Positions 1 to 64,000 of a stretch of 64,000 nt of DNA are shown one piece after another (the stretch's first letter is position 1; every line of letters starts with the position of its first letter). The stretch is from assembly GCF_038051985.1 (NCBI RefSeq), contig NZ_CP150291.1:1364001-1428000 (forward strand). Direction: 5' to 3'. Origin of the DNA: Solibacillus sp. FSL H8-0523 (GTDB lineage: Bacteria; Bacillota; Bacilli; Bacillales_A; Planococcaceae). Made by a program: the position numbers and the translations under genes. The notes beneath the pieces are model-generated. The model was not told where the DNA came from and did not search any database. It saw only the letters and a list, made by a program, of their open reading frames with translations.

Positions 1-72
1 ACAGCTCTTATTATTTTTGTTGTCGCGGTTTTCTTAGCGAATTATTTATTGAAACGAAAAATCAATGTGTAG
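1..72 (+). CDS. C-terminal end of a membrane protein (cut by window start)
   Basis: An open frame enters from the left edge and stops at TAG 70-72. The 23 visible residues are a hydrophobic segment rich in Ile, Val, Phe and Leu followed by a basic KRK patch, as at the end of a last transmembrane helix. It lies 12 bases before the next gene, which has its own GGGAGGG SD, so the two are probably co-transcribed. The family cannot be told from this fragment. Confidence 0.6.
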   Translation, partial: TALIIFVVAVFLANYLLKRKINV

Positions 73-84
73 GGAGGGAAAACG

Positions 85-1251
85 ATGAAAAAATATGGGG
101 CATTACTGATCGTGCTTGTTGTCATTGCAGCAACGCTTGGCACGCATTATATTCAACTGGCAAGTGCTTCGAGTAAAAATGCGGTGACATTTGAAACGTT
201 ATCAGGGGATGAACGCTATATTAATGAGCTAATAATAGAAGGATCTGTTGATAGTGAAGCCTATTACAGCTCGGTGCGCATTCAAAATGGGGAAACGAAG
301 CACCTAAAGAGCTCGATTTTTGACCGAAGATTGAATCTTACGAACGAACGATTAATCGATGCGCATAAAGGCTTTATACGTGGCAAGCTCTTAGATGCCA
401 GTCATTATTACGAGGACGAAGAGCGGTTAATTTACGTGAAGGAGCCTGACGATATTTGGCAATTAGCCCCTGGGGATGATTTACCGTATGCTATTGAAAT
501 TCTTAATAAATCGGATAATAGTGTCACAGCGTTTACGGTAAATAACAAGCTTATCCAACCAGTTAAATGGATTACACTTGAGCACGTGCAACTGGTTGGC
601 AATGAACTAAAGCTCGTATCGAATTATGTAAAGGCAATAGGCAATGAGGAAGCGCATCTCCTAATTATTGATTTAAAAAGCAAACAATTAAAGAATGATA
701 TCGTCATTGAAACGATTCAAAGCAACGATAAGATTAATAAGTACTTAGGTTTTTACTTTGAATATTATCATTTAGGACCTGAAAAATACTTCGTTTATCA
801 TGTGAGTGAGTACGAAGCGAGATCGGAGCAAGTAACACCACTTTCTCAGCAGTTTAAAGCGTTAGATATTGCAACAAATGAAGTGACGGAAATTGAGATC
901 CCTGAGCAAATTTTTGGTGATGAATATCGAATCGTTGTATTGGGACATCAATTAATTGCGGCGACAATTATCGACGGGGAAGTAGTAGTGAACCGTTATA
1001 ACATCGGGCAGCAGCAATGGCTAGCACCGATTACACTAGAATCACCATCAAAAGTGCTGGAGCGTGCGACCTTTAAGTTACAAACACTAAACGATAAGCT
1101 GTACGTACTCGCGCAGCTTGCAGAAGGACAGCTGTTAACGATTGTTGATGCCGAGTCGGGTGAATCGTTGTATACGGGATTAATTAAGCCTACGACTGAC
1201 CAACCGGACTTTACGTTGTCTGTGTCGCGCTTTTATGAAAATGAAGAATAG
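85..1251 (+). CDS. Membrane-anchored extracytoplasmic protein, function unknown
   Basis: 388 residues. The N-terminus (MKKYGALLIVLVVIAATLG) is a signal anchor or uncleaved signal peptide at residues 5-22; there is no lipobox cysteine. The rest is soluble, with many short beta-type stretches and repeated phrases about 40 residues long, so a beta-propeller-like fold is possible but not shown. The start is set by GGGAGGG about 7 bases upstream. It directly follows a membrane protein that ends at 72, suggesting a membrane-associated pair, for example a transporter and an accessory protein. A strong terminator closes the unit at 1260-1295. I do not recognise the family. Confidence 0.8.
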   Translation: MKKYGALLIVLVVIAATLGTHYIQLASASSKNAVTFETLSGDERYINELIIEGSVDSEAYYSSVRIQNGETKHLKSSIFDRRLNLTNERLIDAHKGFIRGKLLDASHYYEDEERLIYVKEPDDIWQLAPGDDLPYAIEILNKSDNSVTAFTVNNKLIQPVKWITLEHVQLVGNELKLVSNYVKAIGNEEAHLLIIDLKSKQLKNDIVIETIQSNDKINKYLGFYFEYYHLGPEKYFVYHVSEYEARSEQVTPLSQQFKALDIATNEVTEIEIPEQIFGDEYRIVVLGHQLIAATIIDGEVVVNRYNIGQQQWLAPITLESPSKVLERATFKLQTLNDKLYVLAQLAEGQLLTIVDAESGESLYTGLIKPTTDQPDFTLSVSRFYENEE

Positions 1252-1259
1252 AGTAAAGG

Positions 1260-1295
1260 GCATCGAGAGAATTTTTCTCGGTGCTTTTTTCTTTT
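1260..1295 (+). terminator. Intrinsic terminator
   Basis: A 9-bp stem (GCATCGAGA / TCTCGGTGC, one G-T pair) around a short loop is followed by TTTTTTCTTTT. It ends the transcript of the gene stopping at 1251. Confidence 0.85.
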
Positions 1296-1457
1296 AGGGA
1301 CATCTACAATAAATTAATGTGAAAATCTTTTCTGGAATAATGTAACATTTAATGAAAAGAAACGTGTATCGAGTAGAAGTAGAAAATGATTGCAATCCCA
1401 CCTTAAATGCGCGAAAATTTTATTAGAATAGTGAAAAAACTTTGGGGCGGTGTTTGT

Positions 1458-2324
1458 ATGTGGGAGCAGCAACTAATTGAAACAGAAAATGGTGTGTTTG
1501 AAGTATTTACAGCGGGTGAAGGAGAACCGCTATGTGTGACGCATTTATATAGCGAGTTTAATGCAAATGGCAATCGTTTTGCGGCAATGTTCGTGCCACA
1601 TTACAAAGTGTATTTAGTCAACTTACGTGGCTGCGGGAATTCAACTGCTGATACGAGCATATTGAATTACAGTATGCATGATAGTGTGGAAGATTTAGAG
1701 GCAATTCGCCGGGCGTTGGAAATTGACTCATGGGGCTTTGCCGGACATTCTACAGGTGGGATGCTTGCGCTGAAATATGTAATCCTACATCCGAAAAGTT
1801 TACAATTTATCGTTGCAGGTGGCCTGTGTGCATCTTCGGATTATATGCGTCATGTTGGTAGTATGTACTGTAAGGAAAACCCGAATAACAAGCGCATTTT
1901 AGAAATTTTAGCGATGCTGAAAGACCCTGCTTCAACACTAGAGGAGCGTCGAGCGGGCTCAAAGGAATGGGCATTGATGTCGCTTTACAAAGCGGAAAGC
2001 TATGACAACATGGTGAGTCGCCCTAACAGCGGAAACACCGTTGCCAAACGTTTGGATTATTTTTCATATGAGGAATTACCAACATTTGATTTGCGTCCAC
2101 AGCTCCCTGATGTACAAGTCAAAGCGTATATTTACGGTGGCTTCTATGATGCACAATGCCCCTATGACTATGCCGAGGAAGCCGCGCAACTTCTAGGTAA
2201 TGCGACACTTACAACTTTTAGTGAAAGCAATCACCATCCATGTATTGAGGAAGAACAGAAATTTGCGGAGTTTGTCGCTGCGATTGCGGATGAACAACGG
2301 AAAGAAGAGACAAATCATGCTTAA
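1458..2324 (+). CDS. Alpha/beta hydrolase
   Basis: 288 residues from the ATG at 1458, chosen because GGGGCGG lies 7 bases upstream; an ATG 51 bases earlier has no SD. The fold is alpha/beta hydrolase of the proline iminopeptidase-like group: LRGCGNS oxyanion region, nucleophile elbow GHSTGG with Ser98, an acidic candidate in YGGFYDAQCP, and His259/260 in SNHHPCIEE near the C-terminus. The substrate cannot be inferred. Its stop overlaps the start of the next gene (ATGCTTAA), so translation is probably coupled to that small protein and then to a GNAT acetyltransferase. Confidence 0.85.
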   Translation: MWEQQLIETENGVFEVFTAGEGEPLCVTHLYSEFNANGNRFAAMFVPHYKVYLVNLRGCGNSTADTSILNYSMHDSVEDLEAIRRALEIDSWGFAGHSTGGMLALKYVILHPKSLQFIVAGGLCASSDYMRHVGSMYCKENPNNKRILEILAMLKDPASTLEERRAGSKEWALMSLYKAESYDNMVSRPNSGNTVAKRLDYFSYEELPTFDLRPQLPDVQVKAYIYGGFYDAQCPYDYAEEAAQLLGNATLTTFSESNHHPCIEEEQKFAEFVAAIADEQRKEETNHA

Positions 2325-2814
2325 CGTACAAACCTATATTTACGATTGTTCTACTGAAGAAGGAACATTTATACCACTTAAAGACTATCAATTCACCCAT
2401 TATGAGGGGAACTTTTATGTGTATTTTGCCGTAAAACAAAACGATGAAGTAATCTTTGAAACGTCATCGGAACTTGCAGATATGCTGTGGTTTATCTTAC
2501 TACAAATTATGGAGCAAGCTGTTGTTGATGGACAAGGGGAGTGGGAGTTTCCTTCGCTGCTACGCATGGAATATTTGGAGGATGGTCAGTTTAAATTAAT
2601 GCACAATTCTGCGGAAATCATTTACCCAGCCGATGTGTTATTCCCAGCGCTGTTAGATGGGTTTGAACAATTTATGGAGCTAATGGATCGCTATTTTTAT
2701 AATAGTGAACCAACAATTTATGAGCAGCGTGTAAACGGTTATCGTGAACAAACAGTTCGATTAAGAGCGTATGCGAACTCAAAGGGGATCAGTATATGGA
2801 AACTATTAACTTAG
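2317..2814 (+). CDS. Conserved-looking hypothetical protein (165 aa)
   Basis: The start is the ATG at 2317, which overlaps the hydrolase stop by 8 bases; GGAAAGAAGAG upstream is a weak SD. The protein is acidic and soluble, rich in aromatic residues, with no signal peptide or membrane segment. It overlaps the acetyltransferase start by 19 bases, so three genes (hydrolase, this, GNAT) form a translationally linked unit. I do not recognise a family. Confidence 0.75.
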   Translation: MLNVQTYIYDCSTEEGTFIPLKDYQFTHYEGNFYVYFAVKQNDEVIFETSSELADMLWFILLQIMEQAVVDGQGEWEFPSLLRMEYLEDGQFKLMHNSAEIIYPADVLFPALLDGFEQFMELMDRYFYNSEPTIYEQRVNGYREQTVRLRAYANSKGISIWKLLT

Positions 2815-3371
2815 AAAATGAAATTGTCCAATTAAGACCAGTTCAGCTGGCAGACATTGATGCCATTACAGTCGCAGCAAACGACCCGCGTATTTGGCCG
2901 CATTTATCGGTCACATTACTCGACCGCACATCGGTAGAAAACTATGTAAAAAAAGCAATTGCAGAACGTGAACAAGGCATCTCCTATATGTTTGCGGTCA
3001 TTGATAAAAAAACAGGTGAACTAGTAGGCTGTACGTCATTTTTAGATATTGCCCTTACACACAAGCGTCTAGAAATCGGTTCCACTTGGTATACACCAAG
3101 CGTTTGGCGCACAGCAATTAATACGAATTGCAAGTTTTTATTACTGCAATACTGCTTTGAAGAGTTACAGCTTCACCGCGTGCAAATTAAAACAGGTCAT
3201 GAAAATACACGTTCTCAACAAGCAATTGAACGTATTGGTGCGCAAAAAGAAGGGGTACTGCGCAATCATATGATTAAAAAAGAGGGCACGATTCGTCATA
3301 CGGTGATGTATAGCATCATCTTGGGAGATTGGCCACAAGTAAAGCAACGATTTATCGATCAATTATTATAG
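2796..3371 (+). CDS. GNAT family N-acetyltransferase (RimJ/RimL type)
   Basis: 191 residues; start ATG 2796 with AAAGGGG 8 bases upstream, inside the 3' end of the preceding gene. It matches the RimJ/RimL-like GNAT group: an N-terminal LRPVQLADIDAI segment, a beta-strand region IGSTWYTPSVWRTAINTNCK corresponding to the acetyl-CoA loop, and the C-terminal VQIKTGHENTRSQQAIERIG helix typical of these enzymes. Such proteins acetylate N-termini or amino groups of small molecules; the substrate here is unknown. A terminator follows at 3384-3420. Confidence 0.85.
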   Translation: METINLENEIVQLRPVQLADIDAITVAANDPRIWPHLSVTLLDRTSVENYVKKAIAEREQGISYMFAVIDKKTGELVGCTSFLDIALTHKRLEIGSTWYTPSVWRTAINTNCKFLLLQYCFEELQLHRVQIKTGHENTRSQQAIERIGAQKEGVLRNHMIKKEGTIRHTVMYSIILGDWPQVKQRFIDQLL

Positions 3372-3383
3372 CGTAATAATGCT

Positions 3384-3420
3384 ACACCCGTACCCAACAA
3401 GCGTATCGGGTGTTTGTTTT
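3384..3420 (+). terminator. Intrinsic terminator
   Basis: Stem ACACCCG / CGGGTGT with a 16-base loop followed by TTGTTTT, just after the GNAT stop. Confidence 0.7.
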
Positions 3421-3587
3421 AGCTAAAACTTCTGTAATTCTTATATCACAAATCATAGAAACCCATCATATACAATAAGTAAAACCACACTATTTCACTT
3501 CTTTTGTCACGAAATGTGAGGCATATGCGAACATTGTCGTGTTATTAGAACTGATTTCATATACAATAAAAAGAGATATTTTAACCT

Positions 3588-3664
3588 CCTTCAGCTGAAG
3601 GACGCAATTATGCTGAGGGCATAATTGATTTAGATAGAGTTTCTTTCTATTAACTACAAACTCT
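3588..3664. repeat. Three consecutive inverted repeats in the gap before the exonuclease gene
   Basis: The 321-base gap 3372-3692 holds the GNAT terminator and then this cluster: a perfect 14-bp palindrome CCTTCAGCTGAAGG at 3588-3601, a perfect 9-bp hairpin CAATTATGC / GCATAATTG with a 5-base loop at 3605-3627, and a 7-bp repeat AGAGTTT / AAACTCT at 3636-3664. No SD or coding frame is convincing here. It may be a miniature repeat element or a structured 5' leader for the gene at 3693. Confidence 0.6.
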
Positions 3665-3692
3665 GTCGGGAAAATTATAGTAGGTGAAAAAT

Positions 3693-4754
3693 TTGGAACG
3701 AAAAAAAACATATATTAGTGTTGACATTGAAGCCGCGTTGATTCGTGGGAAGCAGTATATTATCGAAATCGGTGCGGTGAAATGGCTACCAGACGGCACA
3801 ACAGAAACGTTTACACAGCTTATTCAGCCGTATAAATTTAAACGCTTAAATGCACATATTCAGCAACTTACGGGTATTAAAACAGAGCACCTATTAGATG
3901 CACCTTCATTTAAAGAGGCATTTTTGAAGTTTAAGCGCTGGTGTAAGCAAGATTACGTGTTTTTAACATTTGGAGAGTTTGACCGTAAAGTGTTAGAAGA
4001 AGAGTTGACACGTAATTACATAAATAAAGACTGTCTTTATCCGATGATTGATTTTCAGCAAAAGTATATGATTGCACAGGGTGTGAAAGAGCAGCCGTCT
4101 TTAGGTGGATTGATGGAGCATCTTGGTCTTGAAACCGATACGCAGCACCGTGCATTAGCAGATGCTGCAAGTTTACTGTCGATTTTTAAAGCGGTAAACG
4201 GGGAAGAACTGATTCGCCAGCAGCAAACGACGGAGTTTGTATTATTATTAACAAATTTCCGTATGCTCGAAGAAACATATGATCTTGTCATTTCAACGAC
4301 AAATTGTTCGGTGGAAAACGGACAAATTCAAGTACATTCCATGGTAACGCTACGTGAAGAATTACCATTTACCGTGCAAACGGTTGAACGTGTACAAGAA
4401 GACGGCGAAGTGCAAGTAAGTGAAAAGATAAATATTAAGCCAAGTGCTGCGGCGAAGAATTTTTTACAGCAGGTTGCAGACGAAACACCAGGAAAAATTT
4501 TAATGTCGCGCTCGGCATTACGCTCGGTCTCAAAGATTTTAAAGCTACATCAAGTAACTTTACCAAAAACAGAGGTCATGACATTAACGCATATCCTTCA
4601 AAAAGAGGAAATTGTTGCGAAATTTAATTTAGAAGACGAAACAACGCATTCTTATGAAGCGAAAATCCTGCGTTTACTAAATAAATTTGAGCATGCCTTT
4701 GTCGATGAATTTTACAAACGTGCCTTGATCGAGAAGCAATCGTTAGAAGTGTAA
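3693..4754 (+). CDS. DEDDh 3'-5' exonuclease domain protein
   Basis: 353 residues from the TTG at 3693; AGGTG lies 6 bases upstream, whereas the in-frame GTG at 3684 has no SD. An N-terminal exonuclease domain (residues ~6-170) shows ExoI (VDIEAA, Asp11 and Glu13), ExoII (TFGEFDRKVL) and ExoIII (QHRALADAASL, the H-x4-D signature), so all DEDDh acidic residues are present. This is the KapD/DnaQ-like RNase T superfamily. The C-terminal ~180 residues have no family I recognise and could give substrate specificity. It probably degrades RNA or DNA 3' ends in the cytoplasm. Confidence 0.85.
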   Translation: MERKKTYISVDIEAALIRGKQYIIEIGAVKWLPDGTTETFTQLIQPYKFKRLNAHIQQLTGIKTEHLLDAPSFKEAFLKFKRWCKQDYVFLTFGEFDRKVLEEELTRNYINKDCLYPMIDFQQKYMIAQGVKEQPSLGGLMEHLGLETDTQHRALADAASLLSIFKAVNGEELIRQQQTTEFVLLLTNFRMLEETYDLVISTTNCSVENGQIQVHSMVTLREELPFTVQTVERVQEDGEVQVSEKINIKPSAAAKNFLQQVADETPGKILMSRSALRSVSKILKLHQVTLPKTEVMTLTHILQKEEIVAKFNLEDETTHSYEAKILRLLNKFEHAFVDEFYKRALIEKQSLEV

Positions 4755-4841
4755 GACTATGTTTTTGCTTTATTGCGTAGAACGGTTACGCTATGATAGA
4801 CAAGTAGGGAATTACTCGTGGGAAGTAAAAGGAGAAAAATT

Positions 4842-5678
4842 ATGTCAACATGGATTGGAATCGACACAGGGGGTACGTTGACAAAGCTTGCGTATTTAAA
4901 CGAACAACAAGAGCTAACATTAACCGTCTTTCCATCAAATGAAATGGATTTAGTAAAAGACTGGTTAGAACAGCATCCCCAGGTTGAAGAAATCGGTTTA
5001 ACGGGCGGGCGTACAGAACAATTACGCGACGTGTTAAAGACGATGAAGTCGATTGAATATATTGTAGAATTTGAAGCAACATTAAAAGGTGTGCGCTATT
5101 TACTGGAGAAGGAAGGCCATGCCATTGAGCAAAGTATCATTACAAACATCGGAACAGGTACCTCGATTCACTACATGGACGGCAATGAACATGCTCGTGT
5201 AGGTGGGACAGGTGTTGGTGGAGGTACATTAATTGGCCTTTCAACCATTATGACTGGAATCTCGGATTTTGATACGATTAAATCACATGCTGCGCAAGGT
5301 AAGCGTGACCGTATAGACTTACTCGTGAAAGATATTTATCAAGGAATGGATACACCGATTTCTGGGACGCTAACAGCGAGTAACTTCGGTAAAGTAGGGA
5401 TTACCGAATCGCGTGATTTTGTACAACAAGATGTGTTAGCAACAACACAAGGGCTTGTTGGGGAAGTGATTACGACGTTAAGTATTCAGCTAGCTGAGCA
5501 ATATAAAGCAGAACATATTGTTTACATTGGCTCCACACTGACAGACAACGAGCAATTAAAGCGTGTCATTGAGCATTATACAATGTTGAAAAAGCATACA
5601 CCGGTATTTCTTGCAGATTGCGGTTATTCTGGTGCGATTGGTGCGTTACTAAATATACGTGAGCACAATATACTTTGA
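4842..5678 (+). CDS. coaW: Type II pantothenate kinase
   Basis: 278 residues; start ATG 4842 with AAAAGGAG 7 bases upstream. The protein phosphorylates pantothenate, the first step of coenzyme A synthesis. The ATP-binding ASKHA motif GIDTGGTLTKLA is at the N-terminus, and the glycine-rich GTGTSIHY and GGTGVGGGTLIGL segments are typical of the staphylococcal/bacillar type II enzyme, which is usually not feedback-inhibited by CoA. The length fits the family (~270). It is monocistronic with its own terminator. A second CoA-pathway-like gene (coaB-like) lies at 12067. Confidence 0.9.
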   Translation: MSTWIGIDTGGTLTKLAYLNEQQELTLTVFPSNEMDLVKDWLEQHPQVEEIGLTGGRTEQLRDVLKTMKSIEYIVEFEATLKGVRYLLEKEGHAIEQSIITNIGTGTSIHYMDGNEHARVGGTGVGGGTLIGLSTIMTGISDFDTIKSHAAQGKRDRIDLLVKDIYQGMDTPISGTLTASNFGKVGITESRDFVQQDVLATTQGLVGEVITTLSIQLAEQYKAEHIVYIGSTLTDNEQLKRVIEHYTMLKKHTPVFLADCGYSGAIGALLNIREHNIL

Positions 5679-5686
5679 ACCCAAAA

Positions 5687-5723
5687 GCATTTGAACTAAT
5701 TATTTAGTTCAGGTGCTTTTTTT
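5687..5723 (+). terminator. Intrinsic terminator of coaW
   Basis: A 13-bp stem (GCATTTGAACTAA / TTAGTTCAGGTGC, with G-U pairs) and a 4-base loop, then seven T. Confidence 0.9.
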
Positions 5724-5730
5724 GTTGTTC

Positions 5731-5759
5731 TTTACAAGTTACTTCAAAAGGCGTAATAT
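5731..5759 (+). promoter_or_regulatory. Probable sigma-A promoter of marR-MFS
   Basis: TTTACA, 17-base spacer, TAATAT. The expected start of transcription (~5766) lies just before the palindrome at 5771-5790. Confidence 0.5.
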
Positions 5760-5770
5760 AAAACAAGTAA

Positions 5771-5790
5771 TTATTTAACTAGGTAAATAA
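5771..5790. promoter_or_regulatory. Candidate MarR operator palindrome
   Basis: A 20-bp near-perfect palindrome (TTATTTAACTAGGTAAATAA; only the paired positions 8 and 13 break symmetry). It sits between the promoter and the SD of the marR gene, the usual place for autoregulation by MarR dimers. Confidence 0.65.
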
Positions 5791-5805
5791 AATAGGAGGG
5801 ATGAA

Positions 5806-6204
5806 ATGAATCCTTTATTTCCCGTGTTTTTCCAAAAAAACCGCCAAATCGTCAATCACTTAAATGAAGCGTTAAAGGAGCATGGACTATTTCATGCCCA
5901 GTGGACGATTCTTTATTTACTTCAAAAAAACGGTCCGATGTCGTTAACGGAAATCTGGAAGTACTTAGACGTAGAAGCACCGACTGTAACGCGTACGGTT
6001 TCCCGTTTACAAACTCTCGGTTGGATAGAGCGTGTTGAAGCAACGGATAAACGAGAGAAAATTGTGGCGTTAACACAACATGCAATCTCGCAGTTTCCAA
6101 AAATTGAAGCATCGATTGAAGCATTTGAACGAAATGTGACACAACAACTGTCACAACAAGAGCAACAGCAATTGATGACGTTATTAAAGAAGTTAGAAGG
6201 GTAG
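5806..6204 (+). CDS. MarR family transcriptional regulator
   Basis: 132 residues; start ATG 5806 behind AGGAGGG. The protein has the MarR winged-helix layout: an N-terminal helix, HAQWTILYLLQKNGPMSLTEI leading into the recognition region APTVTRTVSRLQTLGWIER, then the wing around TDKREKIVALT and a C-terminal dimerisation helix. It lies 4 bases upstream of an MFS transporter gene, and a 20-bp palindrome sits between promoter and start, so it most likely represses itself and the pump until a ligand binds. The ligand is unknown. Confidence 0.9.
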   Translation: MNPLFPVFFQKNRQIVNHLNEALKEHGLFHAQWTILYLLQKNGPMSLTEIWKYLDVEAPTVTRTVSRLQTLGWIERVEATDKREKIVALTQHAISQFPKIEASIEAFERNVTQQLSQQEQQQLMTLLKKLEG

Positions 6205-6208
6205 AATA

Positions 6209-7381
6209 ATGGAACAACAACCGATTTTTACAAAACGATTTATGAGCCTATTTTTCACGAATATGGCGGTGTTTTTCGTTTTTTATGGCCTCGTAACAAC
6301 GTTGCCACTTTATGCGATAGGCGTACTTGGAAAGTCAGATGATGCATCGGGCTTACTTGTAACGGTCTTCTTATTATCAGCGATTTTAATGCGTCCGTTT
6401 AGTGGGAAATTACTCGATCTATTCGGCAAGAAAAAATTATTAGCCATCAGCATTCTCTTTTATTTACTATGTACGGTACTGTATTTATTCTTTAAGCCAT
6501 TTGCACTTTTATTAGCACTACGCTTTTTCCAAGGGATTTGGTTTAGTATCGCAACAACAGCCTCGGGTTCTTTGGCGGCAGATATTATTCCGGCAAACAA
6601 AAAAGGTACAGGACTTGGTTATTTTGCGATGTCGACAAACCTTGCTGTCGTATTAGGCCCATTTTTAAGTTTACTTATTGTGCAATATACAAGCTTTGAT
6701 GTGTTATTTATTGTCTTGTCAGTCATTGTGACAATCGGAGCATTGCTCGCATTGACAGTGAAGACGAGTGATTTACCAAAGCCTATGCATGTAGAGCGTA
6801 ACTTTAAATTTGGCTTGCATGATTTATTTGAGAAAAAGGCGTTACCTCTTGCAGGACTTGCCGCGTTAATTGCGTTTGCGTATGCAGGCGTACTTTCGTT
6901 TTTATCCCTTTATGCAGAGCAGCAAAACTTATTAGCCGCAGCAAGTTATTTCTACGCGGTATATGCGGTAGCGATGATGTCCGTTCGTCCGATGACAGGG
7001 AAAATTTATGATACGCTAGGTGCGAAATTTGTGATTATCCCATCGTTCGTGTTATTTGCGATTGGACTTGCTATTTTAGCGAATGCCGATAGTACATGGA
7101 TATTTTTAGTGTCGGCCGTATTTATTGGTGCTGGCTTTGGCACACTTAATACGAGCTTCCAGTCTTTATGTATTCAAGCGACTACACCTCAACGTACAGG
7201 CTACGCGACGGCCACGTACTTTACGTTATTTGATGTTGGGATTGCGCTCGGCTCGTTTGTTTTCGGTATAGTCGCTGTCAATTTTAGCTATGCGATGATT
7301 TATTATTTATCGGCCGTATTAGTAGTCGTAGTTTTTGCGATTTACATGCTGCTTTTTGTTCGAAACAAAAAAATGGCATAA
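6209..7381 (+). CDS. MFS transporter (12-TM, drug/metabolite efflux type)
   Basis: 390 residues with 12 predicted hydrophobic segments. The conserved MFS loop 2-3 motif appears as RPFSGKLLDLFGKKK (residues ~61-75) and is echoed in the second half as RPMTGKIYDTLGAK, showing the two six-helix halves. The length fits DHA1-type proton-coupled exporters. It follows marR by 4 bases and has no SD as strong as marR's, so it is coupled to it. A role in efflux of a toxic compound sensed by the MarR protein is an inference from context. Confidence 0.85.
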   Translation: MEQQPIFTKRFMSLFFTNMAVFFVFYGLVTTLPLYAIGVLGKSDDASGLLVTVFLLSAILMRPFSGKLLDLFGKKKLLAISILFYLLCTVLYLFFKPFALLLALRFFQGIWFSIATTASGSLAADIIPANKKGTGLGYFAMSTNLAVVLGPFLSLLIVQYTSFDVLFIVLSVIVTIGALLALTVKTSDLPKPMHVERNFKFGLHDLFEKKALPLAGLAALIAFAYAGVLSFLSLYAEQQNLLAAASYFYAVYAVAMMSVRPMTGKIYDTLGAKFVIIPSFVLFAIGLAILANADSTWIFLVSAVFIGAGFGTLNTSFQSLCIQATTPQRTGYATATYFTLFDVGIALGSFVFGIVAVNFSYAMIYYLSAVLVVVVFAIYMLLFVRNKKMA

Positions 7382-7383
7382 TA

Positions 7384-7419
7384 AAAACGATGCGTACCTG
7401 AGAGGGTGAGCATCGTTTT
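7384..7419. terminator. Bidirectional terminator between the MFS and RNase HI-like genes
   Basis: A perfect 10-bp stem AAAACGATGC / GCATCGTTTT between convergent genes. T-rich flanks on both strands allow it to serve both. Confidence 0.75.
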
Positions 7420-7423
7420 GCTT

Positions 7424-7816
7424 TTAGCTTTTATTTTTAAGTAAAGCCTCACGTGCAAGTGCATCCGCGGCTTTATTTTCCTTGTCGGGAATCCACTTAA
7501 TGAAAAAGAGTTCGAGCTCGTCAATCATTTCTAGGGCACGCTCTAAATACGGCTTGAATTCCTCGTTTTTGACGTAGCGTTTATCAACCGAGCTGACAAC
7601 AATTTTAGAATCCGAATGAAGCCAAACGATATTTGATTCAAGTTTTTGTGCTTCCTCTAAGCCACGAACGAGCGCGGTAAATTCAGCGATATGATTATTG
7701 GTCATGCCGATTGCTTCACTTTTTTTAATGAGATGGCCTTCGCCTTTTATAAAAATACCAATGCCACTTAGACCAGGATTGCCTGCGCTGGCACCGTCAA
7801 TATATACCTCTAACAT
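7424..7816 (-). CDS. RNase HI-like protein (YpeP/YpdQ type)
   Basis: 130 residues; ATG with AAGGGG upstream. RNase H fold with all four classical acidic residues: Asp7 (YIDGAS), Glu45 (HIAEFTAL), Asp69 (HSDSK) and Asp118 (NKAADALA). It lacks the basic protrusion of E. coli RNase HI, as in the short Bacillus paralogues. It could cut the RNA strand of RNA-DNA hybrids, although some members of this group have little activity. It is divergent from the small zinc-finger gene at 7927, a pairing also found in Bacillus. Confidence 0.85.
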   Translation of the reverse strand: MLEVYIDGASAGNPGLSGIGIFIKGEGHLIKKSEAIGMTNNHIAEFTALVRGLEEAQKLESNIVWLHSDSKIVVSSVDKRYVKNEEFKPYLERALEMIDELELFFIKWIPDKENKAADALAREALLKNKS

Positions 7817-7926
7817 AAGAAAACGCCCCTTTTCCTGTACTCGTTTTAGTATAGCAAATGTGCTTCAGTTGGAGAAATCAAAAAAATAAAGTACAATAAT
7901 GAAACAGCTTGAAGGAGGTACTGGGC

Positions 7927-8121
7927 GTGAATAAAATTGATGTGATGAAAGATATTGATGAATTAACTGATACGTATTGTGTGGATTGCCTGGTCATTCG
8001 TGATCTGCGTAAACAACGTGGCAAGCAAGGCGCACACCGATTTTGCATTGAAAGTTGTACAGTAGGAGAGCAACTGCAATTTTTAGGGCAAGAGATGATG
8101 AAAATTTATGAAAAATATTAA
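7927..8121 (+). CDS. Small zinc-finger protein (YpeQ-like)
   Basis: 64 residues from GTG 7927, placed 8 bases after AAGGAGG. A Cys-x2-Cys pair (CVDC) and a later Cys-x3-Cys pair (CIESC) frame a basic segment RDLRKQRGKQGAHR, giving a probable four-cysteine zinc site. This matches the short Bacillus zinc-finger family next to the RNase H-like gene. The role is unknown; nucleic-acid binding is plausible. An upstream in-frame TTG at 7909 lies inside the SD and is unlikely as start. Confidence 0.8.
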   Translation: MNKIDVMKDIDELTDTYCVDCLVIRDLRKQRGKQGAHRFCIESCTVGEQLQFLGQEMMKIYEKY

Positions 8122-8143
8122 TTTTACAACTTTTAAATTATTG

Positions 8144-8171
8144 TTGAATAATGATAATTTTTTGATATACT
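8144..8171 (+). promoter_or_regulatory. Sigma-A promoter of a probable ncRNA, with Fur-like overlap
   Basis: TTGAAT, 16-base spacer, TATACT; expected start ~8178. The segment 8146-8164 overlaps it and contains ATAATGATAAT, the left half of a Fur box, with a poor right half. The AT-rich background makes the Fur match uncertain. Confidence 0.6.
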
Positions 8172-8177
8172 AATAAA

Positions 8178-8352
8178 GTATTCTTATTTATCCTTCATCA
8201 GTCTCTAGTAGAGATTTATGTAAAAAGGGTAAATTTTTTCAACGGAGTTGTTACTGTTGAAAAATTTCTTCATAGTTAAATACCTTTTATCCTAAAAGGG
8301 CAACACCCCACCAATCGCTGCGCATAACAGCATTTGGTGGGGTGTTTTTGTT
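8178..8352 (+). ncRNA. Candidate small RNA (~175 nt)
   Basis: Between the promoter at 8144-8171 and the terminator at 8302-8352 there is no open frame with an SD. The transcript would fold: AAATTTTTTCAAC (8231-8243) pairs with GTTGAAAAATTT (8255-8266) around a 12-base loop, and GTCTCTA / TAGAGA near 8200-8213 can form a small stem. No known RNA family was recognised; 6S RNA and an iron-responsive sRNA are two ideas, neither proven. Confidence 0.45.
8302..8352 (+). terminator. Strong intrinsic terminator
   Basis: A 13-bp stem AACACCCCACCAA / TTGGTGGGGTGTT with a 19-base loop followed by TTTGTTTT. It ends either the ncRNA or read-through from 8121. Confidence 0.85.
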
Positions 8353-8386
8353 TTCAATTACCTTTCGAATAAGATGTTACTTATTT

Positions 8387-8475
8387 TATTGGCGGGCACC
8401 GGCATGAAAGCGTTAGAGTCACGTCGTACGTGTCTCTACCACTTTCTCTAATGCCGCATGCTAGGCCCGCCAATA
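8387..8475. repeat. Long nested inverted repeat (89 bp), structured element
   Basis: Successive arms pair in order: TATTGGCGGGC with GCCCGCCAATA, GGCAT with ATGCC, GAAAG with CTTTC, TAGAG with CTCTA, and CACGT with ACGTG around a 3-base CGT loop. It has no T-tract and no coding frame. It could be a structured RNA, a miniature mobile element or a protein-binding cruciform. It is GC-richer than its surroundings. Confidence 0.65.
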
Positions 8476-8715
8476 CATAAATCTTGCTCTCGTTATTTAG
8501 TTAAAAGCGCAAAATTAAGCCGCTTGCGCTACCGCGAGGCGGCGGAGTAGTGAAAAAGTTAACTTCTATTAATTAAGTGTAATTTTGAACACTATATTGC
8601 AATTGAAATTGAATTAATCAAACACCTGCTTCGAAGTACAACGGACGCGAGCTTAAAATCATCTCAATTCAACGCTTTCACCCCTGTAGCGTAGCAGAAC
8701 GGACTTAATTGGATA
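8476..8715. other. Gene-free stretch
   Basis: No convincing frame or SD on either strand. A GC-rich patch at 8519-8545 holds a short GCCGC / GCGGC repeat; the rest is AT-rich. It may be decayed sequence. Confidence 0.4.
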
Positions 8716-8750
8716 ATAAAAGCCCACGTACAAAGATTTGTACGTGGGCT
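8716..8750 (-). terminator. Terminator of the SEC-C gene
   Basis: A perfect 14-bp stem AGCCCACGTACAAA / TTTGTACGTGGGCT with a 2-base loop; on the minus strand it is followed by TTTATT. Confidence 0.85.
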
Positions 8751-8757
8751 ACAGGAA

Positions 8758-9741
8758 CTACTGCTTGTCTTGATAGAAAGCCGTTAGTTCTTGGTGGTAT
8801 TTGTTTAAAGAGGATGCCGAAATGCCGAAGCTTTCTGCGATATCTTTTACCGTGAATTTTTGACCTAATAAGTCGTGGTCTTGACCGAAACGTACAGCAC
8901 CTGCAGCAATTGCGCCTGCTTTACGAGCAGAAGGTTCTTTTTCTACTAAGTAGTCTTCAACGATTGCAACAAAGCTTTCGTTGTCGATGCCTTTATCCGC
9001 CATGAATGCTTTTAATAGCTCCACAACTTCTTGCTCAAATGGCGTGAACTCTTGGCCCTCGTAACCATTCTCCACTAAACCTTCCCATAATAATAGGTGG
9101 TTTTCTTTTGCGAACTCAGCAACGCTTAAGCCACTCTTCTTGTAAGCAGCAGTAAATTCTTCAAATGAAATCGCATGCTCCTTATGGAAGAAGATTAACG
9201 TAGAGGCCGCTAATACGTGGTTCTCTTGTTTTGAACCATCTGGTAAAAGGAATGCGAATACGCGCATACCTAGAGGAATCGGTTTTGGGCTTTCCTTTTG
9301 GATGTGGTACACCGTTCCGTCCATTGCAGAAACTGCTGTGAAGTAATCATCTGCTACCGTTTCAACTGTACCGATAAAGAACATTGGGTTTTCCCAAGTT
9401 TCTAAAAGCTCGATCATTGAAGGGCGGACCATTTTCTTCGACATTTTTGCTAAGTAATTTGTCCAAATTTCAGGGCGCTTATGGAAGAAAAATTCATCTA
9501 AAGCAACCGCTTCTACTAATTCTTTTTGTAACTTTGACTCTAGTTTTGGAGCCCAAGCTTGTACTAGCTCAATAAACTCACGAATATCTTTTCTTTCAGG
9601 ATAATTCGTATAGAAAGTTTGTAGTACATTTTCAATCTCTTCATGGAAAACTGTTGCAGAAGTTGCTTGATTTTTACCCTCACAACACTTCTTGTATTTT
9701 TTTCCGCTACCACATGGGCATTGGTCATTACGTCCAACCAT
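8758..9741 (-). CDS. SEC-C motif protein with C-terminal helix-turn-helix
   Basis: 327 residues; ATG with AAAGGAAG upstream. Residues 3-20 are a SEC-C zinc-binding motif (GRNDQCPCGSGKKYKKCC), the same module that ends SecA. A middle domain of ~200 residues is unrecognised. The last ~40 residues (FTVKDIAESFGISASSLNKY) look like a helix-turn-helix. The architecture suggests a zinc-dependent protein or nucleic-acid binding factor. It is transcribed alone, with hairpins upstream at 9771-9825 and a terminator at 8716-8750. Function unknown. Confidence 0.8.
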   Translation of the reverse strand: MVGRNDQCPCGSGKKYKKCCEGKNQATSATVFHEEIENVLQTFYTNYPERKDIREFIELVQAWAPKLESKLQKELVEAVALDEFFFHKRPEIWTNYLAKMSKKMVRPSMIELLETWENPMFFIGTVETVADDYFTAVSAMDGTVYHIQKESPKPIPLGMRVFAFLLPDGSKQENHVLAASTLIFFHKEHAISFEEFTAAYKKSGLSVAEFAKENHLLLWEGLVENGYEGQEFTPFEQEVVELLKAFMADKGIDNESFVAIVEDYLVEKEPSARKAGAIAAGAVRFGQDHDLLGQKFTVKDIAESFGISASSLNKYHQELTAFYQDKQ

Positions 9742-9770
9742 TGTAACACTTCCTTTAATACAACTTGTTA

Positions 9771-9825
9771 AATACTTGTCTCACAAGTATTGCTACTCTT
9801 AATAATAACGTCAGATTGTTATTAT
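9771..9825. repeat. Two inverted repeats upstream of the SEC-C gene
   Basis: AATACTTGT / ACAAGTATT (perfect, 3-base loop) at 9771-9791 and ATAATAAC / GTTATTAT at 9802-9825. They lie in the upstream region of the minus-strand gene, as operators or 5' leader hairpins. Confidence 0.5.
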
Positions 9826-9920
9826 GGAAACTGATTATCTATTCAGAACTATCAGAAAAACAGTCACTTTTTCTATTATATTAAAAAATGAGTGAAAATA
9901 GAACAAAAAAATTAAAAAGA

Positions 9921-9947
9921 GGACATAGCAATAGATTCGCTATGTCC
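9921..9947 (-). terminator. Terminator of the EamA transporter gene
   Basis: A 9-bp stem GGACATAGC / GCTATGTCC; on the minus strand it is followed by TCTTTTTAATTTTTTT. Confidence 0.8.
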
Positions 9948-9988
9948 AAACGATATAAACTGCGCTTAGCTTAAATTTTTTCACGATG

Positions 9989-10897
9989 TTAAATACTAGA
10001 TTGAGATTCGATAGGCGCCACTTTTTTCGCTGTGGCGAACTGTTCCATCTGTGCGACGAAGTTTCCGACTAAAATAAAGGCACCACCGATTAATAGCTGT
10101 GTCGTTAAACCTTCACCTAAGAACACTAATGCGAAGATTGCTGCAAAAATCGGTTCTAATGAGAAGATTAATCCAGTATGTGTTGGAGATGTATACTGTT
10201 GTACAACAGCCTGTGCTATGAAGCAAAATGCTGTACAAATAATCGCTAAGCCTAAAACCGCTGCCCAACCAACTGATGTCGCTGGTAACTGAGGTGTTTC
10301 GTAAACGAGTGTAAAAATTGCACCAAGCACACCGGCTACCCCTAGTTGATAGACACCGTATGAAATCGACTCTACATCTTTTGTGAATGTACTATTTAAG
10401 ATTAAGTAGACAGAATAACAAACCGCTGCAATCGCAACTAGAATATCACCTGTTTGGAACGATAAAGATTCTTTAAATGTTAACACCGTAATCCCAATCA
10501 TCGTTGCCACGATTGCAAAGCTGACCGCACGTGATGGCAAACGTTTTTCTAAAAAACTTGTGAAAATCGGTACTAATACAACGGTTAAGCTTAAAATAAA
10601 TCCTGCATTACCAGCAGAAGTTGTTTTTAAGCCAAATAAAGATAGGGCAAATACGATAAATAGGATAGCCCCTTGAATCGATGCGTAGAAAATTGTTTTT
10701 TTGTTCACGCGCAACATCTTCGGTAAAAAGATTAGCCCGGCAATAATAAATGCGATTAAGCACCGCAATGCAACAACGTTATATGCTTCTAAAACTTCTA
10801 GTCCCATTACCATGAATGTATAGGACAGCCCCCAAAACATTGTCACGATCACCATTAAAATATTTGCTTTACCTTGTAAACTCAAAGATGTCACCAC
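9989..10897 (-). CDS. EamA/DMT family transporter
   Basis: 302 residues with ten hydrophobic segments in two EamA repeats (about 10-140 and 155-285); the conserved MVIVTMFWGLSYTFM and GLIFSLEPIFAAIFALVFLGE phrases are typical of drug/metabolite exporters of the RhaT/YdcZ group. The first codon is one of two adjacent GTGs; a TTG four codons in has a better SD (GTGGTGA), so the true start is uncertain. It is divergent from a LysR regulator across a 284-base gap. LysR regulators often control a divergent exporter, so regulation by that protein is likely but inferred. Confidence 0.85.
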   Translation of the reverse strand: MVTSLSLQGKANILMVIVTMFWGLSYTFMVMGLEVLEAYNVVALRCLIAFIIAGLIFLPKMLRVNKKTIFYASIQGAILFIVFALSLFGLKTTSAGNAGFILSLTVVLVPIFTSFLEKRLPSRAVSFAIVATMIGITVLTFKESLSFQTGDILVAIAAVCYSVYLILNSTFTKDVESISYGVYQLGVAGVLGAIFTLVYETPQLPATSVGWAAVLGLAIICTAFCFIAQAVVQQYTSPTHTGLIFSLEPIFAAIFALVFLGEGLTTQLLIGGAFILVGNFVAQMEQFATAKKVAPIESQSSI

Positions 10898-10963
10898 ATT
10901 TCGTCAAAATAGTTCATTTTAGCAAAAATAAACTTGCTGTTATAAAACACTATAAACTGGAGA

Positions 10964-10992
10964 TTGTGATTAGTAAAACGAATGTTTATAAT
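10964..10992 (+). promoter_or_regulatory. Sigma-A promoter of the lysR cluster
   Basis: TTGTGA, 17-base spacer, perfect TATAAT. The predicted start (~10999) leaves a long 183-base leader before lysR, which contains the 45-codon frame at 11028. Confidence 0.75.
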
Positions 10993-11027
10993 GGTTAGTA
11001 TGAAAAAAATTCATGTCTAAATTTTTT

Positions 11028-11165
11028 ATGGCGTGCAAGAAAGCCTGGTGGAAAAAAGTGAAAGCCTCGGGTGGATATCGCGGATTCGGAAATGGAGTTC
11101 TTTGCGCTAGAGCAATGCCGAATCCGGACGCAATGGAATTGGGCAAGGGTGAAATTGATCTTTAA
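11028..11165 (+). CDS. Possible 45-residue leader peptide (uncertain)
   Basis: An ATG-to-TAA frame fills most of the lysR leader and ends 16 bases before the lysR start. It begins MACKKAWWKKVKASGG and ends GKGEIDL. There is no good SD. Its DNA is GC-richer than its neighbours and contains a perfect 9-bp inverted repeat CGGATTCGG / CCGAATCCG at 11081-11126, so it may be an RNA structure or a foreign remnant instead of a gene. Confidence 0.25.
   Translation: MACKKAWWKKVKASGGYRGFGNGVLCARAMPNPDAMELGKGEIDL
11081..11126 (+). promoter_or_regulatory. Leader hairpin upstream of lysR
   Basis: Perfect 9-bp arms CGGATTCGG / CCGAATCCG enclose a smaller TTGC / GCAA stem. There is no T-tract, so this is not a simple terminator. 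Confidence 0.5.
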
Positions 11166-11181
11166 AAAGGAGTGAATAGTA

Positions 11182-12051
11182 ATGAGTTTAGTGAAATACG
11201 AAATTTTGAATAAGGTAGCAGAAGTGCATAGTTTTACAAAAGCAGCAGAAATGCTAGGTCTGACGCAGTCTGCGGTTAGTCATGCTGTTTCTAGTTTGGA
11301 AAAAGAGTTCGGCTTTAATTTAATTCACCGAAATCGAAATGGCGTTATCTTAACGGAAGACGGACAAGAAATGTTATTTGAAATGCGCAAAGTTTTACTA
11401 GCTGAAGAACACCTCCAACAAGCGGCTTCGAATATTTTAGGAGTCAGCAAAGGGACAGTACGTATCGGGCTCATTTCGACGATTTCTACGCATTGGATGC
11501 CAAATATTATTCCAATCATGGATGAACTTTATCCTGGTATAAGAATTGAACTGCGAGAAGGGGATTATTATGAAATCGAGCAATGGCTTGTCAATGGTGA
11601 GGTCGACTGTGGATTCTTAAATCGAACGAGCTCAAAGCAGTTTGAGTTTATGCCGCTAAAGCGTGATCCGTTATTATGTATTGTGTCAAACGAAAGTCCG
11701 CTATATGATAATACTGAAATCGATTTATTAGAAATTGAAGACGCACCGTTTATTATGCCTTCCTATAAAGGGACCAATGATATTTTAACGAATTTTGAAA
11801 AATATGGTGTTCGTCCGAATATTCGCTTTGAATTATTTGATGAAAAGGCGATTGTTGCGATGGTGGAACATAATTTAGGGATTAGTATTTTGCCGCAAAT
11901 GGCGATTGGTGTATTACCAGGAAATGTGAAAGCGTTACCATTATTGCAGGAAAGTTTTCGTACAGTAGGATTGTCAACAAAACAAAAACTATCACCGGCG
12001 TCACAAAAGTTTGTTGAAGTGTTAAAAGAGTGGCTGGCGTCCGTTGAATAA
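11182..12051 (+). CDS. LysR family transcriptional regulator
   Basis: 289 residues; AAAAAGGAGTG precedes the ATG. The N-terminal winged HTH (residues ~5-60, AAEMLGLTQSAVSHAVSSLEKE) and the type 2 periplasmic-binding-like effector domain (~90-289) are complete. It heads a same-strand cluster with a coaB-like gene, ybaK, a VOC protein and a small ORF, and is divergent from an EamA exporter. The effector is unknown. The long structured leader at 10999-11181 suggests additional control. Confidence 0.9.
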   Translation: MSLVKYEILNKVAEVHSFTKAAEMLGLTQSAVSHAVSSLEKEFGFNLIHRNRNGVILTEDGQEMLFEMRKVLLAEEHLQQAASNILGVSKGTVRIGLISTISTHWMPNIIPIMDELYPGIRIELREGDYYEIEQWLVNGEVDCGFLNRTSSKQFEFMPLKRDPLLCIVSNESPLYDNTEIDLLEIEDAPFIMPSYKGTNDILTNFEKYGVRPNIRFELFDEKAIVAMVEHNLGISILPQMAIGVLPGNVKALPLLQESFRTVGLSTKQKLSPASQKFVEVLKEWLASVE

Positions 12052-12066
12052 TAGCGAGGTTATCAT

Positions 12067-12729
12067 ATGTTAACAGGAAAAAAAGTTTTAATTACTAGTG
12101 GGGGCACATTTGAAAAGTGGGACAATGTGCGCGGCCATACGAATTTGTCTAAAGGGACGATGGGCTGCTATTTAGCAGAAGCAGCCTATGCGAAACAAGC
12201 AGAGGTCATTTATATGCACGGCGTATTCACGCAGTTACCGGAACACAAAGCACATATGCATCTTGTGCCATTTGAAGGTATTGAGGATTTAGGAAAGACA
12301 TTACAGCAAATTGTTACGCGTGAGCATATTGATTATATTATTATGGCGGTTGCTGGTTCTGACTGGTTAATTGATAAAGTATTCGATCAAGCAGGTAATG
12401 AGCTAACGGAAAAAGGGAAAATGCCATCCGATGAGCCACCTGTCATTCACTTTAAAAAAGCACCAAAAATTTTAGGCCAAGTTAAAACGTGGGCTCCAAA
12501 TTCAATATTAGTTGGTTTTAAATTAGAGGCAACAGAAGATCCGCAGTATTTAATCGACCGTGCGACACTTCGTATGGAGGCGGCACATGCGGATTATATG
12601 GTCGCTAACAGCTCGAAATCATTGTACGGTGCGATGGAGCCACATTTTATTGTGGCGAAGTCAGGAGACATCGTAAAAATCGATGGCAAACAAGCGGCGG
12701 CCAATGCGCTCATTGATTTATTTCAATAA
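12067..12729 (+). CDS. Stand-alone CoaB-like phosphopantothenoylcysteine synthetase domain protein
   Basis: 220 residues. It matches the synthetase half of CoaBC: a Rossmann start VLITSGGTFEKWDNVRGHTN (the family's GGT.E..D.VR signature), the segment MPSDEPPVIHFKKAPKIL that carries the conserved lysine pair, and a C-terminal VANSS phrase. The N-terminal decarboxylase (CoaC) half is absent; full CoaBC is ~400 residues, while stand-alone CoaB proteins of streptococci are about this length. Whether this organism also has a normal coaBC lies outside the window. It starts 15 bases after lysR. It could be a paralogue with a different substrate. Confidence 0.8.
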   Translation: MLTGKKVLITSGGTFEKWDNVRGHTNLSKGTMGCYLAEAAYAKQAEVIYMHGVFTQLPEHKAHMHLVPFEGIEDLGKTLQQIVTREHIDYIIMAVAGSDWLIDKVFDQAGNELTEKGKMPSDEPPVIHFKKAPKILGQVKTWAPNSILVGFKLEATEDPQYLIDRATLRMEAAHADYMVANSSKSLYGAMEPHFIVAKSGDIVKIDGKQAAANALIDLFQ

Positions 12730-12797
12730 TGATGCCTCGTTCGATACTTTATCGTGATATAATTGAAATATTCAATTTATTTAGGTGGGTGTCGAAC

Positions 12798-13283
12798 ATG
12801 TCTATACAAGAAGTGAAGGCCTATTTTGAAAACCAAGGTCGTTTAGTAGATGTACTTGAGTTTAATGAAAGTAGTGCCACAGTAGAGCAAGCAGCCCAAG
12901 TGTTACAGGTGATTCCCGCGCGCATTGCGAAAACCTTATCCTTCCATGACGCGGAAAATGGCGCGATACTTCTCGTAGCAGCGGGTGATGCGAAAATTGA
13001 TAATAGTCGATTCAAGCAGCAGTTTGGCTTCAAGGCAAAGATGCTTGATTTGGAAAGTGTTGTAACGTTAACGGGACATCCTGTTGGTGGGGTTTGTCCT
13101 TTTGCGCTAGCAAGCGACTTACCAGTATTTTTAGATGTATCTTTAAAACGCTTTACAACCGTTTTCCCAGCATGTGGTAGCGCGAATTCAGCGATTGAGT
13201 TAACTTGTGACGAACTCGAACAATACGCGGCGACAACGACTTGGGTCAATGTTTGTAAAGCATGGAACGAATCGGAGGGGTAA
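12798..13283 (+). CDS. YbaK/EbsC family aminoacyl-tRNA deacylase
   Basis: 161 residues from ATG 12798 (AGGTGGG 8 bases upstream). YbaK-fold editing protein: IPARIAKTLSFH carries the conserved catalytic-site lysine, and TGHPVGGVCPFAL is the family's GxxxGGVxP signature. These proteins hydrolyse mischarged tRNA, typically Cys-tRNA-Pro, in trans. It lies 68 bases after the coaB-like gene and 3 bases before the VOC gene. An in-frame upstream ATG at 12729 exists but lacks an SD. Confidence 0.85.
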   Translation: MSIQEVKAYFENQGRLVDVLEFNESSATVEQAAQVLQVIPARIAKTLSFHDAENGAILLVAAGDAKIDNSRFKQQFGFKAKMLDLESVVTLTGHPVGGVCPFALASDLPVFLDVSLKRFTTVFPACGSANSAIELTCDELEQYAATTTWVNVCKAWNESEG

Positions 13284-13286
13284 TAG

Positions 13287-14087
13287 ATGTATGTATTTGA
13301 TCATGTTGTCCATGTTGTAAAAAAGCCAGAGCTAGCGGTGGAATGCTTACAAAACGAGGGAATTCACGCGGTAATCGGTGGGAAGCATGAAATGTGGGGT
13401 ACGTATAACGCATTAAGCTATTTTGATTTAAGCTATATCGAATGTATCGGGATTTTTGATGACGCACAATTCGAACAAGCCGCACGTGAAAAGCATTCAT
13501 TACATGCAAGTATCGCGCAGGACAAGTCAGGGTTAACGCGCTTTGCGGTGCGTACAACGACGATTGAAGAAGATGCGAAAAAATTTCGTGAGGCAGGTCT
13601 TGAAGTGTCTGGACCAACCTCTTTTTCTAGAACGCGCGAAGATGGTTCAGTTGTCAGCTGGCAGTTACTTTACGTAGGTATGCCGACAGCGAAAGTCGCC
13701 TGCCCGTTTTTCATTCAATGGGATGAGGCAGCTGGTGTTCGTCGTGAACTGTTAGAAACGCAAGGGGTCATAGCCAAGCATGCGGCAGGTAATTTGCAAT
13801 TGGCAGAGCTACATTTTATTGTGCCGGATTTTGTAGCAATTGAAAAATTAGCAGCACTTTGTGGCGTAACTATTGAAAAAGTTTCCAATATCGACGACAA
13901 TGTAGACATCATGAACGTGCTTTTACCAAACATAACGCTTGTATTCCAATGTCCAACAGGGGACGGCTATGCGTGGGATTATATGCTGGATTACGGTTAC
14001 GGCATTCAAAAGCTTGTACTTACAGGTGCCAATACTGACCAAGTAATCGAGTACGACGGCGCGATTTATGAAATGACTACACGTTAA
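13287..14087 (+). CDS. VOC superfamily protein (glyoxalase-like domain)
   Basis: 266 residues; GGAGGGG upstream and only 3 bases from the ybaK stop. The opening FDHVVHVVKKPELA and the paired beta-alpha-beta-beta-beta halves (about 1-130 and 160-260) fit the Glyoxalase_3-like branch of the vicinal oxygen chelate superfamily. The His in FDHVVHVV could bind a metal. The reaction cannot be deduced. Translational coupling to ybaK suggests one transcript. Confidence 0.75.
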   Translation: MYVFDHVVHVVKKPELAVECLQNEGIHAVIGGKHEMWGTYNALSYFDLSYIECIGIFDDAQFEQAAREKHSLHASIAQDKSGLTRFAVRTTTIEEDAKKFREAGLEVSGPTSFSRTREDGSVVSWQLLYVGMPTAKVACPFFIQWDEAAGVRRELLETQGVIAKHAAGNLQLAELHFIVPDFVAIEKLAALCGVTIEKVSNIDDNVDIMNVLLPNITLVFQCPTGDGYAWDYMLDYGYGIQKLVLTGANTDQVIEYDGAIYEMTTR

Positions 14088-14110
14088 TACATACTTAAAG
14101 GAGTTTATAC

Positions 14111-14347
14111 ATGACGAATTTAACAAAGCAAGAAGCATTAACCGCGTTAAACAATAACCAATTCGTAGGGTTTACAACGACATCAGGGAATGTGATTGTT
14201 AAAAAATCAAATCGTACAGATTACGATATTTTCGTATATGAAGAGGGCAATGAAGAGCCATCACACTATATTGGCAAAATTACAAATGTCCTTGCCACAT
14301 TCAGTGATAAAAACAGCAATAAAGATTTTACGATTGTGGAAAAATAA
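14111..14347 (+). CDS. Small hypothetical protein (78 aa)
   Basis: The start ATG 14111 follows AAAGGAG. The protein is soluble and polar, with alternating beta-type segments (VGFTTTSGNVIVKKS, YDIFVYEEG). It is the last gene of the lysR cluster, before a terminator at 14353-14399. No family is recognised. Confidence 0.75.
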   Translation: MTNLTKQEALTALNNNQFVGFTTTSGNVIVKKSNRTDYDIFVYEEGNEEPSHYIGKITNVLATFSDKNSNKDFTIVEK

Positions 14348-14352
14348 AAAAG

Positions 14353-14399
14353 AAGCTGTAAACGACGTATGTTGGCGTTTACAGCTTTGTTTATTTTTT
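14353..14399. terminator. Terminator between convergent genes
   Basis: A 12-bp stem AAGCTGTAAACG / CGTTTACAGCTT followed by TGTTTATTTTTT on the plus strand; it overlaps the 3' end of the csp gene. Confidence 0.85.
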
Positions 14400-14591
14400 C
14401 ATCACATTCGCAGCTTGTGCTCCGCGGATGCCATCAACTAAATCAAATTCTACGGCCTGTCCCTCATCTAAAGATCGGAAGCCTTCATCTTTTATCCCTG
14501 TGAAGTGTACGAATACATCTTCTCCGTTGTTACATTCTATAAATCCATACCCTTTTTCGTTGTCGAACCATTTTACAGTGCCTTGGTGCAT
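14391..14591 (-). CDS. csp: Cold shock domain protein
   Basis: 66 residues; GGAGGAGA lies ahead of the ATG. A single cold-shock domain with RNP1 (KGYGFIE, residues 13-19) and RNP2 (DVFVHF, residues 25-30) binds single-stranded RNA/DNA and acts as an RNA chaperone. The length is standard. A promoter at 14659-14686 gives a ~60-base untranslated leader, as is common for csp mRNAs. Confidence 0.95.
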
Positions 14592-14658
14592 CCGCCATCT
14601 CCTCCGATACTGTCAAATTTAGTACAAAATATAAAATTACAGAATATTACGAATAAAC

Positions 14659-14686
14659 TATATACTATTTGTGCGATTGATGTCAA
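14659..14686 (-). promoter_or_regulatory. Sigma-A promoter of csp
   Basis: On the minus strand: TTGACA, 16-base spacer, TATATA. Confidence 0.7.
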
Positions 14687-14717
14687 TAATTTGTCGATTT
14701 AGAAAAGAAAATTTTGT

Positions 14718-14746
14718 TTATCAATTCAGAGAAAACAGACTATAAT
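14718..14746 (+). promoter_or_regulatory. Sigma-A promoter of fhs
   Basis: TTATCA, 17-base spacer, perfect TATAAT. Confidence 0.65.
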
Positions 14747-14776
14747 AAGAAGCGAATAAGAACGAAAGTAGGGCAA

Positions 14777-16456
14777 ATGATGACAACTAAGACTAAACCA
14801 TTAACAGATATTGAAATTGCAAACGCAGCAACGATGCAACCAATTGTTGATATTGCAGAGCGCGCTGGTATTCCAGTAGATGCCGTGGAGCAGTATGGCC
14901 GCTATAAAGCAAAAATCGACACAAGCAAGGTAACCGGAGAAGCGGATGCCAAAGTTGTACTTGTAACGGCAATTAGTCCAACGCCAGCTGGTGAAGGAAA
15001 ATCAACAGTAACAGTTGGTTTAGCAGATGCGCTACATCAATTAGATAAAAGCGTAATGGTAGCCTTACGTGAGCCTTCATTAGGACCGGTAATGGGTGTT
15101 AAAGGTGGCGCTACAGGCGGTGGGTACGCACAAGTGTTACCAATGGAACAAATTAATTTACACTTCAACGGTGATTTTCATGCGATCACCACAGCGAACA
15201 ACGCATTATCAGCATTAATCGACAATCATATTCACCAAGGTAATGCATTGAAAATCGACCCACGCCGTATTATTTGGAAGCGTGTACTGGATTTAAATGA
15301 CCGTGCATTACGTCATGTAACAGTAGGTTTAGGTGGTCCAATGCAAGGAGTACCGCGTGAGGATGGCTTTGACATTACAGTTGCGTCAGAAATTATGGCG
15401 ATTTTCTGTTTAGCAACAAGCATTCAGGACTTAAAGATGCGTTTAAAACGTATTTTAATCGGTTACACATATGACCGTGAGCCGGTAACAGTTGGTGACC
15501 TGCAAGTCGAAGGTGCGTTAACATTAATTTTAAAAGAAGCATTAAATCCAAACTTAGTACAAACAATTGAAGGAACGCCGGCTTTAATCCACGGTGGTCC
15601 CTTCGCAAACATCGCGCACGGCTGTAACTCAATTATCGCAACACAAACAGCGCGTCAGCTAGCAGACATCGTTGTAACAGAAGCGGGCTTTGGTTCAGAT
15701 TTAGGCGCAGAAAAATTCTTAAACATTAAAGCGCGTGAAGCAAACTTTAAGCCGAGCGCAGTCGTAATCGTTGCAACAATTCGCGCACTGAAAATGCATG
15801 GTGGTATAGCGAAAACGGATTTAGTTGCTGAAAATGTAGAGGCGTTAAAAGAGGGAATCTCGAATTTAGCACAGCACGTTGCCAATATTCGTAACTTCGG
15901 CTTAGAGCCAGTGATCGCATTAAATCGCTTCATTACAGATACAGAAGCTGAGCTTGCTTTCGTATTAGCGTGGGCGAAAGAAAATGAAGTACGTATTGCG
16001 CGTACAAATGTGTGGGAAGAAGGCGGAAAAGGCGGCATCGAGCTTGCAAAACAAGTAATAGAAGTACTAGATACGCCAAACAACTTCCACCAATTATATG
16101 AGCTTCAAGAAACGGTCGAGCAAAAGCTAACGAAAATCGTGCAGCAAGTATACGGTGGAGCTGGCGTTCAATTAACAGACGCTGCAAAAAAACAGTTAGC
16201 GACAATCGAGAAAAATGGATGGGATAACTTACCGATTTGTATGGCTAAAACGCAATACTCATTATCAGATCAACCGAGCTTACTTGGTCGCCCATCAGAT
16301 TTCATCGTTACGATTCGCGAAATCATTCCAAAGCTTGGAGCAGGCTTCTTAGTATGCTTAACAGGCGACATTATGACAATGCCCGGCTTACCAAAGCAAC
16401 CAGCAGCACTTCGTATGGACGTAGCTGAAGATGGTAGCGCAGTAGGGTTATTCTAA
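14777..16456 (+). CDS. fhs: Formate--tetrahydrofolate ligase
   Basis: 559 residues, the family's usual length. The enzyme makes 10-formyl-tetrahydrofolate from formate, THF and ATP in one-carbon metabolism. The P-loop [18 protein letters not shown] (residues ~73-90) and the [20 protein letters not shown] segment are diagnostic. There are two adjacent ATGs (14777 and 14780) behind GTAGGG; the second has the better spacing. It is a single-gene unit with a clear promoter and a strong terminator, divergent from csp. Confidence 0.95.
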
Positions 16457-16465
16457 AATAAATGA

Positions 16466-16506
16466 AAAGAAACGTATTCGTGTAATTTTCGCGAATACGT
16501 TTCTTT
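16466..16506 (+). terminator. Terminator of fhs
   Basis: A perfect 15-bp stem AAAGAAACGTATTCG / CGAATACGTTTCTTT. Confidence 0.8.
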
Positions 16507-16542
16507 ATGTTTTCCATCTATTCAATTGAGTCAAATCCTTTT

Positions 16543-16695
16543 TTAAAACATTAATCGTACGAAGTGATCAAGTACCCAATAACTGATGCTAGCACCGTAA
16601 ACTGTTGCACCGATTAAAATAGGGCTAATTAATAATAATCCTTTGCGCTCTTTCTCACTCAGTCTCTTAGGTTGTTCTAAGGTAATTGCTCTCAT
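16543..16695 (-). CDS. Small membrane protein (50 aa)
   Basis: An ATG at 16695 is preceded 7 bases upstream by GGGAGTG, and the frame runs to TAA at 16543. A polar, charged N-terminus (PKRLSEKERKG) precedes one hydrophobic helix (LLLISPILIGATVYGAS), so it is a single-pass small membrane protein. It stands alone between fhs and the rbs operon. No family recognised, but SD, spacing and composition all look genuine. Confidence 0.65.
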   Translation of the reverse strand: MRAITLEQPKRLSEKERKGLLLISPILIGATVYGASISYWVLDHFVRLMF

Positions 16696-16912
16696 ATATA
16701 AACACTCCCTTTTTTCTGTTTTACGTTATATTATTGCTATTATATGACGTTATTCTATAAAAATCAATAAAAATGTTCACATTTTAGACAAAAAAATAGC
16801 GTAAGGCACAAAAAATCTCGCTGAACGAGCATTTAAGGAGAGTTATATAATAATGGGTTTAATGTGACATACTAATTGGTTCGATTAATGTGCAATAAAC
16901 ATCAAAAATATG
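16696..16912. other. Intergenic region before the rbs promoter
   Basis: AT-rich. It contains the SD and upstream DNA of the minus-strand 50-residue gene and, at 16833-16866, an AAGGAGAG followed by a 5-codon ATG frame that I do not take as a gene. Confidence 0.4.
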
Positions 16913-16942
16913 TTGACTAGTGATAAAAATATGCATTATATT
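16913..16942 (+). promoter_or_regulatory. Promoter of the rbs operon
   Basis: TTGACT, 18-base spacer, TATATT. The first RbsR operator begins 2 bases downstream, over the expected transcription start. Confidence 0.75.
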
Positions 16943-16943
16943 A

Positions 16944-16961
16944 TGTGTAATCGGTTACACA
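16944..16961. promoter_or_regulatory. RbsR/LacI-family operator 1
   Basis: TGTGTAATCGGTTACACA, an inverted repeat with 7-bp arms centred on a CG step as expected for LacI-family proteins, overlapping the transcription start. Confidence 0.8.
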
Positions 16962-17000
16962 ATGAAACATATTTGATGCACTTATTTTTTTGTGAAAATA

Positions 17001-17016
17001 TGTAATCGGTTACACA
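17001..17016. promoter_or_regulatory. RbsR/LacI-family operator 2
   Basis: A second exact copy of TGTAATCGGTTACACA, 55 bp downstream of the first and just ahead of the rbsR SD. Confidence 0.8.
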
Positions 17017-17037
17017 TGTTAGGGAAGGAAGATGAAC

Positions 17038-18006
17038 ATGGCAACAATTAAAGATGTAGCGAAACGAGCCAATGTATCGGTAGCAACGGTTTCAAGATAC
17101 TTAAACAATAGTGGCTACGTTGGTGAACAGGCAAAGCAAGCAATTGAACAAGCCGTTCAGGCGCTTGACTACAGGCCAAATCAAATTGCACGTTCCTTAT
17201 CAAAGAAGCAATTGCAAACAATTGGCTTGATTGTCCCAGATATCATGAACCCATTCTTCCCAGAACTTGCACGTGCAATCGAGGATGTCGCCTTAAAAGA
17301 AGGCTTTACCGTCATTTTATGTAACTCAGACGAACAGCGTGAAAAAGAGCTGCGCTATATCGAAAGCTTGCAGCAAAAATACATCGCAGGTTTTATTATT
17401 GCGACAAACCAATTATCAAAAGAACAATACCGTTCATTAAATGTCCCAGTGGTGCTGCTCGACCGTGTGCTCGATGCTGATTTACCATCTGTAACCTCAC
17501 AAAATAAAGTAGGCGCTATGATGGCGGTTGATTATTTAAGAGAAAAACAAGCGAAAGAAATTTTATTTATTAGTGGGCCGAATGATTTAGAGCCAGTGCA
17601 ACAACGTTTAGCCGGTTTTAAAAAGGCGACTGCGGGTATGAAAACACATATTTACGAAAGTCCATTTGATTTTATAGCGGCTGAAAAGATTGCTTATGAT
17701 GCCTTGCAAAAACATACATCAGTGGATGCGGTATTCGCGAGCAGTGATATGATCGCCTTTGGGGTTTTGAAGGCTGCAAATAGACTGAAAATTGATGTAC
17801 CGAATGACTTGCAAGTGATTGGCTATGACGGCATTGCGCTCGGTGAAATTATGACTCCAGGCTTAACAACGATTGCACAAGACATCTACGCACTCGGTGA
17901 AACAGCTGCTAATATGCTCGTGGCGTTAATTAAAGGCGAGATACTACAACAAGAACATCAGATGATTGCAACGAAATTAGTCATCCGAGAAACGACAAAG
18001 GAGTAA
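17038..18006 (+). CDS. rbsR: Ribose operon repressor, LacI family
   Basis: 322 residues from ATG 17038, which has AAGGAAG 6 bases upstream; an ATG two codons earlier is too close to the SD. The N-terminal HTH and hinge (TIKDVAKRANVSVATVSRYL) precede a periplasmic-binding-like sugar domain with IGLIVPDIMNPFFPELAR. As first gene of rbsRKDACB, with two identical operators at its promoter, it should repress the operon until ribose is present. Catabolite control by CcpA through the same type of site cannot be excluded. Confidence 0.93.
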   Translation: MATIKDVAKRANVSVATVSRYLNNSGYVGEQAKQAIEQAVQALDYRPNQIARSLSKKQLQTIGLIVPDIMNPFFPELARAIEDVALKEGFTVILCNSDEQREKELRYIESLQQKYIAGFIIATNQLSKEQYRSLNVPVVLLDRVLDADLPSVTSQNKVGAMMAVDYLREKQAKEILFISGPNDLEPVQQRLAGFKKATAGMKTHIYESPFDFIAAEKIAYDALQKHTSVDAVFASSDMIAFGVLKAANRLKIDVPNDLQVIGYDGIALGEIMTPGLTTIAQDIYALGETAANMLVALIKGEILQQEHQMIATKLVIRETTKE

Positions 18007-18012
18007 TGACGC

Positions 18013-18897
18013 ATGATTACAGTAGTAGGAAGCATTAATATGGATATCGTTTGCCAAACATCTGTCTTTCCAAAGCAAGGGGAAACGATTTTAGGTGAAC
18101 GCTTTGAAACGATCCCGGGTGGTAAAGGGGCAAATCAAGCTGTTGCGGCGGCACGCTTAGGCAGTGAAGTCACAATGGTTGGTGCGGTTGGACAAGACAG
18201 CTTTGGTCCAACACTTTTAACAACATTACAGCAAGAAAATATACATACGGACGCAGTTGCCGTGGTTGAAACGAATACAGGAATCGCCAACATCATTTTA
18301 TTTGAGAATGATAACCGCATTATCGTTGTACCAGGTGCGAATTTTGATGTAACACCAGAAATGATAGATGCTAAGCAAGAGCTAATTAAAAACTCAAAGC
18401 TTGTTGTGATGCAGCTTGAAATTCCAGTTGAAACAGTTGAGTATACATTAGCACTTTGTGAAAAATACAAGGTGCCTGTACTGTTAAATCCAGCACCAGC
18501 ACGTAACTTCAAGCCAGAGTGGATGGACAAAATTGCGTATATGACACCAAACGAAACAGAATGTGCGCTTATTTTTAATGAGGATGTTGAGCAGTCACTT
18601 GCGAAATATCCAAACAAATTAATCGTGACATTAGGCGAAAACGGTGCAATGTATCATAACGGCCAGCAAATCGTAAAAGTTGAAGGCTATAAGACGACGG
18701 CGGTTGATACAACAGGCGCGGGCGATACATTTAATGGTGCATTTGCACACAAAATAATCGAAGGTGCTTCTATTGAAGAGGCAGTGCACGTTGCAAATGT
18801 CGCAGGTTCACTTTCAGTAGAGCAATTTGGTGCACAGGGCGGTATGCCAACATTACAACAAGTAGAGAAGCGCATGAAGGAGATAGAGCAAGGATGA
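18013..18897 (+). CDS. rbsK: Ribokinase
   Basis: 294 residues; AAAGGAG upstream. A PfkB-family kinase that phosphorylates ribose to ribose-5-phosphate. The N-terminal signature GSINMDIV, the [15 protein letters not shown] substrate region and the C-terminal [13 protein letters not shown] with the catalytic Asp and anion hole are all intact. The last four bases of the gene (ATGA) overlap the start of rbsD. Confidence 0.95.
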
Positions 18898-19280
18898 AAA
18901 AGCACGGAATTTTAAATCGTGAATTAGCGGGCATTTTCGCCAAGCTTGGTCATACCGATCAAATCGTCATCGCGGATTGTGGATTACCAATTCCTAATGG
19001 CGTACCATGTATCGACTTAGCGTATAAGCTAGGCGAGCCAACGTTCTTAACGATTTTAGACGTGGTGCTTGACGATTTAGTGGTCGAGCACGCGATTTTA
19101 GCACAAGAAATCAAAGATAAAAATACAGCCGTTCATGAGGCAGTCACGTCGAAGTTACAACCAAGTTACGTAAGCCATGAACAGTTTAAAGCATATACGA
19201 AAGATGCGAAGGTCATTATTCGTACAGGTGAAACAACACCATACGCCAACGTCATTTTACAAAGCGGCGTAATCTTCTAA
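18894..19280 (+). CDS. rbsD: D-ribose pyranase
   Basis: 128 residues, near the family's usual 131-139. It converts beta-pyranose ribose to the furanose form used by RbsK. The conserved [17 protein letters not shown] near the N-terminus includes the catalytic His. It overlaps rbsK by 4 bases and precedes rbsA by 21. Confidence 0.95.
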
Positions 19281-19301
19281 AGAAAAAGGTAGGTGGACAA
19301 C

Positions 19302-20786
19302 ATGATCGAAATGTCAGGGATTTCAAAAGCATTTAGTGGCAACGTAGTATTAAACGATGTGTCATTTGAATTAATGCCAGGTGAAATTCACGCACTGATG
19401 GGTGAAAACGGTGCAGGTAAATCAACGATGATGAAAATTTTAACGGGTATTCATCAGCGTGATGCAGGTGTTATTAAAGTAAATGGACAAGAGGTAGACT
19501 GTAAATCACCGCAAGACGCAGAGGATTTAGGGATTGCGGTAATCCATCAAGAATTGAACATCTTGCCAGATTTATCCGTAACAGAAAACCTGTTTTTAGG
19601 TAAGGAAAAAACATACCCATTGTTTGGGATTTTAAAGAAAAAAGAAATGCATGAAGAAGCCAAAGCGTTACTTGCTAAGCTTGGACTAGACTTAGACCCG
19701 CGCACACGTGCAGGGGATTTGTCAGTTGGAAAGCAGCAAATTATCGAAATCGCAAAAGCCATCGCGTCAGATGCAAAGTACATTATCATGGATGAGCCAA
19801 CTGCCGCACTTACAGATCGTGAAATCGAAACACTTTTCGTAACCGTTAACGAGCTAAAAGCAAAGGGCATTTCATTTGTATACATTTCACACCGCATGGA
19901 AGAAATTTTTGCAATTTGTGATCGTATTACGATTTTACGTGACGGTACATATGTTGGTGTTCGCGTGATAAAAGAAACCTCGTTTGATGAAATCGTATCA
20001 ATGATGGTAGGGCGTGAGCTTGGAGAACGTTTCCCAGAGCGTAACGCTAGTATTGGTGAAGTGAAGCTAGAAGTGAAAAATATAAGCGCGAAAAAAGCAT
20101 TTGATAATGTAAGCTTTCAGTTACGTAAAGGTGAAATTTTAGGCGTTGCTGGACTGATGGGTGCAGGACGTACGGAGGTTGCGCAAGCGATTTTCGGTTA
20201 CCGAAAACTATCAAATGGTGAAGTTTTCATTGATAACAAAAAGGTTTCTATCAATTCACCAATCGAAGCGATGAAGCACAAAATCGGTTTCGTTACAGAG
20301 GACCGTAAAACGCAAGGGCTTGTACTAGATTTCTCAATTAAAGAAAACATCATGTTAGCCAACCTTGAAAAAGGCTCGAAAACAGGTGTGATTGTTCCTA
20401 AATTAGAGAACGACATGGTTGCAGATTATATTGAACAACTTCGTATTCGCTGTGCGAGCGCGGATATTGCGGCAAAATCACTAAGTGGTGGGAATCAGCA
20501 AAAGGTTGTTATTGCTAAATGGCTTGGGACAAATCCTGAAATTTTAATTTTAGATGAACCAACACGCGGCGTCGATATCGGTGCCAAAAAAGAGATTTAT
20601 CAAATTATGAATAACCTTGCAGAAGCAGGGGTTTCGATTTTAATGATTTCATCGGAGTTACCAGAAGTAATTGGCATGTCAGACCGCGTGCTTGTAATGC
20701 GTGAAGGCCAACTGACAGGTATGGTAACGAAAGAACAGATGACGCAAGAGAACATTATGCACTATGCAACAGGAGGGGAAGAATAA
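19302..20786 (+). CDS. rbsA: Ribose ABC transporter ATP-binding protein
   Basis: 494 residues from ATG 19302 (AGGTGG 5 bases upstream). Two fused nucleotide-binding domains: the first has Walker [10 protein letters not shown], signature LSVGKQQ and Walker B IIMDEP; the second has the degenerate Walker [10 protein letters not shown] usual in RbsA/MglA proteins, signature LSGGNQQK and Walker B LILDEP. It energises ribose import with RbsC and RbsB. The stop and the rbsC start overlap by one base (TAATG). Confidence 0.95.
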
Positions 20787-21721
20787 TGGCGAAAAATAAA
20801 GAATTACTTTCAAAGCTTGGGCCGTTTATCGGCTTAATTTTATTAATGGTCGTATTAACGTTTTTAAATCCGAGCTTTTTAACAGTTGATAACTTATTCA
20901 ACATCCTACGCCAAGTATCGATTAGTGCATTAATCGCATTCGGTATGACATTTGTTATTTTAACAGGAGGAATCGACTTATCAGTTGGTTCGACATTGGC
21001 TTTGACAGGTGCAGTAGCAGCAACTTTACTAGCAGCTGGGACAGATCCAATTCTAGCAATGGCAGCAGCTATTGGCTTAGGCTTTATTTTAGGGGCAATT
21101 AACGGACTGATTATTACTAAAGGTAAAGTAGCACCATTCATCGCAACACTTGCGACGATGACGATTTATCGCGGTTTAACTTTAGTATATACAGATGGTC
21201 GCCCAATTTCAGGTTTAGGTGATTCACTATCATTCCAATTATTCGGTAAAGGCTACTTTTTAGGTATTCCAGTACCAGTTGTTACAATGATTTTAGCGTT
21301 TGTACTGCTTTATTTCATCTTACACAAAACAACATTCGGACGCCGTGTATATGCAGTTGGCGGGAACGAAGAGGCTTCAAAGCTATCAGGTATTAACCCA
21401 GATCGCGTGAAAATTGCTGTTTATGCGATTACAGGGATGTTAGCAGCCATTTCAGCATTAATCATTACATCTCGTCTAAATTCGGCACAGCCAACAGCTG
21501 GTGAGTCATATGAGTTAGATGCAATCGCTGCTGTAGTACTTGGTGGTACAAGCTTAACAGGTGGTAAAGGCTGGATTTTCGGTACATTAGTTGGGGCATT
21601 AATTATTGGTGTTTTAAATAATGGTATGACGTTAATCGGCGTGTCATCATTCTTCCAACAAGTTGTAAAAGGGATAGTTATATTATTAGCGGTATTAATG
21701 GACCGCAAAAAAACAGCATAG
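20786..21721 (+). CDS. rbsC: Ribose ABC transporter permease
   Basis: 311 residues with 8-10 hydrophobic helices. The conserved RbsC segments MTFVILTGGIDLSVGS and the cytoplasmic TFGRRVYAVGGNEEASKLSGI loop that contacts the ATPase are present. It overlaps rbsA by one base, and rbsB starts 12 bases after it. Confidence 0.95.
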   Translation: MAKNKELLSKLGPFIGLILLMVVLTFLNPSFLTVDNLFNILRQVSISALIAFGMTFVILTGGIDLSVGSTLALTGAVAATLLAAGTDPILAMAAAIGLGFILGAINGLIITKGKVAPFIATLATMTIYRGLTLVYTDGRPISGLGDSLSFQLFGKGYFLGIPVPVVTMILAFVLLYFILHKTTFGRRVYAVGGNEEASKLSGINPDRVKIAVYAITGMLAAISALIITSRLNSAQPTAGESYELDAIAAVVLGGTSLTGGKGWIFGTLVGALIIGVLNNGMTLIGVSSFFQQVVKGIVILLAVLMDRKKTA

Positions 21722-21733
21722 GAGTGTCATAGC

Positions 21734-22663
21734 ATGAAAAAGTTATCAGTACTTTTCGTAGCAGCCATGATGTCAATTTTCTTAGCTGCATGTTCAATGG
21801 AACCCGGTTTTCCATATGGCAAAAAAGATGAACAAAACAAAACAAAATCTTCTGATGAGCTATCAGTTGGTTTATCAATATCAACGTTAAATAATCCATT
21901 CTTTGTAACGCTAGCAGATGCTGCAAAAGAGCAAGCGAAGGTAAATAATTTAAAAATTACAGTAGCGGATGCACAAGATGATGCATCAAAACAAGCTTCT
22001 GACGTAGAAAACTTAATTCAAAAGGGTGTTGATTTAATTATCATTAACCCAGTTGACTCAGCTTCTGTTACTTCAGCAGTTGATTCGGCAAATGCAAAAA
22101 ACATTCCAGTTATTACAGTAGACCGTGTTTCTGAAGGAGGAGAAGTTGTAGCACATATCGCTTCAGATAACGCAGCAGGTGGTGCACTTGCTGGTGAATA
22201 CTTAATGACATTAATCGAAGAAGGTGCGGAAGTAGCAATGCTAGAAGGCGTTGCAGGTTCTTCTGCAGCACGTGACCGTGGTGAAGGATTTTTAAGCGTA
22301 GTAGATGGTAAAGTGAAGCTAGTTGCTAGTCAAACGGCAAACTTCAACCGTACAGAAGGCTTAACAGTAATGGAAAACATTTTACAAGGTAATCCAAATG
22401 TAAAAGCGGTATTCGCTCAAAATGATGAAATGGCTTTAGGAGCACTTGAAGCAATTACAGCTGCTCGTAAAGACGTTATAGTGATCGGCTTCGATGCAAC
22501 AGACGATGCAGTAGCAAAAGTGCAAGCTGGTGAAATGGCAGCAACTGTTGCACAGCAACCATCCTTAATAGGTGAAAAAGCTATCGAAGCAGCAATTAAA
22601 GTATTAGCTGGTGAATCAGTGGAAGAAAATATTCCTGTTGATTTAGAGTTAATTACGAAATAA
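21734..22663 (+). CDS. rbsB: Ribose-binding lipoprotein
   Basis: 309 residues. A lipoprotein signal peptide with lipobox LAAC (Cys20) tethers it outside the membrane. The mature part is a periplasmic-binding-protein fold with VGLSISTLNNPFFVTLADAA near the start and INPVDSASVTSAVDSANAKN, as in ribose-binding proteins. It is the last gene of the operon. Its last 36 codons plus terminator are duplicated 4.3 kb downstream at 26887-27041. Confidence 0.95.
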   Translation: MKKLSVLFVAAMMSIFLAACSMEPGFPYGKKDEQNKTKSSDELSVGLSISTLNNPFFVTLADAAKEQAKVNNLKITVADAQDDASKQASDVENLIQKGVDLIIINPVDSASVTSAVDSANAKNIPVITVDRVSEGGEVVAHIASDNAAGGALAGEYLMTLIEEGAEVAMLEGVAGSSAARDRGEGFLSVVDGKVKLVASQTANFNRTEGLTVMENILQGNPNVKAVFAQNDEMALGALEAITAARKDVIVIGFDATDDAVAKVQAGEMAATVAQQPSLIGEKAIEAAIKVLAGESVEENIPVDLELITK

Positions 22664-22707
22664 TTTTTGAATGAGAACTCAGGTGTAAGTGCCTGGGTTC
22701 TTTTTTT
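22553..22707 (+). repeat. 155-bp direct repeat, copy 1 (rbsB 3' end and terminator)
   Basis: It matches 26887-27041 base for base with only two substitutions (after TTAAT, A versus C; in the terminator loop, A versus G). Copy 1 is joined to the complete rbsB gene. Confidence 0.95.
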
Positions 22708-22708
22708 C
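22674..22708 (+). terminator. Terminator of the rbs operon
   Basis: Stem AGAACTCAGG / CCTGGGTTCT with an 8-base loop followed by a T-run. An almost identical copy occurs at 27008-27041. Confidence 0.85.
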
Positions 22709-22989
22709 ATTATGTGCACTTTTTTCTGTTAAATAAATTTCCTGGTAATAATACCAAATCGTTTAGGAATCTTTTTGCTATTAAATTTCTGATCTCAACA
22801 AGAAAGTTCTACTATTTAAATAAATAATTAGTAAGATAGATGTATCATATTTTCTAAACACTAATACAAACTATCAATTTTTCTAATATTCGAACGTTTG
22901 GATATCTCGGATTGGTTTATCTGTGATAAATTGTAAATATCATACTGATTTGGTAAGTATGAAAATTAGAGTCGGAGGGGAAAAGAGAT
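22709..22989. other. Upstream region of the subtilase gene
   Basis: AT-rich, no coding frame. A 7-bp inverted repeat TCATACT / AGTATGA at 22940-22962 lies near TTGTAA (22931) and TAAGTA (22954), a possible promoter with 17-base spacing, just before GGAGGGG. Confidence 0.45.
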
Positions 22990-25900
22990 TTGAATAATTT
23001 TAAGTTTACGAAGTTCTTAAGTAGTATTCTAGCTATCTTAATGGTGCTTTCTCTATTGGCTCCATTCTCGAGTGCGTATGCAGAAGAACTGAAACCATTC
23101 AAGCAAAATGGTCATAATGAAAGTATGATTCAACTAAAGGCGGCTATTGCTGAACAGCTAAGCTTGTCTAAAGATGGTCCAACTCTTCACGAAAGTTTGC
23201 AGAATATATCAGGTAATCAAGATGTTGCAGTTATCGTTCATTTATCAGAAAAACCAGTTGCACTAGAGCAAGGGATGAGTGAAGTTAAAGGCAAAAAATT
23301 CTCTAATGCTCGAGCAAATGAAGTTCGTGCAAATGTAAAAGCACAACAAGCAAAAGTAAAAAGAGAGTTAGCTGCAAAACAAGTACAGATGACGCACGGA
23401 TACACATTTGATACTGTTTTAAACGGTTTTGCGGCAACTATCAAAGCAAATGACCTTCCGAAATTACTAACAATTGATGGAATTACACTAATCGAACCAG
23501 ATGCCACTGTGTATGCATCAGAAGAAAATACAACAAAATCATCAGAACTTATAAAAGAAGAACAATTAGAAGCATTCATGAATACAAGTAATTCTTTTCT
23601 TGGAATTGAAAACCTTTGGAATGAAGGTATTGAAGGACAAGGAATAAAAGTAGCCGTATTAGATACGGGTATTGATGCAGATCATCCTGAGTTTGCTGGA
23701 ATTTATAAAGGTGGAAAAAACTTTATTCCAAATTCATCGACATACACGAAGCATCGTGCAGATGACGATGCATCGGAAACATTACCTTCAGAGCGTCCAG
23801 CCGGTACACCTGAATTTAATGCAAACGGAAGCTCGTTCTATACTTCTCACGGTACACATGTTGCTGGAACAATTGCAGCAATTGGAGCTAACGAATTCGG
23901 TATTAAAGGAATTGCTCCAAAAGTAGACCTGTATGCTTACCGCGTTCTTGGGGCATATGGAAGTGGGGCTACATCTGGTATTGTAAAAGCAATTGAAACG
24001 GCAGTCATCGAAGAAATGGATGTTATCAACCTTTCACTTGGTGGTGGAGCTAACTCTGAAACAGATGCAGGCTCATTTGCGATTAATAATGCTATGATGG
24101 CTGGAACAATTGGAGTACTTGCAACAGGTAACTCTGGCCCGAATCGTGGAACAATGGGAACACCTGCTACTGCTCGTTTAGGGATTGCAGTTGGTAACAC
24201 AACAAATCCAGAAGTAATGTACAACGGTGAAGTGAATGTTACAGTTGGCGACTACAACTTATCAAAGCAACTTCCATTAATGGGAACGACTTTTGGTAAA
24301 GATTTAGCAACACAGCTCCAAGGAGAATTGGATCTTGTTGCGATTCCTGGAAACGGTGAAGTAAAAGACTTCGAAGGAATTGATGTAGAAGGTAAAGTCG
24401 CATTGATTTCTCGTGGTAGTATCGCATTTGTAGATAAAATTGCGAATGCAAAGGCTAATGGAGCCGTTGCCACAATTATTCATAACTTTGCTGGTGGAAC
24501 AAATGCACCGGATATTTCAGGTACATTCCTTGGTGACTCATTTGAGTTCATCCCAACATTTGATATGTCCGTAACAGATGGTAATGCTATCCGCGCTGCT
24601 TTGGCAGGCGGAACTGGAAAAGTAAGCTTTGGTAAGTTTGCTTCTACATCGACAATTGGAGATGAAGTAAACGCTTCTAGTTCACGTGGACCATCTACAC
24701 CAAACTTTGATATTAAACCAGACGTAACAGCGCCTGGAACAAATATTATGTCAACGATTCCAATGTATAAAACAGATTTCCCTGATGCAGTTTACGATAG
24801 AGCATATGATCGCAAAACAGGAACTTCTATGGCAACACCACATATTGCAGGTATTGCTGCATTAGTAAAACAAGCAAATCCTGATTGGAACGCGTTTGAT
24901 GTAAAAGTAGCGCTATCTAATACAGCAAAGGTTTTAGATACAGCCAAGTATGATGTGTTCTCTCAAGGTGCAGGGCGCGTAAATGCTTATGCAGCAGCTC
25001 ATCCAGAAATTCTTGCATATGCACTTGATACTGCAGTTTTAGATGGAACTGGAGCTGTTGTTGAAAACAAGAAAGGTACTGTTACTTTCGGTAAACAACC
25101 ACTGAAAGACGGTGCTATTTCTGTAACGAAGCAAGTTTTAGTAAAAGATATGAAAGGAAACGGCGGCAATTACAATGTATCGGTAGATGTGACAAAAACA
25201 TTTGGTGATGCAGCCGTTACAGTAGATCAGCCAACATTTAATCTAGCTGGTGAGCAACTTTTGAACATTACATTAACTGCTTCACAAGCTTCAGCACCAA
25301 ACGGCTCTGAAATACTAGGATATATCCACATTGACGGTGGAGCCACAGAAGCTTCATTACCATTCGCAGCTGACTTCGGCGGCGTGGCAGCAACTGAACT
25401 AAAAGACTTTAAGATTACGGAAACAGACCTATCGTTTAACGGAGATGGCGTGAAAGACTCAGCGTTACTTTCATTCACATTAACTGGAGATGTAGCAACG
25501 AACTATATTGAGCTTTGGGATATTATGAATCCTGAAGGTGGAGAATATGGAGACGGCTACATTGGTTATCTACATGCAGGTACTGCACTTGGAAAAGGAT
25601 CATATACGCTGAACGTTGGCGGGCAGTACAAACCGTGGGGCTCAGACCCTGCAACAACGATTCCGGATGGTCTATATACAATTGACTTTACAGGTGTTGC
25701 AGCTACAGGAGTAGTCGCGGATTATGTCGGACCAATTGTTGTAAAAACGACAAAGCCAGAAATTACAGGTTCAGTAGCTGAAGGTGTTGCAACAGGTCAG
25801 GTAACAGATAAGTATATCGATTACAATGAAGAATTATATTTATACGGTTTAGACTATAATTTAAATGATAAATTAAAAGCTTCGTATATTTCGACGGTAA

Positions 25901-26796
25901 ATGGCGAAGTACAAGCGTCAGTTGCTTTTGAGTTAAATCAGGATGGTAGCTTCACATTCCCAGTGACAGCAGAAACGAATGCTGTATCAGTAGTAATTAC
26001 TGACGCTGCTGGAAATGTTGGCGAGGCAATAATCTATGAAAAGGAAATAGTAGAACCTGTCTTAACACTTTCTGTAAACCCTAATGAGTTAGATCTAACA
26101 GTTGGAGAAACTACACAGCTTATGGTAACAGAAACATCAACACCTGTAGAAGGTGAAGAAACAGAGGAAGATGTAACTTCAAAAGCTACGTATGCTATTG
26201 CAGATGAAAATGTTGCAACTGTAGTAAATGGGTTAGTAACTGCAGTAGGGGAAGGCACAACGACAATTACTATTTCATACGGTAATAATGAAGTAACTGT
26301 AAATGTTACAGTTAAGGCAGTAGTTGTAGAAGAACCGGTAGTAACACTTGAAATTGATCAAGCTCAGGTTGAAACTACAATAGGTAAAGAAGTGATGGTT
26401 AAGATTACTGAAATCACTACTGTTGATGGTATAACAACAGAAAAAGATGTTACAAATCTAGCAACTTACACAGTAGCGAATGATAAAATTGCTACTGTAA
26501 AAGCAGGTGCTGTAAAAGGTAAAGGTCAAGGTACTACAACGATTACGGTAACGTACGGTGAACATACCCTGACGTTTGAAGTGAATGTTGAAAAGCCAGG
26601 TAATGGAAACGGAAACGGAAACGGAAATGGTAATGGAAACGGCAACGGAAACGGAAACGGAAACGGCAACGGAAACGGAAACGGAAATGGAAACGGAAAT
26701 GGCAATGGCAACGGAAACGGAAACGGAAATGGCAATGGCAATGGCAACGGAAACGGAAACGGAAACGGAAACGGAAATGGTAAAGGTAATAATTAA
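22990..26796 (+). CDS. Secreted multidomain subtilisin-like serine protease with Gly-Asn tail
   Basis: 1268 residues; TTG start 9 bases after GGAGGGG. Order: Sec signal peptide (1-31, ending AYA), I9 propeptide (~60-175), S8 catalytic domain with Asp225 (VAVLDTGID), His287 (SHGTHVAG), oxyanion Asn381 (ATGNSG) and Ser613 (GTSMATPH), an inserted PA domain (~410-560), an Fn3-like region (~680-800), a further beta region with an acidic GDGVKDSA motif (~810-1015), two BIG2-type Ig domains (~1023-1108 and ~1113-1202), and a C-terminal run of about 30 Gly-Asn dipeptides (1204-1263). There is no LPxTG or SLH anchor; the tail may mediate wall association or be a flexible spacer. The gene lies between two copies of the rbsB 3' end, so it was probably acquired or copied here. 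Confidence 0.92.
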   Translation: MNNFKFTKFLSSILAILMVLSLLAPFSSAYAEELKPFKQNGHNESMIQLKAAIAEQLSLSKDGPTLHESLQNISGNQDVAVIVHLSEKPVALEQGMSEVKGKKFSNARANEVRANVKAQQAKVKRELAAKQVQMTHGYTFDTVLNGFAATIKANDLPKLLTIDGITLIEPDATVYASEENTTKSSELIKEEQLEAFMNTSNSFLGIENLWNEGIEGQGIKVAVLDTGIDADHPEFAGIYKGGKNFIPNSSTYTKHRADDDASETLPSERPAGTPEFNANGSSFYTSHGTHVAGTIAAIGANEFGIKGIAPKVDLYAYRVLGAYGSGATSGIVKAIETAVIEEMDVINLSLGGGANSETDAGSFAINNAMMAGTIGVLATGNSGPNRGTMGTPATARLGIAVGNTTNPEVMYNGEVNVTVGDYNLSKQLPLMGTTFGKDLATQLQGELDLVAIPGNGEVKDFEGIDVEGKVALISRGSIAFVDKIANAKANGAVATIIHNFAGGTNAPDISGTFLGDSFEFIPTFDMSVTDGNAIRAALAGGTGKVSFGKFASTSTIGDEVNASSSRGPSTPNFDIKPDVTAPGTNIMSTIPMYKTDFPDAVYDRAYDRKTGTSMATPHIAGIAALVKQANPDWNAFDVKVALSNTAKVLDTAKYDVFSQGAGRVNAYAAAHPEILAYALDTAVLDGTGAVVENKKGTVTFGKQPLKDGAISVTKQVLVKDMKGNGGNYNVSVDVTKTFGDAAVTVDQPTFNLAGEQLLNITLTASQASAPNGSEILGYIHIDGGATEASLPFAADFGGVAATELKDFKITETDLSFNGDGVKDSALLSFTLTGDVATNYIELWDIMNPEGGEYGDGYIGYLHAGTALGKGSYTLNVGGQYKPWGSDPATTIPDGLYTIDFTGVAATGVVADYVGPIVVKTTKPEITGSVAEGVATGQVTDKYIDYNEELYLYGLDYNLNDKLKASYISTVNGEVQASVAFELNQDGSFTFPVTAETNAVSVVITDAAGNVGEAIIYEKEIVEPVLTLSVNPNELDLTVGETTQLMVTETSTPVEGEETEEDVTSKATYAIADENVATVVNGLVTAVGEGTTTITISYGNNEVTVNVTVKAVVVEEPVVTLEIDQAQVETTIGKEVMVKITEITTVDGITTEKDVTNLATYTVANDKIATVKAGAVKGKGQGTTTITVTYGEHTLTFEVNVEKPGNGNGNGNGNGNGNGNGNGNGNGNGNGNGNGNGNGNGNGNGNGNGNGNGNGNGNGNGNGNGKGNN
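26601..26790 (+). repeat. In-frame hexanucleotide tandem repeat (Gly-Asn codons)
   Basis: About thirty tandem units of GGN-AAY (GGAAAC, GGAAAT, GGCAAC, GGCAAT variants) encode poly(Gly-Asn). Length changes by slippage would stay in frame. Confidence 0.9.
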
Positions 26797-26834
26797 GTTA
26801 CCGAAGATAAGTTATAATTAAATTTAGTTCAAGT

Positions 26835-26876
26835 AAAAAAGTGAGTGCCCGAGAAGTAATTCTGGGACACTCCCTT
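26835..26876 (+). terminator. Probable terminator of the protease gene
   Basis: An imperfect stem GAGTGCCC / GGGACACTC interrupted by mismatches, followed only by CCTTTG; weaker than the neighbouring terminators. Confidence 0.45.
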
Positions 26877-26886
26877 TGCGCCGAGG

Positions 26887-27041
26887 CAGCAACCATCCTT
26901 AATCGGTGAAAAAGCTATCGAAGCAGCAATTAAAGTATTAGCTGGTGAATCAGTGGAAGAAAATATTCCTGTTGATTTAGAGTTAATTACGAAATAATTT
27001 TTGAATGAGAACTCAGGTGTAGGTGCCTGGGTTCTTTTTTT
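26887..27041 (+). pseudogene. rbsB 3'-end fragment with terminator, direct repeat copy 2
   Basis: It encodes the last 36 residues of RbsB (from QQPSLIGEKAIEAAIKV) plus stop and terminator, with two substitutions relative to 22553-22707. It lacks a start and the rest of the gene, so it is a fragment left by duplication or insertion. The 331-base gap 26797-27127 holds nothing else apart from the weak terminator. Confidence 0.92.
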
Positions 27042-27127
27042 GCTTATTTTCGTTTTGAAATTATGGAACTTGAATATTTTGTAAAACGTCGTGTTATATA
27101 AATGCTTTATGGTCTAGGGGTGATATA

Positions 27128-27490
27128 GTGCAACGTAAATGGAAAATCGGGCTACTAATTACTTTCATTTGTTTCGTTAGTAGTCTAGGTTTCTTATATC
27201 TAAAATTTAATCCTAGCTTAACTAATATGACGATTCATGTTGAGGGGAAGGTTGACAGCATACTTTCTCCTGATGGTACGAAACGATTAACTATCTACTA
27301 TAATGGCGGATTGATTTTATATACGGATATGACCTATGTTGGTGTACTCGAGGATTTGACTACTGGAGAAGAGAAAAATTTATTTGTAGTTCCTACCCAT
27401 GTTAAAAATGTGAAATGGTTAAGTAATGAAAAGATCTCTGTAAATGACCTAGATATCCCCATCGATCGGCCGTATGATTTTAGGGAATAA
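27128..27490 (+). CDS. Small membrane-anchored protein, DUF5412-like
   Basis: 120 residues from GTG 27128, with TAGGGGTGAT upstream. An N-terminal helix (residues 6-25) is followed by an extracellular beta-rich domain; phrases such as SILSPDGTKRLTIYYNGG and VKNVKWLSNEKISVNDLDI resemble the DUF5412 family of Bacillus, which I recall from memory only. It is the first gene after the rbsB fragment and has its own terminator. Function unknown. Confidence 0.7.
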   Translation: MQRKWKIGLLITFICFVSSLGFLYLKFNPSLTNMTIHVEGKVDSILSPDGTKRLTIYYNGGLILYTDMTYVGVLEDLTTGEEKNLFVVPTHVKNVKWLSNEKISVNDLDIPIDRPYDFRE

Positions 27491-27503
27491 TTAGAAATTA
27501 AAG

Positions 27504-27534
27504 ACCGTACTGATTCATGTATCAGTACGGTTTC
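27504..27534. terminator. Terminator between convergent genes
   Basis: A perfect 11-bp stem ACCGTACTGAT / ATCAGTACGGT with a 6-base loop; short T-runs on both sides. Confidence 0.75.
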
Positions 27535-27537
27535 TAC

Positions 27538-28092
27538 CTATTCTTTTGCCATTTTGCGCTCTGTAAACGTAACATCGAAGCTACGCGAGGTGCTATAAAT
27601 TTTTTGCTTTTCCTCTACCCCAAATTTGGCGGTTTCGGTAATGACCATTTCCTCGTTTGCTGTTTGGAAGATGTATTGACCATACGGCAGCTCATCGTGG
27701 TACTCATAAACCACTTGCTCAATCTCAGCCCATTTCAGAATTTGCTCATTGTTAAACGATTTCATGACGATTTGTTCCTTTTGAATCGCAGTATAGTTCG
27801 TCAATGACCACGTGCAAAAGGCAAGGACCACCACAATCGCTAGACTAGCCAAACTGAATGTCACTTTTGTAGCTTTAAGTGCGAGTAGGATAAGTATGGC
27901 GACGATTAGTACGAGTGATACAATTGCAATAATGAGGCTGCTTTTTAATGTCAGTAGAATGATATTATCCTGGCTGAAATGCAACGTTTCGGTCATAATT
28001 GTCGGCGCAAAGAATGCGATAATAATGCCAATAAGACCGACTGCGATTGCAAAAATACCAATTTTAGCGCGTATAGATTTTTCGTTTAACAT
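27538..28092 (-). CDS. Membrane protein with C-terminal soluble domain, unknown
   Basis: 184 residues from the ATG at 28092, chosen because GGAGGG lies about 6 bases upstream; a longer frame has no SD. Three hydrophobic helices (residues ~10-30, ~47-70, ~77-97) are followed by a ~85-residue soluble part containing WAEIEQVVYEYHDELPYGQY. The layout resembles small PH-like membrane proteins, but no family is certain. Monocistronic. Confidence 0.7.
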   Translation of the reverse strand: MLNEKSIRAKIGIFAIAVGLIGIIIAFFAPTIMTETLHFSQDNIILLTLKSSLIIAIVSLVLIVAILILLALKATKVTFSLASLAIVVVLAFCTWSLTNYTAIQKEQIVMKSFNNEQILKWAEIEQVVYEYHDELPYGQYIFQTANEEMVITETAKFGVEEKQKIYSTSRSFDVTFTERKMAKE

Positions 28093-28222
28093 AAAATTCC
28101 CTCCTTCATCCTTTCCTTCTATACGTTTTAACATTGAAAACGGTTTCAAAATTATGGAATTAATTTACGTCGATGCGTAATTGATTTTTGGGGTACATAA
28201 CTAAAAAACGGAGGTGCATCAC

Positions 28223-28825
28223 ATGGTTTACGAAACAATTATTGGTCCAGATTTTTACAAGCTCCATCCGATGCTAAAGGAGCGCTACAGTTTACAGCTA
28301 GGCGAAACCTTCAAATCTCAAGGTGTGATGGAAGTAATGGAGACGAAACCAAGCGCATTCAAGCCAATTTATCGTATCTTATCGAAGTTTAAATTCATCG
28401 TACCTGAAAGCGGGAAAAATATTGAATTTGATATGCAATATACCCTCACGCATGTTGATGAAAAGATGGCTATTTATAAATGGGTGAGAAAATTTTATTT
28501 CCCGAATGAAACGTATGAATTTCACACGCGCATGGTCGTTGATTTTGAAACAGGAATTGTCAAAGATTATATGGGCGCACCATCAGTTGTTAATTCGCAT
28601 TTACAGTTTGATGTGACAAAGGACGGCGAATTAATGACACGGTCAACCGCTGTAGATGCGGTGATCGCTAAGCAAGACATCCCGACACCCACCATGATTG
28701 CACCGAAAGCGCTTGTACTCGAAGGCTATGATGAACAATCGCAGCACTACACGATTCATTTATCAATTTATCATCCACTACTTGGCACAATGATGAGTTA
28801 TGCGGGCAAGTTTCGTGCGCTTTAA
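28223..28825 (+). CDS. DUF4166 domain protein
   Basis: 200 residues from ATG 28223, 5 bases after GGAGGTG; an in-frame GTG at 28214 lies inside the SD. It opens with YETIIGPDFYKLHPMLKERY and contains the FYFPNETYEFHTRMVVDFETGIVKDYMG region, which fits the DUF4166 family of Bacillus, sometimes fused to short-chain dehydrogenase-like proteins. No membrane segment. The role is unknown. Confidence 0.8.
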   Translation: MVYETIIGPDFYKLHPMLKERYSLQLGETFKSQGVMEVMETKPSAFKPIYRILSKFKFIVPESGKNIEFDMQYTLTHVDEKMAIYKWVRKFYFPNETYEFHTRMVVDFETGIVKDYMGAPSVVNSHLQFDVTKDGELMTRSTAVDAVIAKQDIPTPTMIAPKALVLEGYDEQSQHYTIHLSIYHPLLGTMMSYAGKFRAL

Positions 28826-28891
28826 GCCCGAGGAAAAGCGATTTTATGGTAAACTAATGAAGGAAACAAGTACGAAGAAAATGGTGATAAG

Positions 28892-29524
28892 ATGAACGAA
28901 CAAATTACACAATGTGAGTCACTCGTAAAAGAAATTTATGACAAGATGGATGCGAGCCATGATTTTCAGCACATCGAGCGCGTCTATGAAAATGCGTTAA
29001 CGATTTTACAAGCAGAGCCTGGAGCAAACGAAAAAATCGTACGTTTAGCAGTACTCCTGCATGATGTGAGCGATTCAAAATACGCCGATTCGAAGGAAGA
29101 TGAAGATCGTATTTTACAGGCGTTAAACTTAACAACCAAAGAAATTCAGCATATTCAAACCGTAATCGCGGAAGTATCGTTCAACGGGGGCAATGAACTC
29201 CAAGCCACTACAATTGAATCTAAAATTGTGCGTGATGCCGATCGTTTAGATGCGATTGGTGCAGTTGGCATTGCCCGCACGTTCGCTTATGGCGGGGCAA
29301 AAGGACGCAAATTATATGATGACGCAGAAGAAGTGCGTGCGACGATGTCAATAGAAGACTACCGCGCAAAATCAACTGCAAGTGTCACGCATTTTTATGA
29401 AAAGCTCCTATTATTAAAGGATTTAATGGTCACAGAAAAAGGACGTGAACTGGCCGAGGCGCGCCATGCGTTTATGGTACAATTTTTAGATCAGCTTAAA
29501 AAAGAAAGAGACGGGATTTCATGA
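28892..29524 (+). CDS. ypgQ: HD-domain phosphohydrolase (YpgQ-like)
   Basis: 210 residues. HD metal-binding residues are present in order: His27 (DFQHIERV), His57-Asp58 (LLHDVSD) and the Asp of VRDADRLDAIGAVG. It matches the short YpgQ/YedJ group of HD hydrolases, which act on nucleotides. It overlaps the ABC-F gene by 4 bases (ATGA), and a YpgR/CvfC gene follows; in Bacillus ypgQ and ypgR are also neighbours. Confidence 0.85.
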   Translation: MNEQITQCESLVKEIYDKMDASHDFQHIERVYENALTILQAEPGANEKIVRLAVLLHDVSDSKYADSKEDEDRILQALNLTTKEIQHIQTVIAEVSFNGGNELQATTIESKIVRDADRLDAIGAVGIARTFAYGGAKGRKLYDDAEEVRATMSIEDYRAKSTASVTHFYEKLLLLKDLMVTEKGRELAEARHAFMVQFLDQLKKERDGIS

Positions 29525-31407
29525 GTCATTTAATCGTATCAAATTTAACAAAAACAGTTGGCGATAAAACGCTATTTCAAAATATTGAATTTACTATTTA
29601 TGAAGGGGAGCGCGCGGGGTTAATCGGCATTAACGGTACCGGTAAATCAACGCTCTTATCGATTTTAGCGGGTGTACAAGATGCCGATACAGTGGAGTTG
29701 GATCACCCAAATAAATACCGTATCGCTCATTTAGAACAAGACCCACAGTTTGAAGATAATGTGACCGTGTTACAAGCGGTGTTTAGTGGGGATTCTCCGA
29801 TTTTACAGCTAAACCGAAAGTACGAGGAAACGTTGGCAGCGTTAACAAACGACCCAACGTCAGAAAAGTTACAGAACGAATTGTTCCGCATCCAGCAGCA
29901 AATGGATACGGACAACGCTTGGGACGTCAATGCACTGGCAAAACAAGCACTAACAAAGCTTGGTATTGATATGTTTGACCAATTCGTAACTAATCTATCA
30001 GGTGGCCAGCAAAAGCGTGTCGCATTAGCGAAAGTATTAATTGAGCCAGCTGACCTATACTTATTAGACGAGCCTACCAACCATTTAGACGTTGCGTCAA
30101 CGGAGTGGCTACAAGAAATGGTGATGCGCTTAAAGGGCGCGGTCATCTTCATTACCCATGACCGTTACTTCTTAGATGAAACGGCGACACATATTTACGA
30201 ATTAGCAGATAAAACATTATATCGCCATACCGGTTCATATGGGGATTTCCTAGAAGCACGAGCGATTCGTGAGGAAATGCAAGCCTCAACACAGGCAAAA
30301 ATGCTAAACCGTTACCGCTCGGAGTTAAAATGGATTCGCCGCGGAGCAAAAGCACGTACAACGAAGCAAAAGGCGCGTATTCAGCGTTTTGAGGCACTCG
30401 ATGATTCACTTGATCGTTCAGGCGAGCAAACGGATTTAGAAATGAACTTAGCGACGTCACGCTTAGGTAAAAAGGTATTAGAATCTGACGGCATCTCAAA
30501 AGCTTACGGCGACCGTACGATTATCAAGGATTACAGCTTTTTACTTCAGCAAGGTGACCGTATCGGCATTATCGGTGCGAATGGCTACGGTAAATCGACA
30601 CTACTCAACATGCTTGCGGGCGAAATTGAGCCAGATAAAGGAGAGGTAGTTGTTGGTTCAACAGTAAAACGACTACACTTCAAACAAGCACTTCCAGCGA
30701 TGAATGAAAAGGCGCGTATGATTGACTATGTGCGTGAGGCATCAAACGATATTACCGTTGCAAACGGCGAACGCTTCTCGGCCTCTCAAATGCTTGAGCG
30801 CTTTTTATTCCCACTTGGTTCACATGGTACGCCGATTAGTAAATTATCAGGTGGTGAGCGAAAGCGTCTGCATCTGTTACGCCTACTAATGGAGCAGCCG
30901 AACGTGCTACTACTAGATGAGCCGACGAATGATTTAGACATTGAAACACTTGGTGTGTTAGAAGACTTTATTGAAAGCTTCCCAGGCGTGGTGATTACGA
31001 TTTCCCATGACCGCTTCTTCTTAGACCGTATTGCGAAAAAGCTATGGATTCTAGATGGACAAGGTGGCGTGGAAGAAAGCTTAGACGTCTACACAGACTA
31101 CTTAGCGAAAAAAGAAAGCGCCGAGCAGCAAGTGGCAAAAGAAGTGAAGCAAGAAAAGCCAAAAGCCGAAAAGTCAAAATCAGAGAAGAAAAAGCTCTCA
31201 TTTAAAGAGCAAAAAGAATGGGAAACGATTACGGACGATATTGCCAAAATGGAAGAAAAAATTATGCAAGCTGAAGAGGGGATTTCATCAGCGGGTGCTG
31301 ATTTTACAAAGCTTCAGCAATTAACAGCAGAATTAGAAACGTACAATAGCGAATACGAGCAATTAATCGAGCGTTGGAGCTATTTAGACGAAATCGTAAA
31401 TGGATAG
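29521..31407 (+). CDS. yfmR: ABC-F family ATPase (YfmR/Uup type)
   Basis: 628 residues, soluble, with two ABC domains and no membrane segment. First domain: Walker A GINGTGKST, signature LSGGQQKRVAL, Walker B LYLLDEPTNHLD. Second: GANGYGKST, LSGGERKRLHL, LLLDEPTNDLD. The linker between them (~245-310) is the ribosome-contacting P-site tRNA interaction motif, rich in Arg and Lys. A charged coiled coil (~535-628) ends the protein as in YfmR/Uup. Such proteins rescue stalled ribosomes at difficult sequences such as polyproline; resistance by drug displacement is less likely for this subtype. Confidence 0.88.
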   Translation: MSHLIVSNLTKTVGDKTLFQNIEFTIYEGERAGLIGINGTGKSTLLSILAGVQDADTVELDHPNKYRIAHLEQDPQFEDNVTVLQAVFSGDSPILQLNRKYEETLAALTNDPTSEKLQNELFRIQQQMDTDNAWDVNALAKQALTKLGIDMFDQFVTNLSGGQQKRVALAKVLIEPADLYLLDEPTNHLDVASTEWLQEMVMRLKGAVIFITHDRYFLDETATHIYELADKTLYRHTGSYGDFLEARAIREEMQASTQAKMLNRYRSELKWIRRGAKARTTKQKARIQRFEALDDSLDRSGEQTDLEMNLATSRLGKKVLESDGISKAYGDRTIIKDYSFLLQQGDRIGIIGANGYGKSTLLNMLAGEIEPDKGEVVVGSTVKRLHFKQALPAMNEKARMIDYVREASNDITVANGERFSASQMLERFLFPLGSHGTPISKLSGGERKRLHLLRLLMEQPNVLLLDEPTNDLDIETLGVLEDFIESFPGVVITISHDRFFLDRIAKKLWILDGQGGVEESLDVYTDYLAKKESAEQQVAKEVKQEKPKAEKSKSEKKKLSFKEQKEWETITDDIAKMEEKIMQAEEGISSAGADFTKLQQLTAELETYNSEYEQLIERWSYLDEIVNG

Positions 31408-31417
31408 GAGCGTTTTC

Positions 31418-32536
31418 ATGAAAATTTTATCAATAGAGCCAACACCAAGTCCAAATTCGATGAAGGTTGTTATCGATCAGGACTTACCTTTTGGCAAAAG
31501 CTTTAATTATACGAAAGACAATATCCAAGAAGCGTCTACGGAGCTGCAAGCGATTTTCGCGGTAGAAGGCGTAAAGGGCATTTACCACGTTTCGAACTTT
31601 TTAGCCATTGAGCGTAATGCGAAATTTGCTTGGGAAGCAATTTTAGCCGATATTCGCCGTGCCATTGGTGGGGAACAAACAGAAGGTGCCGAGCAGCAAT
31701 TAAATGAGCACTACGGAGAAGTGAATGTGCATGTGCAAATGTACAAGGCCATTCCCTTGCAAATTAAAGCGTTTGACGGAGAAGGCGAAGTACGTATTAG
31801 CGCGGGAGACCGTTTTACGATTGCCTTTAAACAACTGCAATTTAAAGTGGCCGATGACAATTATATATTAGAGCGTAAATGGGTCGATTTCGGTGTACGC
31901 TACGGCGATAAAGAACAAGTCGCACAGGATGTGTTAAAAGAAGTGGACGCACTGTATCCGCAAGATCGTGTAGAGTCAATCGTTGAAAACGTCAATACCG
32001 CAGTTACAACAGCTGCACAAGAGCGTAAAGAAGTAACTCTAGAAGCATATATGCAAGTTGAAGACTGGCAACAACGATTCCAGTTGCTTGATCAATTACC
32101 GGACCCAGAAGTGAAGGATATTCCACTACTCGAAAAAGCACTAGAAGATGAGCAAATGTCGATTCGCCGCTTAGCGACCGTGTACTTAGGAATGATTGAA
32201 GACGAAGCGGTAGTGCCAACATTAACAAAAGCATTAAACGACAAGAGCGCGGCTGTCCGTAGAACGGCAGGGGACTGCATGAGTGATTTAGGCCTAGAAA
32301 GCTTTGAGCCCGCAATGATTCAAGCATTGAAAGACAAAAACAAGCTTGTGCGTTGGCGTGCGGCAATGTACTTATATGAGGTTGGTACAGAAGCAGCAGT
32401 TGACGCTTTAAAAGTAGCAAGTGAAGATAAAGAATTCGAAGTGAAATTGCAGGCCAAAATGGCGTTAGCACGTATTGAAGGCGGCGAGGAAGCAAAAGGT
32501 TCTGTCTGGAAACAAATGACGGAAAGTCGAAAGTAA
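31418..32536 (+). CDS. ypgR: Conserved virulence factor C family protein (YpgR/CvfC)
   Basis: 372 residues from ATG 31418, with AGGAG 8 bases upstream inside the end of the ABC-F gene. Residues 1-90 form an Nfu N-terminal-like domain (SIEPTPSPNSMKVVID is its signature); residues ~215-355 are HEAT-like repeats (MSIRRLATVYLGMIEDEAVVPTL and later copies). This is the architecture of staphylococcal CvfC and Bacillus YpgR. There is no C-terminal CxxC iron-sulphur domain, so it is not an Nfu scaffold. Co-transcribed with ypgQ and yfmR; a terminator follows. Confidence 0.88.
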   Translation: MKILSIEPTPSPNSMKVVIDQDLPFGKSFNYTKDNIQEASTELQAIFAVEGVKGIYHVSNFLAIERNAKFAWEAILADIRRAIGGEQTEGAEQQLNEHYGEVNVHVQMYKAIPLQIKAFDGEGEVRISAGDRFTIAFKQLQFKVADDNYILERKWVDFGVRYGDKEQVAQDVLKEVDALYPQDRVESIVENVNTAVTTAAQERKEVTLEAYMQVEDWQQRFQLLDQLPDPEVKDIPLLEKALEDEQMSIRRLATVYLGMIEDEAVVPTLTKALNDKSAAVRRTAGDCMSDLGLESFEPAMIQALKDKNKLVRWRAAMYLYEVGTEAAVDALKVASEDKEFEVKLQAKMALARIEGGEEAKGSVWKQMTESRK

Positions 32537-32563
32537 TGGTTATTAATTACTAGTATATTATAG

Positions 32564-32607
32564 AATCCTATGATGCACATGCATGTGTATCATAGGATTT
32601 TATTTTT
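32564..32607 (+). terminator. Terminator of the ypgQ-yfmR-ypgR unit
   Basis: An almost complete 36-bp palindrome, AATCCTATGAT / ATCATAGGATT with an inner CACAT / ATGTG, then TTTATTTTT. Confidence 0.85.
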
Positions 32608-32726
32608 ATGTAATTCTATTTTTCGTGATACTAGTTAATAAAAATTACTTGCTCGTTGTAAGTACTTACGCGTAGGATATCTAGCTAAATATGTATAAAA
32701 AAATTACATATATTTGAATTTTTTAA

Positions 32727-32754
32727 TTGCAATTGTCAGAATATTTATTATAAT
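32727..32754 (+). promoter_or_regulatory. Promoter of the vWA-like gene
   Basis: TTGCAA, 16-base spacer, perfect TATAAT. A 12-bp palindrome GTAAGTACTTAC lies 58 bases upstream (32658-32669). Confidence 0.65.
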
Positions 32755-32789
32755 TTTATAGAAGGAATAAAAAAGGAGATGGACTGACG

Positions 32790-33962
32790 ATGGAACTGCT
32801 GATGCATGAGCAATTATTGAAAAATCCAGTGTGTTTCAAAAATCAACGTACGGAAGCGTTGGTGCAATTACTAGATTCATTAGAATTTCAGGAGGCTCGA
32901 TTATTAACAAAAGAGGATATCCAGTTAATCTTTTATGATGTTTGGGCGATGCTTGAGATCGGAGCGCACTATAAAAACGAAGTGACAACTGTAGATGTGA
33001 AACAGAAAGCTTTTCGACTCTTTCTACTAGAATTCTTCGCGAAAAATGAGGCATTAAACAAAATTATACAGCAAAAGTTTTGCACAGAAAAACGATTTTT
33101 TATAGCGTTACTGTTGGGGCAAAAACTTGTATCGAAATATCTAAAGCGATTAGAAGTACTGTGGGAAATTCACGATACGTTGCAAGGCGAGGATCAAAAA
33201 CAGCAAAAGTTAATGGACGTGCAACGAAATTGGTTTCAGCATCTTTATAAATATGAAAAGGAACTTCAACTAATCCTTTATCAGGTATTAAAACAGCTCG
33301 ATGCGGTTGAACAAGTTTTAGGTCAAGACATTTGGTCAACAATTAAAGAAGACTATTTTGAAGCGTTATTGAAATCGATTGAAATGAATCATTTTGATGA
33401 GATTCTATTTTGGAAAAATAAATTAGATAGCCATCCATCGGTCAGTTTGCAAACACAGCCAAATTGTTCCTATGTTTTTTGTATTCAGCAGGATGCATCG
33501 ATGCGTCATTACCTGAATTTACAAACAGCGCTAGTCGCTGGGATTTATGAAACCATGGAACAAAAAAAAGTGAATTTCATTTTTGTGCCGTTTGCAGAAA
33601 GTATTGAAAAGGAAATAATCGCACTAGATGGCACCTTGCATGTGGAGCAATTTTTCAATCGTACTCAGCCTAATGAAAATAAAGGGCGCATTAATTATAA
33701 AAACGCGCTAAATTATGCCTTGTTAATGTCAAAGCTAGAGCTCAATAAACACGAAACGAGTCGTATTTATTTTTTATGTAACGAAGAAGTATATACACAA
33801 ATGCCAGATGATTTACAATGGCAACAAGCTGTAAGACAATTTAAAGAGATAAATAATGTTGGAATTACGGCTATTTATTTAGGTGATTTAACGAAATATC
33901 GAGCGCTTTGGTTTGCAGACCATGCATTTTCACTTGAGCAGATTTTATTAGATCCGAAATAA
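32790..33962 (+). CDS. Orphan protein with degenerate von Willebrand A-like domain
   Basis: 390 residues, soluble, rich in Gln and Leu helices in the first ~225 residues. From ~228 the pattern is vWA-like: a hydrophobic strand SYVFCIQQDASM where a DxSxS metal site would be (only the D-x-S part survives), a following helix YLNLQTALVAGIYETM, a strand NFIFVPFAE, and near the end IYFLCNEEVY and GITAIYLGD strands. Bacterial vWA proteins of this length usually sit beside a MoxR AAA ATPase; none is present here. I do not recognise the family. Monocistronic with strong promoter and terminator. Confidence 0.6.
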   Translation: MELLMHEQLLKNPVCFKNQRTEALVQLLDSLEFQEARLLTKEDIQLIFYDVWAMLEIGAHYKNEVTTVDVKQKAFRLFLLEFFAKNEALNKIIQQKFCTEKRFFIALLLGQKLVSKYLKRLEVLWEIHDTLQGEDQKQQKLMDVQRNWFQHLYKYEKELQLILYQVLKQLDAVEQVLGQDIWSTIKEDYFEALLKSIEMNHFDEILFWKNKLDSHPSVSLQTQPNCSYVFCIQQDASMRHYLNLQTALVAGIYETMEQKKVNFIFVPFAESIEKEIIALDGTLHVEQFFNRTQPNENKGRINYKNALNYALLMSKLELNKHETSRIYFLCNEEVYTQMPDDLQWQQAVRQFKEINNVGITAIYLGDLTKYRALWFADHAFSLEQILLDPK

Positions 33963-33963
33963 A

Positions 33964-34014
33964 ATAAACGCTGACTAGTGTGCGTTAGTGGAGCGCATAC
34001 TAGTCAGCGTTTAT
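33964..34014. terminator. Terminator between convergent genes
   Basis: A long perfect 16-bp stem ATAAACGCTGACTAGT / ACTAGTCAGCGTTTAT with an inner GCG / CGC. Confidence 0.85.
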
Positions 34015-34018
34015 CATT

Positions 34019-34906
34019 TTAAGTATCGGGTATTACCTTCTTTATCTGTTGTTCGGGGTAAAAGACGGTGTATAAAATACTAGCGAAAATTAGTAGGATA
34101 CCAAAAATCTGTAACAGCGATGGTCGAAATTGAAGTAAAATGGCATCAAGTAAAATCGCGACAACCGGATCAACGAACACCAGTACCGATACAATGACAG
34201 TCGGTAAATCGCGGATGCTGTCAAAGAATAAATAGTATACAAAGCCGGTATGAATAAAGCCTGTACCAAGAATGTACAGCCAATTGACCTGTGTCAAACC
34301 GGTAAACGCCGTAAAGTCACATAGCGGCAACAGCATAATAATGCCTACAGTTGTTTGAATAAAAGTCAGTGCATACGAAGATAAGCCCTTTATCGTTTTA
34401 CTTGTAAACATCGTAAGCGCGTAGCAAACTGCAGATAAAAATGCCCACAAAACACCTGAATTCATAAACTGTGAAACACTCGTAAAGCTATCAATGCCGA
34501 TAATTAAAATACTACCGAAGAAGCAGACGACGGTTGCTAAAATCGAGCGCACGCCCATTTTTTCAGCTAAAAATACCGCGCCGAGCATCAGCACAAAGAT
34601 CGGTGCTAAATTATAGATCGAGATGGCAATCGAAATCGACATCACTTCAAATGCTTTAAATAAAAACACCCAGTTCAGTACGATGAAAATCCCGCAAATA
34701 CACGTTTTAATCACTTCGCGTTTATCCCATTTTTCTGTTTTATGCCCACCTGTTAGAAGCCATAATGTCCCTAAAAACACCGTTGCACAGATACAGCGTA
34801 TGAACACGAGCTCAACAGCGGGAAGCCCAGTTTGCGTTGTGAAAAATCCGATGGAACCAAAAATAGCCATCGAGACGGTTAATTTGATCATCGAGCTAAT
34901 ATTCAT
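34019..34906 (-). CDS. EamA/DMT family transporter in the proBA operon
   Basis: 295 residues, ten hydrophobic helices in two EamA repeats (about 5-135 and 150-285). AAGGTAGG precedes the ATG. It begins 15 bases after proA on the same strand with no terminator in between, so it should be transcribed from the T-box-controlled proBA promoter. That makes export of proline or a related amino acid a reasonable guess, but no residue shows it. A bidirectional terminator follows. Confidence 0.85.
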   Translation of the reverse strand: MNISSMIKLTVSMAIFGSIGFFTTQTGLPAVELVFIRCICATVFLGTLWLLTGGHKTEKWDKREVIKTCICGIFIVLNWVFLFKAFEVMSISIAISIYNLAPIFVLMLGAVFLAEKMGVRSILATVVCFFGSILIIGIDSFTSVSQFMNSGVLWAFLSAVCYALTMFTSKTIKGLSSYALTFIQTTVGIIMLLPLCDFTAFTGLTQVNWLYILGTGFIHTGFVYYLFFDSIRDLPTVIVSVLVFVDPVVAILLDAILLQFRPSLLQIFGILLIFASILYTVFYPEQQIKKVIPDT

Positions 34907-34921
34907 GTGCGAACCTACCTT

Positions 34922-36175
34922 CTAGTTACGAATTTGTCCGTTACCTGTAATATAAAATTTCGTAGATGTTAATGCTGGTAAGCCCATTGGACCGCGTGCA
35001 TGTAGCTTTTGTGTAGAAATTCCGATTTCAGCACCGTACCCAAATTCAAAGCCGTCTGTAAAACGAGTAGAGGCATTATGATACACGGCGGCTGCATCTA
35101 CCGAATTTAAGAAAACTTCCGCGTTTTGCTTGTCGTCGGTAATAATGGCTTCAGAGTGATTGGTGCCGTATTTGTTAATATGGTTCACTGCTTCATATAC
35201 GCTTTCTACGACCTTCACGCTTAACGTTAACGCTAAAAACTCCTGTGCGTAATGTTCCTCTGTTGCAGGTAGCACTGCTGGTAGTTCACGGCACACTTGT
35301 GCGTCCCCGTAAAGTTCAATGCCTAATTCGTCATGTAAATAGTGCAGAAATTCTTTGCCATGTAAATGGAAGAAATCCTCATGTAGGAGCAGGCTTTCCG
35401 TTGTATTACATACTGATAGGCGCTGCGTTTTTGAGTTTTTCACAATGGTTTTTGCCATTTCGACATTTGCGAAATTATCTAAGTATACATGGCAATTGCC
35501 AGCACCTGTTTCAAGTACGGGTACAGTAGATTCACGCACGACTAAATCGATTAGATTTTTACCACCGCGCGGGATCAGTACATCTAAATACTCGTTTAAT
35601 GTAAATAACGTTTTCGCAGTTTCGCGGCTTGTGTCTTCGATTAATTGCACCGCATCCACCGGGTAGTTTGCGGACTTTAACGCACGGTGAATCGAGGCAA
35701 CTAACGCGATATTTGAGTGTTTTGCCGATGAGCTTCCACGTAAAATCACAGCATTGCCTGTTTTGAGTGACAGGGTAGCGGCATCTACCGTTACGTTTGG
35801 ACGTGCTTCGTAAATCATACCGACAACACCAAGGGGCACGCGCTTTTTCGTAATATATAAGCCGTTTTCCTTTGTGATTTCTTCAAGTACCTCACCAACT
35901 GGATCAGGTAAATCGACAAGCTGTAAAATCGCATCACTCATTGCTTGGACACGCGCTTCGTTTAATAGCAGGCGGTCGAGTGTTGAATCATCTAAGTTGT
36001 TTTCTTTCCCGCTAAGTAAATCTTGTTCATTCGCTTGTAAAATTTCTTCTAAGTCTACTAATAGCTGCGCGGCAATTTGCTTTAATGCTTCATTTTTTTC
36101 ATGTGTTGTACGGATATTGGTTTCATAGCTTGCGATTTTTGCGCGCTTGCCTTTTTCGATTACTTCATTTGTCAT
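34922..36175 (-). CDS. proA: Gamma-glutamyl phosphate reductase
   Basis: 417 residues from the ATG at 36175, preceded by AAGGAGG; a longer frame has no SD. The enzyme reduces glutamyl-5-phosphate to glutamate semialdehyde with NADPH in proline synthesis. The catalytic Cys lies in [13 protein letters not shown], and [18 protein letters not shown] and [11 protein letters not shown] are family signatures. It follows proB by 13 bases. Confidence 0.95.
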
Positions 36176-36188
36176 CAGAATTTCCTCC

Positions 36189-37271
36189 TTATTGTTGCAC
36201 CCATTGATTGCGGTGAATGACTTCAATTGGATAATGTGTGAGCTCGTCGGTACGTTTGCCCATTGCTTGCTCGAGTTCTTTCGCAGAATATAAGACTTCG
36301 CCGCGGCCGATACATGTATGGCGGTCGTATACTTCGACTACATCTCCGCGCTCGAATTGACCTTCAAAGGCGTAAATACCTGCAGGGAGTAAGCTTTTAC
36401 CGCCATTTTTCAGCGCATTAACTGCACCAGCATCGATGAATAGCTTGCCAGAAACTTTTGTGAAGGTAACCCACTGCTTGTTCGTTGGAATGGCTTTTTC
36501 GTTGCGTTTAAAGTACGTGCCATTCCCGCTCCCCTCTAAAATTTCAATACACTTTTGTGCCCCTGAACCTGTCCCGATAAAGACATCAACACCCGTATTC
36601 ATCGCGAATTTAGCGGCTGCTAGTTTTGATTGCATCCCGCCAGTCCCAACCTTTGAACCTGAGCCAGATGCGAAGCCAAGCATTTCGTCAGTCACTTCTT
36701 CGATGAGTGAAATGCGCTGTGCGTCGGGATTCGTCAATGGATTTGCGGTATAAAGTCCGTTGACGTCCGTTAAGATGATGAGCTGATCGGCATGAATTAA
36801 GCCGCTCACTAAAGCAGAGAGCATATCATTATCGCCAAATGTTAGCTCGGCAACCGATACCGTGTCATTTTCGTTAATAACCGGAATAATCGAACGCTCC
36901 AGTAGCTCGGATAGCGTTTCGTATGCATTTTTATAGCGTTGTTTGTCGCTAAAATCTGAGCGTGTTAATAAAATTTGGGCAGGAATATTGCCGTAACGTG
37001 CAAATTCGTCCGAGTAGGCTTGAATGAGTACGCTTTGTCCGACTGCGGCTGCGGCTTGCTTGCCTTTAATCGTTACGGGGCGAGATGAGTAGCCTAGTTT
37101 ACGGAAGCCCGCTGCCACGGCTCCTGATGACACTAAAATAACTTCGTGCCCAGCTTTTTTTAATGCGGCGAGTGCGGCAACATGATCGCTGAATTTAATT
37201 TCGTCGATTTCACCTTTTGTATTTGTTAAAGAACTGCTGCCAATTTTGACAACAACGCGTTTTCGTTCCAT
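36189..37271 (-). CDS. proB: Glutamate 5-kinase
   Basis: 360 residues from the ATG at 37271, 7-8 bases after GGAGG. The amino-acid kinase domain (1-250) opens [11 protein letters not shown] and contains [18 protein letters not shown]; a PUA domain (~275-355) follows. The enzyme phosphorylates glutamate in the first step of proline synthesis and is normally proline-inhibited. The T-box leader directly upstream makes expression depend on uncharged tRNA. Confidence 0.95.
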
Positions 37272-37308
37272 TAAAATGCCTCCTACAATTGCTAATTGAA
37301 TAGAAAAA

Positions 37309-37548
37309 AGCACCTTTCATCCCTATATAGGACGAAAAGTGCTGTAACTTCCGTGGTACCACCTAAATTGAATGCAACGAGCATTCCACTTAATCTCATA
37401 ACGCTGAGCCGGCGCCTAATGTTGTTAGGGGCATGTCAAAGTAGGTTCGGTAGGTTTTGCTATGCCATTCTTTCAGCCGCTGGAATGTGCTCTCTTCTTT
37501 AGCTAAGTGCTACGTACTAATCTTTGAGTAAGCTTTTTATTTCTAATA
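37309..37548 (-). promoter_or_regulatory. T-box riboswitch leader of proB-proA-eamA
   Basis: On the minus strand the T-box AGGTGGTACCACGGAA lies at 37349-37364. It is followed by a terminator (arms AGCACTTTTCGTCC / GGGATGAAAGGTGCT, then TTTTTT) at 37304-37343, with which the antiterminator competes. Upstream, AGAAGAGAG and long paired arms such as GCACATTCC / GGAATGCTC form Stem I. Context says tRNA-Pro; several CC-containing triplets lie in Stem I and I could not fix the specifier codon. Confidence 0.9.
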
Positions 37549-37553
37549 GCATG

Positions 37554-37576
37554 CCCGATTGTGCGGGGTTTGTCAA
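37554..37576 (-). promoter_or_regulatory. Promoter of the T-box leader
   Basis: On the minus strand TTGACA (37571-37576) is followed after 17 bases by the weak CATGCT. Confidence 0.45.
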
Positions 37577-37777
37577 TAATGTTTTGATAATAAAGAAAAA
37601 TACAAATAATTGATATTTTGTCGGCAAGTGGACAATTTGACTTAGAGGAAAAGTTGAAATCGACAATTTTGCGCTTTATTTTACAAAATTCCCCTTTTGA
37701 TAACAGTGCTTCCTATTCTTTATGGTGAAGGTACCTAGGAATAATTAGTTGTGCACAGCTCAAAGGAATGCAGAACC

Positions 37778-38269
37778 GTGCAACAAATCGATGAACAAAT
37801 TGTCGCGTATGAGTATTTGATTTTACGTGTGTTGGCAAAATATCGGATTTTTCAGGAACAGGATAATTTTATGCAAGTCGGGCGGTTAGCCATCTGGCAG
37901 GCGCAACAGGTTTTTGATGCATCAAAAGGGGATTTTGAAATGTATGCCTATATGCGGGTGAAGTTTGCCATCATCCGGGAGATTCGAAATAATTTAAAGG
38001 TGACCGAGAAGGAAGTTGTGATGGATGATGATCCACTCATGAATTGGATCGATATGTTAACGGAGCAAAAGCAGCTGGAGTTGGATCGCCCTGAATGGTA
38101 TTGGCAACTTTTTAGTCACGAGCAACGGCTCATCGAATTGCTTTTTTATGAAGGCTACAGGATGAAGGATGTGGCACAAAACGAGGGGGTTTCCTATGAC
38201 GTCATTAAAAAGCGGCGCAAGAAAATACTGACTAAAATTCGAGAAATAATCGAAAAAAAGGACGGGTAG
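37778..38269 (+). CDS. Sigma-70-like transcription factor
   Basis: 163 residues from GTG 37778 (AAAGGA about 10 bases upstream; an in-frame GTG at 37751 lacks an SD). Region 2 is visible as FMQVGRLAIWQAQQVFDASKG and YMRVKFAIIREIRNN, and a region 4 HTH as YEGYRMKDVAQNEGVSYDVIKKRR near residue 130-155. The size fits ECF-like or SigH/ComX-like minor sigma factors. No anti-sigma gene lies next to it. A weak promoter TTGATA-18-TATGGT is at 37697-37726. The 506-base gap between proB and this gene is filled by the T-box leader and AT-rich DNA. Confidence 0.75.
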   Translation: MQQIDEQIVAYEYLILRVLAKYRIFQEQDNFMQVGRLAIWQAQQVFDASKGDFEMYAYMRVKFAIIREIRNNLKVTEKEVVMDDDPLMNWIDMLTEQKQLELDRPEWYWQLFSHEQRLIELLFYEGYRMKDVAQNEGVSYDVIKKRRKKILTKIREIIEKKDG

Positions 38270-38281
38270 GCACCCATCCTC

Positions 38282-38677
38282 TTATTGACTGATTGACGTT
38301 AAAAAGGCCGTTTTTTGTTCATCCGATTGCTGTTCACCCGAAACGAGCATCGCCCCAACGCGGTAATCCGCTTGGCCTTTTTCTACGACATATTGTAGAT
38401 TAATAGATTGAACTTTATTGTCAACTTGGCAATCGCCTTTAAATTCGACAACATGCTCCATCATTTTTGTTTGGAAGTACTCCCATTTACCCTTTTCACA
38501 ATAATTTTCAAGGGCCGCTTCAGTTGTAACGTTACTATTTTCAGCGACTGGAGCTGCCTGTATGTATTGCACGTAGTCATTATTAGTTACCGGCTTTTTT
38601 GGTCCGAAAAAAAAGATAAACACCCCTAATACAGCAATTGGAATAATCCAAAAAATTGTTCGTTTCTTTTTCCCCAT
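38282..38677 (-). CDS. Small membrane-anchored protein, unknown
   Basis: 131 residues; AAGGGGGGA upstream of the ATG. A basic start (MGKKKRT) and helix (IFWIIPIAVLGVFIFFFG) anchor an extracellular domain of ~100 residues that has two cysteines (in LENYCEKGKW and FKGDCQVDN), possibly a disulphide. It is convergent with the sigma-like gene, 12 bases apart, so it could be an associated membrane partner, but there is no sequence evidence for an anti-sigma domain. Confidence 0.7.
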   Translation of the reverse strand: MGKKKRTIFWIIPIAVLGVFIFFFGPKKPVTNNDYVQYIQAAPVAENSNVTTEAALENYCEKGKWEYFQTKMMEHVVEFKGDCQVDNKVQSINLQYVVEKGQADYRVGAMLVSGEQQSDEQKTAFLTSISQ

Positions 38678-38819
38678 AGAAATAATCCCCCCTTGTTAGT
38701 ATGTAGTATAACATTTAAATGGATAATTTTTCTACATTAACATAATAAAACGCTCGTTAAAATCTCAAATTTATAAAATAGATAGATTGTATTTCACCGT
38801 GCATATGTTCGGTTTTTCT

Positions 38820-38847
38820 TTGCAAATAAGAGGAAACTTATTATACT
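38820..38847 (+). promoter_or_regulatory. Promoter of topB
   Basis: TTGCAA, 16-base spacer, TATACT, ending 24 bases before the start codon. Confidence 0.65.
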
Positions 38848-38871
38848 AAAGGTAGATAAGGGGTGAATCGC

Positions 38872-40944
38872 ATGCCAAAAGCATTGCTCATTGCTGAGAA
38901 ACCTTCACTCATGCGTGATATTGAAAAAGTATATAAAAAAATGAATCTACCAATAACAATTGAATTTGCGAGCTTCGTAGGCCATGTAGTAGAGCTAAAG
39001 GAGCCGCATGAATATAAGCCGGAGTGGAAGAAGTGGAATCTTGATTTACTTCCGATGATGCCGGAGCGCTACGAATTCCGTGTGAAGAAAACGGCAGCGA
39101 GTGTGTACAAAAATATCGCCGATCAGCTAAAGCATGGGCGCTATGATTTTGTCATTAATGCGTGTGATGCCGGAATGGAAGGAGAAAATATTTTTTACGC
39201 GTTTTACAAAAAGGCGAACTGTAAGCTACCGGTAAAGCGTTTTTGGACGTCACAAACAACAGAACCGGCAATTAGGGATGCATTAAATAATTTAATCGAT
39301 GAAAACGATCTTTTGATTAAAAACTTACGCAATGCGGCGATGTACCGCATGATTTTTGATTGGCTTGTCGGATTAAATCTAACGCGCGCGGCAACGGTCA
39401 AAGGGGGGCGCACGATTAAGGTTGGACGTGTTATGACCCCAACACTTGCGATTGTGGTGCAGCGTGAGCTTGAAATCCGAAATTTCGTCCCGCAGCCTTA
39501 TTTTCAAATTGAGCTCGATTTAGGGGGCTTTAAGGCGTTGTGGTTTGACCCGAAAACAAAGTCCAATAAAATCGAGACACTTGAACAAGCACAGGTCATT
39601 ATGCAGGGCTTAACACAGGAAGTGACAGTGGCGGATGTGAAGACCGAGCGTAAAACAATTTTTGCACCGAGCTTGCACTCATTACTTGAATTACAAAAAG
39701 AAGCGAATAAGTTTTTCGGGATGACCTCAGCCGAAACGCTAAAGGTTGCGCAAAGCCTGTACGAGACGAAGAAGTTAATTACGTACCCCCGTACAGAATC
39801 GAAGCATCTACCAACAAACTTCGCCAAAACGATTGACCGTAATTTAACAGCGATTCAGTCGATGCCGCAATATTCCGAGCTTACAACATCGATTTTACAG
39901 GACAAGAGCCGTGTGCAAAAAATCCAGTATTCCAAAAAATACGTAGATGATAAAAAGCTCACGGACCATCACGCAATTACGGTGACTGATGTGAAGTTAG
40001 GTAGCAAGAAGCTAACACCGTATGAGGATAAAATCTATCAGCTCATCGTAAAAAGGTTACTGGCGATTTTCATGGACCCGTATGTAGTGGATAAAACGCA
40101 AATGACCTTCACATGTGGGGGCGAGCATTTTAAAGCAACGGGCAATGTAGTCATTGATGAGGGCTATACCGTGCTCTATAATGCCCACAAAAAGAAGCAG
40201 GTGGAAAGTAATCTCCCGGCACTTGCAGTAGGCGAAAAGCGTAGCGTAAAGGACGCAAAGGTGCTGTCAAAAGTGACCGAGCCACCTGCACGTTATACGG
40301 ATAGTACGTTACTGGATGCGATGTTTCACGCGGGGCGCTTTGTGGAAGATAAGGCGCTGCAGGAAGTGTTAAAGGACGCAGAGGGGATCGGGACGTCGGC
40401 AACTCGCGCGGAAATTTTAGAAAAGCTTGTTGCGGTTGGGATGTTAACGCGTGACGGGAAATCGTTTGCCGCAACACAGTTTGGTATGGATGTCATTGAT
40501 AGTATGAAGCACCATGACATTGTATCGCCGGTATTAACAGCAGTGTGGAGTAAAAAGCTCAAGGATATTGTCGATGGTACGCTAAGTTCTCGTCAGTTTT
40601 ACGAGGATATGCAACGCTATATTATTGACTCGACCGCAAACTTTAAAGCCATTGACATGGAAGTGGCAGAAAAGGAAGTTGTTGTAGTCGGGGTTTGTAA
40701 AAAATGCGGTGGAAAAGTAATTGAAGGCTTTAAAGGCTATCAATGCACGACAAAGGGCTGTAAGTTTTTCATTTCGAAAGTGCTAATGAGAGCAAAAATT
40801 ACGCCAAATGATGCAAGAAAGCTACTCGCAGGGAAAGAAACGCGCGAAATTCGTTTTACGTGGAAAAGTGGGAAAAAAGGTAAGGCTAAGCTAAAGCTTG
40901 AAGACGATCAGCTTCAATTTGTCTTTGCCAATCCGAAACAATAG
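38872..40944 (+). CDS. topB: DNA topoisomerase III (type IA)
   Basis: 690 residues from ATG 38872, 8 bases after AGGGG. A Toprim domain at the N-terminus (LLIAEKPS, and INACDAGMEGENIF as the acidic DxDxE-type motif), the catalytic Tyr305 in LITYPRTESKHLP, and a GIGTSATRAEILEKL segment are type IA signatures. A C-terminal four-cysteine zinc ribbon (CKKCGGK ... CTTKGCKFF) ends the protein. It relaxes or decatenates DNA by single-strand passage. Slightly shorter than the ~727 residues of B. subtilis TopB. Confidence 0.93.
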   Translation: MPKALLIAEKPSLMRDIEKVYKKMNLPITIEFASFVGHVVELKEPHEYKPEWKKWNLDLLPMMPERYEFRVKKTAASVYKNIADQLKHGRYDFVINACDAGMEGENIFYAFYKKANCKLPVKRFWTSQTTEPAIRDALNNLIDENDLLIKNLRNAAMYRMIFDWLVGLNLTRAATVKGGRTIKVGRVMTPTLAIVVQRELEIRNFVPQPYFQIELDLGGFKALWFDPKTKSNKIETLEQAQVIMQGLTQEVTVADVKTERKTIFAPSLHSLLELQKEANKFFGMTSAETLKVAQSLYETKKLITYPRTESKHLPTNFAKTIDRNLTAIQSMPQYSELTTSILQDKSRVQKIQYSKKYVDDKKLTDHHAITVTDVKLGSKKLTPYEDKIYQLIVKRLLAIFMDPYVVDKTQMTFTCGGEHFKATGNVVIDEGYTVLYNAHKKKQVESNLPALAVGEKRSVKDAKVLSKVTEPPARYTDSTLLDAMFHAGRFVEDKALQEVLKDAEGIGTSATRAEILEKLVAVGMLTRDGKSFAATQFGMDVIDSMKHHDIVSPVLTAVWSKKLKDIVDGTLSSRQFYEDMQRYIIDSTANFKAIDMEVAEKEVVVVGVCKKCGGKVIEGFKGYQCTTKGCKFFISKVLMRAKITPNDARKLLAGKETREIRFTWKSGKKGKAKLKLEDDQLQFVFANPKQ

Positions 40945-40955
40945 GATGATTAACA

Positions 40956-40988
40956 AAACTACTGTACTTTGCAGTAGTTTTTTTTTTG
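40956..40988 (+). terminator. Terminator of topB
   Basis: Stem AAACTACTG / CAGTAGTTT with a 6-base loop and nine T. Confidence 0.9.
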
Positions 40989-41396
40989 TCGACAGATTGA
41001 TACATATGAATATGTAAAAAAATGGAGCATCACCAAAAGTCGGGGATTGAATCTGCACAACAATTCATCAGTGGGTGGATGGGCATCGCAAACGTCATTA
41101 AAGACGATGCGCGTTCTAATGTGCCTGTATTGACTTTGAATTCGCGGTCATGCCGTAGCCCAGCAATCAAAAAAGTAAGACTAAATTCTAGAAAGCAACC
41201 CCATGTTATGGTGATGAGCCAAAATAATGGTTTGAAGTTATAAGTAACAAAGTAGTTAACAATTTGACCTGTCTCAAATTCCCACCAATTCCTTCGATAT
41301 ATCACACCAATTTGTAAAAACACCATATAATATATTGACAAATTTGAAAATTACTCGTATTTTGACTAAATAGATTATTGAATTTACAGAATAGTC
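40989..41396. other. Long gap with only doubtful open frames
   Basis: Two overlapping frames exist: a 73-residue plus frame (41022-41243) and a minus frame (41030-41326) that contains a plausible hydrophobic helix (PLFWLITITWGCFLEF). Neither has an SD and neither resembles a family I know. The minus frame may be a remnant of a membrane protein. I list the region, not the frames, as supported. Confidence 0.4.
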
Positions 41397-41425
41397 TTGA
41401 CTGCATTAGAATATATTTGTACACT
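41397..41425 (+). promoter_or_regulatory. Promoter of the aspartokinase gene
   Basis: TTGACT, 17-base spacer, TACACT. Confidence 0.7.
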
Positions 41426-41461
41426 GTGGAAGGTCAAATGTTTTTTCCATAAGTACAAATA
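41414..41461 (+). promoter_or_regulatory. Hairpin at the aspartokinase transcription start
   Basis: Arms TATTTGTAC / GTACAAATA with inner TGTGGAA / TTCCATA. The 5' arm overlaps the -10 box, so it may be an operator as well as an RNA stem. It is too small for a lysine riboswitch. Confidence 0.5.
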
Positions 41462-41489
41462 TCAATTTTGAAAGTAAGGATCTGATGAG

Positions 41490-42851
41490 ATGATAGTATG
41501 TAAATTTGGCGGCACATCTGTCGCAAGTGCAGAACAAATCAAAAAAGTAGCAAATATTGTGAAATCTAATCCTGAAAGAAAGATTGTCGCTGTTTCTGCT
41601 CCAGGCAAACGTTCAGGTGACGATATTAAGGTGACGGATTTATTAATCGATTTAGCGGACACGGCACTAGCTGGCGGAGATGTGGCATCAAAAATTGATG
41701 TAGTCGTAAATCGTTATCGAGCGATTACAGACGGACTTGGCTTAGACAATACAATGACGGACATTATCGCAGCGGATTTACGCGAACGTGTACAGGCAGA
41801 TCGTTCAAATACAGATTTATTCATTGATAGTATTAAAGCAAGTGGTGAGGATAACAACGCAAAAGTCATCGCAAGCTACTTCAATTCTATTGGGTTAGCT
41901 GCGAAATACGTAAGTCCAAAAGAGGGGCTTGTCGTAAATGATTTACCAGAGCGTACATTCGCATTACCTGAAGCGTATAAAAATTTAAGTAAATTAAAAG
42001 ATACAGAAGAGATTATTGTTTTCCCAGGTTTCTTTGGCTATACAAAAGCAGGTGTTTTACGCACATTCGACCGTGGGGGCTCAGACATTACGGGCTCAAT
42101 TTTAGCGTCTGCAGTAGGTGCAGAGCTTTATGAAAACTTTACGGATGTGGACTGTGTATTCGCAGCGAACCCAAAAGTAGTCAATGATCCAGTAGATATT
42201 AAAGAAATTACATACCGTGAAATGCGTGAATTATCGTATGCGGGCTTCTCGGTATTCCATGATGAAGCATTAATGCCAGTTTACAAACAAGGTATTCCTG
42301 TAAACATTAAAAATACGAACAATCCAGGAGCACCAGGTACGCGAATTTTACCAACGCGTTCAGAAACAAATCGTCCCGTAACAGGGATTTCGGCAGACGG
42401 TGGCTTTTCAATCCTATACGTGTCGAAATACTTAATGAACCGTGAAGTGGGCTTTGGTCGCAAGCTTTTACAAATCGTAGAAGAAGAGAACATTTCTTAC
42501 GAACATACACCATCTGGCTTAGATGATATTTCAGTGATTATGCGTTCGAATCAGTTAACACCTGAAAAAGAGGCACGTATTATTTCACGTGTAAAATCAG
42601 AGTTATGCGCGGACGATGTACAATTTAGCCATGAGTTCTCGATGATTGTCATTGTTGGCGAAGGCATGCGTCATAACACAGGCTTAGCAGCGCGTGCAGC
42701 AACAGCAATTTCAAATACAGGTGCGAATATTGAGATGATTAATCAAGGTTCTTCAGAGGTTAGCTTAGTATTTGGCGTACGTTCTGAATTTGAGGACCAA
42801 ATTTTAAAAGGTTTATACGAGGAGTTTTTTGCGAAAATTCCAGTTGCTTGA
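41490..42851 (+). CDS. Aspartate kinase (monofunctional, class III-like)
   Basis: 453 residues, the usual length for the YclM/LysC-III type with two C-terminal ACT domains. The N-terminal KFGGTSVASAEQIKKVA and the later FDRGGSDITGSILA are kinase signatures. It makes aspartyl phosphate for the lysine, threonine and methionine branch. The ACT pair (~300-453, including GRKLLQIVEEENI and FSMIVIVGEGMRHN) implies feedback control, likely by lysine or threonine. Monocistronic; promoter and terminator are both clear. Confidence 0.93.
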   Translation: MIVCKFGGTSVASAEQIKKVANIVKSNPERKIVAVSAPGKRSGDDIKVTDLLIDLADTALAGGDVASKIDVVVNRYRAITDGLGLDNTMTDIIAADLRERVQADRSNTDLFIDSIKASGEDNNAKVIASYFNSIGLAAKYVSPKEGLVVNDLPERTFALPEAYKNLSKLKDTEEIIVFPGFFGYTKAGVLRTFDRGGSDITGSILASAVGAELYENFTDVDCVFAANPKVVNDPVDIKEITYREMRELSYAGFSVFHDEALMPVYKQGIPVNIKNTNNPGAPGTRILPTRSETNRPVTGISADGGFSILYVSKYLMNREVGFGRKLLQIVEEENISYEHTPSGLDDISVIMRSNQLTPEKEARIISRVKSELCADDVQFSHEFSMIVIVGEGMRHNTGLAARAATAISNTGANIEMINQGSSEVSLVFGVRSEFEDQILKGLYEEFFAKIPVA

Positions 42852-42864
42852 AAGGATAAAAATG

Positions 42865-42895
42865 AGTCGAATCCGTAATGGGTTCGGCTTTTTTT
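42865..42895 (+). terminator. Terminator of the aspartokinase gene
   Basis: A 10-bp stem AGTCGAATCC / GGGTTCGGCT with G-U pairs, then seven T. Confidence 0.85.
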
Positions 42896-42956
42896 CTTGT
42901 CTTTTTATGGAGAGCATGTGAGAATAAATCACGTATGTTTGAACGGAGGAAACCCT

Positions 42957-43652
42957 ATGAAAATCGAAATCTTCTCGGATTTTAGCTGTCCATTTTGCTA
43001 TATTGGTAAAACAAAGTTATTTTCAGCAATAAAAGAGTTACAATTAACCGAAAATGTGGAAATTGAATATAAAGCCTATCAATTAAAACCAGATGCCTCA
43101 AAACTAGAAACGTTGAACTACAAGGAAGTCATGCACGAGCGCTTTAATGGAAACATGGCCAAAATGCAAGAGGCGATTGACGCGGTGCATGCCCACGCAA
43201 ACGAAGCAGGGCTCACATACAATGTCGATGAAATTAAAATCGCTAATACCGAAAATGCGCACCGTCTAGCAAAGTTAGCGGCGAACTATAAGGCGGCCGA
43301 TGCCTTCACGGAGCGTTTGATGAATGGCTATTTCTCACATGGCTTTAATTTAAATGACACGACGGCGTTAGTTGGGATCTGCGCCGAACTTGGTATCCCA
43401 ATCGATGAAGCACAGCGCGTTATTGACGAGCAACTTTTTAGCGATGAGCTTGCACAAGACCGCTATGACGCGATGCAGATGCAAATTACAAGTGTGCCAT
43501 TTATGGTATTTGAAAATGCGTATGGTATTAAAGGTGTGGAACCGCACGAAATTTATGTGAAAACATTAAAGCAAGCACAGCAAATCGCGAATAAGCGTCT
43601 AGCTGTTATTGAAAGTGACGCCGCTTGTGGTGCGGACGGTTGTGACATTTAG
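42957..43652 (+). CDS. DsbA-family thioredoxin-fold oxidoreductase (FrnE-like)
   Basis: 231 residues from ATG 42957 after CGGAGGA; a longer frame starts inside the previous terminator. The CPFC active site (Cys11, Cys14) follows the first strand MKIEIFSDFS; helical insertion ~60-160 and the cis-Pro loop TSVPFMVF (~180) complete the fold. There is no signal peptide, so it works in the cytoplasm, like the FrnE group. A C-terminal CGADGC adds another cysteine pair, perhaps redox or metal-binding. Confidence 0.88.
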   Translation: MKIEIFSDFSCPFCYIGKTKLFSAIKELQLTENVEIEYKAYQLKPDASKLETLNYKEVMHERFNGNMAKMQEAIDAVHAHANEAGLTYNVDEIKIANTENAHRLAKLAANYKAADAFTERLMNGYFSHGFNLNDTTALVGICAELGIPIDEAQRVIDEQLFSDELAQDRYDAMQMQITSVPFMVFENAYGIKGVEPHEIYVKTLKQAQQIANKRLAVIESDAACGADGCDI

Positions 43653-43672
43653 CAAAGCTTGGGGGAGTGCGC

Positions 43673-45451
43673 TTGGAACGTATAAAGCGTGTCATTAAAC
43701 TAATTTTTCGGAATTTATATTATTACCGAGTTGACTATATTCGTAACTTTGCCATTTTACGACTTGTGCAGGCCTTTGCTGTGTTACCGCTTATTACGCT
43801 ATTAATCTCGTTAACGATGGATATTACCGGTGTACAAACTATTACCGAAAATAGCATCATGGCTATACTTACACATCCATTTGCGATTTTTGGCATTCTG
43901 TTAATCTTGCTAATCGGGATTTTGTTTATCTACTATGAAATAGGTTTTTTAATGCTGATGGCGTATCATCAGCAGCGGGCGATTCCATATACATGGAAGG
44001 GCTTATGGAAGCGGCTGAATCAGAAGGTTGTCTATTTTATAAGCATTCAGACGTTACTCATTGTAGTGTATTCGCTGTTACTAATTCCGCTGATTTCATC
44101 GATTTTGCCAATCTCACTACTGCAAAACTTGCAAATTCCGCGCTTTATAGTAGATGAATTATTAAGTTCACGAGATGGCACGATTTTATATGTAGCGGTG
44201 ATTGCCGTACTTGGGTTTATCGGGTTGCGCTTTATTTTTTCATGGCCATTTTTTGTCGTGTATCAGTGGATGTCGATTTGGGAAGCAATGAAGCTGAGCT
44301 GGCAGTTTTCTAAAAAGAAACTAATCGAAACGCTTGGCATGCTAGGTTTTATTTTAGTTGTGCATGTGTCCTTGCTACTGGCATCGCTCGTTGTGGTGTT
44401 TATTCCATTACTTGTCATTGAAAAAGTGATCCCGAGCTGGAGCTTGGTAACGGCTGGTTTTACTTTAACGCTTGCACAAGGTGTCATTTTGGTATTTTTC
44501 TTTATTTTGCAAATCATTTTCTCACAGCTTCTTGTGATGGTGTCGTTTCAGCTGACACATGATAAACCACTGATCGTACAGGAAGAATCGTTTCGCTTAA
44601 CGATTCGCCAGTGGTCGCTATTGATTATGATTTATGCGTTTTTCCTTGTGAGCGGTATTAATATTGTGAATTTGGAGAAGACGGTATATGAGCCTGATAC
44701 GCTCGTCATTGCGCACCGTGGCTTTATGGAGCGGGGCGTTGAAAATACGATTAGTTCCATTGAAGCGTCAGCAAAAGCAGGTGCGGAAATGGTAGAGATA
44801 GATATTCAGCAAACGAAGGACGGGCAGTTTGTTGTATTTCATGATGCCACGTTATCACGTCTTGCGGGTAAGTCAGGCACCGTGTCGGATATGACGCTGG
44901 ATGAACTAGTCGGTGTAACGGTATCAGCGGGCGGTCTTAGTGACACAATTCCGTCATTAGAGCAAGTACTTGAAGTGAGTAGGCAACTCAAGATAAAATT
45001 GTTAATTGAGATTAAAACACATGGTAAGGAAACGGATGATTTTTTACAGCGTTTTGTCACATTACTCGATGATGTTGAAGCGCTCGATGTCCATTATGTC
45101 CAGTCGCTTGATTTACCAGTAATGGCAGAGCTTGAAGCATTAGAGCCGCGCGTTATTACAGGGCTAGTGTTTGCGATTGCGTATGGCACGCTGCCAAAAA
45201 CAGATGCGGATTTTATCGCGGTTGAGCAGTCCTTTGCTACAGGACGTATTCAAGATCAAATTCACGCAGCGAATAAGAAGTTGTTTGTGTGGACGGTCAA
45301 TGAGGAGCGCGGCTTGCAACGCTATTATGAGCAAAATATCGACGGCATTATTACCAATCATCCAGATGTGGCGAACGAAATTCGCGTGACGTTTGATGAG
45401 AAGAAAAATTTCGTACGCCGTATTCTCAACAAAATTCAAATTATTTATTAA
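43673..45451 (+). CDS. Membrane glycerophosphodiester phosphodiesterase
   Basis: 592 residues from TTG 43673, 5 bases after GGGGGAG; an in-frame GTG at 43667 overlaps that SD. Residues ~10-335 hold about seven membrane helices (the GPDPase membrane domain). The catalytic GDPD domain runs from ~343: His348-Arg349 (VIAHRG), then ENTISS, the EID motif (MVEIDIQQTKDG) and the second His (VVFHDATLSRL). It cleaves glycerophosphodiesters to glycerol-3-phosphate and an alcohol, probably at the membrane, from lipid or teichoic acid turnover. It lies 20 bases after the DsbA-like gene. Confidence 0.9.
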   Translation: MERIKRVIKLIFRNLYYYRVDYIRNFAILRLVQAFAVLPLITLLISLTMDITGVQTITENSIMAILTHPFAIFGILLILLIGILFIYYEIGFLMLMAYHQQRAIPYTWKGLWKRLNQKVVYFISIQTLLIVVYSLLLIPLISSILPISLLQNLQIPRFIVDELLSSRDGTILYVAVIAVLGFIGLRFIFSWPFFVVYQWMSIWEAMKLSWQFSKKKLIETLGMLGFILVVHVSLLLASLVVVFIPLLVIEKVIPSWSLVTAGFTLTLAQGVILVFFFILQIIFSQLLVMVSFQLTHDKPLIVQEESFRLTIRQWSLLIMIYAFFLVSGINIVNLEKTVYEPDTLVIAHRGFMERGVENTISSIEASAKAGAEMVEIDIQQTKDGQFVVFHDATLSRLAGKSGTVSDMTLDELVGVTVSAGGLSDTIPSLEQVLEVSRQLKIKLLIEIKTHGKETDDFLQRFVTLLDDVEALDVHYVQSLDLPVMAELEALEPRVITGLVFAIAYGTLPKTDADFIAVEQSFATGRIQDQIHAANKKLFVWTVNEERGLQRYYEQNIDGIITNHPDVANEIRVTFDEKKNFVRRILNKIQIIY

Positions 45452-45461
45452 GGGGTCTTTC

Positions 45462-45992
45462 ATGCAAACTTTTACGTATCAAGCACTTGGTAACATTAAA
45501 TCAACAGCGCCACAAGCAATTTTTAATGCGGCAGGCGAACAAGTGCTGCTAGTTGAGCGCGTTTACGATAATGGCTTAAAAAAGCTACTCGATGGCTATT
45601 TCGATTACCGCTATTTTTTAAAATACCGCGTCACGGCAAATGACGGCGCACCATTATTTGAAGCGAAGAAAATTTTCCGTCGCGGCAAGGTATGGTTTGA
45701 GGGCAAGGATTTAGTAACGGGTGATAAATTCATCGTCAATTACGAAAATTGGCGTATTGGTGTGCCCGAGCTATTTATAACAGGGCCCAATTTTAAAATG
45801 AAAATCGATAAGGAAATGGATGACTGGTCGAATTTTACCGTGGATGATCAGATCATCGCACGCTGGCTGGCGATGTATGAGGAGGCAACAGATACGTTTC
45901 GATTAGCACTCGAACTTTCAGAAGACGCGCCGATTCAAAATACCGCTTTTTACATCGCGATTGCCCAGGCGGCATTATTTATCGGAGTTTAG
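45462..45992 (+). CDS. LURP-one/Tubby-like fold protein (YxjI type, tentative)
   Basis: 176 residues from ATG 45462, behind AAGGGG; the start is 10 bases after the GDPD stop. The pattern of short beta strands (YQALGNIKSTAPQAIFNAAG, FLKYRVTANDG, KKIFRRGKVWFEGKD) and a C-terminal helix (PIQNTAFYIAIAQAALF) resembles the beta-barrel plus central helix of tubby C-terminal-like proteins such as YxjI, which may bind lipids. The assignment rests on pattern memory only. Confidence 0.55.
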   Translation: MQTFTYQALGNIKSTAPQAIFNAAGEQVLLVERVYDNGLKKLLDGYFDYRYFLKYRVTANDGAPLFEAKKIFRRGKVWFEGKDLVTGDKFIVNYENWRIGVPELFITGPNFKMKIDKEMDDWSNFTVDDQIIARWLAMYEEATDTFRLALELSEDAPIQNTAFYIAIAQAALFIGV

Positions 45993-46003
45993 GGGAGAAC
46001 AAT

Positions 46004-46267
46004 ATGAACGTAGTATTTGTATTAACAGAAACAGCAGAAGAAGTGCTGCATATGGTATCAAACGACGTAGCAGGCTTACTTGCTGCGGTCAAAGGTGATA
46101 ATGTGTCGTTCCCATTTGGCACGTATCAATACGACAGCCACACATTAGATCACTATTTAGTAGAAGACGGCACGTACCAGCAGGAACTAGTTGTGTACTT
46201 AAAGCCCGAGCAAAAAAAGGGAGAGACGGTCTTACCGTTGCCAAACGCAGATAATCCGATTTTTTAA
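46004..46267 (+). CDS. Small hypothetical protein (87 aa)
   Basis: AGGGGAG precedes ATG 46004, 11 bases after the previous stop. It is acidic, soluble and ends LPLPNADNPIF. It is the last gene before a terminator at 46284-46329, so it closes the dsbA-GDPD-tubby-like unit. No family recognised. Confidence 0.7.
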   Translation: MNVVFVLTETAEEVLHMVSNDVAGLLAAVKGDNVSFPFGTYQYDSHTLDHYLVEDGTYQQELVVYLKPEQKKGETVLPLPNADNPIF

Positions 46268-46283
46268 TAAAGGAAAAACAGCG

Positions 46284-46329
46284 CACCTGCTCGAATGTAT
46301 TGTACATACATTACGGGTAGGTGATTTTT
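46284..46329 (+). terminator. Terminator or attenuator overlapping the next gene's SD
   Basis: Arms CACCT / AGGTG and AATGTAT / ATACATT form one hairpin (46284-46323) followed by ATTTTTTT. The distal arm contains AGGTG, the only SD of the gene at 46330, so the stem could stop transcription and hide the ribosome site at once. Confidence 0.65.
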
Positions 46330-46590
46330 TTGGAGCAATTGAGCTTGTTTCAGGTGCTGGAGGGCGACAAACAGCCAAAATTTCAGCTTTTGGACCTAGT
46401 AAAAGTCCAGTTAATTGATGAAAGAATTGACAGTGAAGCGCATCATTATCGTAAATACTATGAGCCGCATATCCTAAACAAAGTAGGGGAAATCTTGCAA
46501 GTGCATGTGACCGCAAAGGCCATTACGTACGAGGTGGAAATTTACGGGGCGAAGTATTATTTACTCGAAGATGAGTTATGCGAGCTGTGA
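46330..46590 (+). CDS. Small hypothetical protein (86 aa)
   Basis: TTG start 5-6 bases after AGGTG, which is part of the upstream hairpin; a GTG at 46321 lies inside that SD. The protein is soluble with QPKFQLLDLVKVQLIDE and a C-terminal beta segment ITYEVEIYGAKYYLLEDEL, resembling a small SH3-like or KOW-like barrel, though this is only an impression. No terminator follows before the NptA gene 126 bases on. Confidence 0.6.
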   Translation: MEQLSLFQVLEGDKQPKFQLLDLVKVQLIDERIDSEAHHYRKYYEPHILNKVGEILQVHVTAKAITYEVEIYGAKYYLLEDELCEL

Positions 46591-46716
46591 AAAATCGCAC
46601 ATAAAAAGTTCACAATTCCTGTGTATTCCCATTGAAATGTAAACCAATTGTTAAATTTATGTAATTAAAATGTTAAGATAGACTTTTAATGATTATTTCA
46701 ATTTGGTGGTGATGGA

Positions 46717-48288
46717 ATGCTCACAATTTTTGGTGGGATAGGTTTGTTTTTACTTGGGATGACCATGTTAACAAACGGGCTGAAGGAAATTGCCGGGGAT
46801 GCTTTAAAAAAATGGCTGAACAAGTTTACGAAAGGCCGTATTAGTGCAGTTATTTCCGGTGCTGCGATGACGATGCTTGTGCAATCATCGACGGCAACGA
46901 CATTATTAACAATTGGCTTTGTTAGTGCAGGTTTACTTACGTTTATCCAATCCATCGGGGTCATTATCGGTGCCAACATTGGTAGTACGAGTACAGGATG
47001 GATTATTTCGTTAATTGGTTTCAAAATTAGCCTACAAACGATGGCATTACCGATTATTGGTGTCGGGGTGTTTATGTCACTCATTGCACCGAATGATGTG
47101 AAAAAATTTGGTAATGTGTTAGCAGGCTTTGGTTTACTATTTTTAGGGATTGACATGTTACAGCAAGGGATGGGCTCTGCACAAGATTTAATTGCGTTTG
47201 ATAAAATCCCGGCAGACTCGATTGTTTCGATTTTCTTACTTATTGTCATTGGACTTGTGATGACCGTGATTATGCAGGCATCAAGCGCAGCGATGGCAGC
47301 AACGTTAACAGCATTATTCGCAGGCGCAATCGATTTTGAACAAGCGGCTTATTTAGTCATTGGGCAAAATATTGGTACAACGGCAACGGCATTATTTGCA
47401 GCAATTGGTGCGTCGGTCGCAGCAAAGCGTACCGCGATGACCCATTTAATGTTTAACTTGATAACGGCGATTATTGTCACGGTCGTATTCTCGTACTTTG
47501 TGCGTGCAACCGAGTGGATTACGATTGCCATTTCAGGTAACTTCGATGAAACGCTAGGCTTAGCAATTTTCCATACATTGTTTAGTGTAGTAGGGGCGCT
47601 AATTTTCATTCCATTAATGGGGCCATTTGCGAATTTACTTATAAAGATGGTACCGGAGCGTGAAAATGCATTAACACGTAATTTAGACGAGAGCTTAATC
47701 GAAATGCCGTCTGTGGCGATTGATGTGTCGTTTAAAACGATGCGTGATATTATGCTGGAGCTCACAAAGGCGCAGCAGCTTCTGATGCAGTCGAAAAAAG
47801 TTACGGTGGATTACGAAAAGAAAATGCTTGAAGTCGAAGAAGCGCTTCATATAACACGTAAGTTTTTAGATGGTATTTTAGTAACCTCTAAGCTCGACCG
47901 CACGAAGTTAATATCAGTTTTACATACACTCGATCATTTACACCGCTTGATTAAAGTGCTGCGCGAGCAACAAAAAGTCGAGGCACTTTACTTACAAGAG
48001 AAGTTGATGCAAGATTGGCAGGAGCTTTTAACTACAATTGAAGATAAGTTAACAGAAGATGATCGCTTACTCGACATTGCGATTATTTTAGAGCATACGT
48101 CTCAGGAAATGGCGGAAGCGCGTCGTAATAAGCGAAATCAATATTTCGAGCGTTCTGTATCGAATGAAACACAGCTCGATTTAGCCGTATCAAAAGTCGA
48201 TGCGCTTTTGTGGATTGACCGTTTAATCTACCACTACTGGCGTGCAACTGCGCGAATGGCGGAGTTCCAATCGATTAACGAAGACTAA
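46717..48288 (+). CDS. Na/Pi cotransporter family protein (NptA type)
   Basis: 523 residues; GGTGGTGA precedes ATG 46717. The membrane half has two inverted PNaS repeats, each with the glutamine-serine motif (LVQSSTATT near residue 50, and IMQASSAAM near 190). A cytosolic PhoU-like helical bundle follows (~330-515). Such proteins import phosphate with sodium, and some control phosphate or phosphonate efflux. It stands alone, with a strong terminator. Confidence 0.88.
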   Translation: MLTIFGGIGLFLLGMTMLTNGLKEIAGDALKKWLNKFTKGRISAVISGAAMTMLVQSSTATTLLTIGFVSAGLLTFIQSIGVIIGANIGSTSTGWIISLIGFKISLQTMALPIIGVGVFMSLIAPNDVKKFGNVLAGFGLLFLGIDMLQQGMGSAQDLIAFDKIPADSIVSIFLLIVIGLVMTVIMQASSAAMAATLTALFAGAIDFEQAAYLVIGQNIGTTATALFAAIGASVAAKRTAMTHLMFNLITAIIVTVVFSYFVRATEWITIAISGNFDETLGLAIFHTLFSVVGALIFIPLMGPFANLLIKMVPERENALTRNLDESLIEMPSVAIDVSFKTMRDIMLELTKAQQLLMQSKKVTVDYEKKMLEVEEALHITRKFLDGILVTSKLDRTKLISVLHTLDHLHRLIKVLREQQKVEALYLQEKLMQDWQELLTTIEDKLTEDDRLLDIAIILEHTSQEMAEARRNKRNQYFERSVSNETQLDLAVSKVDALLWIDRLIYHYWRATARMAEFQSINED

Positions 48289-48289
48289 A

Positions 48290-48327
48290 AAATTCCCGAA
48301 CACTTTACGAGGTGTTCGGGAATTTTT
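48290..48327 (+). terminator. Terminator of the NptA gene
   Basis: A 14-bp stem AAATTCCCGAACAC / GTGTTCGGGAATTT, then TT. Confidence 0.85.
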
Positions 48328-48375
48328 ATTAGTCTTCTAGGTTAAAGTGCTAGCCCCTCGACTACTTTAGGAACT

Positions 48376-48582
48376 TTAGCGCTTTTGTTCTTGGTTATAT
48401 TTCTTTTCCATTTTCATACCAATAATACGTACGACGATGCCGATTAAAATGAAAATCCAGCCAAGGCCGATGACAATGTAATTAAAGGTTTGGCTCGCAT
48501 TTGGAACGATATCTAAAAGCCCAATACACGCTACTAAGATACCTGAAAATGTAATTAACAGTCCTGCTGTAACAATACTCAC
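48376..48582 (-). CDS. Small membrane protein (68 aa)
   Basis: GTG start at 48582, 6 bases after GAGGTG; an in-frame GTG three codons earlier overlaps that SD. Two hydrophobic helices (LLITFSGILVACIGLLDIV and YIVIGLGWIFILIGIVVRIIG) and a basic tail KMEKKYNQEQKR suggest an N-out, C-in or hairpin topology. No family recognised. Confidence 0.7.
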   Translation of the reverse strand: MSIVTAGLLITFSGILVACIGLLDIVPNASQTFNYIVIGLGWIFILIGIVVRIIGMKMEKKYNQEQKR

Positions 48583-48752
48583 GTTGTTCACCTCTAATAC
48601 AAAATTTTATCATGAATCGTATGTGCAATTCAATGAACACGATGAAAGTCATCTGGGTGTCACATAATTTTTATTCTTTAATGAATATTTTGAAACTTTT
48701 TACAATATCTTTCGTATGATTAGAAGTATTAGACAAAAAAGGGGGAGACAAC

Positions 48753-50960
48753 ATGAAAAAATGGACGAGTGTGCTTAGTATGTCTGCTGTGGCGTTAAGT
48801 TTGTTCGCAGGAGGGGCTGTAGCGGATGCCAATTCAACGCCACCTGTAAACGAAGAGCGCCAACAAATTTTTGTTGCCATTACCGATGAAAAAATTACAA
48901 AAGAAAAGCTTATTAGTAAATTAAAATCAACATTACCAGAAATGTTTAATTCATTTAGTAATAGTGATTTCAATATGTCTACAATGAGTCATCACTATGC
49001 AGATGATTTAACGACACGCTATGAGCTATCATACACAAAAATGATTAATAATAAAATGACATCAGGCAGTATTACGTTTATTGGAGATACACTGGACATT
49101 GAATCGATTTCAATGTATCCAAATTCTTCGAAGGATGCATTATTTCCTGGGAAAATAACGGAGAAGCAAGCGAAAACGATTGCGACTGATTTTGTGAAGA
49201 AGGTATCAGGCTCATCGGACTTTATGATAGCGAGTGAAGTGCCAAGTTATTATTCAACACGTATTATTACAGAGCCGATTACTTACACGTATACATTTGT
49301 GAAAACAGAAAAAAATATTCCGATTCAAGATCAAGGTATTTATGTGAGCGTACTAGGCGATGGCAATGTGCAGTATTATACACAGTACAGCATGCAGCCT
49401 AAGCGCCAGGTGTTTGAGGATACAGCGAATGTAATAGCAAAAGATGCGGCCGTAGAAAAATTACAAGACGAAATGAAGCTAACGTTGCAATATGCGTATG
49501 ACTACATGTCGTATAGCGCGAAACCAAAAGTAAGCCTGGTGTACGTACCAGCAACGAACTTTAATGGACTCCATGCAAAAACAGGGAAATGGCATAATTA
49601 TTTAGGCGAAACAACACAAACTAAAATGAAGCCAATAAGCCCAATTGTAACCGAACAGCTTCAGCAAGAAAAGCCACTGACAATGGATGAAGCAAAAGAG
49701 CGCGCGAAGAAATTAGTGGAAGCACGTTCAAATGGAGAGAAATTTACGATTGATTCGGCCTATGAGCATGAATATAACGGTACAAGCGTTGTTAGTATTT
49801 CGTATTCTTACCATATGAAAAATTCATCGCACAGTACATCGATTGAATTTAATAAAAATACTGGTGAGCTAACGAATTACTATGATTTATCGGATTCGTT
49901 GCCGTACCTAGATGCGCCTGAGGATACGACGCCTCGCCTAGCAGAAGACAAAGTTATAGCGATCGCGCTCGATTTTGTGAAAGAGTTTGCGCCAGCGTCG
50001 GTACACGAATATTCAAAGCCAATTCACGAAATTTCGTACAATGAGGATGATAAAACACATAACGTAGCATTCCCACGCATTAAAAACGGACTTGTTGTAA
50101 ATGGTGACACTATTTCTGTAAGCATCAACAATAAGGGGGAGTTAAAATCCTACTACCGAAATCATCTAATGATTGAAGAGTGGCCGGATCTCGCGACGGC
50201 GATTCCACTTAATGAAGCACAAAAGAAGTTTAATGCCGCATTAGGTGCCAAGCTTGTCTACAGTGCTGTCCAAAAAGAAGAGGACAAATACGAATTGTTA
50301 TATGTTCCAACGATTAACGACGAGCAGTTATATCAAATGGATGCAGTAACCGGTGAATTTTTAACAGCATATGGTGCACTGAAAAAAGAAACGATTACAC
50401 ATAAAACTGCTGAAAAAGAATTAAATTACTTAATTCAAGCAGGCGCAATTGATGTGAAAAGTGCAAAAGACTTCAATGCAGATAAAGCTATTTCACAAGG
50501 CGATGCATTAAAAACAATCGTCAAGTCAATTGGCTATTTCTACGAGGGATACTCGTATAATTACGGTCAAAATCCAACGAGCACGTTTGAGCTAATACCT
50601 GTGGATCATCCGTATTATGCAGTTGTCGAGTCGGCATATCGTCTAGGCATTATTCGTGCAGATGATCAGCTTGCCATCGATCGAAATGTGACAAAAGAGC
50701 AGGTAGCTGTATGGTTTATCCGTGCGTTAGGCTTAGAGCAAGCTGCAAAACAAAAAGACATTTATAACGTGAAGTTTGCGGATGTAGCTGATATTACACC
50801 GGCGAATGTTGGCTATGTTGCCTTATCAAGCGCACTGGAATTACAAAAATTATCACAAAATAATTTCCAACCTAAGAAGGAAGTCACTTATGCGGATTTA
50901 GCTGTATCAATTATTGATTTAGCATACGCAATTGCAGACAAGCAAAATACAAGCTATTAA
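48753..50960 (+). CDS. Secreted YcdB/YcdC-repeat protein with SLH-like C-terminus
   Basis: 735 residues; AAAAGGGGGAG upstream. Signal peptide 1-26. Residues ~35-540 contain two or three PepSY-related YcdB/YcdC units, each with an ITEKQAKTIATDFVKKV-like helix (also LTMDEAKERAKKLVEA and LAEDKVIAIALDFVKEF) and a beta sheet. The last ~170 residues hold divergent S-layer homology repeats (HPYYAVVESAYRLGIIRADD, VGYVALSSALELQKLS), which would bind pyruvylated wall polymer. It is therefore a surface protein; the PepSY-type units may inhibit or chaperone secreted proteases. Monocistronic. Confidence 0.85.
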   Translation: MKKWTSVLSMSAVALSLFAGGAVADANSTPPVNEERQQIFVAITDEKITKEKLISKLKSTLPEMFNSFSNSDFNMSTMSHHYADDLTTRYELSYTKMINNKMTSGSITFIGDTLDIESISMYPNSSKDALFPGKITEKQAKTIATDFVKKVSGSSDFMIASEVPSYYSTRIITEPITYTYTFVKTEKNIPIQDQGIYVSVLGDGNVQYYTQYSMQPKRQVFEDTANVIAKDAAVEKLQDEMKLTLQYAYDYMSYSAKPKVSLVYVPATNFNGLHAKTGKWHNYLGETTQTKMKPISPIVTEQLQQEKPLTMDEAKERAKKLVEARSNGEKFTIDSAYEHEYNGTSVVSISYSYHMKNSSHSTSIEFNKNTGELTNYYDLSDSLPYLDAPEDTTPRLAEDKVIAIALDFVKEFAPASVHEYSKPIHEISYNEDDKTHNVAFPRIKNGLVVNGDTISVSINNKGELKSYYRNHLMIEEWPDLATAIPLNEAQKKFNAALGAKLVYSAVQKEEDKYELLYVPTINDEQLYQMDAVTGEFLTAYGALKKETITHKTAEKELNYLIQAGAIDVKSAKDFNADKAISQGDALKTIVKSIGYFYEGYSYNYGQNPTSTFELIPVDHPYYAVVESAYRLGIIRADDQLAIDRNVTKEQVAVWFIRALGLEQAAKQKDIYNVKFADVADITPANVGYVALSSALELQKLSQNNFQPKKEVTYADLAVSIIDLAYAIADKQNTSY

Positions 50961-50962
50961 TT

Positions 50963-50996
50963 ATTTCCCGCTACGATGTGTGCGTAGCGGGAATTT
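50963..50996 (+). terminator. Terminator of the YcdB/SLH gene
   Basis: An 11-bp perfect stem TTCCCGCTACG / CGTAGCGGGAA with a 7-base loop, then TTTA. Confidence 0.8.
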
Positions 50997-51289
50997 ATAC
51001 ATAAATACGATTTTGGATAATGAAGTAGGCGCACAGTAGTAAAATGGAAACATCTTCATGCGTAATTTGGCACGAATTGTTTAGTTGATAGTAAAATAAC
51101 AATATGTTCGAGATACATCACAAAATTAGGAATATACGTTCGGTTTTTTCGGATAACATAGTGGTTTATGTATCGCATTTTATGTTAAAATAAGAAAAAG
51201 CACGGAATCCTAAAAAAAGTCGCGAAAAATTTTAGGAAACGTTGTAATATAGTAAAAGTAATTAATTTTTGATGGAAGTTGGGAAAAGC
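50997..51289. other. Gene-free AT-rich stretch
   Basis: No coding frame with an SD. It probably holds the promoter of the gene at 51290; the best -10 candidate is TAAAAT near 51186-51191, without a good -35. Confidence 0.35.
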
Positions 51290-51778
51290 ATGCAAAAAAA
51301 TAAATATCGCATTCATAGCAATGCATTATTTGAAATTGCGCAAAGTCGTACGTTTACAGATAAGGATAACATCGAAGAGCGCTTCGATGAAGAAGGTAAA
51401 ATTAAATTAGTAAGTGACCGTGCTGGAGCGGAGCTTACGTTATCATTAGTAAAAACAGAAGATGGCCTTGCTTACTTAGTAAAATGGGATGATTCAGAAG
51501 AAATTTACCGTGGCTGGAACATGGCTTGGGAAGAGTTCGTATGGTGCCTAGGCGTTGTTAACAAGCCAATCGAAGAAGCAGCTAAAAAAGCAGCAGAAGA
51601 GGAAGCGGCTCGTCGCGCAGAAGAAGCCGCTTTAGCATTAGCAGCTGAAGAAGCAGCAGCTCTTGAAGAAGTTGTTGAAGAAGCAACTGAAGAGTCTGAA
51701 GTAACAACAGAAGAAGTAACTGAAGAAGTAACTGAAGAAGCAACTGTGGAAGTAGTTTCGGAAGACTTAGAAAAATAA
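51290..51778 (+). CDS. Hypothetical protein with Ala/Glu-rich coiled tail
   Basis: 162 residues from ATG 51290 (GGGAAAAGC upstream; an in-frame TTG at 51269 is possible). Residues 1-~85 are a compact domain (YRIHSNALFEIAQSRTF, LAYLVKWDDSEEIYRGWNMAWEEF). The rest is a strongly acidic, Ala- and Glu-rich helix with repeated EEVTEE units (~90-160), predicted to be coiled or disordered. Cytoplasmic; no family recognised. A terminator follows. Confidence 0.75.
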   Translation: MQKNKYRIHSNALFEIAQSRTFTDKDNIEERFDEEGKIKLVSDRAGAELTLSLVKTEDGLAYLVKWDDSEEIYRGWNMAWEEFVWCLGVVNKPIEEAAKKAAEEEAARRAEEAALALAAEEAAALEEVVEEATEESEVTTEEVTEEVTEEATVEVVSEDLEK

Positions 51779-51784
51779 TACACG

Positions 51785-51823
51785 AAAGACCATCTGAAGC
51801 ACTTGCTGCTTAGATGGTCTTTT
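51785..51823 (+). terminator. Terminator of the Ala/Glu-rich protein gene
   Basis: Arms AAAGACCATCT / AGATGGTCTTT with inner AGCA / TGCT, followed by TG and further T. Confidence 0.85.
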
Positions 51824-51831
51824 GTTTGTTT

Positions 51832-51870
51832 AAAAATGCCGCAGCCCAAAACTTGAGCTACGGCATTTTT
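51832..51870 (-). terminator. Terminator of the MATE gene
   Basis: Arms AAAAATGCCG / CGGCATTTTT around a 19-base loop that itself contains an AGCCC-type stem; T-rich on the minus strand. Confidence 0.75.
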
Positions 51871-53222
51871 TATATTTTTTTACTCGGTCCGACAAGTGCA
51901 AAGCGTTCCCACTTACGACTGCGCCAGCGGAAAATTACTAAAATGGCACGAATCCATTCATCACAGGCAATCGCTAGCCAAATACCAACTAAGCCCATAT
52001 CAAGTACAAAGACGAAGAGATAACCAAGTGATAAACCAATTCCAATCATCGACACAATCCCGATGCGCACAGGGTAAGTTGCATCGCCAGCTGCGCGGAG
52101 CGAGTTAATGATTGTAATATTAATCGTACGTCCTGTTTCTAGAAGAATACTTAATAAGAGCGCACTTGCTCCGATTGCGATAATGTTTTCATTATCGGTA
52201 AATAACGACATGAGCGGTACACGGAAGGTCATAACGAGTGCGACCATCACTAATGTAAAGATAAGTGCAGACTTGACACTAAACCACACCGTTTTATAAG
52301 CTAAGTCCTTATCACCTGCACCGACGTAACGTCCCACTAAAATTGCGGTACCTGAGCCGATCGCCATCGCAAATAAATACGTGAACATCGAAATATTCAT
52401 CGCATATTGACGAGCGGATAACGCTTCAGCACCGATGTACGTCACGTAGTATAGTAAAATAATTTGACTAGATTGGTATAAGACTTGCTCTAATGCAGAA
52501 GGAATTCCGATTTTTAAAATCTTTGAAATGTATTCCTTTGAAAAGCGGTAGTAATCTGCAATCTGAATGCGTACTTCAAGCGCTTGATATAACAGCCAGA
52601 AGAACACAATCGCCGCAGCAATTCGGCTAATGACCGAAGAAATTGCTGCACCTTCCACACCAAGCTCCGGTGCGCCAAATTTCCCGAAAATTAAAATGTA
52701 GTTCAAGATGACGTGTAACACGTTCATGCCGAGTGACACATACATTGTTTGCTTTGTCCACCCCTGTACACGAATTACAGAAGAAAGAGATGTAATGAGC
52801 GCCTGTACAAAAATAAAACCACCGACAATGGCTAAATAGCTTTGTGCTGCTTCAAGTACAGGTCCTTGTAAGTTCATCATTTGCATAATTGCATCTGAGA
52901 ATAATATGAACAGTCCACTGAGAATAAGACCAATAATTAAGTTTAACGTCACCGACAGCGCGGCAATTTTAGAAGCATCTGCTAGTAAGCGTGAGCCTAA
53001 GTACTGGGAAACAACAATCGATGCCCCTGTTCCGATCACTCCTAATAGAAGAATCGCGATTTGAATGTATTGGTTGGCCGTCCCGACACCCGCGACTGCA
53101 TTGTCTGATACCGCACTTAGCATAAATGTATCTGCAAGTCCCATGAGCATAAATAAAAACAATTCTAAAAATAAGGGCCATGTAAGTTTAAATAAGCTTA
53201 ATTCTTTCGTTTTGTTTGCCAA
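51870..53222 (-). CDS. MATE family multidrug/metabolite efflux protein
   Basis: 450 residues, 12 hydrophobic helices in two six-helix halves, the usual MATE length. Characteristic phrases are LTWPLFLELFLFMLMGLADTFMLS at the start (split by the family's conserved Pro), GVEGAAISSVISRI in the first half and ARQYAMNISMFTYLFAMAIG in the second. It exports cationic compounds using sodium or proton gradients. The start codon is TTG with only a weak GAGTG SD, so the N-terminus is less certain. It stands alone. Confidence 0.88.
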   Translation of the reverse strand: MANKTKELSLFKLTWPLFLELFLFMLMGLADTFMLSAVSDNAVAGVGTANQYIQIAILLLGVIGTGASIVVSQYLGSRLLADASKIAALSVTLNLIIGLILSGLFILFSDAIMQMMNLQGPVLEAAQSYLAIVGGFIFVQALITSLSSVIRVQGWTKQTMYVSLGMNVLHVILNYILIFGKFGAPELGVEGAAISSVISRIAAAIVFFWLLYQALEVRIQIADYYRFSKEYISKILKIGIPSALEQVLYQSSQIILLYYVTYIGAEALSARQYAMNISMFTYLFAMAIGSGTAILVGRYVGAGDKDLAYKTVWFSVKSALIFTLVMVALVMTFRVPLMSLFTDNENIIAIGASALLLSILLETGRTINITIINSLRAAGDATYPVRIGIVSMIGIGLSLGYLFVFVLDMGLVGIWLAIACDEWIRAILVIFRWRSRKWERFALVGPSKKI

Positions 53223-53535
53223 TTTTGTTTCACTCTTTCGTTCGATAACTTAAAAACAAAGAGAATCGTACCATAAAAAGGGAATCGATGATAGTACGAA
53301 CTTCGAAGTAACAGAATTGCGGAATAAATTAGTAGATATTTGATGTATTACCAAAATTAAAAACTAATTTTCTGATATTCGTAATATAAAAACGACGAAT
53401 TTCGACATTTCGTTACGTAATTGTAATGGCTGTAACATCAAATCGTCATACAACTGAAATATTTAAACGGTAAGCTAATACAAGTTGAATCAAAAAGATT
53501 TTTCACGAAAAGAAGTTGGAGGGAAATATTCAAGT
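53223..53535. other. Intergenic region before the LysM-3D gene
   Basis: AT-rich divergent promoter region; no frame with an SD. TGTAAT and TGTAAC at 53419-53433 resemble WalR half-sites but are 3 instead of 5 bases apart. Confidence 0.4.
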
Positions 53536-54114
53536 ATGATCAAGAAACTATTAGCATTTGCAGTGGCAATAGCTGCTAGCGCATTTATTTTTGCAAGTCC
53601 GTCTTTCGCAGCTACACATACAATTAAATCAGGTGAGAATTTATATATGCTTGCCAAAAAGTACGATACAACAGTAAACGAGCTTATGAAGCTGAACAAT
53701 TTATCATCAAACAAGATTAAGGTTAAACAAGTGCTCAAGCTACCGGCAACTAATCAAAGTAAGCAGGCTGTTGCAAAAAAAGAAACAAAAAAGGTTGCAG
53801 CAACACATCCATCAAACGTAAAGAAAACTTTTACTATGACCGCGACAGCGTACACAGCAAATTGTAAAGGCTGCTCAGGCATCACGAAAACAGGGTTAAA
53901 CTTACGTAAATACCCTGATTTAAAAGTAATCGCAGTGGATCCAAAGGTCATTCCTTTAGGCTCGAAAGTTTGGGTTGAAGGCTACGGCGTGGCAATCGCT
54001 GGGGATACAGGTGGCGCAATTAAAGGTAAAAAAATCGATATTTTCGTAAAAAATAAAAAGACAGCCTATAACTGGGGACGTAAAAAAGTTACGGTCAAGC
54101 TGTTAAAATCATAA
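53536..54114 (+). CDS. Secreted LysM and 3D-domain cell wall protein
   Basis: 192 residues from ATG 53536, the start of a classical signal peptide (MIKKLLAFAVAIAASAF, cleaved near SFA-ATH). GGAGGG is 12 bases upstream, unusually far. One LysM (residues ~27-70, TIKSGENLYMLAKKYDTTV) binds peptidoglycan. A Lys-rich linker follows, then a 3D domain (~98-192) with its acidic residues in TATAYTA, VDPKVIPLGSKVWVEGYG, DTGGAIKGKKIDIF. Such proteins (YocH, YorM) are wall hydrolases of lytic-transglycosylase type. Confidence 0.9.
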   Translation: MIKKLLAFAVAIAASAFIFASPSFAATHTIKSGENLYMLAKKYDTTVNELMKLNNLSSNKIKVKQVLKLPATNQSKQAVAKKETKKVAATHPSNVKKTFTMTATAYTANCKGCSGITKTGLNLRKYPDLKVIAVDPKVIPLGSKVWVEGYGVAIAGDTGGAIKGKKIDIFVKNKKTAYNWGRKKVTVKLLKS

Positions 54115-54120
54115 AAAGGA

Positions 54121-54153
54121 GAGTCGCGTAGCTTAGACTGCGCGGCTCTTTTT
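54121..54153 (+). terminator. Terminator of the LysM-3D gene
   Basis: Stem GAGTCGCG / CGCGGCTC (one G-U pair) with inner AG / CT, then five T. Confidence 0.85.
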
Positions 54154-54271
54154 GGTCTATTAGGAAAGCCTCATTTTGTTAACAATGGCGCGAACGGTGT
54201 TTTTTTATTTTTTTTTACATAAAAGCGTTTATAATAGTACATTAAGTGTGACTTGAAAGAACGTGTTACCC

Positions 54272-54364
54272 ATGTTTACGTATGAAACAAGGTGTCGCTA
54301 TTGCCGCCAGGTTTTTTTAGTAAAAGAAGGCACGAAAAAATATCAGCAGTTTAATCGAGATTAA
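54272..54364 (+). CDS. Possible 30-residue zinc-ribbon-like peptide
   Basis: An ATG frame beginning MFTYETRCRYCRQVFLV has one CxxC and a basic tail, and ends at TAA 54362-54364, overlapping the convergent gene by 4 bases. A TATAAT is 37 bases upstream but no clear SD exists. The CRYCRQ phrase resembles half a zinc ribbon. Confidence 0.3.
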   Translation: MFTYETRCRYCRQVFLVKEGTKKYQQFNRD

Positions 54365-54672
54365 GACATCATTTTTTTTAGGCGTTTCAATTCGAGGATG
54401 AGCTCATCCATTTGGCGCTGCATTTGCTCGGCTTCGAAATAAAACATACTGTTGTTTGACGAATTTGATGAGTTATTTCGGCTTGAATTTGGGTTTGTCC
54501 GGCCATTTGCACTGGGATTACTGGAAGCAGTAGCCTCCTCGACTAAACGAAGGGCAAGGCCAGCAGAAATGGTACCGAGCATGTCACTAAGTGTTAAAAC
54601 AGCAGCACTTGCATAGGCAAAGCGTGCAACTAAAACCTCCAGTGAAGGTTCATTTTTTGGACTTTTATTCAA
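54361..54672 (-). CDS. Hypothetical protein with C-terminal coiled coil (103 aa)
   Basis: TTG start at 54672, 7 bases after AGGAGG; a longer frame has no SD. A moderately hydrophobic segment (VLVARFAYASAAVLTLSDMLGTISAGLAL) is followed by a Ser/Asn-rich linker (SSRNNSSNSSNNS) and a helix ending in MDELILELKRLKKMMS. The pattern is that of a small cytoplasmic or membrane-associated adaptor; no family recognised. Confidence 0.7.
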   Translation of the reverse strand: MNKSPKNEPSLEVLVARFAYASAAVLTLSDMLGTISAGLALRLVEEATASSNPSANGRTNPNSSRNNSSNSSNNSMFYFEAEQMQRQMDELILELKRLKKMMS

Positions 54673-54755
54673 CGAGCTTCCTCCTAGCAAGAGGGTTTTC
54701 GTTAGTATATGCAAAAATTTGTGGAATGTGTGAATGTCGAAAGGGGAGTACGAAT

Positions 54756-55088
54756 GTGGATGCAAAAAAACAACAGATTGAATGTCAAAATTGCCATGAA
54801 ATGATAACAGTTGATTTTGCGACGGCCAATTTTGCTACAGAAGTACGTGTAATGAATGGAAAAAAATCAGAGTCGCGTACATATATAGAAAAATGCCCAA
54901 ACTGTGGGACGATGAATAAAGTGAAAAGCGACAATAAGGCTGATTGGGGTAAACGAAAAGGGCCCAATATGAAACTGTTTATGTTTTCAGGTTTATTTGG
55001 CTGCTTGGCGTTTCTTGTTTTTGGCCTTCTTGCTGTATATTTTGGATTTAAAGGTTTAGGTATAGTATTTGATTGGTTTTTAAATTAG
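54756..55088 (+). CDS. Zinc-ribbon membrane protein (110 aa)
   Basis: GTG start 54756, 7 bases after AAGGGGAG; the frame also runs upstream without an SD. A four-cysteine zinc ribbon (ECQNCHEM ... KCPNCGTM) in residues ~8-52 is followed by a basic stretch and one membrane helix (LFMFSGLFGCLAFLVFGLLAVYF). It is a tail-anchored cytosolic zinc-ribbon protein. Divergent from the coiled-coil gene. Unknown role. Confidence 0.75.
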   Translation: MDAKKQQIECQNCHEMITVDFATANFATEVRVMNGKKSESRTYIEKCPNCGTMNKVKSDNKADWGKRKGPNMKLFMFSGLFGCLAFLVFGLLAVYFGFKGLGIVFDWFLN

Positions 55089-55137
55089 TGATAGCCACAG
55101 TTCAACTAAATAACAAGTAATTTGATATAAAACACAG

Positions 55138-55176
55138 CGATTAAAAGGAATGTGACTTTCTTTTAATCGTTTTTTT
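55138..55176 (+). terminator. Terminator ahead of the eut operon
   Basis: A 10-bp stem CGATTAAAAG / CTTTTAATCG with a 12-base loop, then seven T. It ends the zinc-ribbon gene; it lies 120 bases before eutB1, so a role in eut antitermination cannot be ruled out. Confidence 0.8.
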
Positions 55177-55295
55177 GTTTTCTTAATTTTATGAAAATAT
55201 AGAAAAAAGAAGGATTTTTGTTGTAAAAGATGTTAATTAATAATAATCTTGAATTGTAAGAGTTATCTGTTAATTGATGTGCGGGGGGTGAATGG

Positions 55296-56660
55296 TTGAA
55301 ACTTCAGTACGTGTTAAAGGGAAATCGCTATCAATTTCATTCGGTAAAAGAGGTTTTGGCAAAAGCAAGTGAGGCAAAGTCTGGGGATGTATTAGCAGGC
55401 ATTGCGGCGCAGTCTTCACTTGAACGGATGGCTGCAAAACTTGTATTAAGTGAGCTTACATTAAGGGATATTTTTGAAAACCCAGTCATATCTTACGAGC
55501 AAGATGAGGTGACGCGTGTCATTTATGATGATTTGAGTAGACCCATTTATGAGGACATGCAACATATGACAGTGGGTGAATTACGTAATCGAATATTGTC
55601 GTTTGAGACGGAACAAATGCAACTGGCCAAAATGAGTAGAGGGTTAACGAGTGAAATGATTTCTGCAGTCGCCAAATTAATGTCGAGCATCGATTTAGTC
55701 ATGGCCTCACAAAAAATGCGCTATACCGCACATTGCAACACAACCATTGGGGAACGCGGTCGCCTTGCATTTCGCTGTCAACCAAATCACCCGAATGATG
55801 TATTGGAGGGCATTCTTTATTCCATAAAAGAAGGACTCTCTTACGGCAGTGGCGATGCGGTTATTGGCGTGAATCCAAATAATGATTCGGTGGACTCGGT
55901 AAAAAAGATTTTACAAATGACACATGACTTTATGCAGGAATGGGAAATCCCGACGCAAAATTGTGTACTCGCTCATATTACAACTCAAATGGATGCTGTC
56001 AAAGCGGGTGCGCCTATGGCATTAATGTTTCAAAGCTTGGCAGGTACGCAAAGTGCCAATGAAGCATTTGGGATTTCAAAGGAATTATTAGATGAGGGCT
56101 ATGCGTTAATGAAAGCGCAAGGGACATCTGCGGGTCCAAACTTTATGTACTTTGAAACGGGACAAGGCTCTGAATTTTCACTTGAAACGCATCATGATAT
56201 TGACATGCAGACGTTAGAAGCGCGGACATATGGTTACGCCCGCCACTGGAAGCCGTTTATGGTGAACAATGTTTCAGGTTTTATTGGTCCAGAAACATTG
56301 TATGACGGCAGGCAACTCATTCGTGCGGATTTAGAGGATTTATTTATGGGCAAGTTACATGCCTTACCAATGGGCATTGCGCCAACGTACACGAATCATA
56401 TGGATGCCGATCAAAACGATCAAGAAATTGGCGGGATGCTAACGGCACTGGCCGGCGCAAACTTTTATATGGGGGTACCTGGTGGAGATGATGTCATGCT
56501 GAACTATCAAGATACGAGCTACCATGATGATGCGAGTTTACGAGAAATACTTGGTTTACGACCAATCAAAGAATTTGAAGTATGGCTAGAAAAAATGGGC
56601 ATTATGGAAAACGGTCGTTTAACAAGTAGAGCAGGGGATTTATCCATTTTTGAGCGATAG
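55296..56660 (+). CDS. eutB: Ethanolamine ammonia-lyase large subunit, first copy
   Basis: 454 residues; TTG start after GGGGGGTGA. With EutC and adenosylcobalamin it converts ethanolamine to acetaldehyde and ammonia. Family segments are intact: KSGDVLAGIAAQS, RCQPNHPNDVLEGILYS, GDAVIGVNPNNDS, ETGQGSEFS, GDDVMLNYQDTSYHDDASL and the end NGRLTSRAGDLSIFER. It differs from the second copy in the stretch FIGPETLYDGRQLIRADL and PMGIAPTYTNHMDADQND, which I recall from lyases of non-microcompartment organisms such as Acinetobacter and actinobacteria. It is the first gene of the operon. Confidence 0.93.
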   Translation: MKLQYVLKGNRYQFHSVKEVLAKASEAKSGDVLAGIAAQSSLERMAAKLVLSELTLRDIFENPVISYEQDEVTRVIYDDLSRPIYEDMQHMTVGELRNRILSFETEQMQLAKMSRGLTSEMISAVAKLMSSIDLVMASQKMRYTAHCNTTIGERGRLAFRCQPNHPNDVLEGILYSIKEGLSYGSGDAVIGVNPNNDSVDSVKKILQMTHDFMQEWEIPTQNCVLAHITTQMDAVKAGAPMALMFQSLAGTQSANEAFGISKELLDEGYALMKAQGTSAGPNFMYFETGQGSEFSLETHHDIDMQTLEARTYGYARHWKPFMVNNVSGFIGPETLYDGRQLIRADLEDLFMGKLHALPMGIAPTYTNHMDADQNDQEIGGMLTALAGANFYMGVPGGDDVMLNYQDTSYHDDASLREILGLRPIKEFEVWLEKMGIMENGRLTSRAGDLSIFER

Positions 56661-56671
56661 GAAGTGAACAT

Positions 56672-57511
56672 ATGGATATTGAACAAATTGTCGAGACCGT
56701 ATTAGCCAAAATTCAACAACAGGGAAGATTGCCGACAGAATCACAGCAAACCATGCAATTTAATGAACCAGCTAGTTCGGTGGACGAACCTCTTAATGCG
56801 CAAATTATAGCGCATGCACGAGCGATTACCCCAGCACGAATTGGTATTGGTCATACAGGCACACGCATGAAAACAGCGCATTATCTCCATTTCCGAGTCG
56901 ATCATGCAGCAGCACAGGATGCGGTGTATCAAGAGGTCGATGAAGCGCTATTACAGAGATTGCAATTGCCGATTTTACACAGCAACGCTAAGGATCTAAA
57001 GCAATATTTAATGGATTTACAAGCAGGTAGAACGCTAGCTGAAACTTCAACTTCATGGGTCAAGCAGCATTTAAAGAAGCATATCGACGTGCAAATTATC
57101 ATTAGTAACGGGTTAAGCTCAGCGGCGATTGAAGCTAATATCGAAAGTATTTTGCCGGCGCTTTTACAAGGCTTGCAACTGAAAAATATTACGATGAATC
57201 CGCCTGTTTATGTCAAGCGGGCACGTGTGTGGATACAAGATGAAGTTGCGAAATTAGTAGATTGCAAGCTTGCGATTATTTTAATCGGGGAGCGACCTGG
57301 GTTAAATACAGCTGAATCGATGAGTGCTTATTTAATATATCGACCAACTGATAAAACGGTCGAAGCAGATCGAACTGTGATTTCCAACATTCACGAAGCG
57401 GGATTAGCGCCTGTTGAAGCAGGTGCTTATTTATCGGAAATAATGGCCCAAATGCTGCAACTCGAATGTACGGGCGTCACATTTATGCGTAAGAAAACTG
57501 CTAAGAATTAA
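56672..57511 (+). CDS. eutC: Ethanolamine ammonia-lyase small subunit, first copy
   Basis: 279 residues, 11 bases after eutB1. Conserved segments: ARAITPARIGIGHTGTR, FRVDHAAAQDAVYQEV, VQIIISNGLSSAAIEANIE, ILIGERPGLNTAESMSAYL and EADRTVISNIHEAGLAPVEAG. The usual RPDxGRxL motif is replaced by MDLQAGRTL (residues ~110-118), unlike the second copy (RPDLGRKL), so its lyase partnership may be specific to EutB1. The N-terminal ~45 residues are short and Gln-rich; the EutC N-terminus often targets microcompartments, and this one differs from copy 2. Confidence 0.9.
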   Translation: MDIEQIVETVLAKIQQQGRLPTESQQTMQFNEPASSVDEPLNAQIIAHARAITPARIGIGHTGTRMKTAHYLHFRVDHAAAQDAVYQEVDEALLQRLQLPILHSNAKDLKQYLMDLQAGRTLAETSTSWVKQHLKKHIDVQIIISNGLSSAAIEANIESILPALLQGLQLKNITMNPPVYVKRARVWIQDEVAKLVDCKLAIILIGERPGLNTAESMSAYLIYRPTDKTVEADRTVISNIHEAGLAPVEAGAYLSEIMAQMLQLECTGVTFMRKKTAKN

Positions 57512-57529
57512 GAAAATGGAGGTGGAATG

Positions 57530-58765
57530 ATGGAGTTAATTGGCGTTGTGATTGTTTATATTATTATGGCTTGTGCAGTTGCAGGTGCGTTTGCAGCAAT
57601 TCGGGATGCAGACAATGGGCTCGGCAAAGAGTTTATGAGTGGTTTACACGCGGTAGGCCATATTTTCGTACCTGCTGCTGGGATTATGGCATCGATTCCC
57701 TATTTAACGATTTTCATTGAAAAAGTAGTTAGCCCGATGTTTCATAAAATTGGCGCGGACCCGGCAATTGCGGCTACGACGATTTTAGCGTCTGACATGG
57801 GAGGGTATCAGCTCGCAAATGCGTTAAAGGATTCCCATGAAGGCTTAATTATGGCGTTAATTGTAGGCTTTATGGCGGGTGCAACAATTGTATTCTCGAT
57901 TCCAATGGGACTGGCAATGCTTGATAAGCGCGATCATAAATACATGGCGCTTGGTATTATGGCCGGGGTATTAACGATTCCGATTGGTGCGTTTATTTCA
58001 GCAATTATGGTGTCACTATTTGATACGAAAGTTCGTGAAATTATTGATACTTCCAGTGAACCAACGTATATGTTTAGCATATCCGTGCTGCAAATACTCA
58101 TCAATTTAGCACCACTTTTTGTTTTTGTTATTTTAATCGCACTTGGCTTAAAATTCCTTCCGAATATGATGATTGCAGGATTTATGATTTTCGGTCGCGT
58201 ATTAGATGCCGGCATTAAGCTTGTATTAGTGTTCTCGATTGTAGAAATTTTCACGGGCCTTTTTTCAACGATTTTCGGTAGCTGGGGCTTTGATCCGATT
58301 ATGGCGGATGAGGCAGATCAATTCCGAGCGCTTGAAACGGCTGGTTATATTGGGATTATGCTTGCTGGAGCGTTTCCGATGGTGTATTTAATTCGTAAAT
58401 ACTTTGCAAAACCATTAGAATCTGCGGGTGGTAAATTAGGTTTATCGGCAGTGGGAAGCGCGGGGTTACTTGCGACAATCGCCAATATTTTAGCGATGTT
58501 CACACTTGTCCGTGATATGCCGCCAAAAGATAAAGTTATTAATATTGCATTTGGCGTATGTGCGGCGTTTTTACTCGGGGACCATTTATCATTTACGGCA
58601 AACTTCCAGCCAACGATTATTCTAGCGGTAATTGTTGGGAAATTAGTCGCGGGGATTCTTGCAATTTGGTTAGCGTATAAGCTATCCGTTCCAACTGCGT
58701 TGAAGCTAGAAAAAGAGGATCGTGAAGCCGGCATAATTAAACCGGATGAATATAAAGAAGCATAA
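57530..58765 (+). CDS. eutH: Ethanolamine transporter
   Basis: 411 residues, ten or eleven hydrophobic helices. There are two adjacent ATGs; the second (57530) has the better distance from GGAGG. It begins MELIGVVIVYIIMACAVAGA and contains ASDMGGYQLAN and GDHLSFTANFQP, both strongly conserved in EutH. It facilitates ethanolamine entry when external levels or pH are low. Sits between the first lyase pair and the shell gene eutS. Confidence 0.95.
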   Translation: MELIGVVIVYIIMACAVAGAFAAIRDADNGLGKEFMSGLHAVGHIFVPAAGIMASIPYLTIFIEKVVSPMFHKIGADPAIAATTILASDMGGYQLANALKDSHEGLIMALIVGFMAGATIVFSIPMGLAMLDKRDHKYMALGIMAGVLTIPIGAFISAIMVSLFDTKVREIIDTSSEPTYMFSISVLQILINLAPLFVFVILIALGLKFLPNMMIAGFMIFGRVLDAGIKLVLVFSIVEIFTGLFSTIFGSWGFDPIMADEADQFRALETAGYIGIMLAGAFPMVYLIRKYFAKPLESAGGKLGLSAVGSAGLLATIANILAMFTLVRDMPPKDKVINIAFGVCAAFLLGDHLSFTANFQPTIILAVIVGKLVAGILAIWLAYKLSVPTALKLEKEDREAGIIKPDEYKEA

Positions 58766-58777
58766 GTAGGTGAGGCA

Positions 58778-59119
58778 ATGGCGGAGGAAAAAAAGCGCTT
58801 TATACAGGAGTTTGTACCGGGAAAGCAGTTAACACTTAGTCATTTGATTGCTAACCCGGATAACGATATGTTGCAAAAACTTGGCATCCAAGAGGTAGGT
58901 GCACTGGGGATTTTAACGTGCACACCAAGTGAAACCGTTATTATTGCAGCAGATTTAGCCACGAAAGCATCGCATGTACGCATCGGCTTTTTAGACCGCT
59001 TTACAGGAAGCCTCGTGCTTGTTGGGAGTGTGTCTGAAGTAGAAATGGCGCTCATTGCCATTAACGACTTTTTAGAGCGCAAACTAGGCTATACGCCAGC
59101 GAACATTACGAAATCGTAG
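58778..59119 (+). CDS. eutS: Microcompartment shell protein EutS
   Basis: 113 residues, the family's usual length; TAGGTGAGG precedes the ATG. A single circularly permuted BMC domain: RFIQEFVPGKQLTLSHLIANP at the start, GALGILTCTPSETVIIAADLATKAS in the core and GSVSEVEMALIAINDFLERKLGY at the end. It forms bent hexamers of the ethanolamine microcompartment facets. Together with EutL it shows that this operon builds a shell. Confidence 0.95.
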   Translation: MAEEKKRFIQEFVPGKQLTLSHLIANPDNDMLQKLGIQEVGALGILTCTPSETVIIAADLATKASHVRIGFLDRFTGSLVLVGSVSEVEMALIAINDFLERKLGYTPANITKS

Positions 59120-59127
59120 GTGACATG

Positions 59128-59619
59128 ATGAATAAAGTGATGATAATTGGAGCTATTGGAGCAGGGAAATCAACCTTAACAAAAGCATTGCTTAATAAAG
59201 AACTAAATGCAGTAAAAACACAGGCACTGAATTATGAAGAGTGGATTGTAGATACGCCAGGTGAATATTTAGAAAATCCTTTGTTTTATAAAAATATTAT
59301 GGCTACATCTCTAGAAGTTTCGCATTTAATTTATTTACAAGATGCGACGCGCCAATTATCAAATTTCCCGCCATTTTTTGGAACAGGTATGGCAAAGCTA
59401 CCGATTGGTGTCGTCACAAAGTGTGATGTGGAGAATGCCAATATCGAGCAGGCTATTTACTGGTTAAAACAAGTCATTGGGCAAGCACCGATTGTCATTA
59501 CATCCGCAGTGGAGCAGATTGGTACCGAGCATATTCGCCAGCTTGTCGGCTGTAACAGTGTGCAGGAAATGCGGGATTATGTAGAACGTGCCAATGATCC
59601 ACAATGTTTTTTTGCATAG
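59128..59619 (+). CDS. eutP: EutP/PduV family P-loop protein
   Basis: 163 residues from the second of two adjacent ATGs, 5 bases after AGGTG. The P-loop GAIGAGKST (residues 8-16), switch-like DTPGEY and base-recognition TKCD are present, so a GTPase-like fold is clear. In enteric bacteria EutP has been reported to act as an acetate kinase; here the role is inferred. It starts 8 bases after eutS. Confidence 0.92.
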   Translation: MNKVMIIGAIGAGKSTLTKALLNKELNAVKTQALNYEEWIVDTPGEYLENPLFYKNIMATSLEVSHLIYLQDATRQLSNFPPFFGTGMAKLPIGVVTKCDVENANIEQAIYWLKQVIGQAPIVITSAVEQIGTEHIRQLVGCNSVQEMRDYVERANDPQCFFA

Positions 59620-59632
59620 GAGGTGGGGGTAG

Positions 59633-61063
59633 ATGGCAGCGAAAACACAAACATTACTCAGTGCAGGTATTGATATCGGTACGAGCACAACGAAAATCGT
59701 CATTAGCCGTTTAACGATGCAAAATACAGCAGGTCAAACCCATGTGCCACGCATAGAAATTGTGGATAAAGAGGTGGTTTATAAAAGCCCGATTTTTCGC
59801 ACACCCCTACGCGATGATGTCACGATTGACGTCCAAAAGGTAGAGCAAATCGTATTTGAGCAATACAAATTAGCGAATGTGACGCCTAAGCAAATTGAAA
59901 CTGGGGTTGTTCTCATTACAGGGGAAACGGCAACAAAGAAAAATGCGCGGGAAGTTATTCATTTTTTATCCGATGCAGCGGGTGATTTTTTAGTCGCAAC
60001 GGCCGGTCCGGATTTAGAAAGTATTTTAGCAGCAAAAGGATCCGGAGCAATTGCGTATTCAAAAAATAATGCAAAGGTTATCGCCAATATTGATATCGGT
60101 GGTGGCACAACGAATATTGCGGTAGTAAAGCACGGGGAAGTGATTGGTACCGTGACGCTGCATGTAGGCGGTAGATTAATAGAATACCAGCAACATAAAG
60201 TCACTCAAATCGCACCGTCAATCCAGCGTTTACTGCAAAAGCATACGATGCGTTACGAACGAGGACAGAAACGAGATGAACAAATCGAACGTTACGTCAT
60301 TGAGCAAATGGTGATAAGTCTTTGTGCAGTACTTCAAGCAGAGCAGAAAAGCGAGCGCATCCCGTTATTGCTTGGGCATGTTCCAAACTGGCAGGAGCCC
60401 GTACAAGCGATTATGTTTTCAGGCGGCGTAGCCCAATGTATGTATCCGACAACAGACGCGAGCTGTAATACGGGAACGTTTGATGATCTCGGTCAAAAAA
60501 TCGCGGAAGCCCTGCAGCAAAGTGAAGAATTGAAGCGGTATGAATGGCTGCCACCAAATGAAACGGTGCGTGCTACTGTTACTGGCGCTGGGTCACAGTC
60601 AACAGATGTAAGCGGGGCAACGATTGAACTAGACGAAAACGTACTACCGTTAAAAAATGTACCGGTTGTAACCTGTGATTTGCAGAAGCAAACGACCGGC
60701 ATGACTGAAGTAGTGAAAACAACGATCCAACAGGCAATGCGGTTATTTGATAGTGAACAGAGCGGTGAACCGTTTGCGCTGTATTTAAAAAATATCCCGT
60801 ATTTTAATTTTACAGATATCCAGCAACTTGCAAAAATGATTGTCGGGAATTGGCCTGAAAATAATGCGCTCATTGTCGTCATTCTAGAAGCTGATTATGC
60901 CAAAGTACTTGGGCAAAGCATGGTGCAGTTGAAGGGGCAAAAACAGCTCGTTTGCATTGATCAAGTAGATGTACGGACCGGTGATTATATCGACATCGGG
61001 CGTATGATGCAGGCGGGCGTTGTACCTGTTGTTGTAAAAACATTAGCATTTCATCAAGCATGA
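59633..61063 (+). CDS. eutA: Ethanolamine ammonia-lyase reactivating factor EutA
   Basis: 476 residues; AGGAGGTGG upstream. An actin/Hsp70-like ATPase fold: the phosphate 1 loop SAGIDIGTSTTKIVISRL, and the second loop NIDIGGGTTNIAVV, with the adenosine-contact region MFSGGVAQCMYP. It removes inactivated cobalamin from the lyase so that fresh adenosylcobalamin can enter. It precedes the second lyase pair directly, which suggests that pair is its main client; whether it also serves EutB1C1 is open. Confidence 0.93.
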   Translation: MAAKTQTLLSAGIDIGTSTTKIVISRLTMQNTAGQTHVPRIEIVDKEVVYKSPIFRTPLRDDVTIDVQKVEQIVFEQYKLANVTPKQIETGVVLITGETATKKNAREVIHFLSDAAGDFLVATAGPDLESILAAKGSGAIAYSKNNAKVIANIDIGGGTTNIAVVKHGEVIGTVTLHVGGRLIEYQQHKVTQIAPSIQRLLQKHTMRYERGQKRDEQIERYVIEQMVISLCAVLQAEQKSERIPLLLGHVPNWQEPVQAIMFSGGVAQCMYPTTDASCNTGTFDDLGQKIAEALQQSEELKRYEWLPPNETVRATVTGAGSQSTDVSGATIELDENVLPLKNVPVVTCDLQKQTTGMTEVVKTTIQQAMRLFDSEQSGEPFALYLKNIPYFNFTDIQQLAKMIVGNWPENNALIVVILEADYAKVLGQSMVQLKGQKQLVCIDQVDVRTGDYIDIGRMMQAGVVPVVVKTLAFHQA

Positions 61064-61080
61064 GGAGGTGGAGACATTCG

Positions 61081-62445
61081 ATGAATTTATCGATTAATTT
61101 AGGAGGCATCACGTACGCCTTTCGAGATTTAAAAGAGTTATTTGCGAAGGCGAACGAACAAAAATCAGGCGATGAATTAGCAGGCATTGCAGCGGAAACC
61201 GTACAAGAACGCATCGCTGCAAAAGCAGTAATGAGTGACATTTTACTAAAGGATATTCGTGAAAATCCACTGATTCCGTATGAAGAGGATGAGGTTTCAC
61301 GTTTACTCGATGAGGATTTAAACGAGCCGATTTACAACGAAATTCAACATTGGTCCGTAGCTGAACTACGTGAGTATATTCTGCGTTTAGATGTAACAAA
61401 TACCGAGCTTCGTCGCATGAGTAAAGGGCTAACATCGGAAATGATTGCGGCTGTAACAAAGCTAATGAGCAATATGGATTTAGTGTATGCGGCTAATAAA
61501 ATTGAAATCATCACCACTTGTAATAGTGCAATTGGTCAAAGGGGTACGTTGTCATCAAGGCTACAGCCGAACCATCCGACAGACAATATTGATGGCATTA
61601 TGGCTTCTTTAAAAGAAGGGTTAGCGTATGGTGTAGGAGATGCGGTAATCGGCATTAATCCTGTTGATGATTCGGTTGAAAGTGTGAAGCGTGTGCTACA
61701 TGCGACAAAGGAATTTATGACGGAATGGCAAGTGCCCACGCAAAACTGTGTACTGGCACATGTGACAACGCAAATGAAGGCCATTCGTCAAGGCGCTCCA
61801 GCAGATATGGTGTTTCAAAGCATTGCTGGTACAGAAAAAGCGAATCGCGCATTTGGTATTTCAATCGAGCTGTTAAAAGAAGCGCAAAGCTTAATTAAAA
61901 AGCAAGGTACATCGGCAGGACCGAATCAATTTTACTTTGAAACGGGACAAGGCTCTGAGTTATCAGCGGAAGCACATTATGATATTGATCAATTAACGCT
62001 TGAATCGAGAAACTACGGCTTTGCACGCCATTTTAATCCGTTTATCGTCAACACCGTTGTTGGTTTTATTGGGCCGGAGTATTTATATGATAGTAAGCAG
62101 GTGATTCGTGCGGGTTTAGAGGATCATTTTATGGGCAAAATGCACGGCCTGCCAATGGGTGTGGATATTTGTTATACGAATCATATAAAAGCCGACCAAA
62201 ATGACAATGAAAATTTAGGGGTGCTACTCGCTGCAGCGGGTGTGAATTTTATTATTGCTGCACCAATGGGCGATGACGTCATGCTGAATTATCAGTCGAT
62301 GAGCTATCATGATGTTCCGACACTGCAAGAACTGTTCAATAAAAGACCAGCACCACAATTTGAACGTTGGCTCGAAAAAATGGGTATTACGGAAAATGGC
62401 CGCTTCACAAGTCGCGCAGGCGATTTAACGATTTTCGAAAAGTAG
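61081..62445 (+). CDS. eutB: Ethanolamine ammonia-lyase large subunit, second copy (microcompartment type)
   Basis: 454 residues from ATG 61081; GGAGGTGGAG upstream. Same fold and length as copy 1, but its signatures match the microcompartment enzymes of Listeria and enterococci as I remember them: SSRLQPNHPTDNIDGIMAS, VNTVVGFIGPEYLYDSKQ, IRAGLEDHFMGKMHGLPMG and CYTNHIKADQND. It is flanked by eutA and eutC2-eutL. The stop and the eutC2 start are 8 bases apart. Confidence 0.95.
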   Translation: MNLSINLGGITYAFRDLKELFAKANEQKSGDELAGIAAETVQERIAAKAVMSDILLKDIRENPLIPYEEDEVSRLLDEDLNEPIYNEIQHWSVAELREYILRLDVTNTELRRMSKGLTSEMIAAVTKLMSNMDLVYAANKIEIITTCNSAIGQRGTLSSRLQPNHPTDNIDGIMASLKEGLAYGVGDAVIGINPVDDSVESVKRVLHATKEFMTEWQVPTQNCVLAHVTTQMKAIRQGAPADMVFQSIAGTEKANRAFGISIELLKEAQSLIKKQGTSAGPNQFYFETGQGSELSAEAHYDIDQLTLESRNYGFARHFNPFIVNTVVGFIGPEYLYDSKQVIRAGLEDHFMGKMHGLPMGVDICYTNHIKADQNDNENLGVLLAAAGVNFIIAAPMGDDVMLNYQSMSYHDVPTLQELFNKRPAPQFERWLEKMGITENGRFTSRAGDLTIFEK

Positions 62446-62453
62446 GTGAAAAC

Positions 62454-63371
62454 GTGGATAAGGCATTAGTGGAAATGATTACAAAATTAGTGACCGAACG
62501 CTTACAGCAGGAGCACAGTGATTTGAAGCAACCAAAAGCAGTTGAAATTCCAAGTTCGAATGAGCCATTTATTGAGCTTTTTCAGCAAAGAAAACCGAGT
62601 AGTACACAAGTGGTTAGTACGTCTCAAAAAGCGCAAAACGCCAAAGTGTTTGCAGAAACAGTTGATGACAAGTTTGCGCATGCTCGTTCGAAAACACCGG
62701 CACGAGTTGGCGTGGGACTCACGGGGCCAAGACCTTTGACCAATACCATGCTAAAGTTCCGCTTTGATCATGCAGCTGCAGTCGATGCGGTTTACGGGGA
62801 AGTGGAGCAAGGCTTACTTGAAAAATTGAAGCTGTTTACAATTGACACAAAGGCGCTTGATGACAAGGAAACGTACATTTTACGACCGGATTTAGGACGT
62901 AAATTAACGGATGCAGCGAAGGAAACATTGCTACAAAAATGTGAGAAAAACGCGCAAGTACAAATCATCGTTTCCAATGGCCTAAGTGCGAGTGCAATCA
63001 ATGCTAATTTAGAAAATGTGCTTTTATCATTACAGCAAAGCTTAGCAAGTTTAAATTTGAAAATGGGGACACCGTTTTATATCGAACAAGGACGCGTTGG
63101 TTTAATGGATGATATCGGTGAAGTATTACAGCCGGAAGTGGTTGTCTACTTGATTGGCGAGCGCCCAGGCTTAGTATCGGCAGAATCAATGAGTGCGTAT
63201 TTGTGCTATAAGCCGCGTAAAGAGACGATTGAATCAGACCGTACCGTCGTCTCCAATATTCATAAAGGCGGGATTCCACCTGCAGAAGCTGGGGCGTATC
63301 TCGGGAATTTAATTCAGAAAATTTTGAAATACGAAGCAAGTGGTGTAACGCTCGTGCAAAGAGAGGAATAG
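62454..63371 (+). CDS. eutC: Ethanolamine ammonia-lyase small subunit, second copy
   Basis: 305 residues from GTG 62454, 5-6 bases after TAGGTGA at the end of eutB2; the frame runs upstream inside eutB2 without an SD. Canonical motifs are present: GVGLTGPRPLTN, FRFDHAAAVDAVYGEV, ILRPDLGRKLTDAA, VQIIVSNGLSASAINANLE, LIGERPGLVSAESMSAYL and ESDRTVVSNIHKGGIPPAEAG. The N-terminus (~1-80) has an amphipathic helix ALVEMITKLVTERLQ, of the kind that targets EutC into microcompartments, then a Gln/Ser-rich linker. Confidence 0.94.
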   Translation: MDKALVEMITKLVTERLQQEHSDLKQPKAVEIPSSNEPFIELFQQRKPSSTQVVSTSQKAQNAKVFAETVDDKFAHARSKTPARVGVGLTGPRPLTNTMLKFRFDHAAAVDAVYGEVEQGLLEKLKLFTIDTKALDDKETYILRPDLGRKLTDAAKETLLQKCEKNAQVQIIVSNGLSASAINANLENVLLSLQQSLASLNLKMGTPFYIEQGRVGLMDDIGEVLQPEVVVYLIGERPGLVSAESMSAYLCYKPRKETIESDRTVVSNIHKGGIPPAEAGAYLGNLIQKILKYEASGVTLVQREE

Positions 63372-63383
63372 GAGGCGAAACCA

Positions 63384-64000
63384 TTGTCTAATAAATTGAT
63401 GGCCGATATTTTGGCGATGCAAATTATTCCACGCGTCAATACGCAGTTGGCCAAGGAACTGCAATTAGCGGATTGGCAGCAAAGCGTAGGCATTGTGACC
63501 TTGACCATTGATGACGTTGGCTATACCGCAATCGATGAAGCGACAAAAAAGGCCGATGTCGAAGTTGTCTATGCGAAAAGCTTTTATGCTGGCGCCGCGC
63601 ATGCATCGGGTCCATTATCTGGTGAAATGATCGGGATTGTCGCAGGTTCGTCACCTGATGAAATTCGAAGCGCGTTTGATGCGATTGAACAAAAGGTTGC
63701 GTATGATGCCTATTTTGAAGAGCTCGCACCGGGACATGCGATTTATGCACATACCGTTTCAAGCTGTGGTAGCTATTTAGCTCAAACGGCGGATGTTCCT
63801 GTAGGTTCGGCATTAGCGTATGTGATCGCGCCACCACTTGAGGCAATCGTTGGACTGGATGCGGCATTAAAGGCAGCGGATGTGGAGTTAAAAGTATTTT
63901 TCGGTCCACCTTCTGAAACGAACTTCGGTGGGGGTTTGTTAAGTGGGAGTCAATCATCTTGTAAAGCAGCTACTGATGCATTTCGCGCGGCAATCGAACG
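63384..64000 (+). CDS. eutL: Microcompartment shell protein EutL (partial, cut by window end)
   Basis: TTG start 63384, 8 bases after GGAGG; 205 codons are visible of an expected ~217. A tandem BMC-domain trimer-forming shell protein: first domain from DILAMQIIPRVNTQLAKEL, second from AGAAHASGPLSGEMIGIVAG. GHAIYAHTVSSCGSYLA lies at the start of the pore region and the end CKAATDAFRAAIE is typical. EutL forms a gated central pore for larger substrates. Further shell and aldehyde-dehydrogenase genes presumably lie beyond the window. Confidence 0.93.
   Translation, partial: MSNKLMADILAMQIIPRVNTQLAKELQLADWQQSVGIVTLTIDDVGYTAIDEATKKADVEVVYAKSFYAGAAHASGPLSGEMIGIVAGSSPDEIRSAFDAIEQKVAYDAYFEELAPGHAIYAHTVSSCGSYLAQTADVPVGSALAYVIAPPLEAIVGLDAALKAADVELKVFFGPPSETNFGGGLLSGSQSSCKAATDAFRAAIE

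Follow-up and report, generated by a model that had tools for sequence, protein, structure and literature searches.

The window, that is the whole stretch of 64,000 nucleotides analysed here, closes with a tight single operon on the + strand, in which eutB1, eutC1, eutH, eutS, eutP, eutA, eutB2, eutC2 and eutL follow one another with intergenic gaps of 5-17 bp and which extends beyond the window. The same order had been given by an earlier reading made from the letters of the DNA (the sequence-only reading), and all nine genes were found in it, on the + strand. The features, in window coordinates, are as follows.

55136..55171 (L003 1137-1172), + strand: terminator-like hairpin with a T-run, a candidate upstream operon boundary by consensus match only
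55296..56660, + strand: eutB1, EutB of the variant (B1) clade, 454 aa, TTG start (open reading frame, NCBIfam, trees)
56268..56387, + strand: eutB1 codons 325-364, a remodelled stretch with N325, S327, T334, D345, L349, A362, P363 and T364
56379..56381, + strand: eutB1 codon 362, GCG (Ala), which is Asp in E. coli and in 58/58 compared non-B1 EutB
56672..57511, + strand: eutC1, 279 aa (NCBIfam)
56672..56725, + strand: N-terminal amphipathic helix of EutC1, encapsulation-peptide-like by sequence motif, MDIEQIVETVLAKIQQQG
57527..58765, + strand: eutH, ethanolamine permease (NF011668, 686.5 bits, cut-off 575)
58778..59119, + strand: eutS, shell protein (NF012012, 126.8 bits, cut-off 123)
59125..59619, + strand: eutP, P-loop accessory protein (TIGR02528, 117.2 bits, under the cut-off of 138.35)
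59633..61063, + strand: eutA, lyase-reactivating factor (NF007992, 463.3 bits, under the cut-off of 598)
61081..62445, + strand: eutB2, ordinary compartment-type EutB, 454 aa, Asp362 kept (GAT)
62454..63371, + strand: eutC2, 305 aa, with a likely GTG start at 62454
62454..62507, + strand: N-terminal helix of EutC2, encapsulation-peptide-like by sequence motif
63384..64000, + strand: eutL, shell protein with a BMC domain, leaving the window (complete at L003 9385-10032)

An NCBIfam profile search of the eight complete genes of the operon placed both EutB proteins above the NF011649 cut-off (629.5 and 678.5 bits versus 554) and both EutC proteins above that of NF003971 (270 and 275.1 bits versus 230). 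The length of 454 residues given earlier for each EutB holds when the ATG at 61081 is taken as the start of eutB2, and the signatures that had been used to sort the two EutB into two groups read as quoted. The single-contig genome of 4,144,207 bp carries exactly two EutB, and EutH is the sole transporter gene of the window operon. A hairpin scan found one terminator-like hairpin just 5′ of eutB1 against a shuffle mean of 0.1, and an Rfam scan of positions 45000-64000 at gathering scores gave no match. Past the window (L003 9385-14904) lie genes for an acetylating-type aldehyde dehydrogenase, a BMC-H protein, two PduL-type PTACs, EutN, another BMC-H protein and malate dehydrogenase.

With its shell genes, PduL-type PTAC and aldehyde dehydrogenase alongside EutBC, the operon has the gene content of an EUT2 locus. 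As portrayed in sections of PMC4207490 and PMC8217296, EUT2-type Firmicutes operons have EutS, EutL, EutN, BMC-H, a PduL-type PTAC, an aldehyde dehydrogenase, EutH, EutP, EutA and EutBC in common with it, and the window operon differs from them in beginning with an additional EutBC pair, which belongs to a different clade, and in ending with a malate dehydrogenase. A two-component regulator is given for 87% of EUT2 loci in a section of PMC4207490; a search for the ANTAR domain found none in the genome of the window, with no match in G000, G009 and G307, and found it in G016, G023, G155 and G263. Klebsiella pneumoniae, with its long and short eut loci, likewise has two EutBC pairs per organism, the second pair lying, according to part of PMC11101070, in the short locus with import and metabolism genes only. 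Unlike K. pneumoniae as described there, the window has a targeting-type helix on each of its two pairs, with the pocket altered in one of them.

In a tree of 36 rows EutB1 falls into a deep clade of its own (support 100/99), and the B1 clade makes up 31 of the 89 rows of a larger EutB tree (SH-aLRT 99). Recent tandem duplication in the Bacilli as the origin of B1 and B2 was rejected by the AU test (p-AU 2e-6 for the tree joining them), and the wide difference between the copies on which the sequence-only reading had remarked is therefore that of two distinct lyases of ancient split. Both copies are conserved among related genomes, a second EutB being present in all 43 searched genomes that carry a close B1 (at least two EutB in 43/43). 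A rule that B1 never occurs without a second EutB is broken by three genomes of the Desulfosporosinus order (G336, G363 and G368), which have B1 and lack B2. In genome G059 there are two EutB of the B1 clade while B2 is absent, and the sibling species G009 has lost B1. The Bacilli EutC1 sequences form one clade of their own, and at a Synergistaceae locus (L052) a B2-like and a B1-like eutB lie ahead of a single eutC.

Copy 1 had been grouped earlier with the lyases of organisms that lack microcompartments, a placement that did not hold in our trees: the B1 clade (100/99) is separate from the clade (100/100) of six proteobacterial EutB, each with no shell gene within 3 kb on either side. All six references have Tyr334 and Gly345, where the copy-1 signature has Thr and Asp. 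Because a tree with B1 beside the six references is not rejected by the AU test (p-AU 0.398, in a test run without the seventh reference lacking nearby shell genes, from a haloarchaeon), B1 may branch deeply.

The N-terminal extension and helix motif of EutC1 occur in 46 of 46 Bacilli-type B1 partners, and the helix is also found at all 21 B1 loci whose examined DNA contains no shell gene, one of these loci being at a contig edge. The motif is present in none of the seven EutC from references without nearby shell genes. EutB2C2, which had been taken for the shell-enclosed type, is of the ordinary compartment type, with Asp362 kept and the helix on EutC2. The encapsulation-type helix on EutC1 speaks against the earlier assignment of copy 1 to the cytosol, and a division of labour in which B1C1 would supply nitrogen in the cytosol while B2C2 is encapsulated for carbon seems to us highly improbable. 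B1C1 loci without shell genes within 10 kb, as found in Lysinibacillus, Sporosarcina and Brevibacillus, would fit such an arrangement, but EutC1 at those loci carries a helix of the same kind as EutC2 and E. coli EutC, and each of the five such genomes examined for a second locus has a B2C2 shell operon elsewhere. The absence of the helix from the seven references and from the EutC of shell-less modules weighs against it as well. We infer from the helix that B1C1 is packed inside the shell.

The substrate-binding set of EutB, which we take to be R160, Q162, N193, E287 and D362, presumably includes Asp362 as a substrate ligand. The role of this residue in EutB was reportedly described by Shibata (2010) and Mori (2014), and our literature search for it found no paper stating that role. 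R160, Q162, N193 and E287 are retained in every B1 row, together with D362A and V327S in 31 of 31 B1-clade rows; position 362 is Asp in all 58 other EutB compared. Ala362 and Ser327 are also found in the best 120 of 7982 homologues, and within the Desulfosporosinus order D362A and V327S occur together in 17/17 B1 versus 0/12 B2. Six residues (R160, Q162, N193, E287, F329 and L402) are kept throughout the B1 rows, the best 120 of the 7982 homologues and the B1 of the Desulfosporosinus order. E. coli EutB (PDB 3abo) and the PDB chain 2qez share these six with EutB1, align with it over nearly its full length without gaps and have the EutC partner in common; EutB1 differs from them in Ala362, Asn325, Ser327, Thr334 and Leu349.

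The change in the pocket region is coordinated. In 104 columns the same residue is found in 57 or all 58 of the other EutB. Of these columns, 12 differ in half or more of the B1 rows, and 8 of the 12 lie between 325 and 379; the equivalent test gives 1/88 for the B2 rows and 1/95 for 25 other EutB. The B1 clade has Asp residues of its own at 406 (31/31), 412 (30/31) and 345 (29/31). Bacilli and anaerobe B1 differ at positions 195 and 364, so their substrates may differ. B2C2 fits a EutBC ethanolamine ammonia-lyase, as both models score over the cut-off and Asp362 is kept with the other substrate residues. B1C1 also exceeds the curated cut-offs of the EutB and EutC models, yet the substrate set assumed here is incomplete in it, D362 being Ala. 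Loss of substrate residues in copy 1 had been named beforehand as evidence against two working lyases, and such a loss was found for one residue, Asp362.

A possible explanation of this loss is that B1C1 is still an ethanolamine ammonia-lyase, co-encapsulated with B2C2 and differing in affinity, rate or inactivation, with another residue replacing Asp362. This possibility is supported by the scores of both pairs above the family cut-offs, by the substrate residues that are kept and the B1-specific Asp at 406, 412 and 345, and by the presence of EutH and EutA in the same operon. The coordinated change at 12 near-invariant columns makes it rather unlikely, as does the linkage of choline-demethylation-type genes to B1 and not to B2, described below.

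EutB1 is under strong purifying selection. In six genome pairs dN/dS is 0.016-0.054 for EutB1 and 0.019-0.035 for EutB2, with dS >1 in four of the six, a seventh pair being saturated and the window's own gene entering no pair; these low values contradict the idea that B1 is decaying. Where dS is <1, which holds for two pairs, dN/dS of B1 (0.054 and 0.041) is somewhat higher than that of B2 (0.020 and 0.035). Across 210 genome pairs B1 is not the slower-evolving copy, being more identical than B2 in just 80, and the core of EutC1 shows lower conservation than that of EutC2 in 202. Because of the strong purifying selection on EutB1, we take the loss of Asp362 to mean that the substrate has changed, not that the enzyme is dead. 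A weak or dead B1C1 whose role would be sensory, regulatory or structural, for instance through mixed complexes that adjust B2C2 or initiate its packing, is in our view improbable. It would account for the lost substrate residue, the sensor-kinase and response-regulator genes that adjoin B1C1 in Bacilli (L016, L011, L010 and L004), the second EutB in 43/43 close-B1 genomes and the two eutB before a single eutC in Synergistaceae, but not readily for the four substrate residues retained in every B1 row, EutA following B1C1 in anaerobe loci, the three anaerobe genomes with B1 and without B2, or the separate clade of Bacilli EutC1.

In the Desulfosporosinus order, 11 of the 14 B1 loci examined run B1-C1-EutA-PocR-corrinoid-kinase-MttB-corrinoid, versus 0/6 B2 loci, and a methyl-THF methyltransferase is present in 10 of these 11. 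MttB genes are multi-copy in these anaerobes, with 3-30 per genome in 14 of 15, so adjacency to MttB alone is weak and the argument is carried by the kinase, which is single-copy and occurs in 15 of 73 genomes of the order. It is present in 13 of the 17 B1 genomes, in all 13 within 6.3 kb of B1, and in 2 of the 56 genomes without B1 (Fisher 2.5e-9, a value that is too strong since the genomes are close kin). The four B1 genomes without it are G336, G363, G365 and G368, and two of the six B2-only genomes of the order have it. At two more B1 loci there is an MttB whose pyrrolysine site is encoded by an in-frame TAG. Elsewhere among the distant anaerobes, the linkage is seen in 3 of 9 distinct B1 loci, 4 with a partial match. 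A genomic link to choline or methylamine demethylation was noted at L043, L050 and L249.

The named relatives of the kinase include those of Sporomusa malonica (59%) and Ca. Formimonas warabiya (58%), both of which are named in part of PMC12155760, a paper on choline demethylation. In Eubacterium limosum, according to the same source in part, choline demethylation by MthK/MthB/MthC/MthA yields dimethylaminoethanol; the genes 3′ of B1C1 in the Desulfosporosinus order resemble this set, being of the same kinds. A term search of the main text of that paper found neither eutB nor "ethanolamine ammonia".

No MttB scored over the cut-off in the 261 family genomes, that of the window included, and none lies beside the 47 Bacilli-type B1 loci examined, where the neighbours of lone B1C1 loci also gave no hint of the substrate. 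The first of these results favours a substrate that has changed to something other than a methylated ethanolamine, such as a diol, a longer amino-alcohol or di- or triethanolamine, several of which a neutral polar pocket would probably fit. The linkage to a choline-demethylation-type cassette in anaerobes argues the other way, and we consider such a substrate very unlikely.

Our preferred reading, to which we give roughly an even chance (about 0.5), is that B1C1 is a B12-dependent lyase for an N-methylated ethanolamine, housed in the same shell as B2C2. The operon would build one ethanolamine-type microcompartment and load it with two B12-dependent lyases. EutB2C2 is the classical ethanolamine ammonia-lyase, and EutB1C1 an ancient sister enzyme in which the radical machinery is retained together with most of the substrate site, with Asp362 lost and positions 325 and 327 polar. 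EutB1C1 would cleave dimethylaminoethanol, monomethylethanolamine or choline to acetaldehyde and the corresponding methylamine, the acetaldehyde passing to the aldehyde dehydrogenase and PduL shared with EutB2C2. Acetaldehyde is the product whether the substrate is ethanolamine or a methylated ethanolamine. Since the genome of the window is without demethylation genes, the substrate there is one that we infer, by a presumed carry-over from the anaerobes.

CutC, the choline trimethylamine-lyase, is an oxygen-sensitive glycyl radical enzyme. It is mentioned in part of PMC6331629; if our proposal is right, CutC and B1C1 would both give acetaldehyde and a methylamine, B1C1 belonging, unlike CutC, to a B12 family. 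More tentatively, and with somewhat less confidence than an even chance, EutB1C1 may be a previously unrecognised B12-dependent dimethylaminoethanol/choline lyase, which would match CutC in function while being built on the scaffold of an ethanolamine ammonia-lyase. In aerobes, probably including the organism of the window, a classical ethanolamine compartment would thereby gain methylated ethanolamines as a second feed. In anaerobes of the Desulfosporosinus type, EutB1C1 would operate alongside choline demethylation in a compartment of its own, a second one, releasing dimethylamine or trimethylamine.

A search of titles and abstract starts in the open-licence literature, covering B12 choline and di- or triethanolamine lyases, two eutB copies, choline demethylation and compartment catalogues, found no description of the B1 clade. 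Among the matches listed, all named B1 homologues are called ethanolamine ammonia-lyase, one of them also ethanolamine transporter; the whole B1 clade is mislabelled if its altered pocket reflects a new substrate. The proposal, if true, would add a B12-dependent pathway that turns choline-derived compounds into acetaldehyde and methylamines, which bears on methylamine supply in sediments and on the choline-to-trimethylamine problem. It would also offer a natural example of a single shell hosting a pair of lyases that differ in substrate, and a model, open to direct test, of substrate-site evolution in a B12 radical enzyme.

The eut operon of the window encodes two lyase pairs, eutB1 with eutC1 (B1C1) and eutB2 with eutC2 (B2C2), and continues beyond the window in L003; L numbers here denote locus stretches that carry their own coordinates. 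Its features are the following.

55136-55171: terminator-like hairpin directly 5' of eutB1
Within the window, + strand: eutB1-eutC1-eutH-eutS-eutP-eutA-eutB2-eutC2-eutL, gene order read from the sequence
L003, past the window: acetylating-type aldehyde dehydrogenase (573.9 bits against a cut-off of 620.1)
L003, past the window, after the aldehyde dehydrogenase and in this order: BMC-H, two PduL-type phosphotransacylases, EutN, second BMC-H
L003 11854-12465 and 12458-13318: the tandem PduL-type phosphotransacylases
L003 13957-14904, past the window: malate dehydrogenase at the operon end (NCBIfam, 436.6 bits against a cut-off of 351.85)

The intergenic gaps in the nine-gene eut run are 5-17 bp. 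Both EutB, both EutC, EutH and EutS pass the NCBIfam curated cut-offs, and EutP and EutA are family matches that fall under them. A whole-genome search found no third EutB copy. No EutG was seen among the genes of the operon, and the malate dehydrogenase, which has equivalents downstream of shell genes in several relatives, may stand in for this alcohol dehydrogenase in recycling NADH. By eye, one of the tandem PduL proteins has an encapsulation-type N-terminal helix that the other lacks, as if one were placed inside the shell and the other outside.

The predicted substrate pocket of EutB1 departs from that of other EutB proteins. In E. coli EutB numbering, with which a residue-by-residue match to PDB chain 3abo agrees, R160, Q162, N193, E287, S295, F329 and L402 are retained in all 31 rows of the B1 clade (EutB1 and its relatives); these rows carry Ala362, Ser327 and Thr334 (31/31) and Asn325 (30/31) where all 58 other EutB have Asp362, Val327, Tyr334 and Thr325. 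Asp362 reportedly binds ethanolamine at its amino end. Given the barrel fold and the spacing of 325, 327, 362 and 364, we infer that these four positions border the pocket on two adjacent strands. Of the 104 columns in which 57 or all 58 of the non-B1 EutB share one residue, 12 have changed in half or more of the B1 rows; the equivalent test gave 1/88 for the 27 rows of B2, the ordinary compartment type, and 1/95 for a remaining group of 25 (EutB from clostridia and other anaerobes, from E. coli and Listeria, and from one haloarchaeon). A search of 5.8 billion proteins returned 7982 EutB1 homologues, and every one of the best 120 has Ala362 and Ser327 with the other substrate residues retained. 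In the Desulfosporosinus order, distant anaerobes with B1 loci, the Ala362/Ser327 type is found in 17/17 B1 versus 0/12 B2 proteins. For six genome pairs dN/dS was 0.016-0.054 for EutB1 and 0.019-0.035 for EutB2, with dS above 1 in four of the six. The main rival to the change of substrate proposed below is that B1C1, its other substrate residues retained, turns over ethanolamine with altered kinetics; a regulatory role for B1C1 comes next after it.

In a tree of 89 EutB rows, thinned at 90% identity from 169 sequences, B1 (31 rows) and Bacilli B2 (27 rows) form distinct clades with an SH-aLRT of 99 each. A more careful tree of 36 of these rows, with the haloarchaeal reference left out, recovered B1 (100/99), Bacilli B2 (100/99) and six proteobacterial references (100/100) each as a single clade. 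None of the six has a shell gene within 3 kb on either side; the haloarchaeon, a seventh reference without nearby shell genes, lies on a long branch basal to the other 82 rows of the 89-row tree. A joint clade of Bacilli B1 and Bacilli B2 was rejected (p-AU 2e-6). Placement of B1 beside the six proteobacterial references was not rejected (p-AU 0.398), and therefore B1 may be an early branch. In the EutC tree, Bacilli EutC1 is one clade (26 rows, support 99) and the partners of anaerobe B1 form no single group. The EutC1 clade as a whole has lost the Arg-Pro pair at positions 136-137 of E. coli EutC, which never varies among the 108 other EutC compared.

The N-terminus of EutC1, MDIEQIVETVLAKIQQQG, resembles that of E. 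coli EutC, MDQKQIEEIVRSVMASMGQ, which serves as a signal for encapsulation. Both the extension and the helix motif are present in 46/46 Bacilli-type EutC1 and 6/7 anaerobe B1 partners, and all seven references with no shell genes nearby lack the motif (L181 and L183 included). Among 103 B2-type EutC, four have a short N-terminus: three clostridial genes, at loci where no shell gene was seen, and one third-copy module in Domibacillus. The helix is retained at all 21 B1 loci with at least 8 kb examined and no shell gene (one of them at a contig edge), and therefore B1C1 looks addressed to the shell even where it is encoded away from shell genes. The Domibacillus module (L004 3718-8688) comprises a third EutBC pair together with a further EutH and EutA, and only 11 residues precede its EutC core; it is possibly a cytosolic lyase beside the two others of that genome.

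When named genomes were scanned with EutB1, 258 loci were obtained, and among the best 80 a close B1 (at least 75% identity) was present in 43. Each of these 43 genomes carries two or more EutB genes (three in one), and in 22 of them B1 and B2 share one stretch of at most 21 kb. A plan shared by many Bacillaceae is B1-C1-(sensor kinase, response regulator)-H-S-P-A-B2-C2-L, with the regulators identified in L016 and L004; unlike in these other Bacilli, such regulator genes are absent between C1 and H in the window (57511-57527). No ANTAR domain was found in the window's genome, its sibling G009 or G307 by a search that was positive in G016, G023, G155 and G263. In Lysinibacillus, Sporosarcina and Brevibacillus, B1C1 occurs with no shell operon within the 10 kb examined; the five such genomes whose second locus was examined carry a complete shell operon with B2C2 there, and named Brevibacillus strains are alike. 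The otherwise lone B1-C1-regulator cluster of Lysinibacillus piscis is followed by a BMC-H-like shell gene (L010 12737). Within the Planococcaceae, the family of the window, EutB is encoded in 72/261 genomes, 15 of the 72 with two intact copies; the 56 single-EutB genomes have the B2 type in all 22 loci inspected, and also in G155. Within Solibacillus, EutB occurs in 2 of 16 genomes searched, the window's own included. The sibling species G009 has lost the B1 pair: fragments of eutB1C1 (L187 8273-9008) lie ahead of an intact eutH-S-P-A-B2-C2-L. This erosion and the distribution over genomes therefore mark B1C1 as an addition to the shell operon of B2C2, which can do without it. In Bacillus sp. 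FJAT-29937, eutB1 (L019 9989-11347) is split into two open frames by one in-frame stop, which reflects either a disrupted gene or an error in the sequence.

The B1 clade occupies a separate compartment locus in several anaerobes. In L044 (Desulfosporosinus), B1-C-EutA is followed, in this order, by genes for PocR regulator, corrinoid protein, APH-type kinase, MttB-family methyltransferase, another corrinoid protein and methyl-THF methyltransferase. Eleven of 14 B1 loci examined in the order share the succession regulator-corrinoid-kinase-MttB-corrinoid, ten of them with the THF methyltransferase as well; two have the THF methyltransferase alone, and in L249 (G336) MttB genes and a THF methyltransferase lie some 6-10 kb away from B1. 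Cassette genes were found at 0/6 B2 loci examined in the order; five of these six come from genomes that also supplied one of the 14 B1 loci. By kinds of genes, the cassette resembles the choline demethylation set of E. limosum, in which MthK (a choline kinase and serine-kinase relative), MthB (MttB superfamily), MthC and MthA convert choline to N,N-dimethylaminoethanol (PMC12155760). Relatives of the kinase include those of Sporomusa malonica (59%) and Ca. Formimonas warabiya (58%), for both of which that paper reports co-localised mthK and mthB homologues.

Across the order's 73 genomes the kinase occurs as one copy in each of 15: 13 of the 17 B1 genomes, invariably 6.0-6.3 kb from eutB1, and two of the 56 others, both B2-only (Fisher 2.5e-9, uncorrected for shared ancestry). 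MttB is present in 3-30 copies in 14 of 15 genomes of these anaerobes (none in G066), and therefore its presence is weak evidence by itself; the kinase, being single-copy, makes a better marker. In a separate set of nine distinct anaerobe B1 loci, three have MttB matches (L043, L044 and L050), and L048 has a partial one at a distance of about 9 kb. In L050 a kinase, an EamA transporter and MttB precede eutS-eutP-B1. MttB genes of L043 and L249 have an in-frame TAG at the pyrrolysine position; with the trimethylamine enzyme model, the first parts of these genes reach 498 and 485 bits, compared with 312-376 for the three MttB without TAG. No MttB match was found in the surroundings of 41 B2-only and 47 Bacilli-type B1 loci (at least 8 kb each). 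Tandem eutB genes were seen in Synergistales MAGs (L052 5818-8616, L080/L124); in L052 a B2-like and a B1-like eutB precede one eutC, and a single small subunit may be common to two catalytic subunits.

Because the acidic partner of the ammonium group is lost from the predicted EutB1 pocket and relatives adjoin a pathway of the kind that makes dimethylaminoethanol, our analysis suggests that B1C1 cleaves N-methylated ethanolamines, which would yield acetaldehyde and a methylamine. The compartment catalogues PMC4207490 and PMC8217296, in the parts consulted, handle ethanolamine ammonia-lyase as one signature enzyme, and no description of the B1 clade was found in the titles and abstract starts of the open-licence literature searched; the scaffold and shell are already known, and the altered subfamily and its proposed substrate were not found described there. 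For the organism of the window the substrate reading is an extrapolation, since MttB exceeds the cut-off in 0/261 genomes of its family and positions 195 and 364 of Bacilli B1 are unlike those of anaerobe B1. Acetaldehyde from B1C1 would enter the aldehyde dehydrogenase and PduL steps shared with B2C2, and the association of B1C1 with the ethanolamine compartment would thereby be explained.
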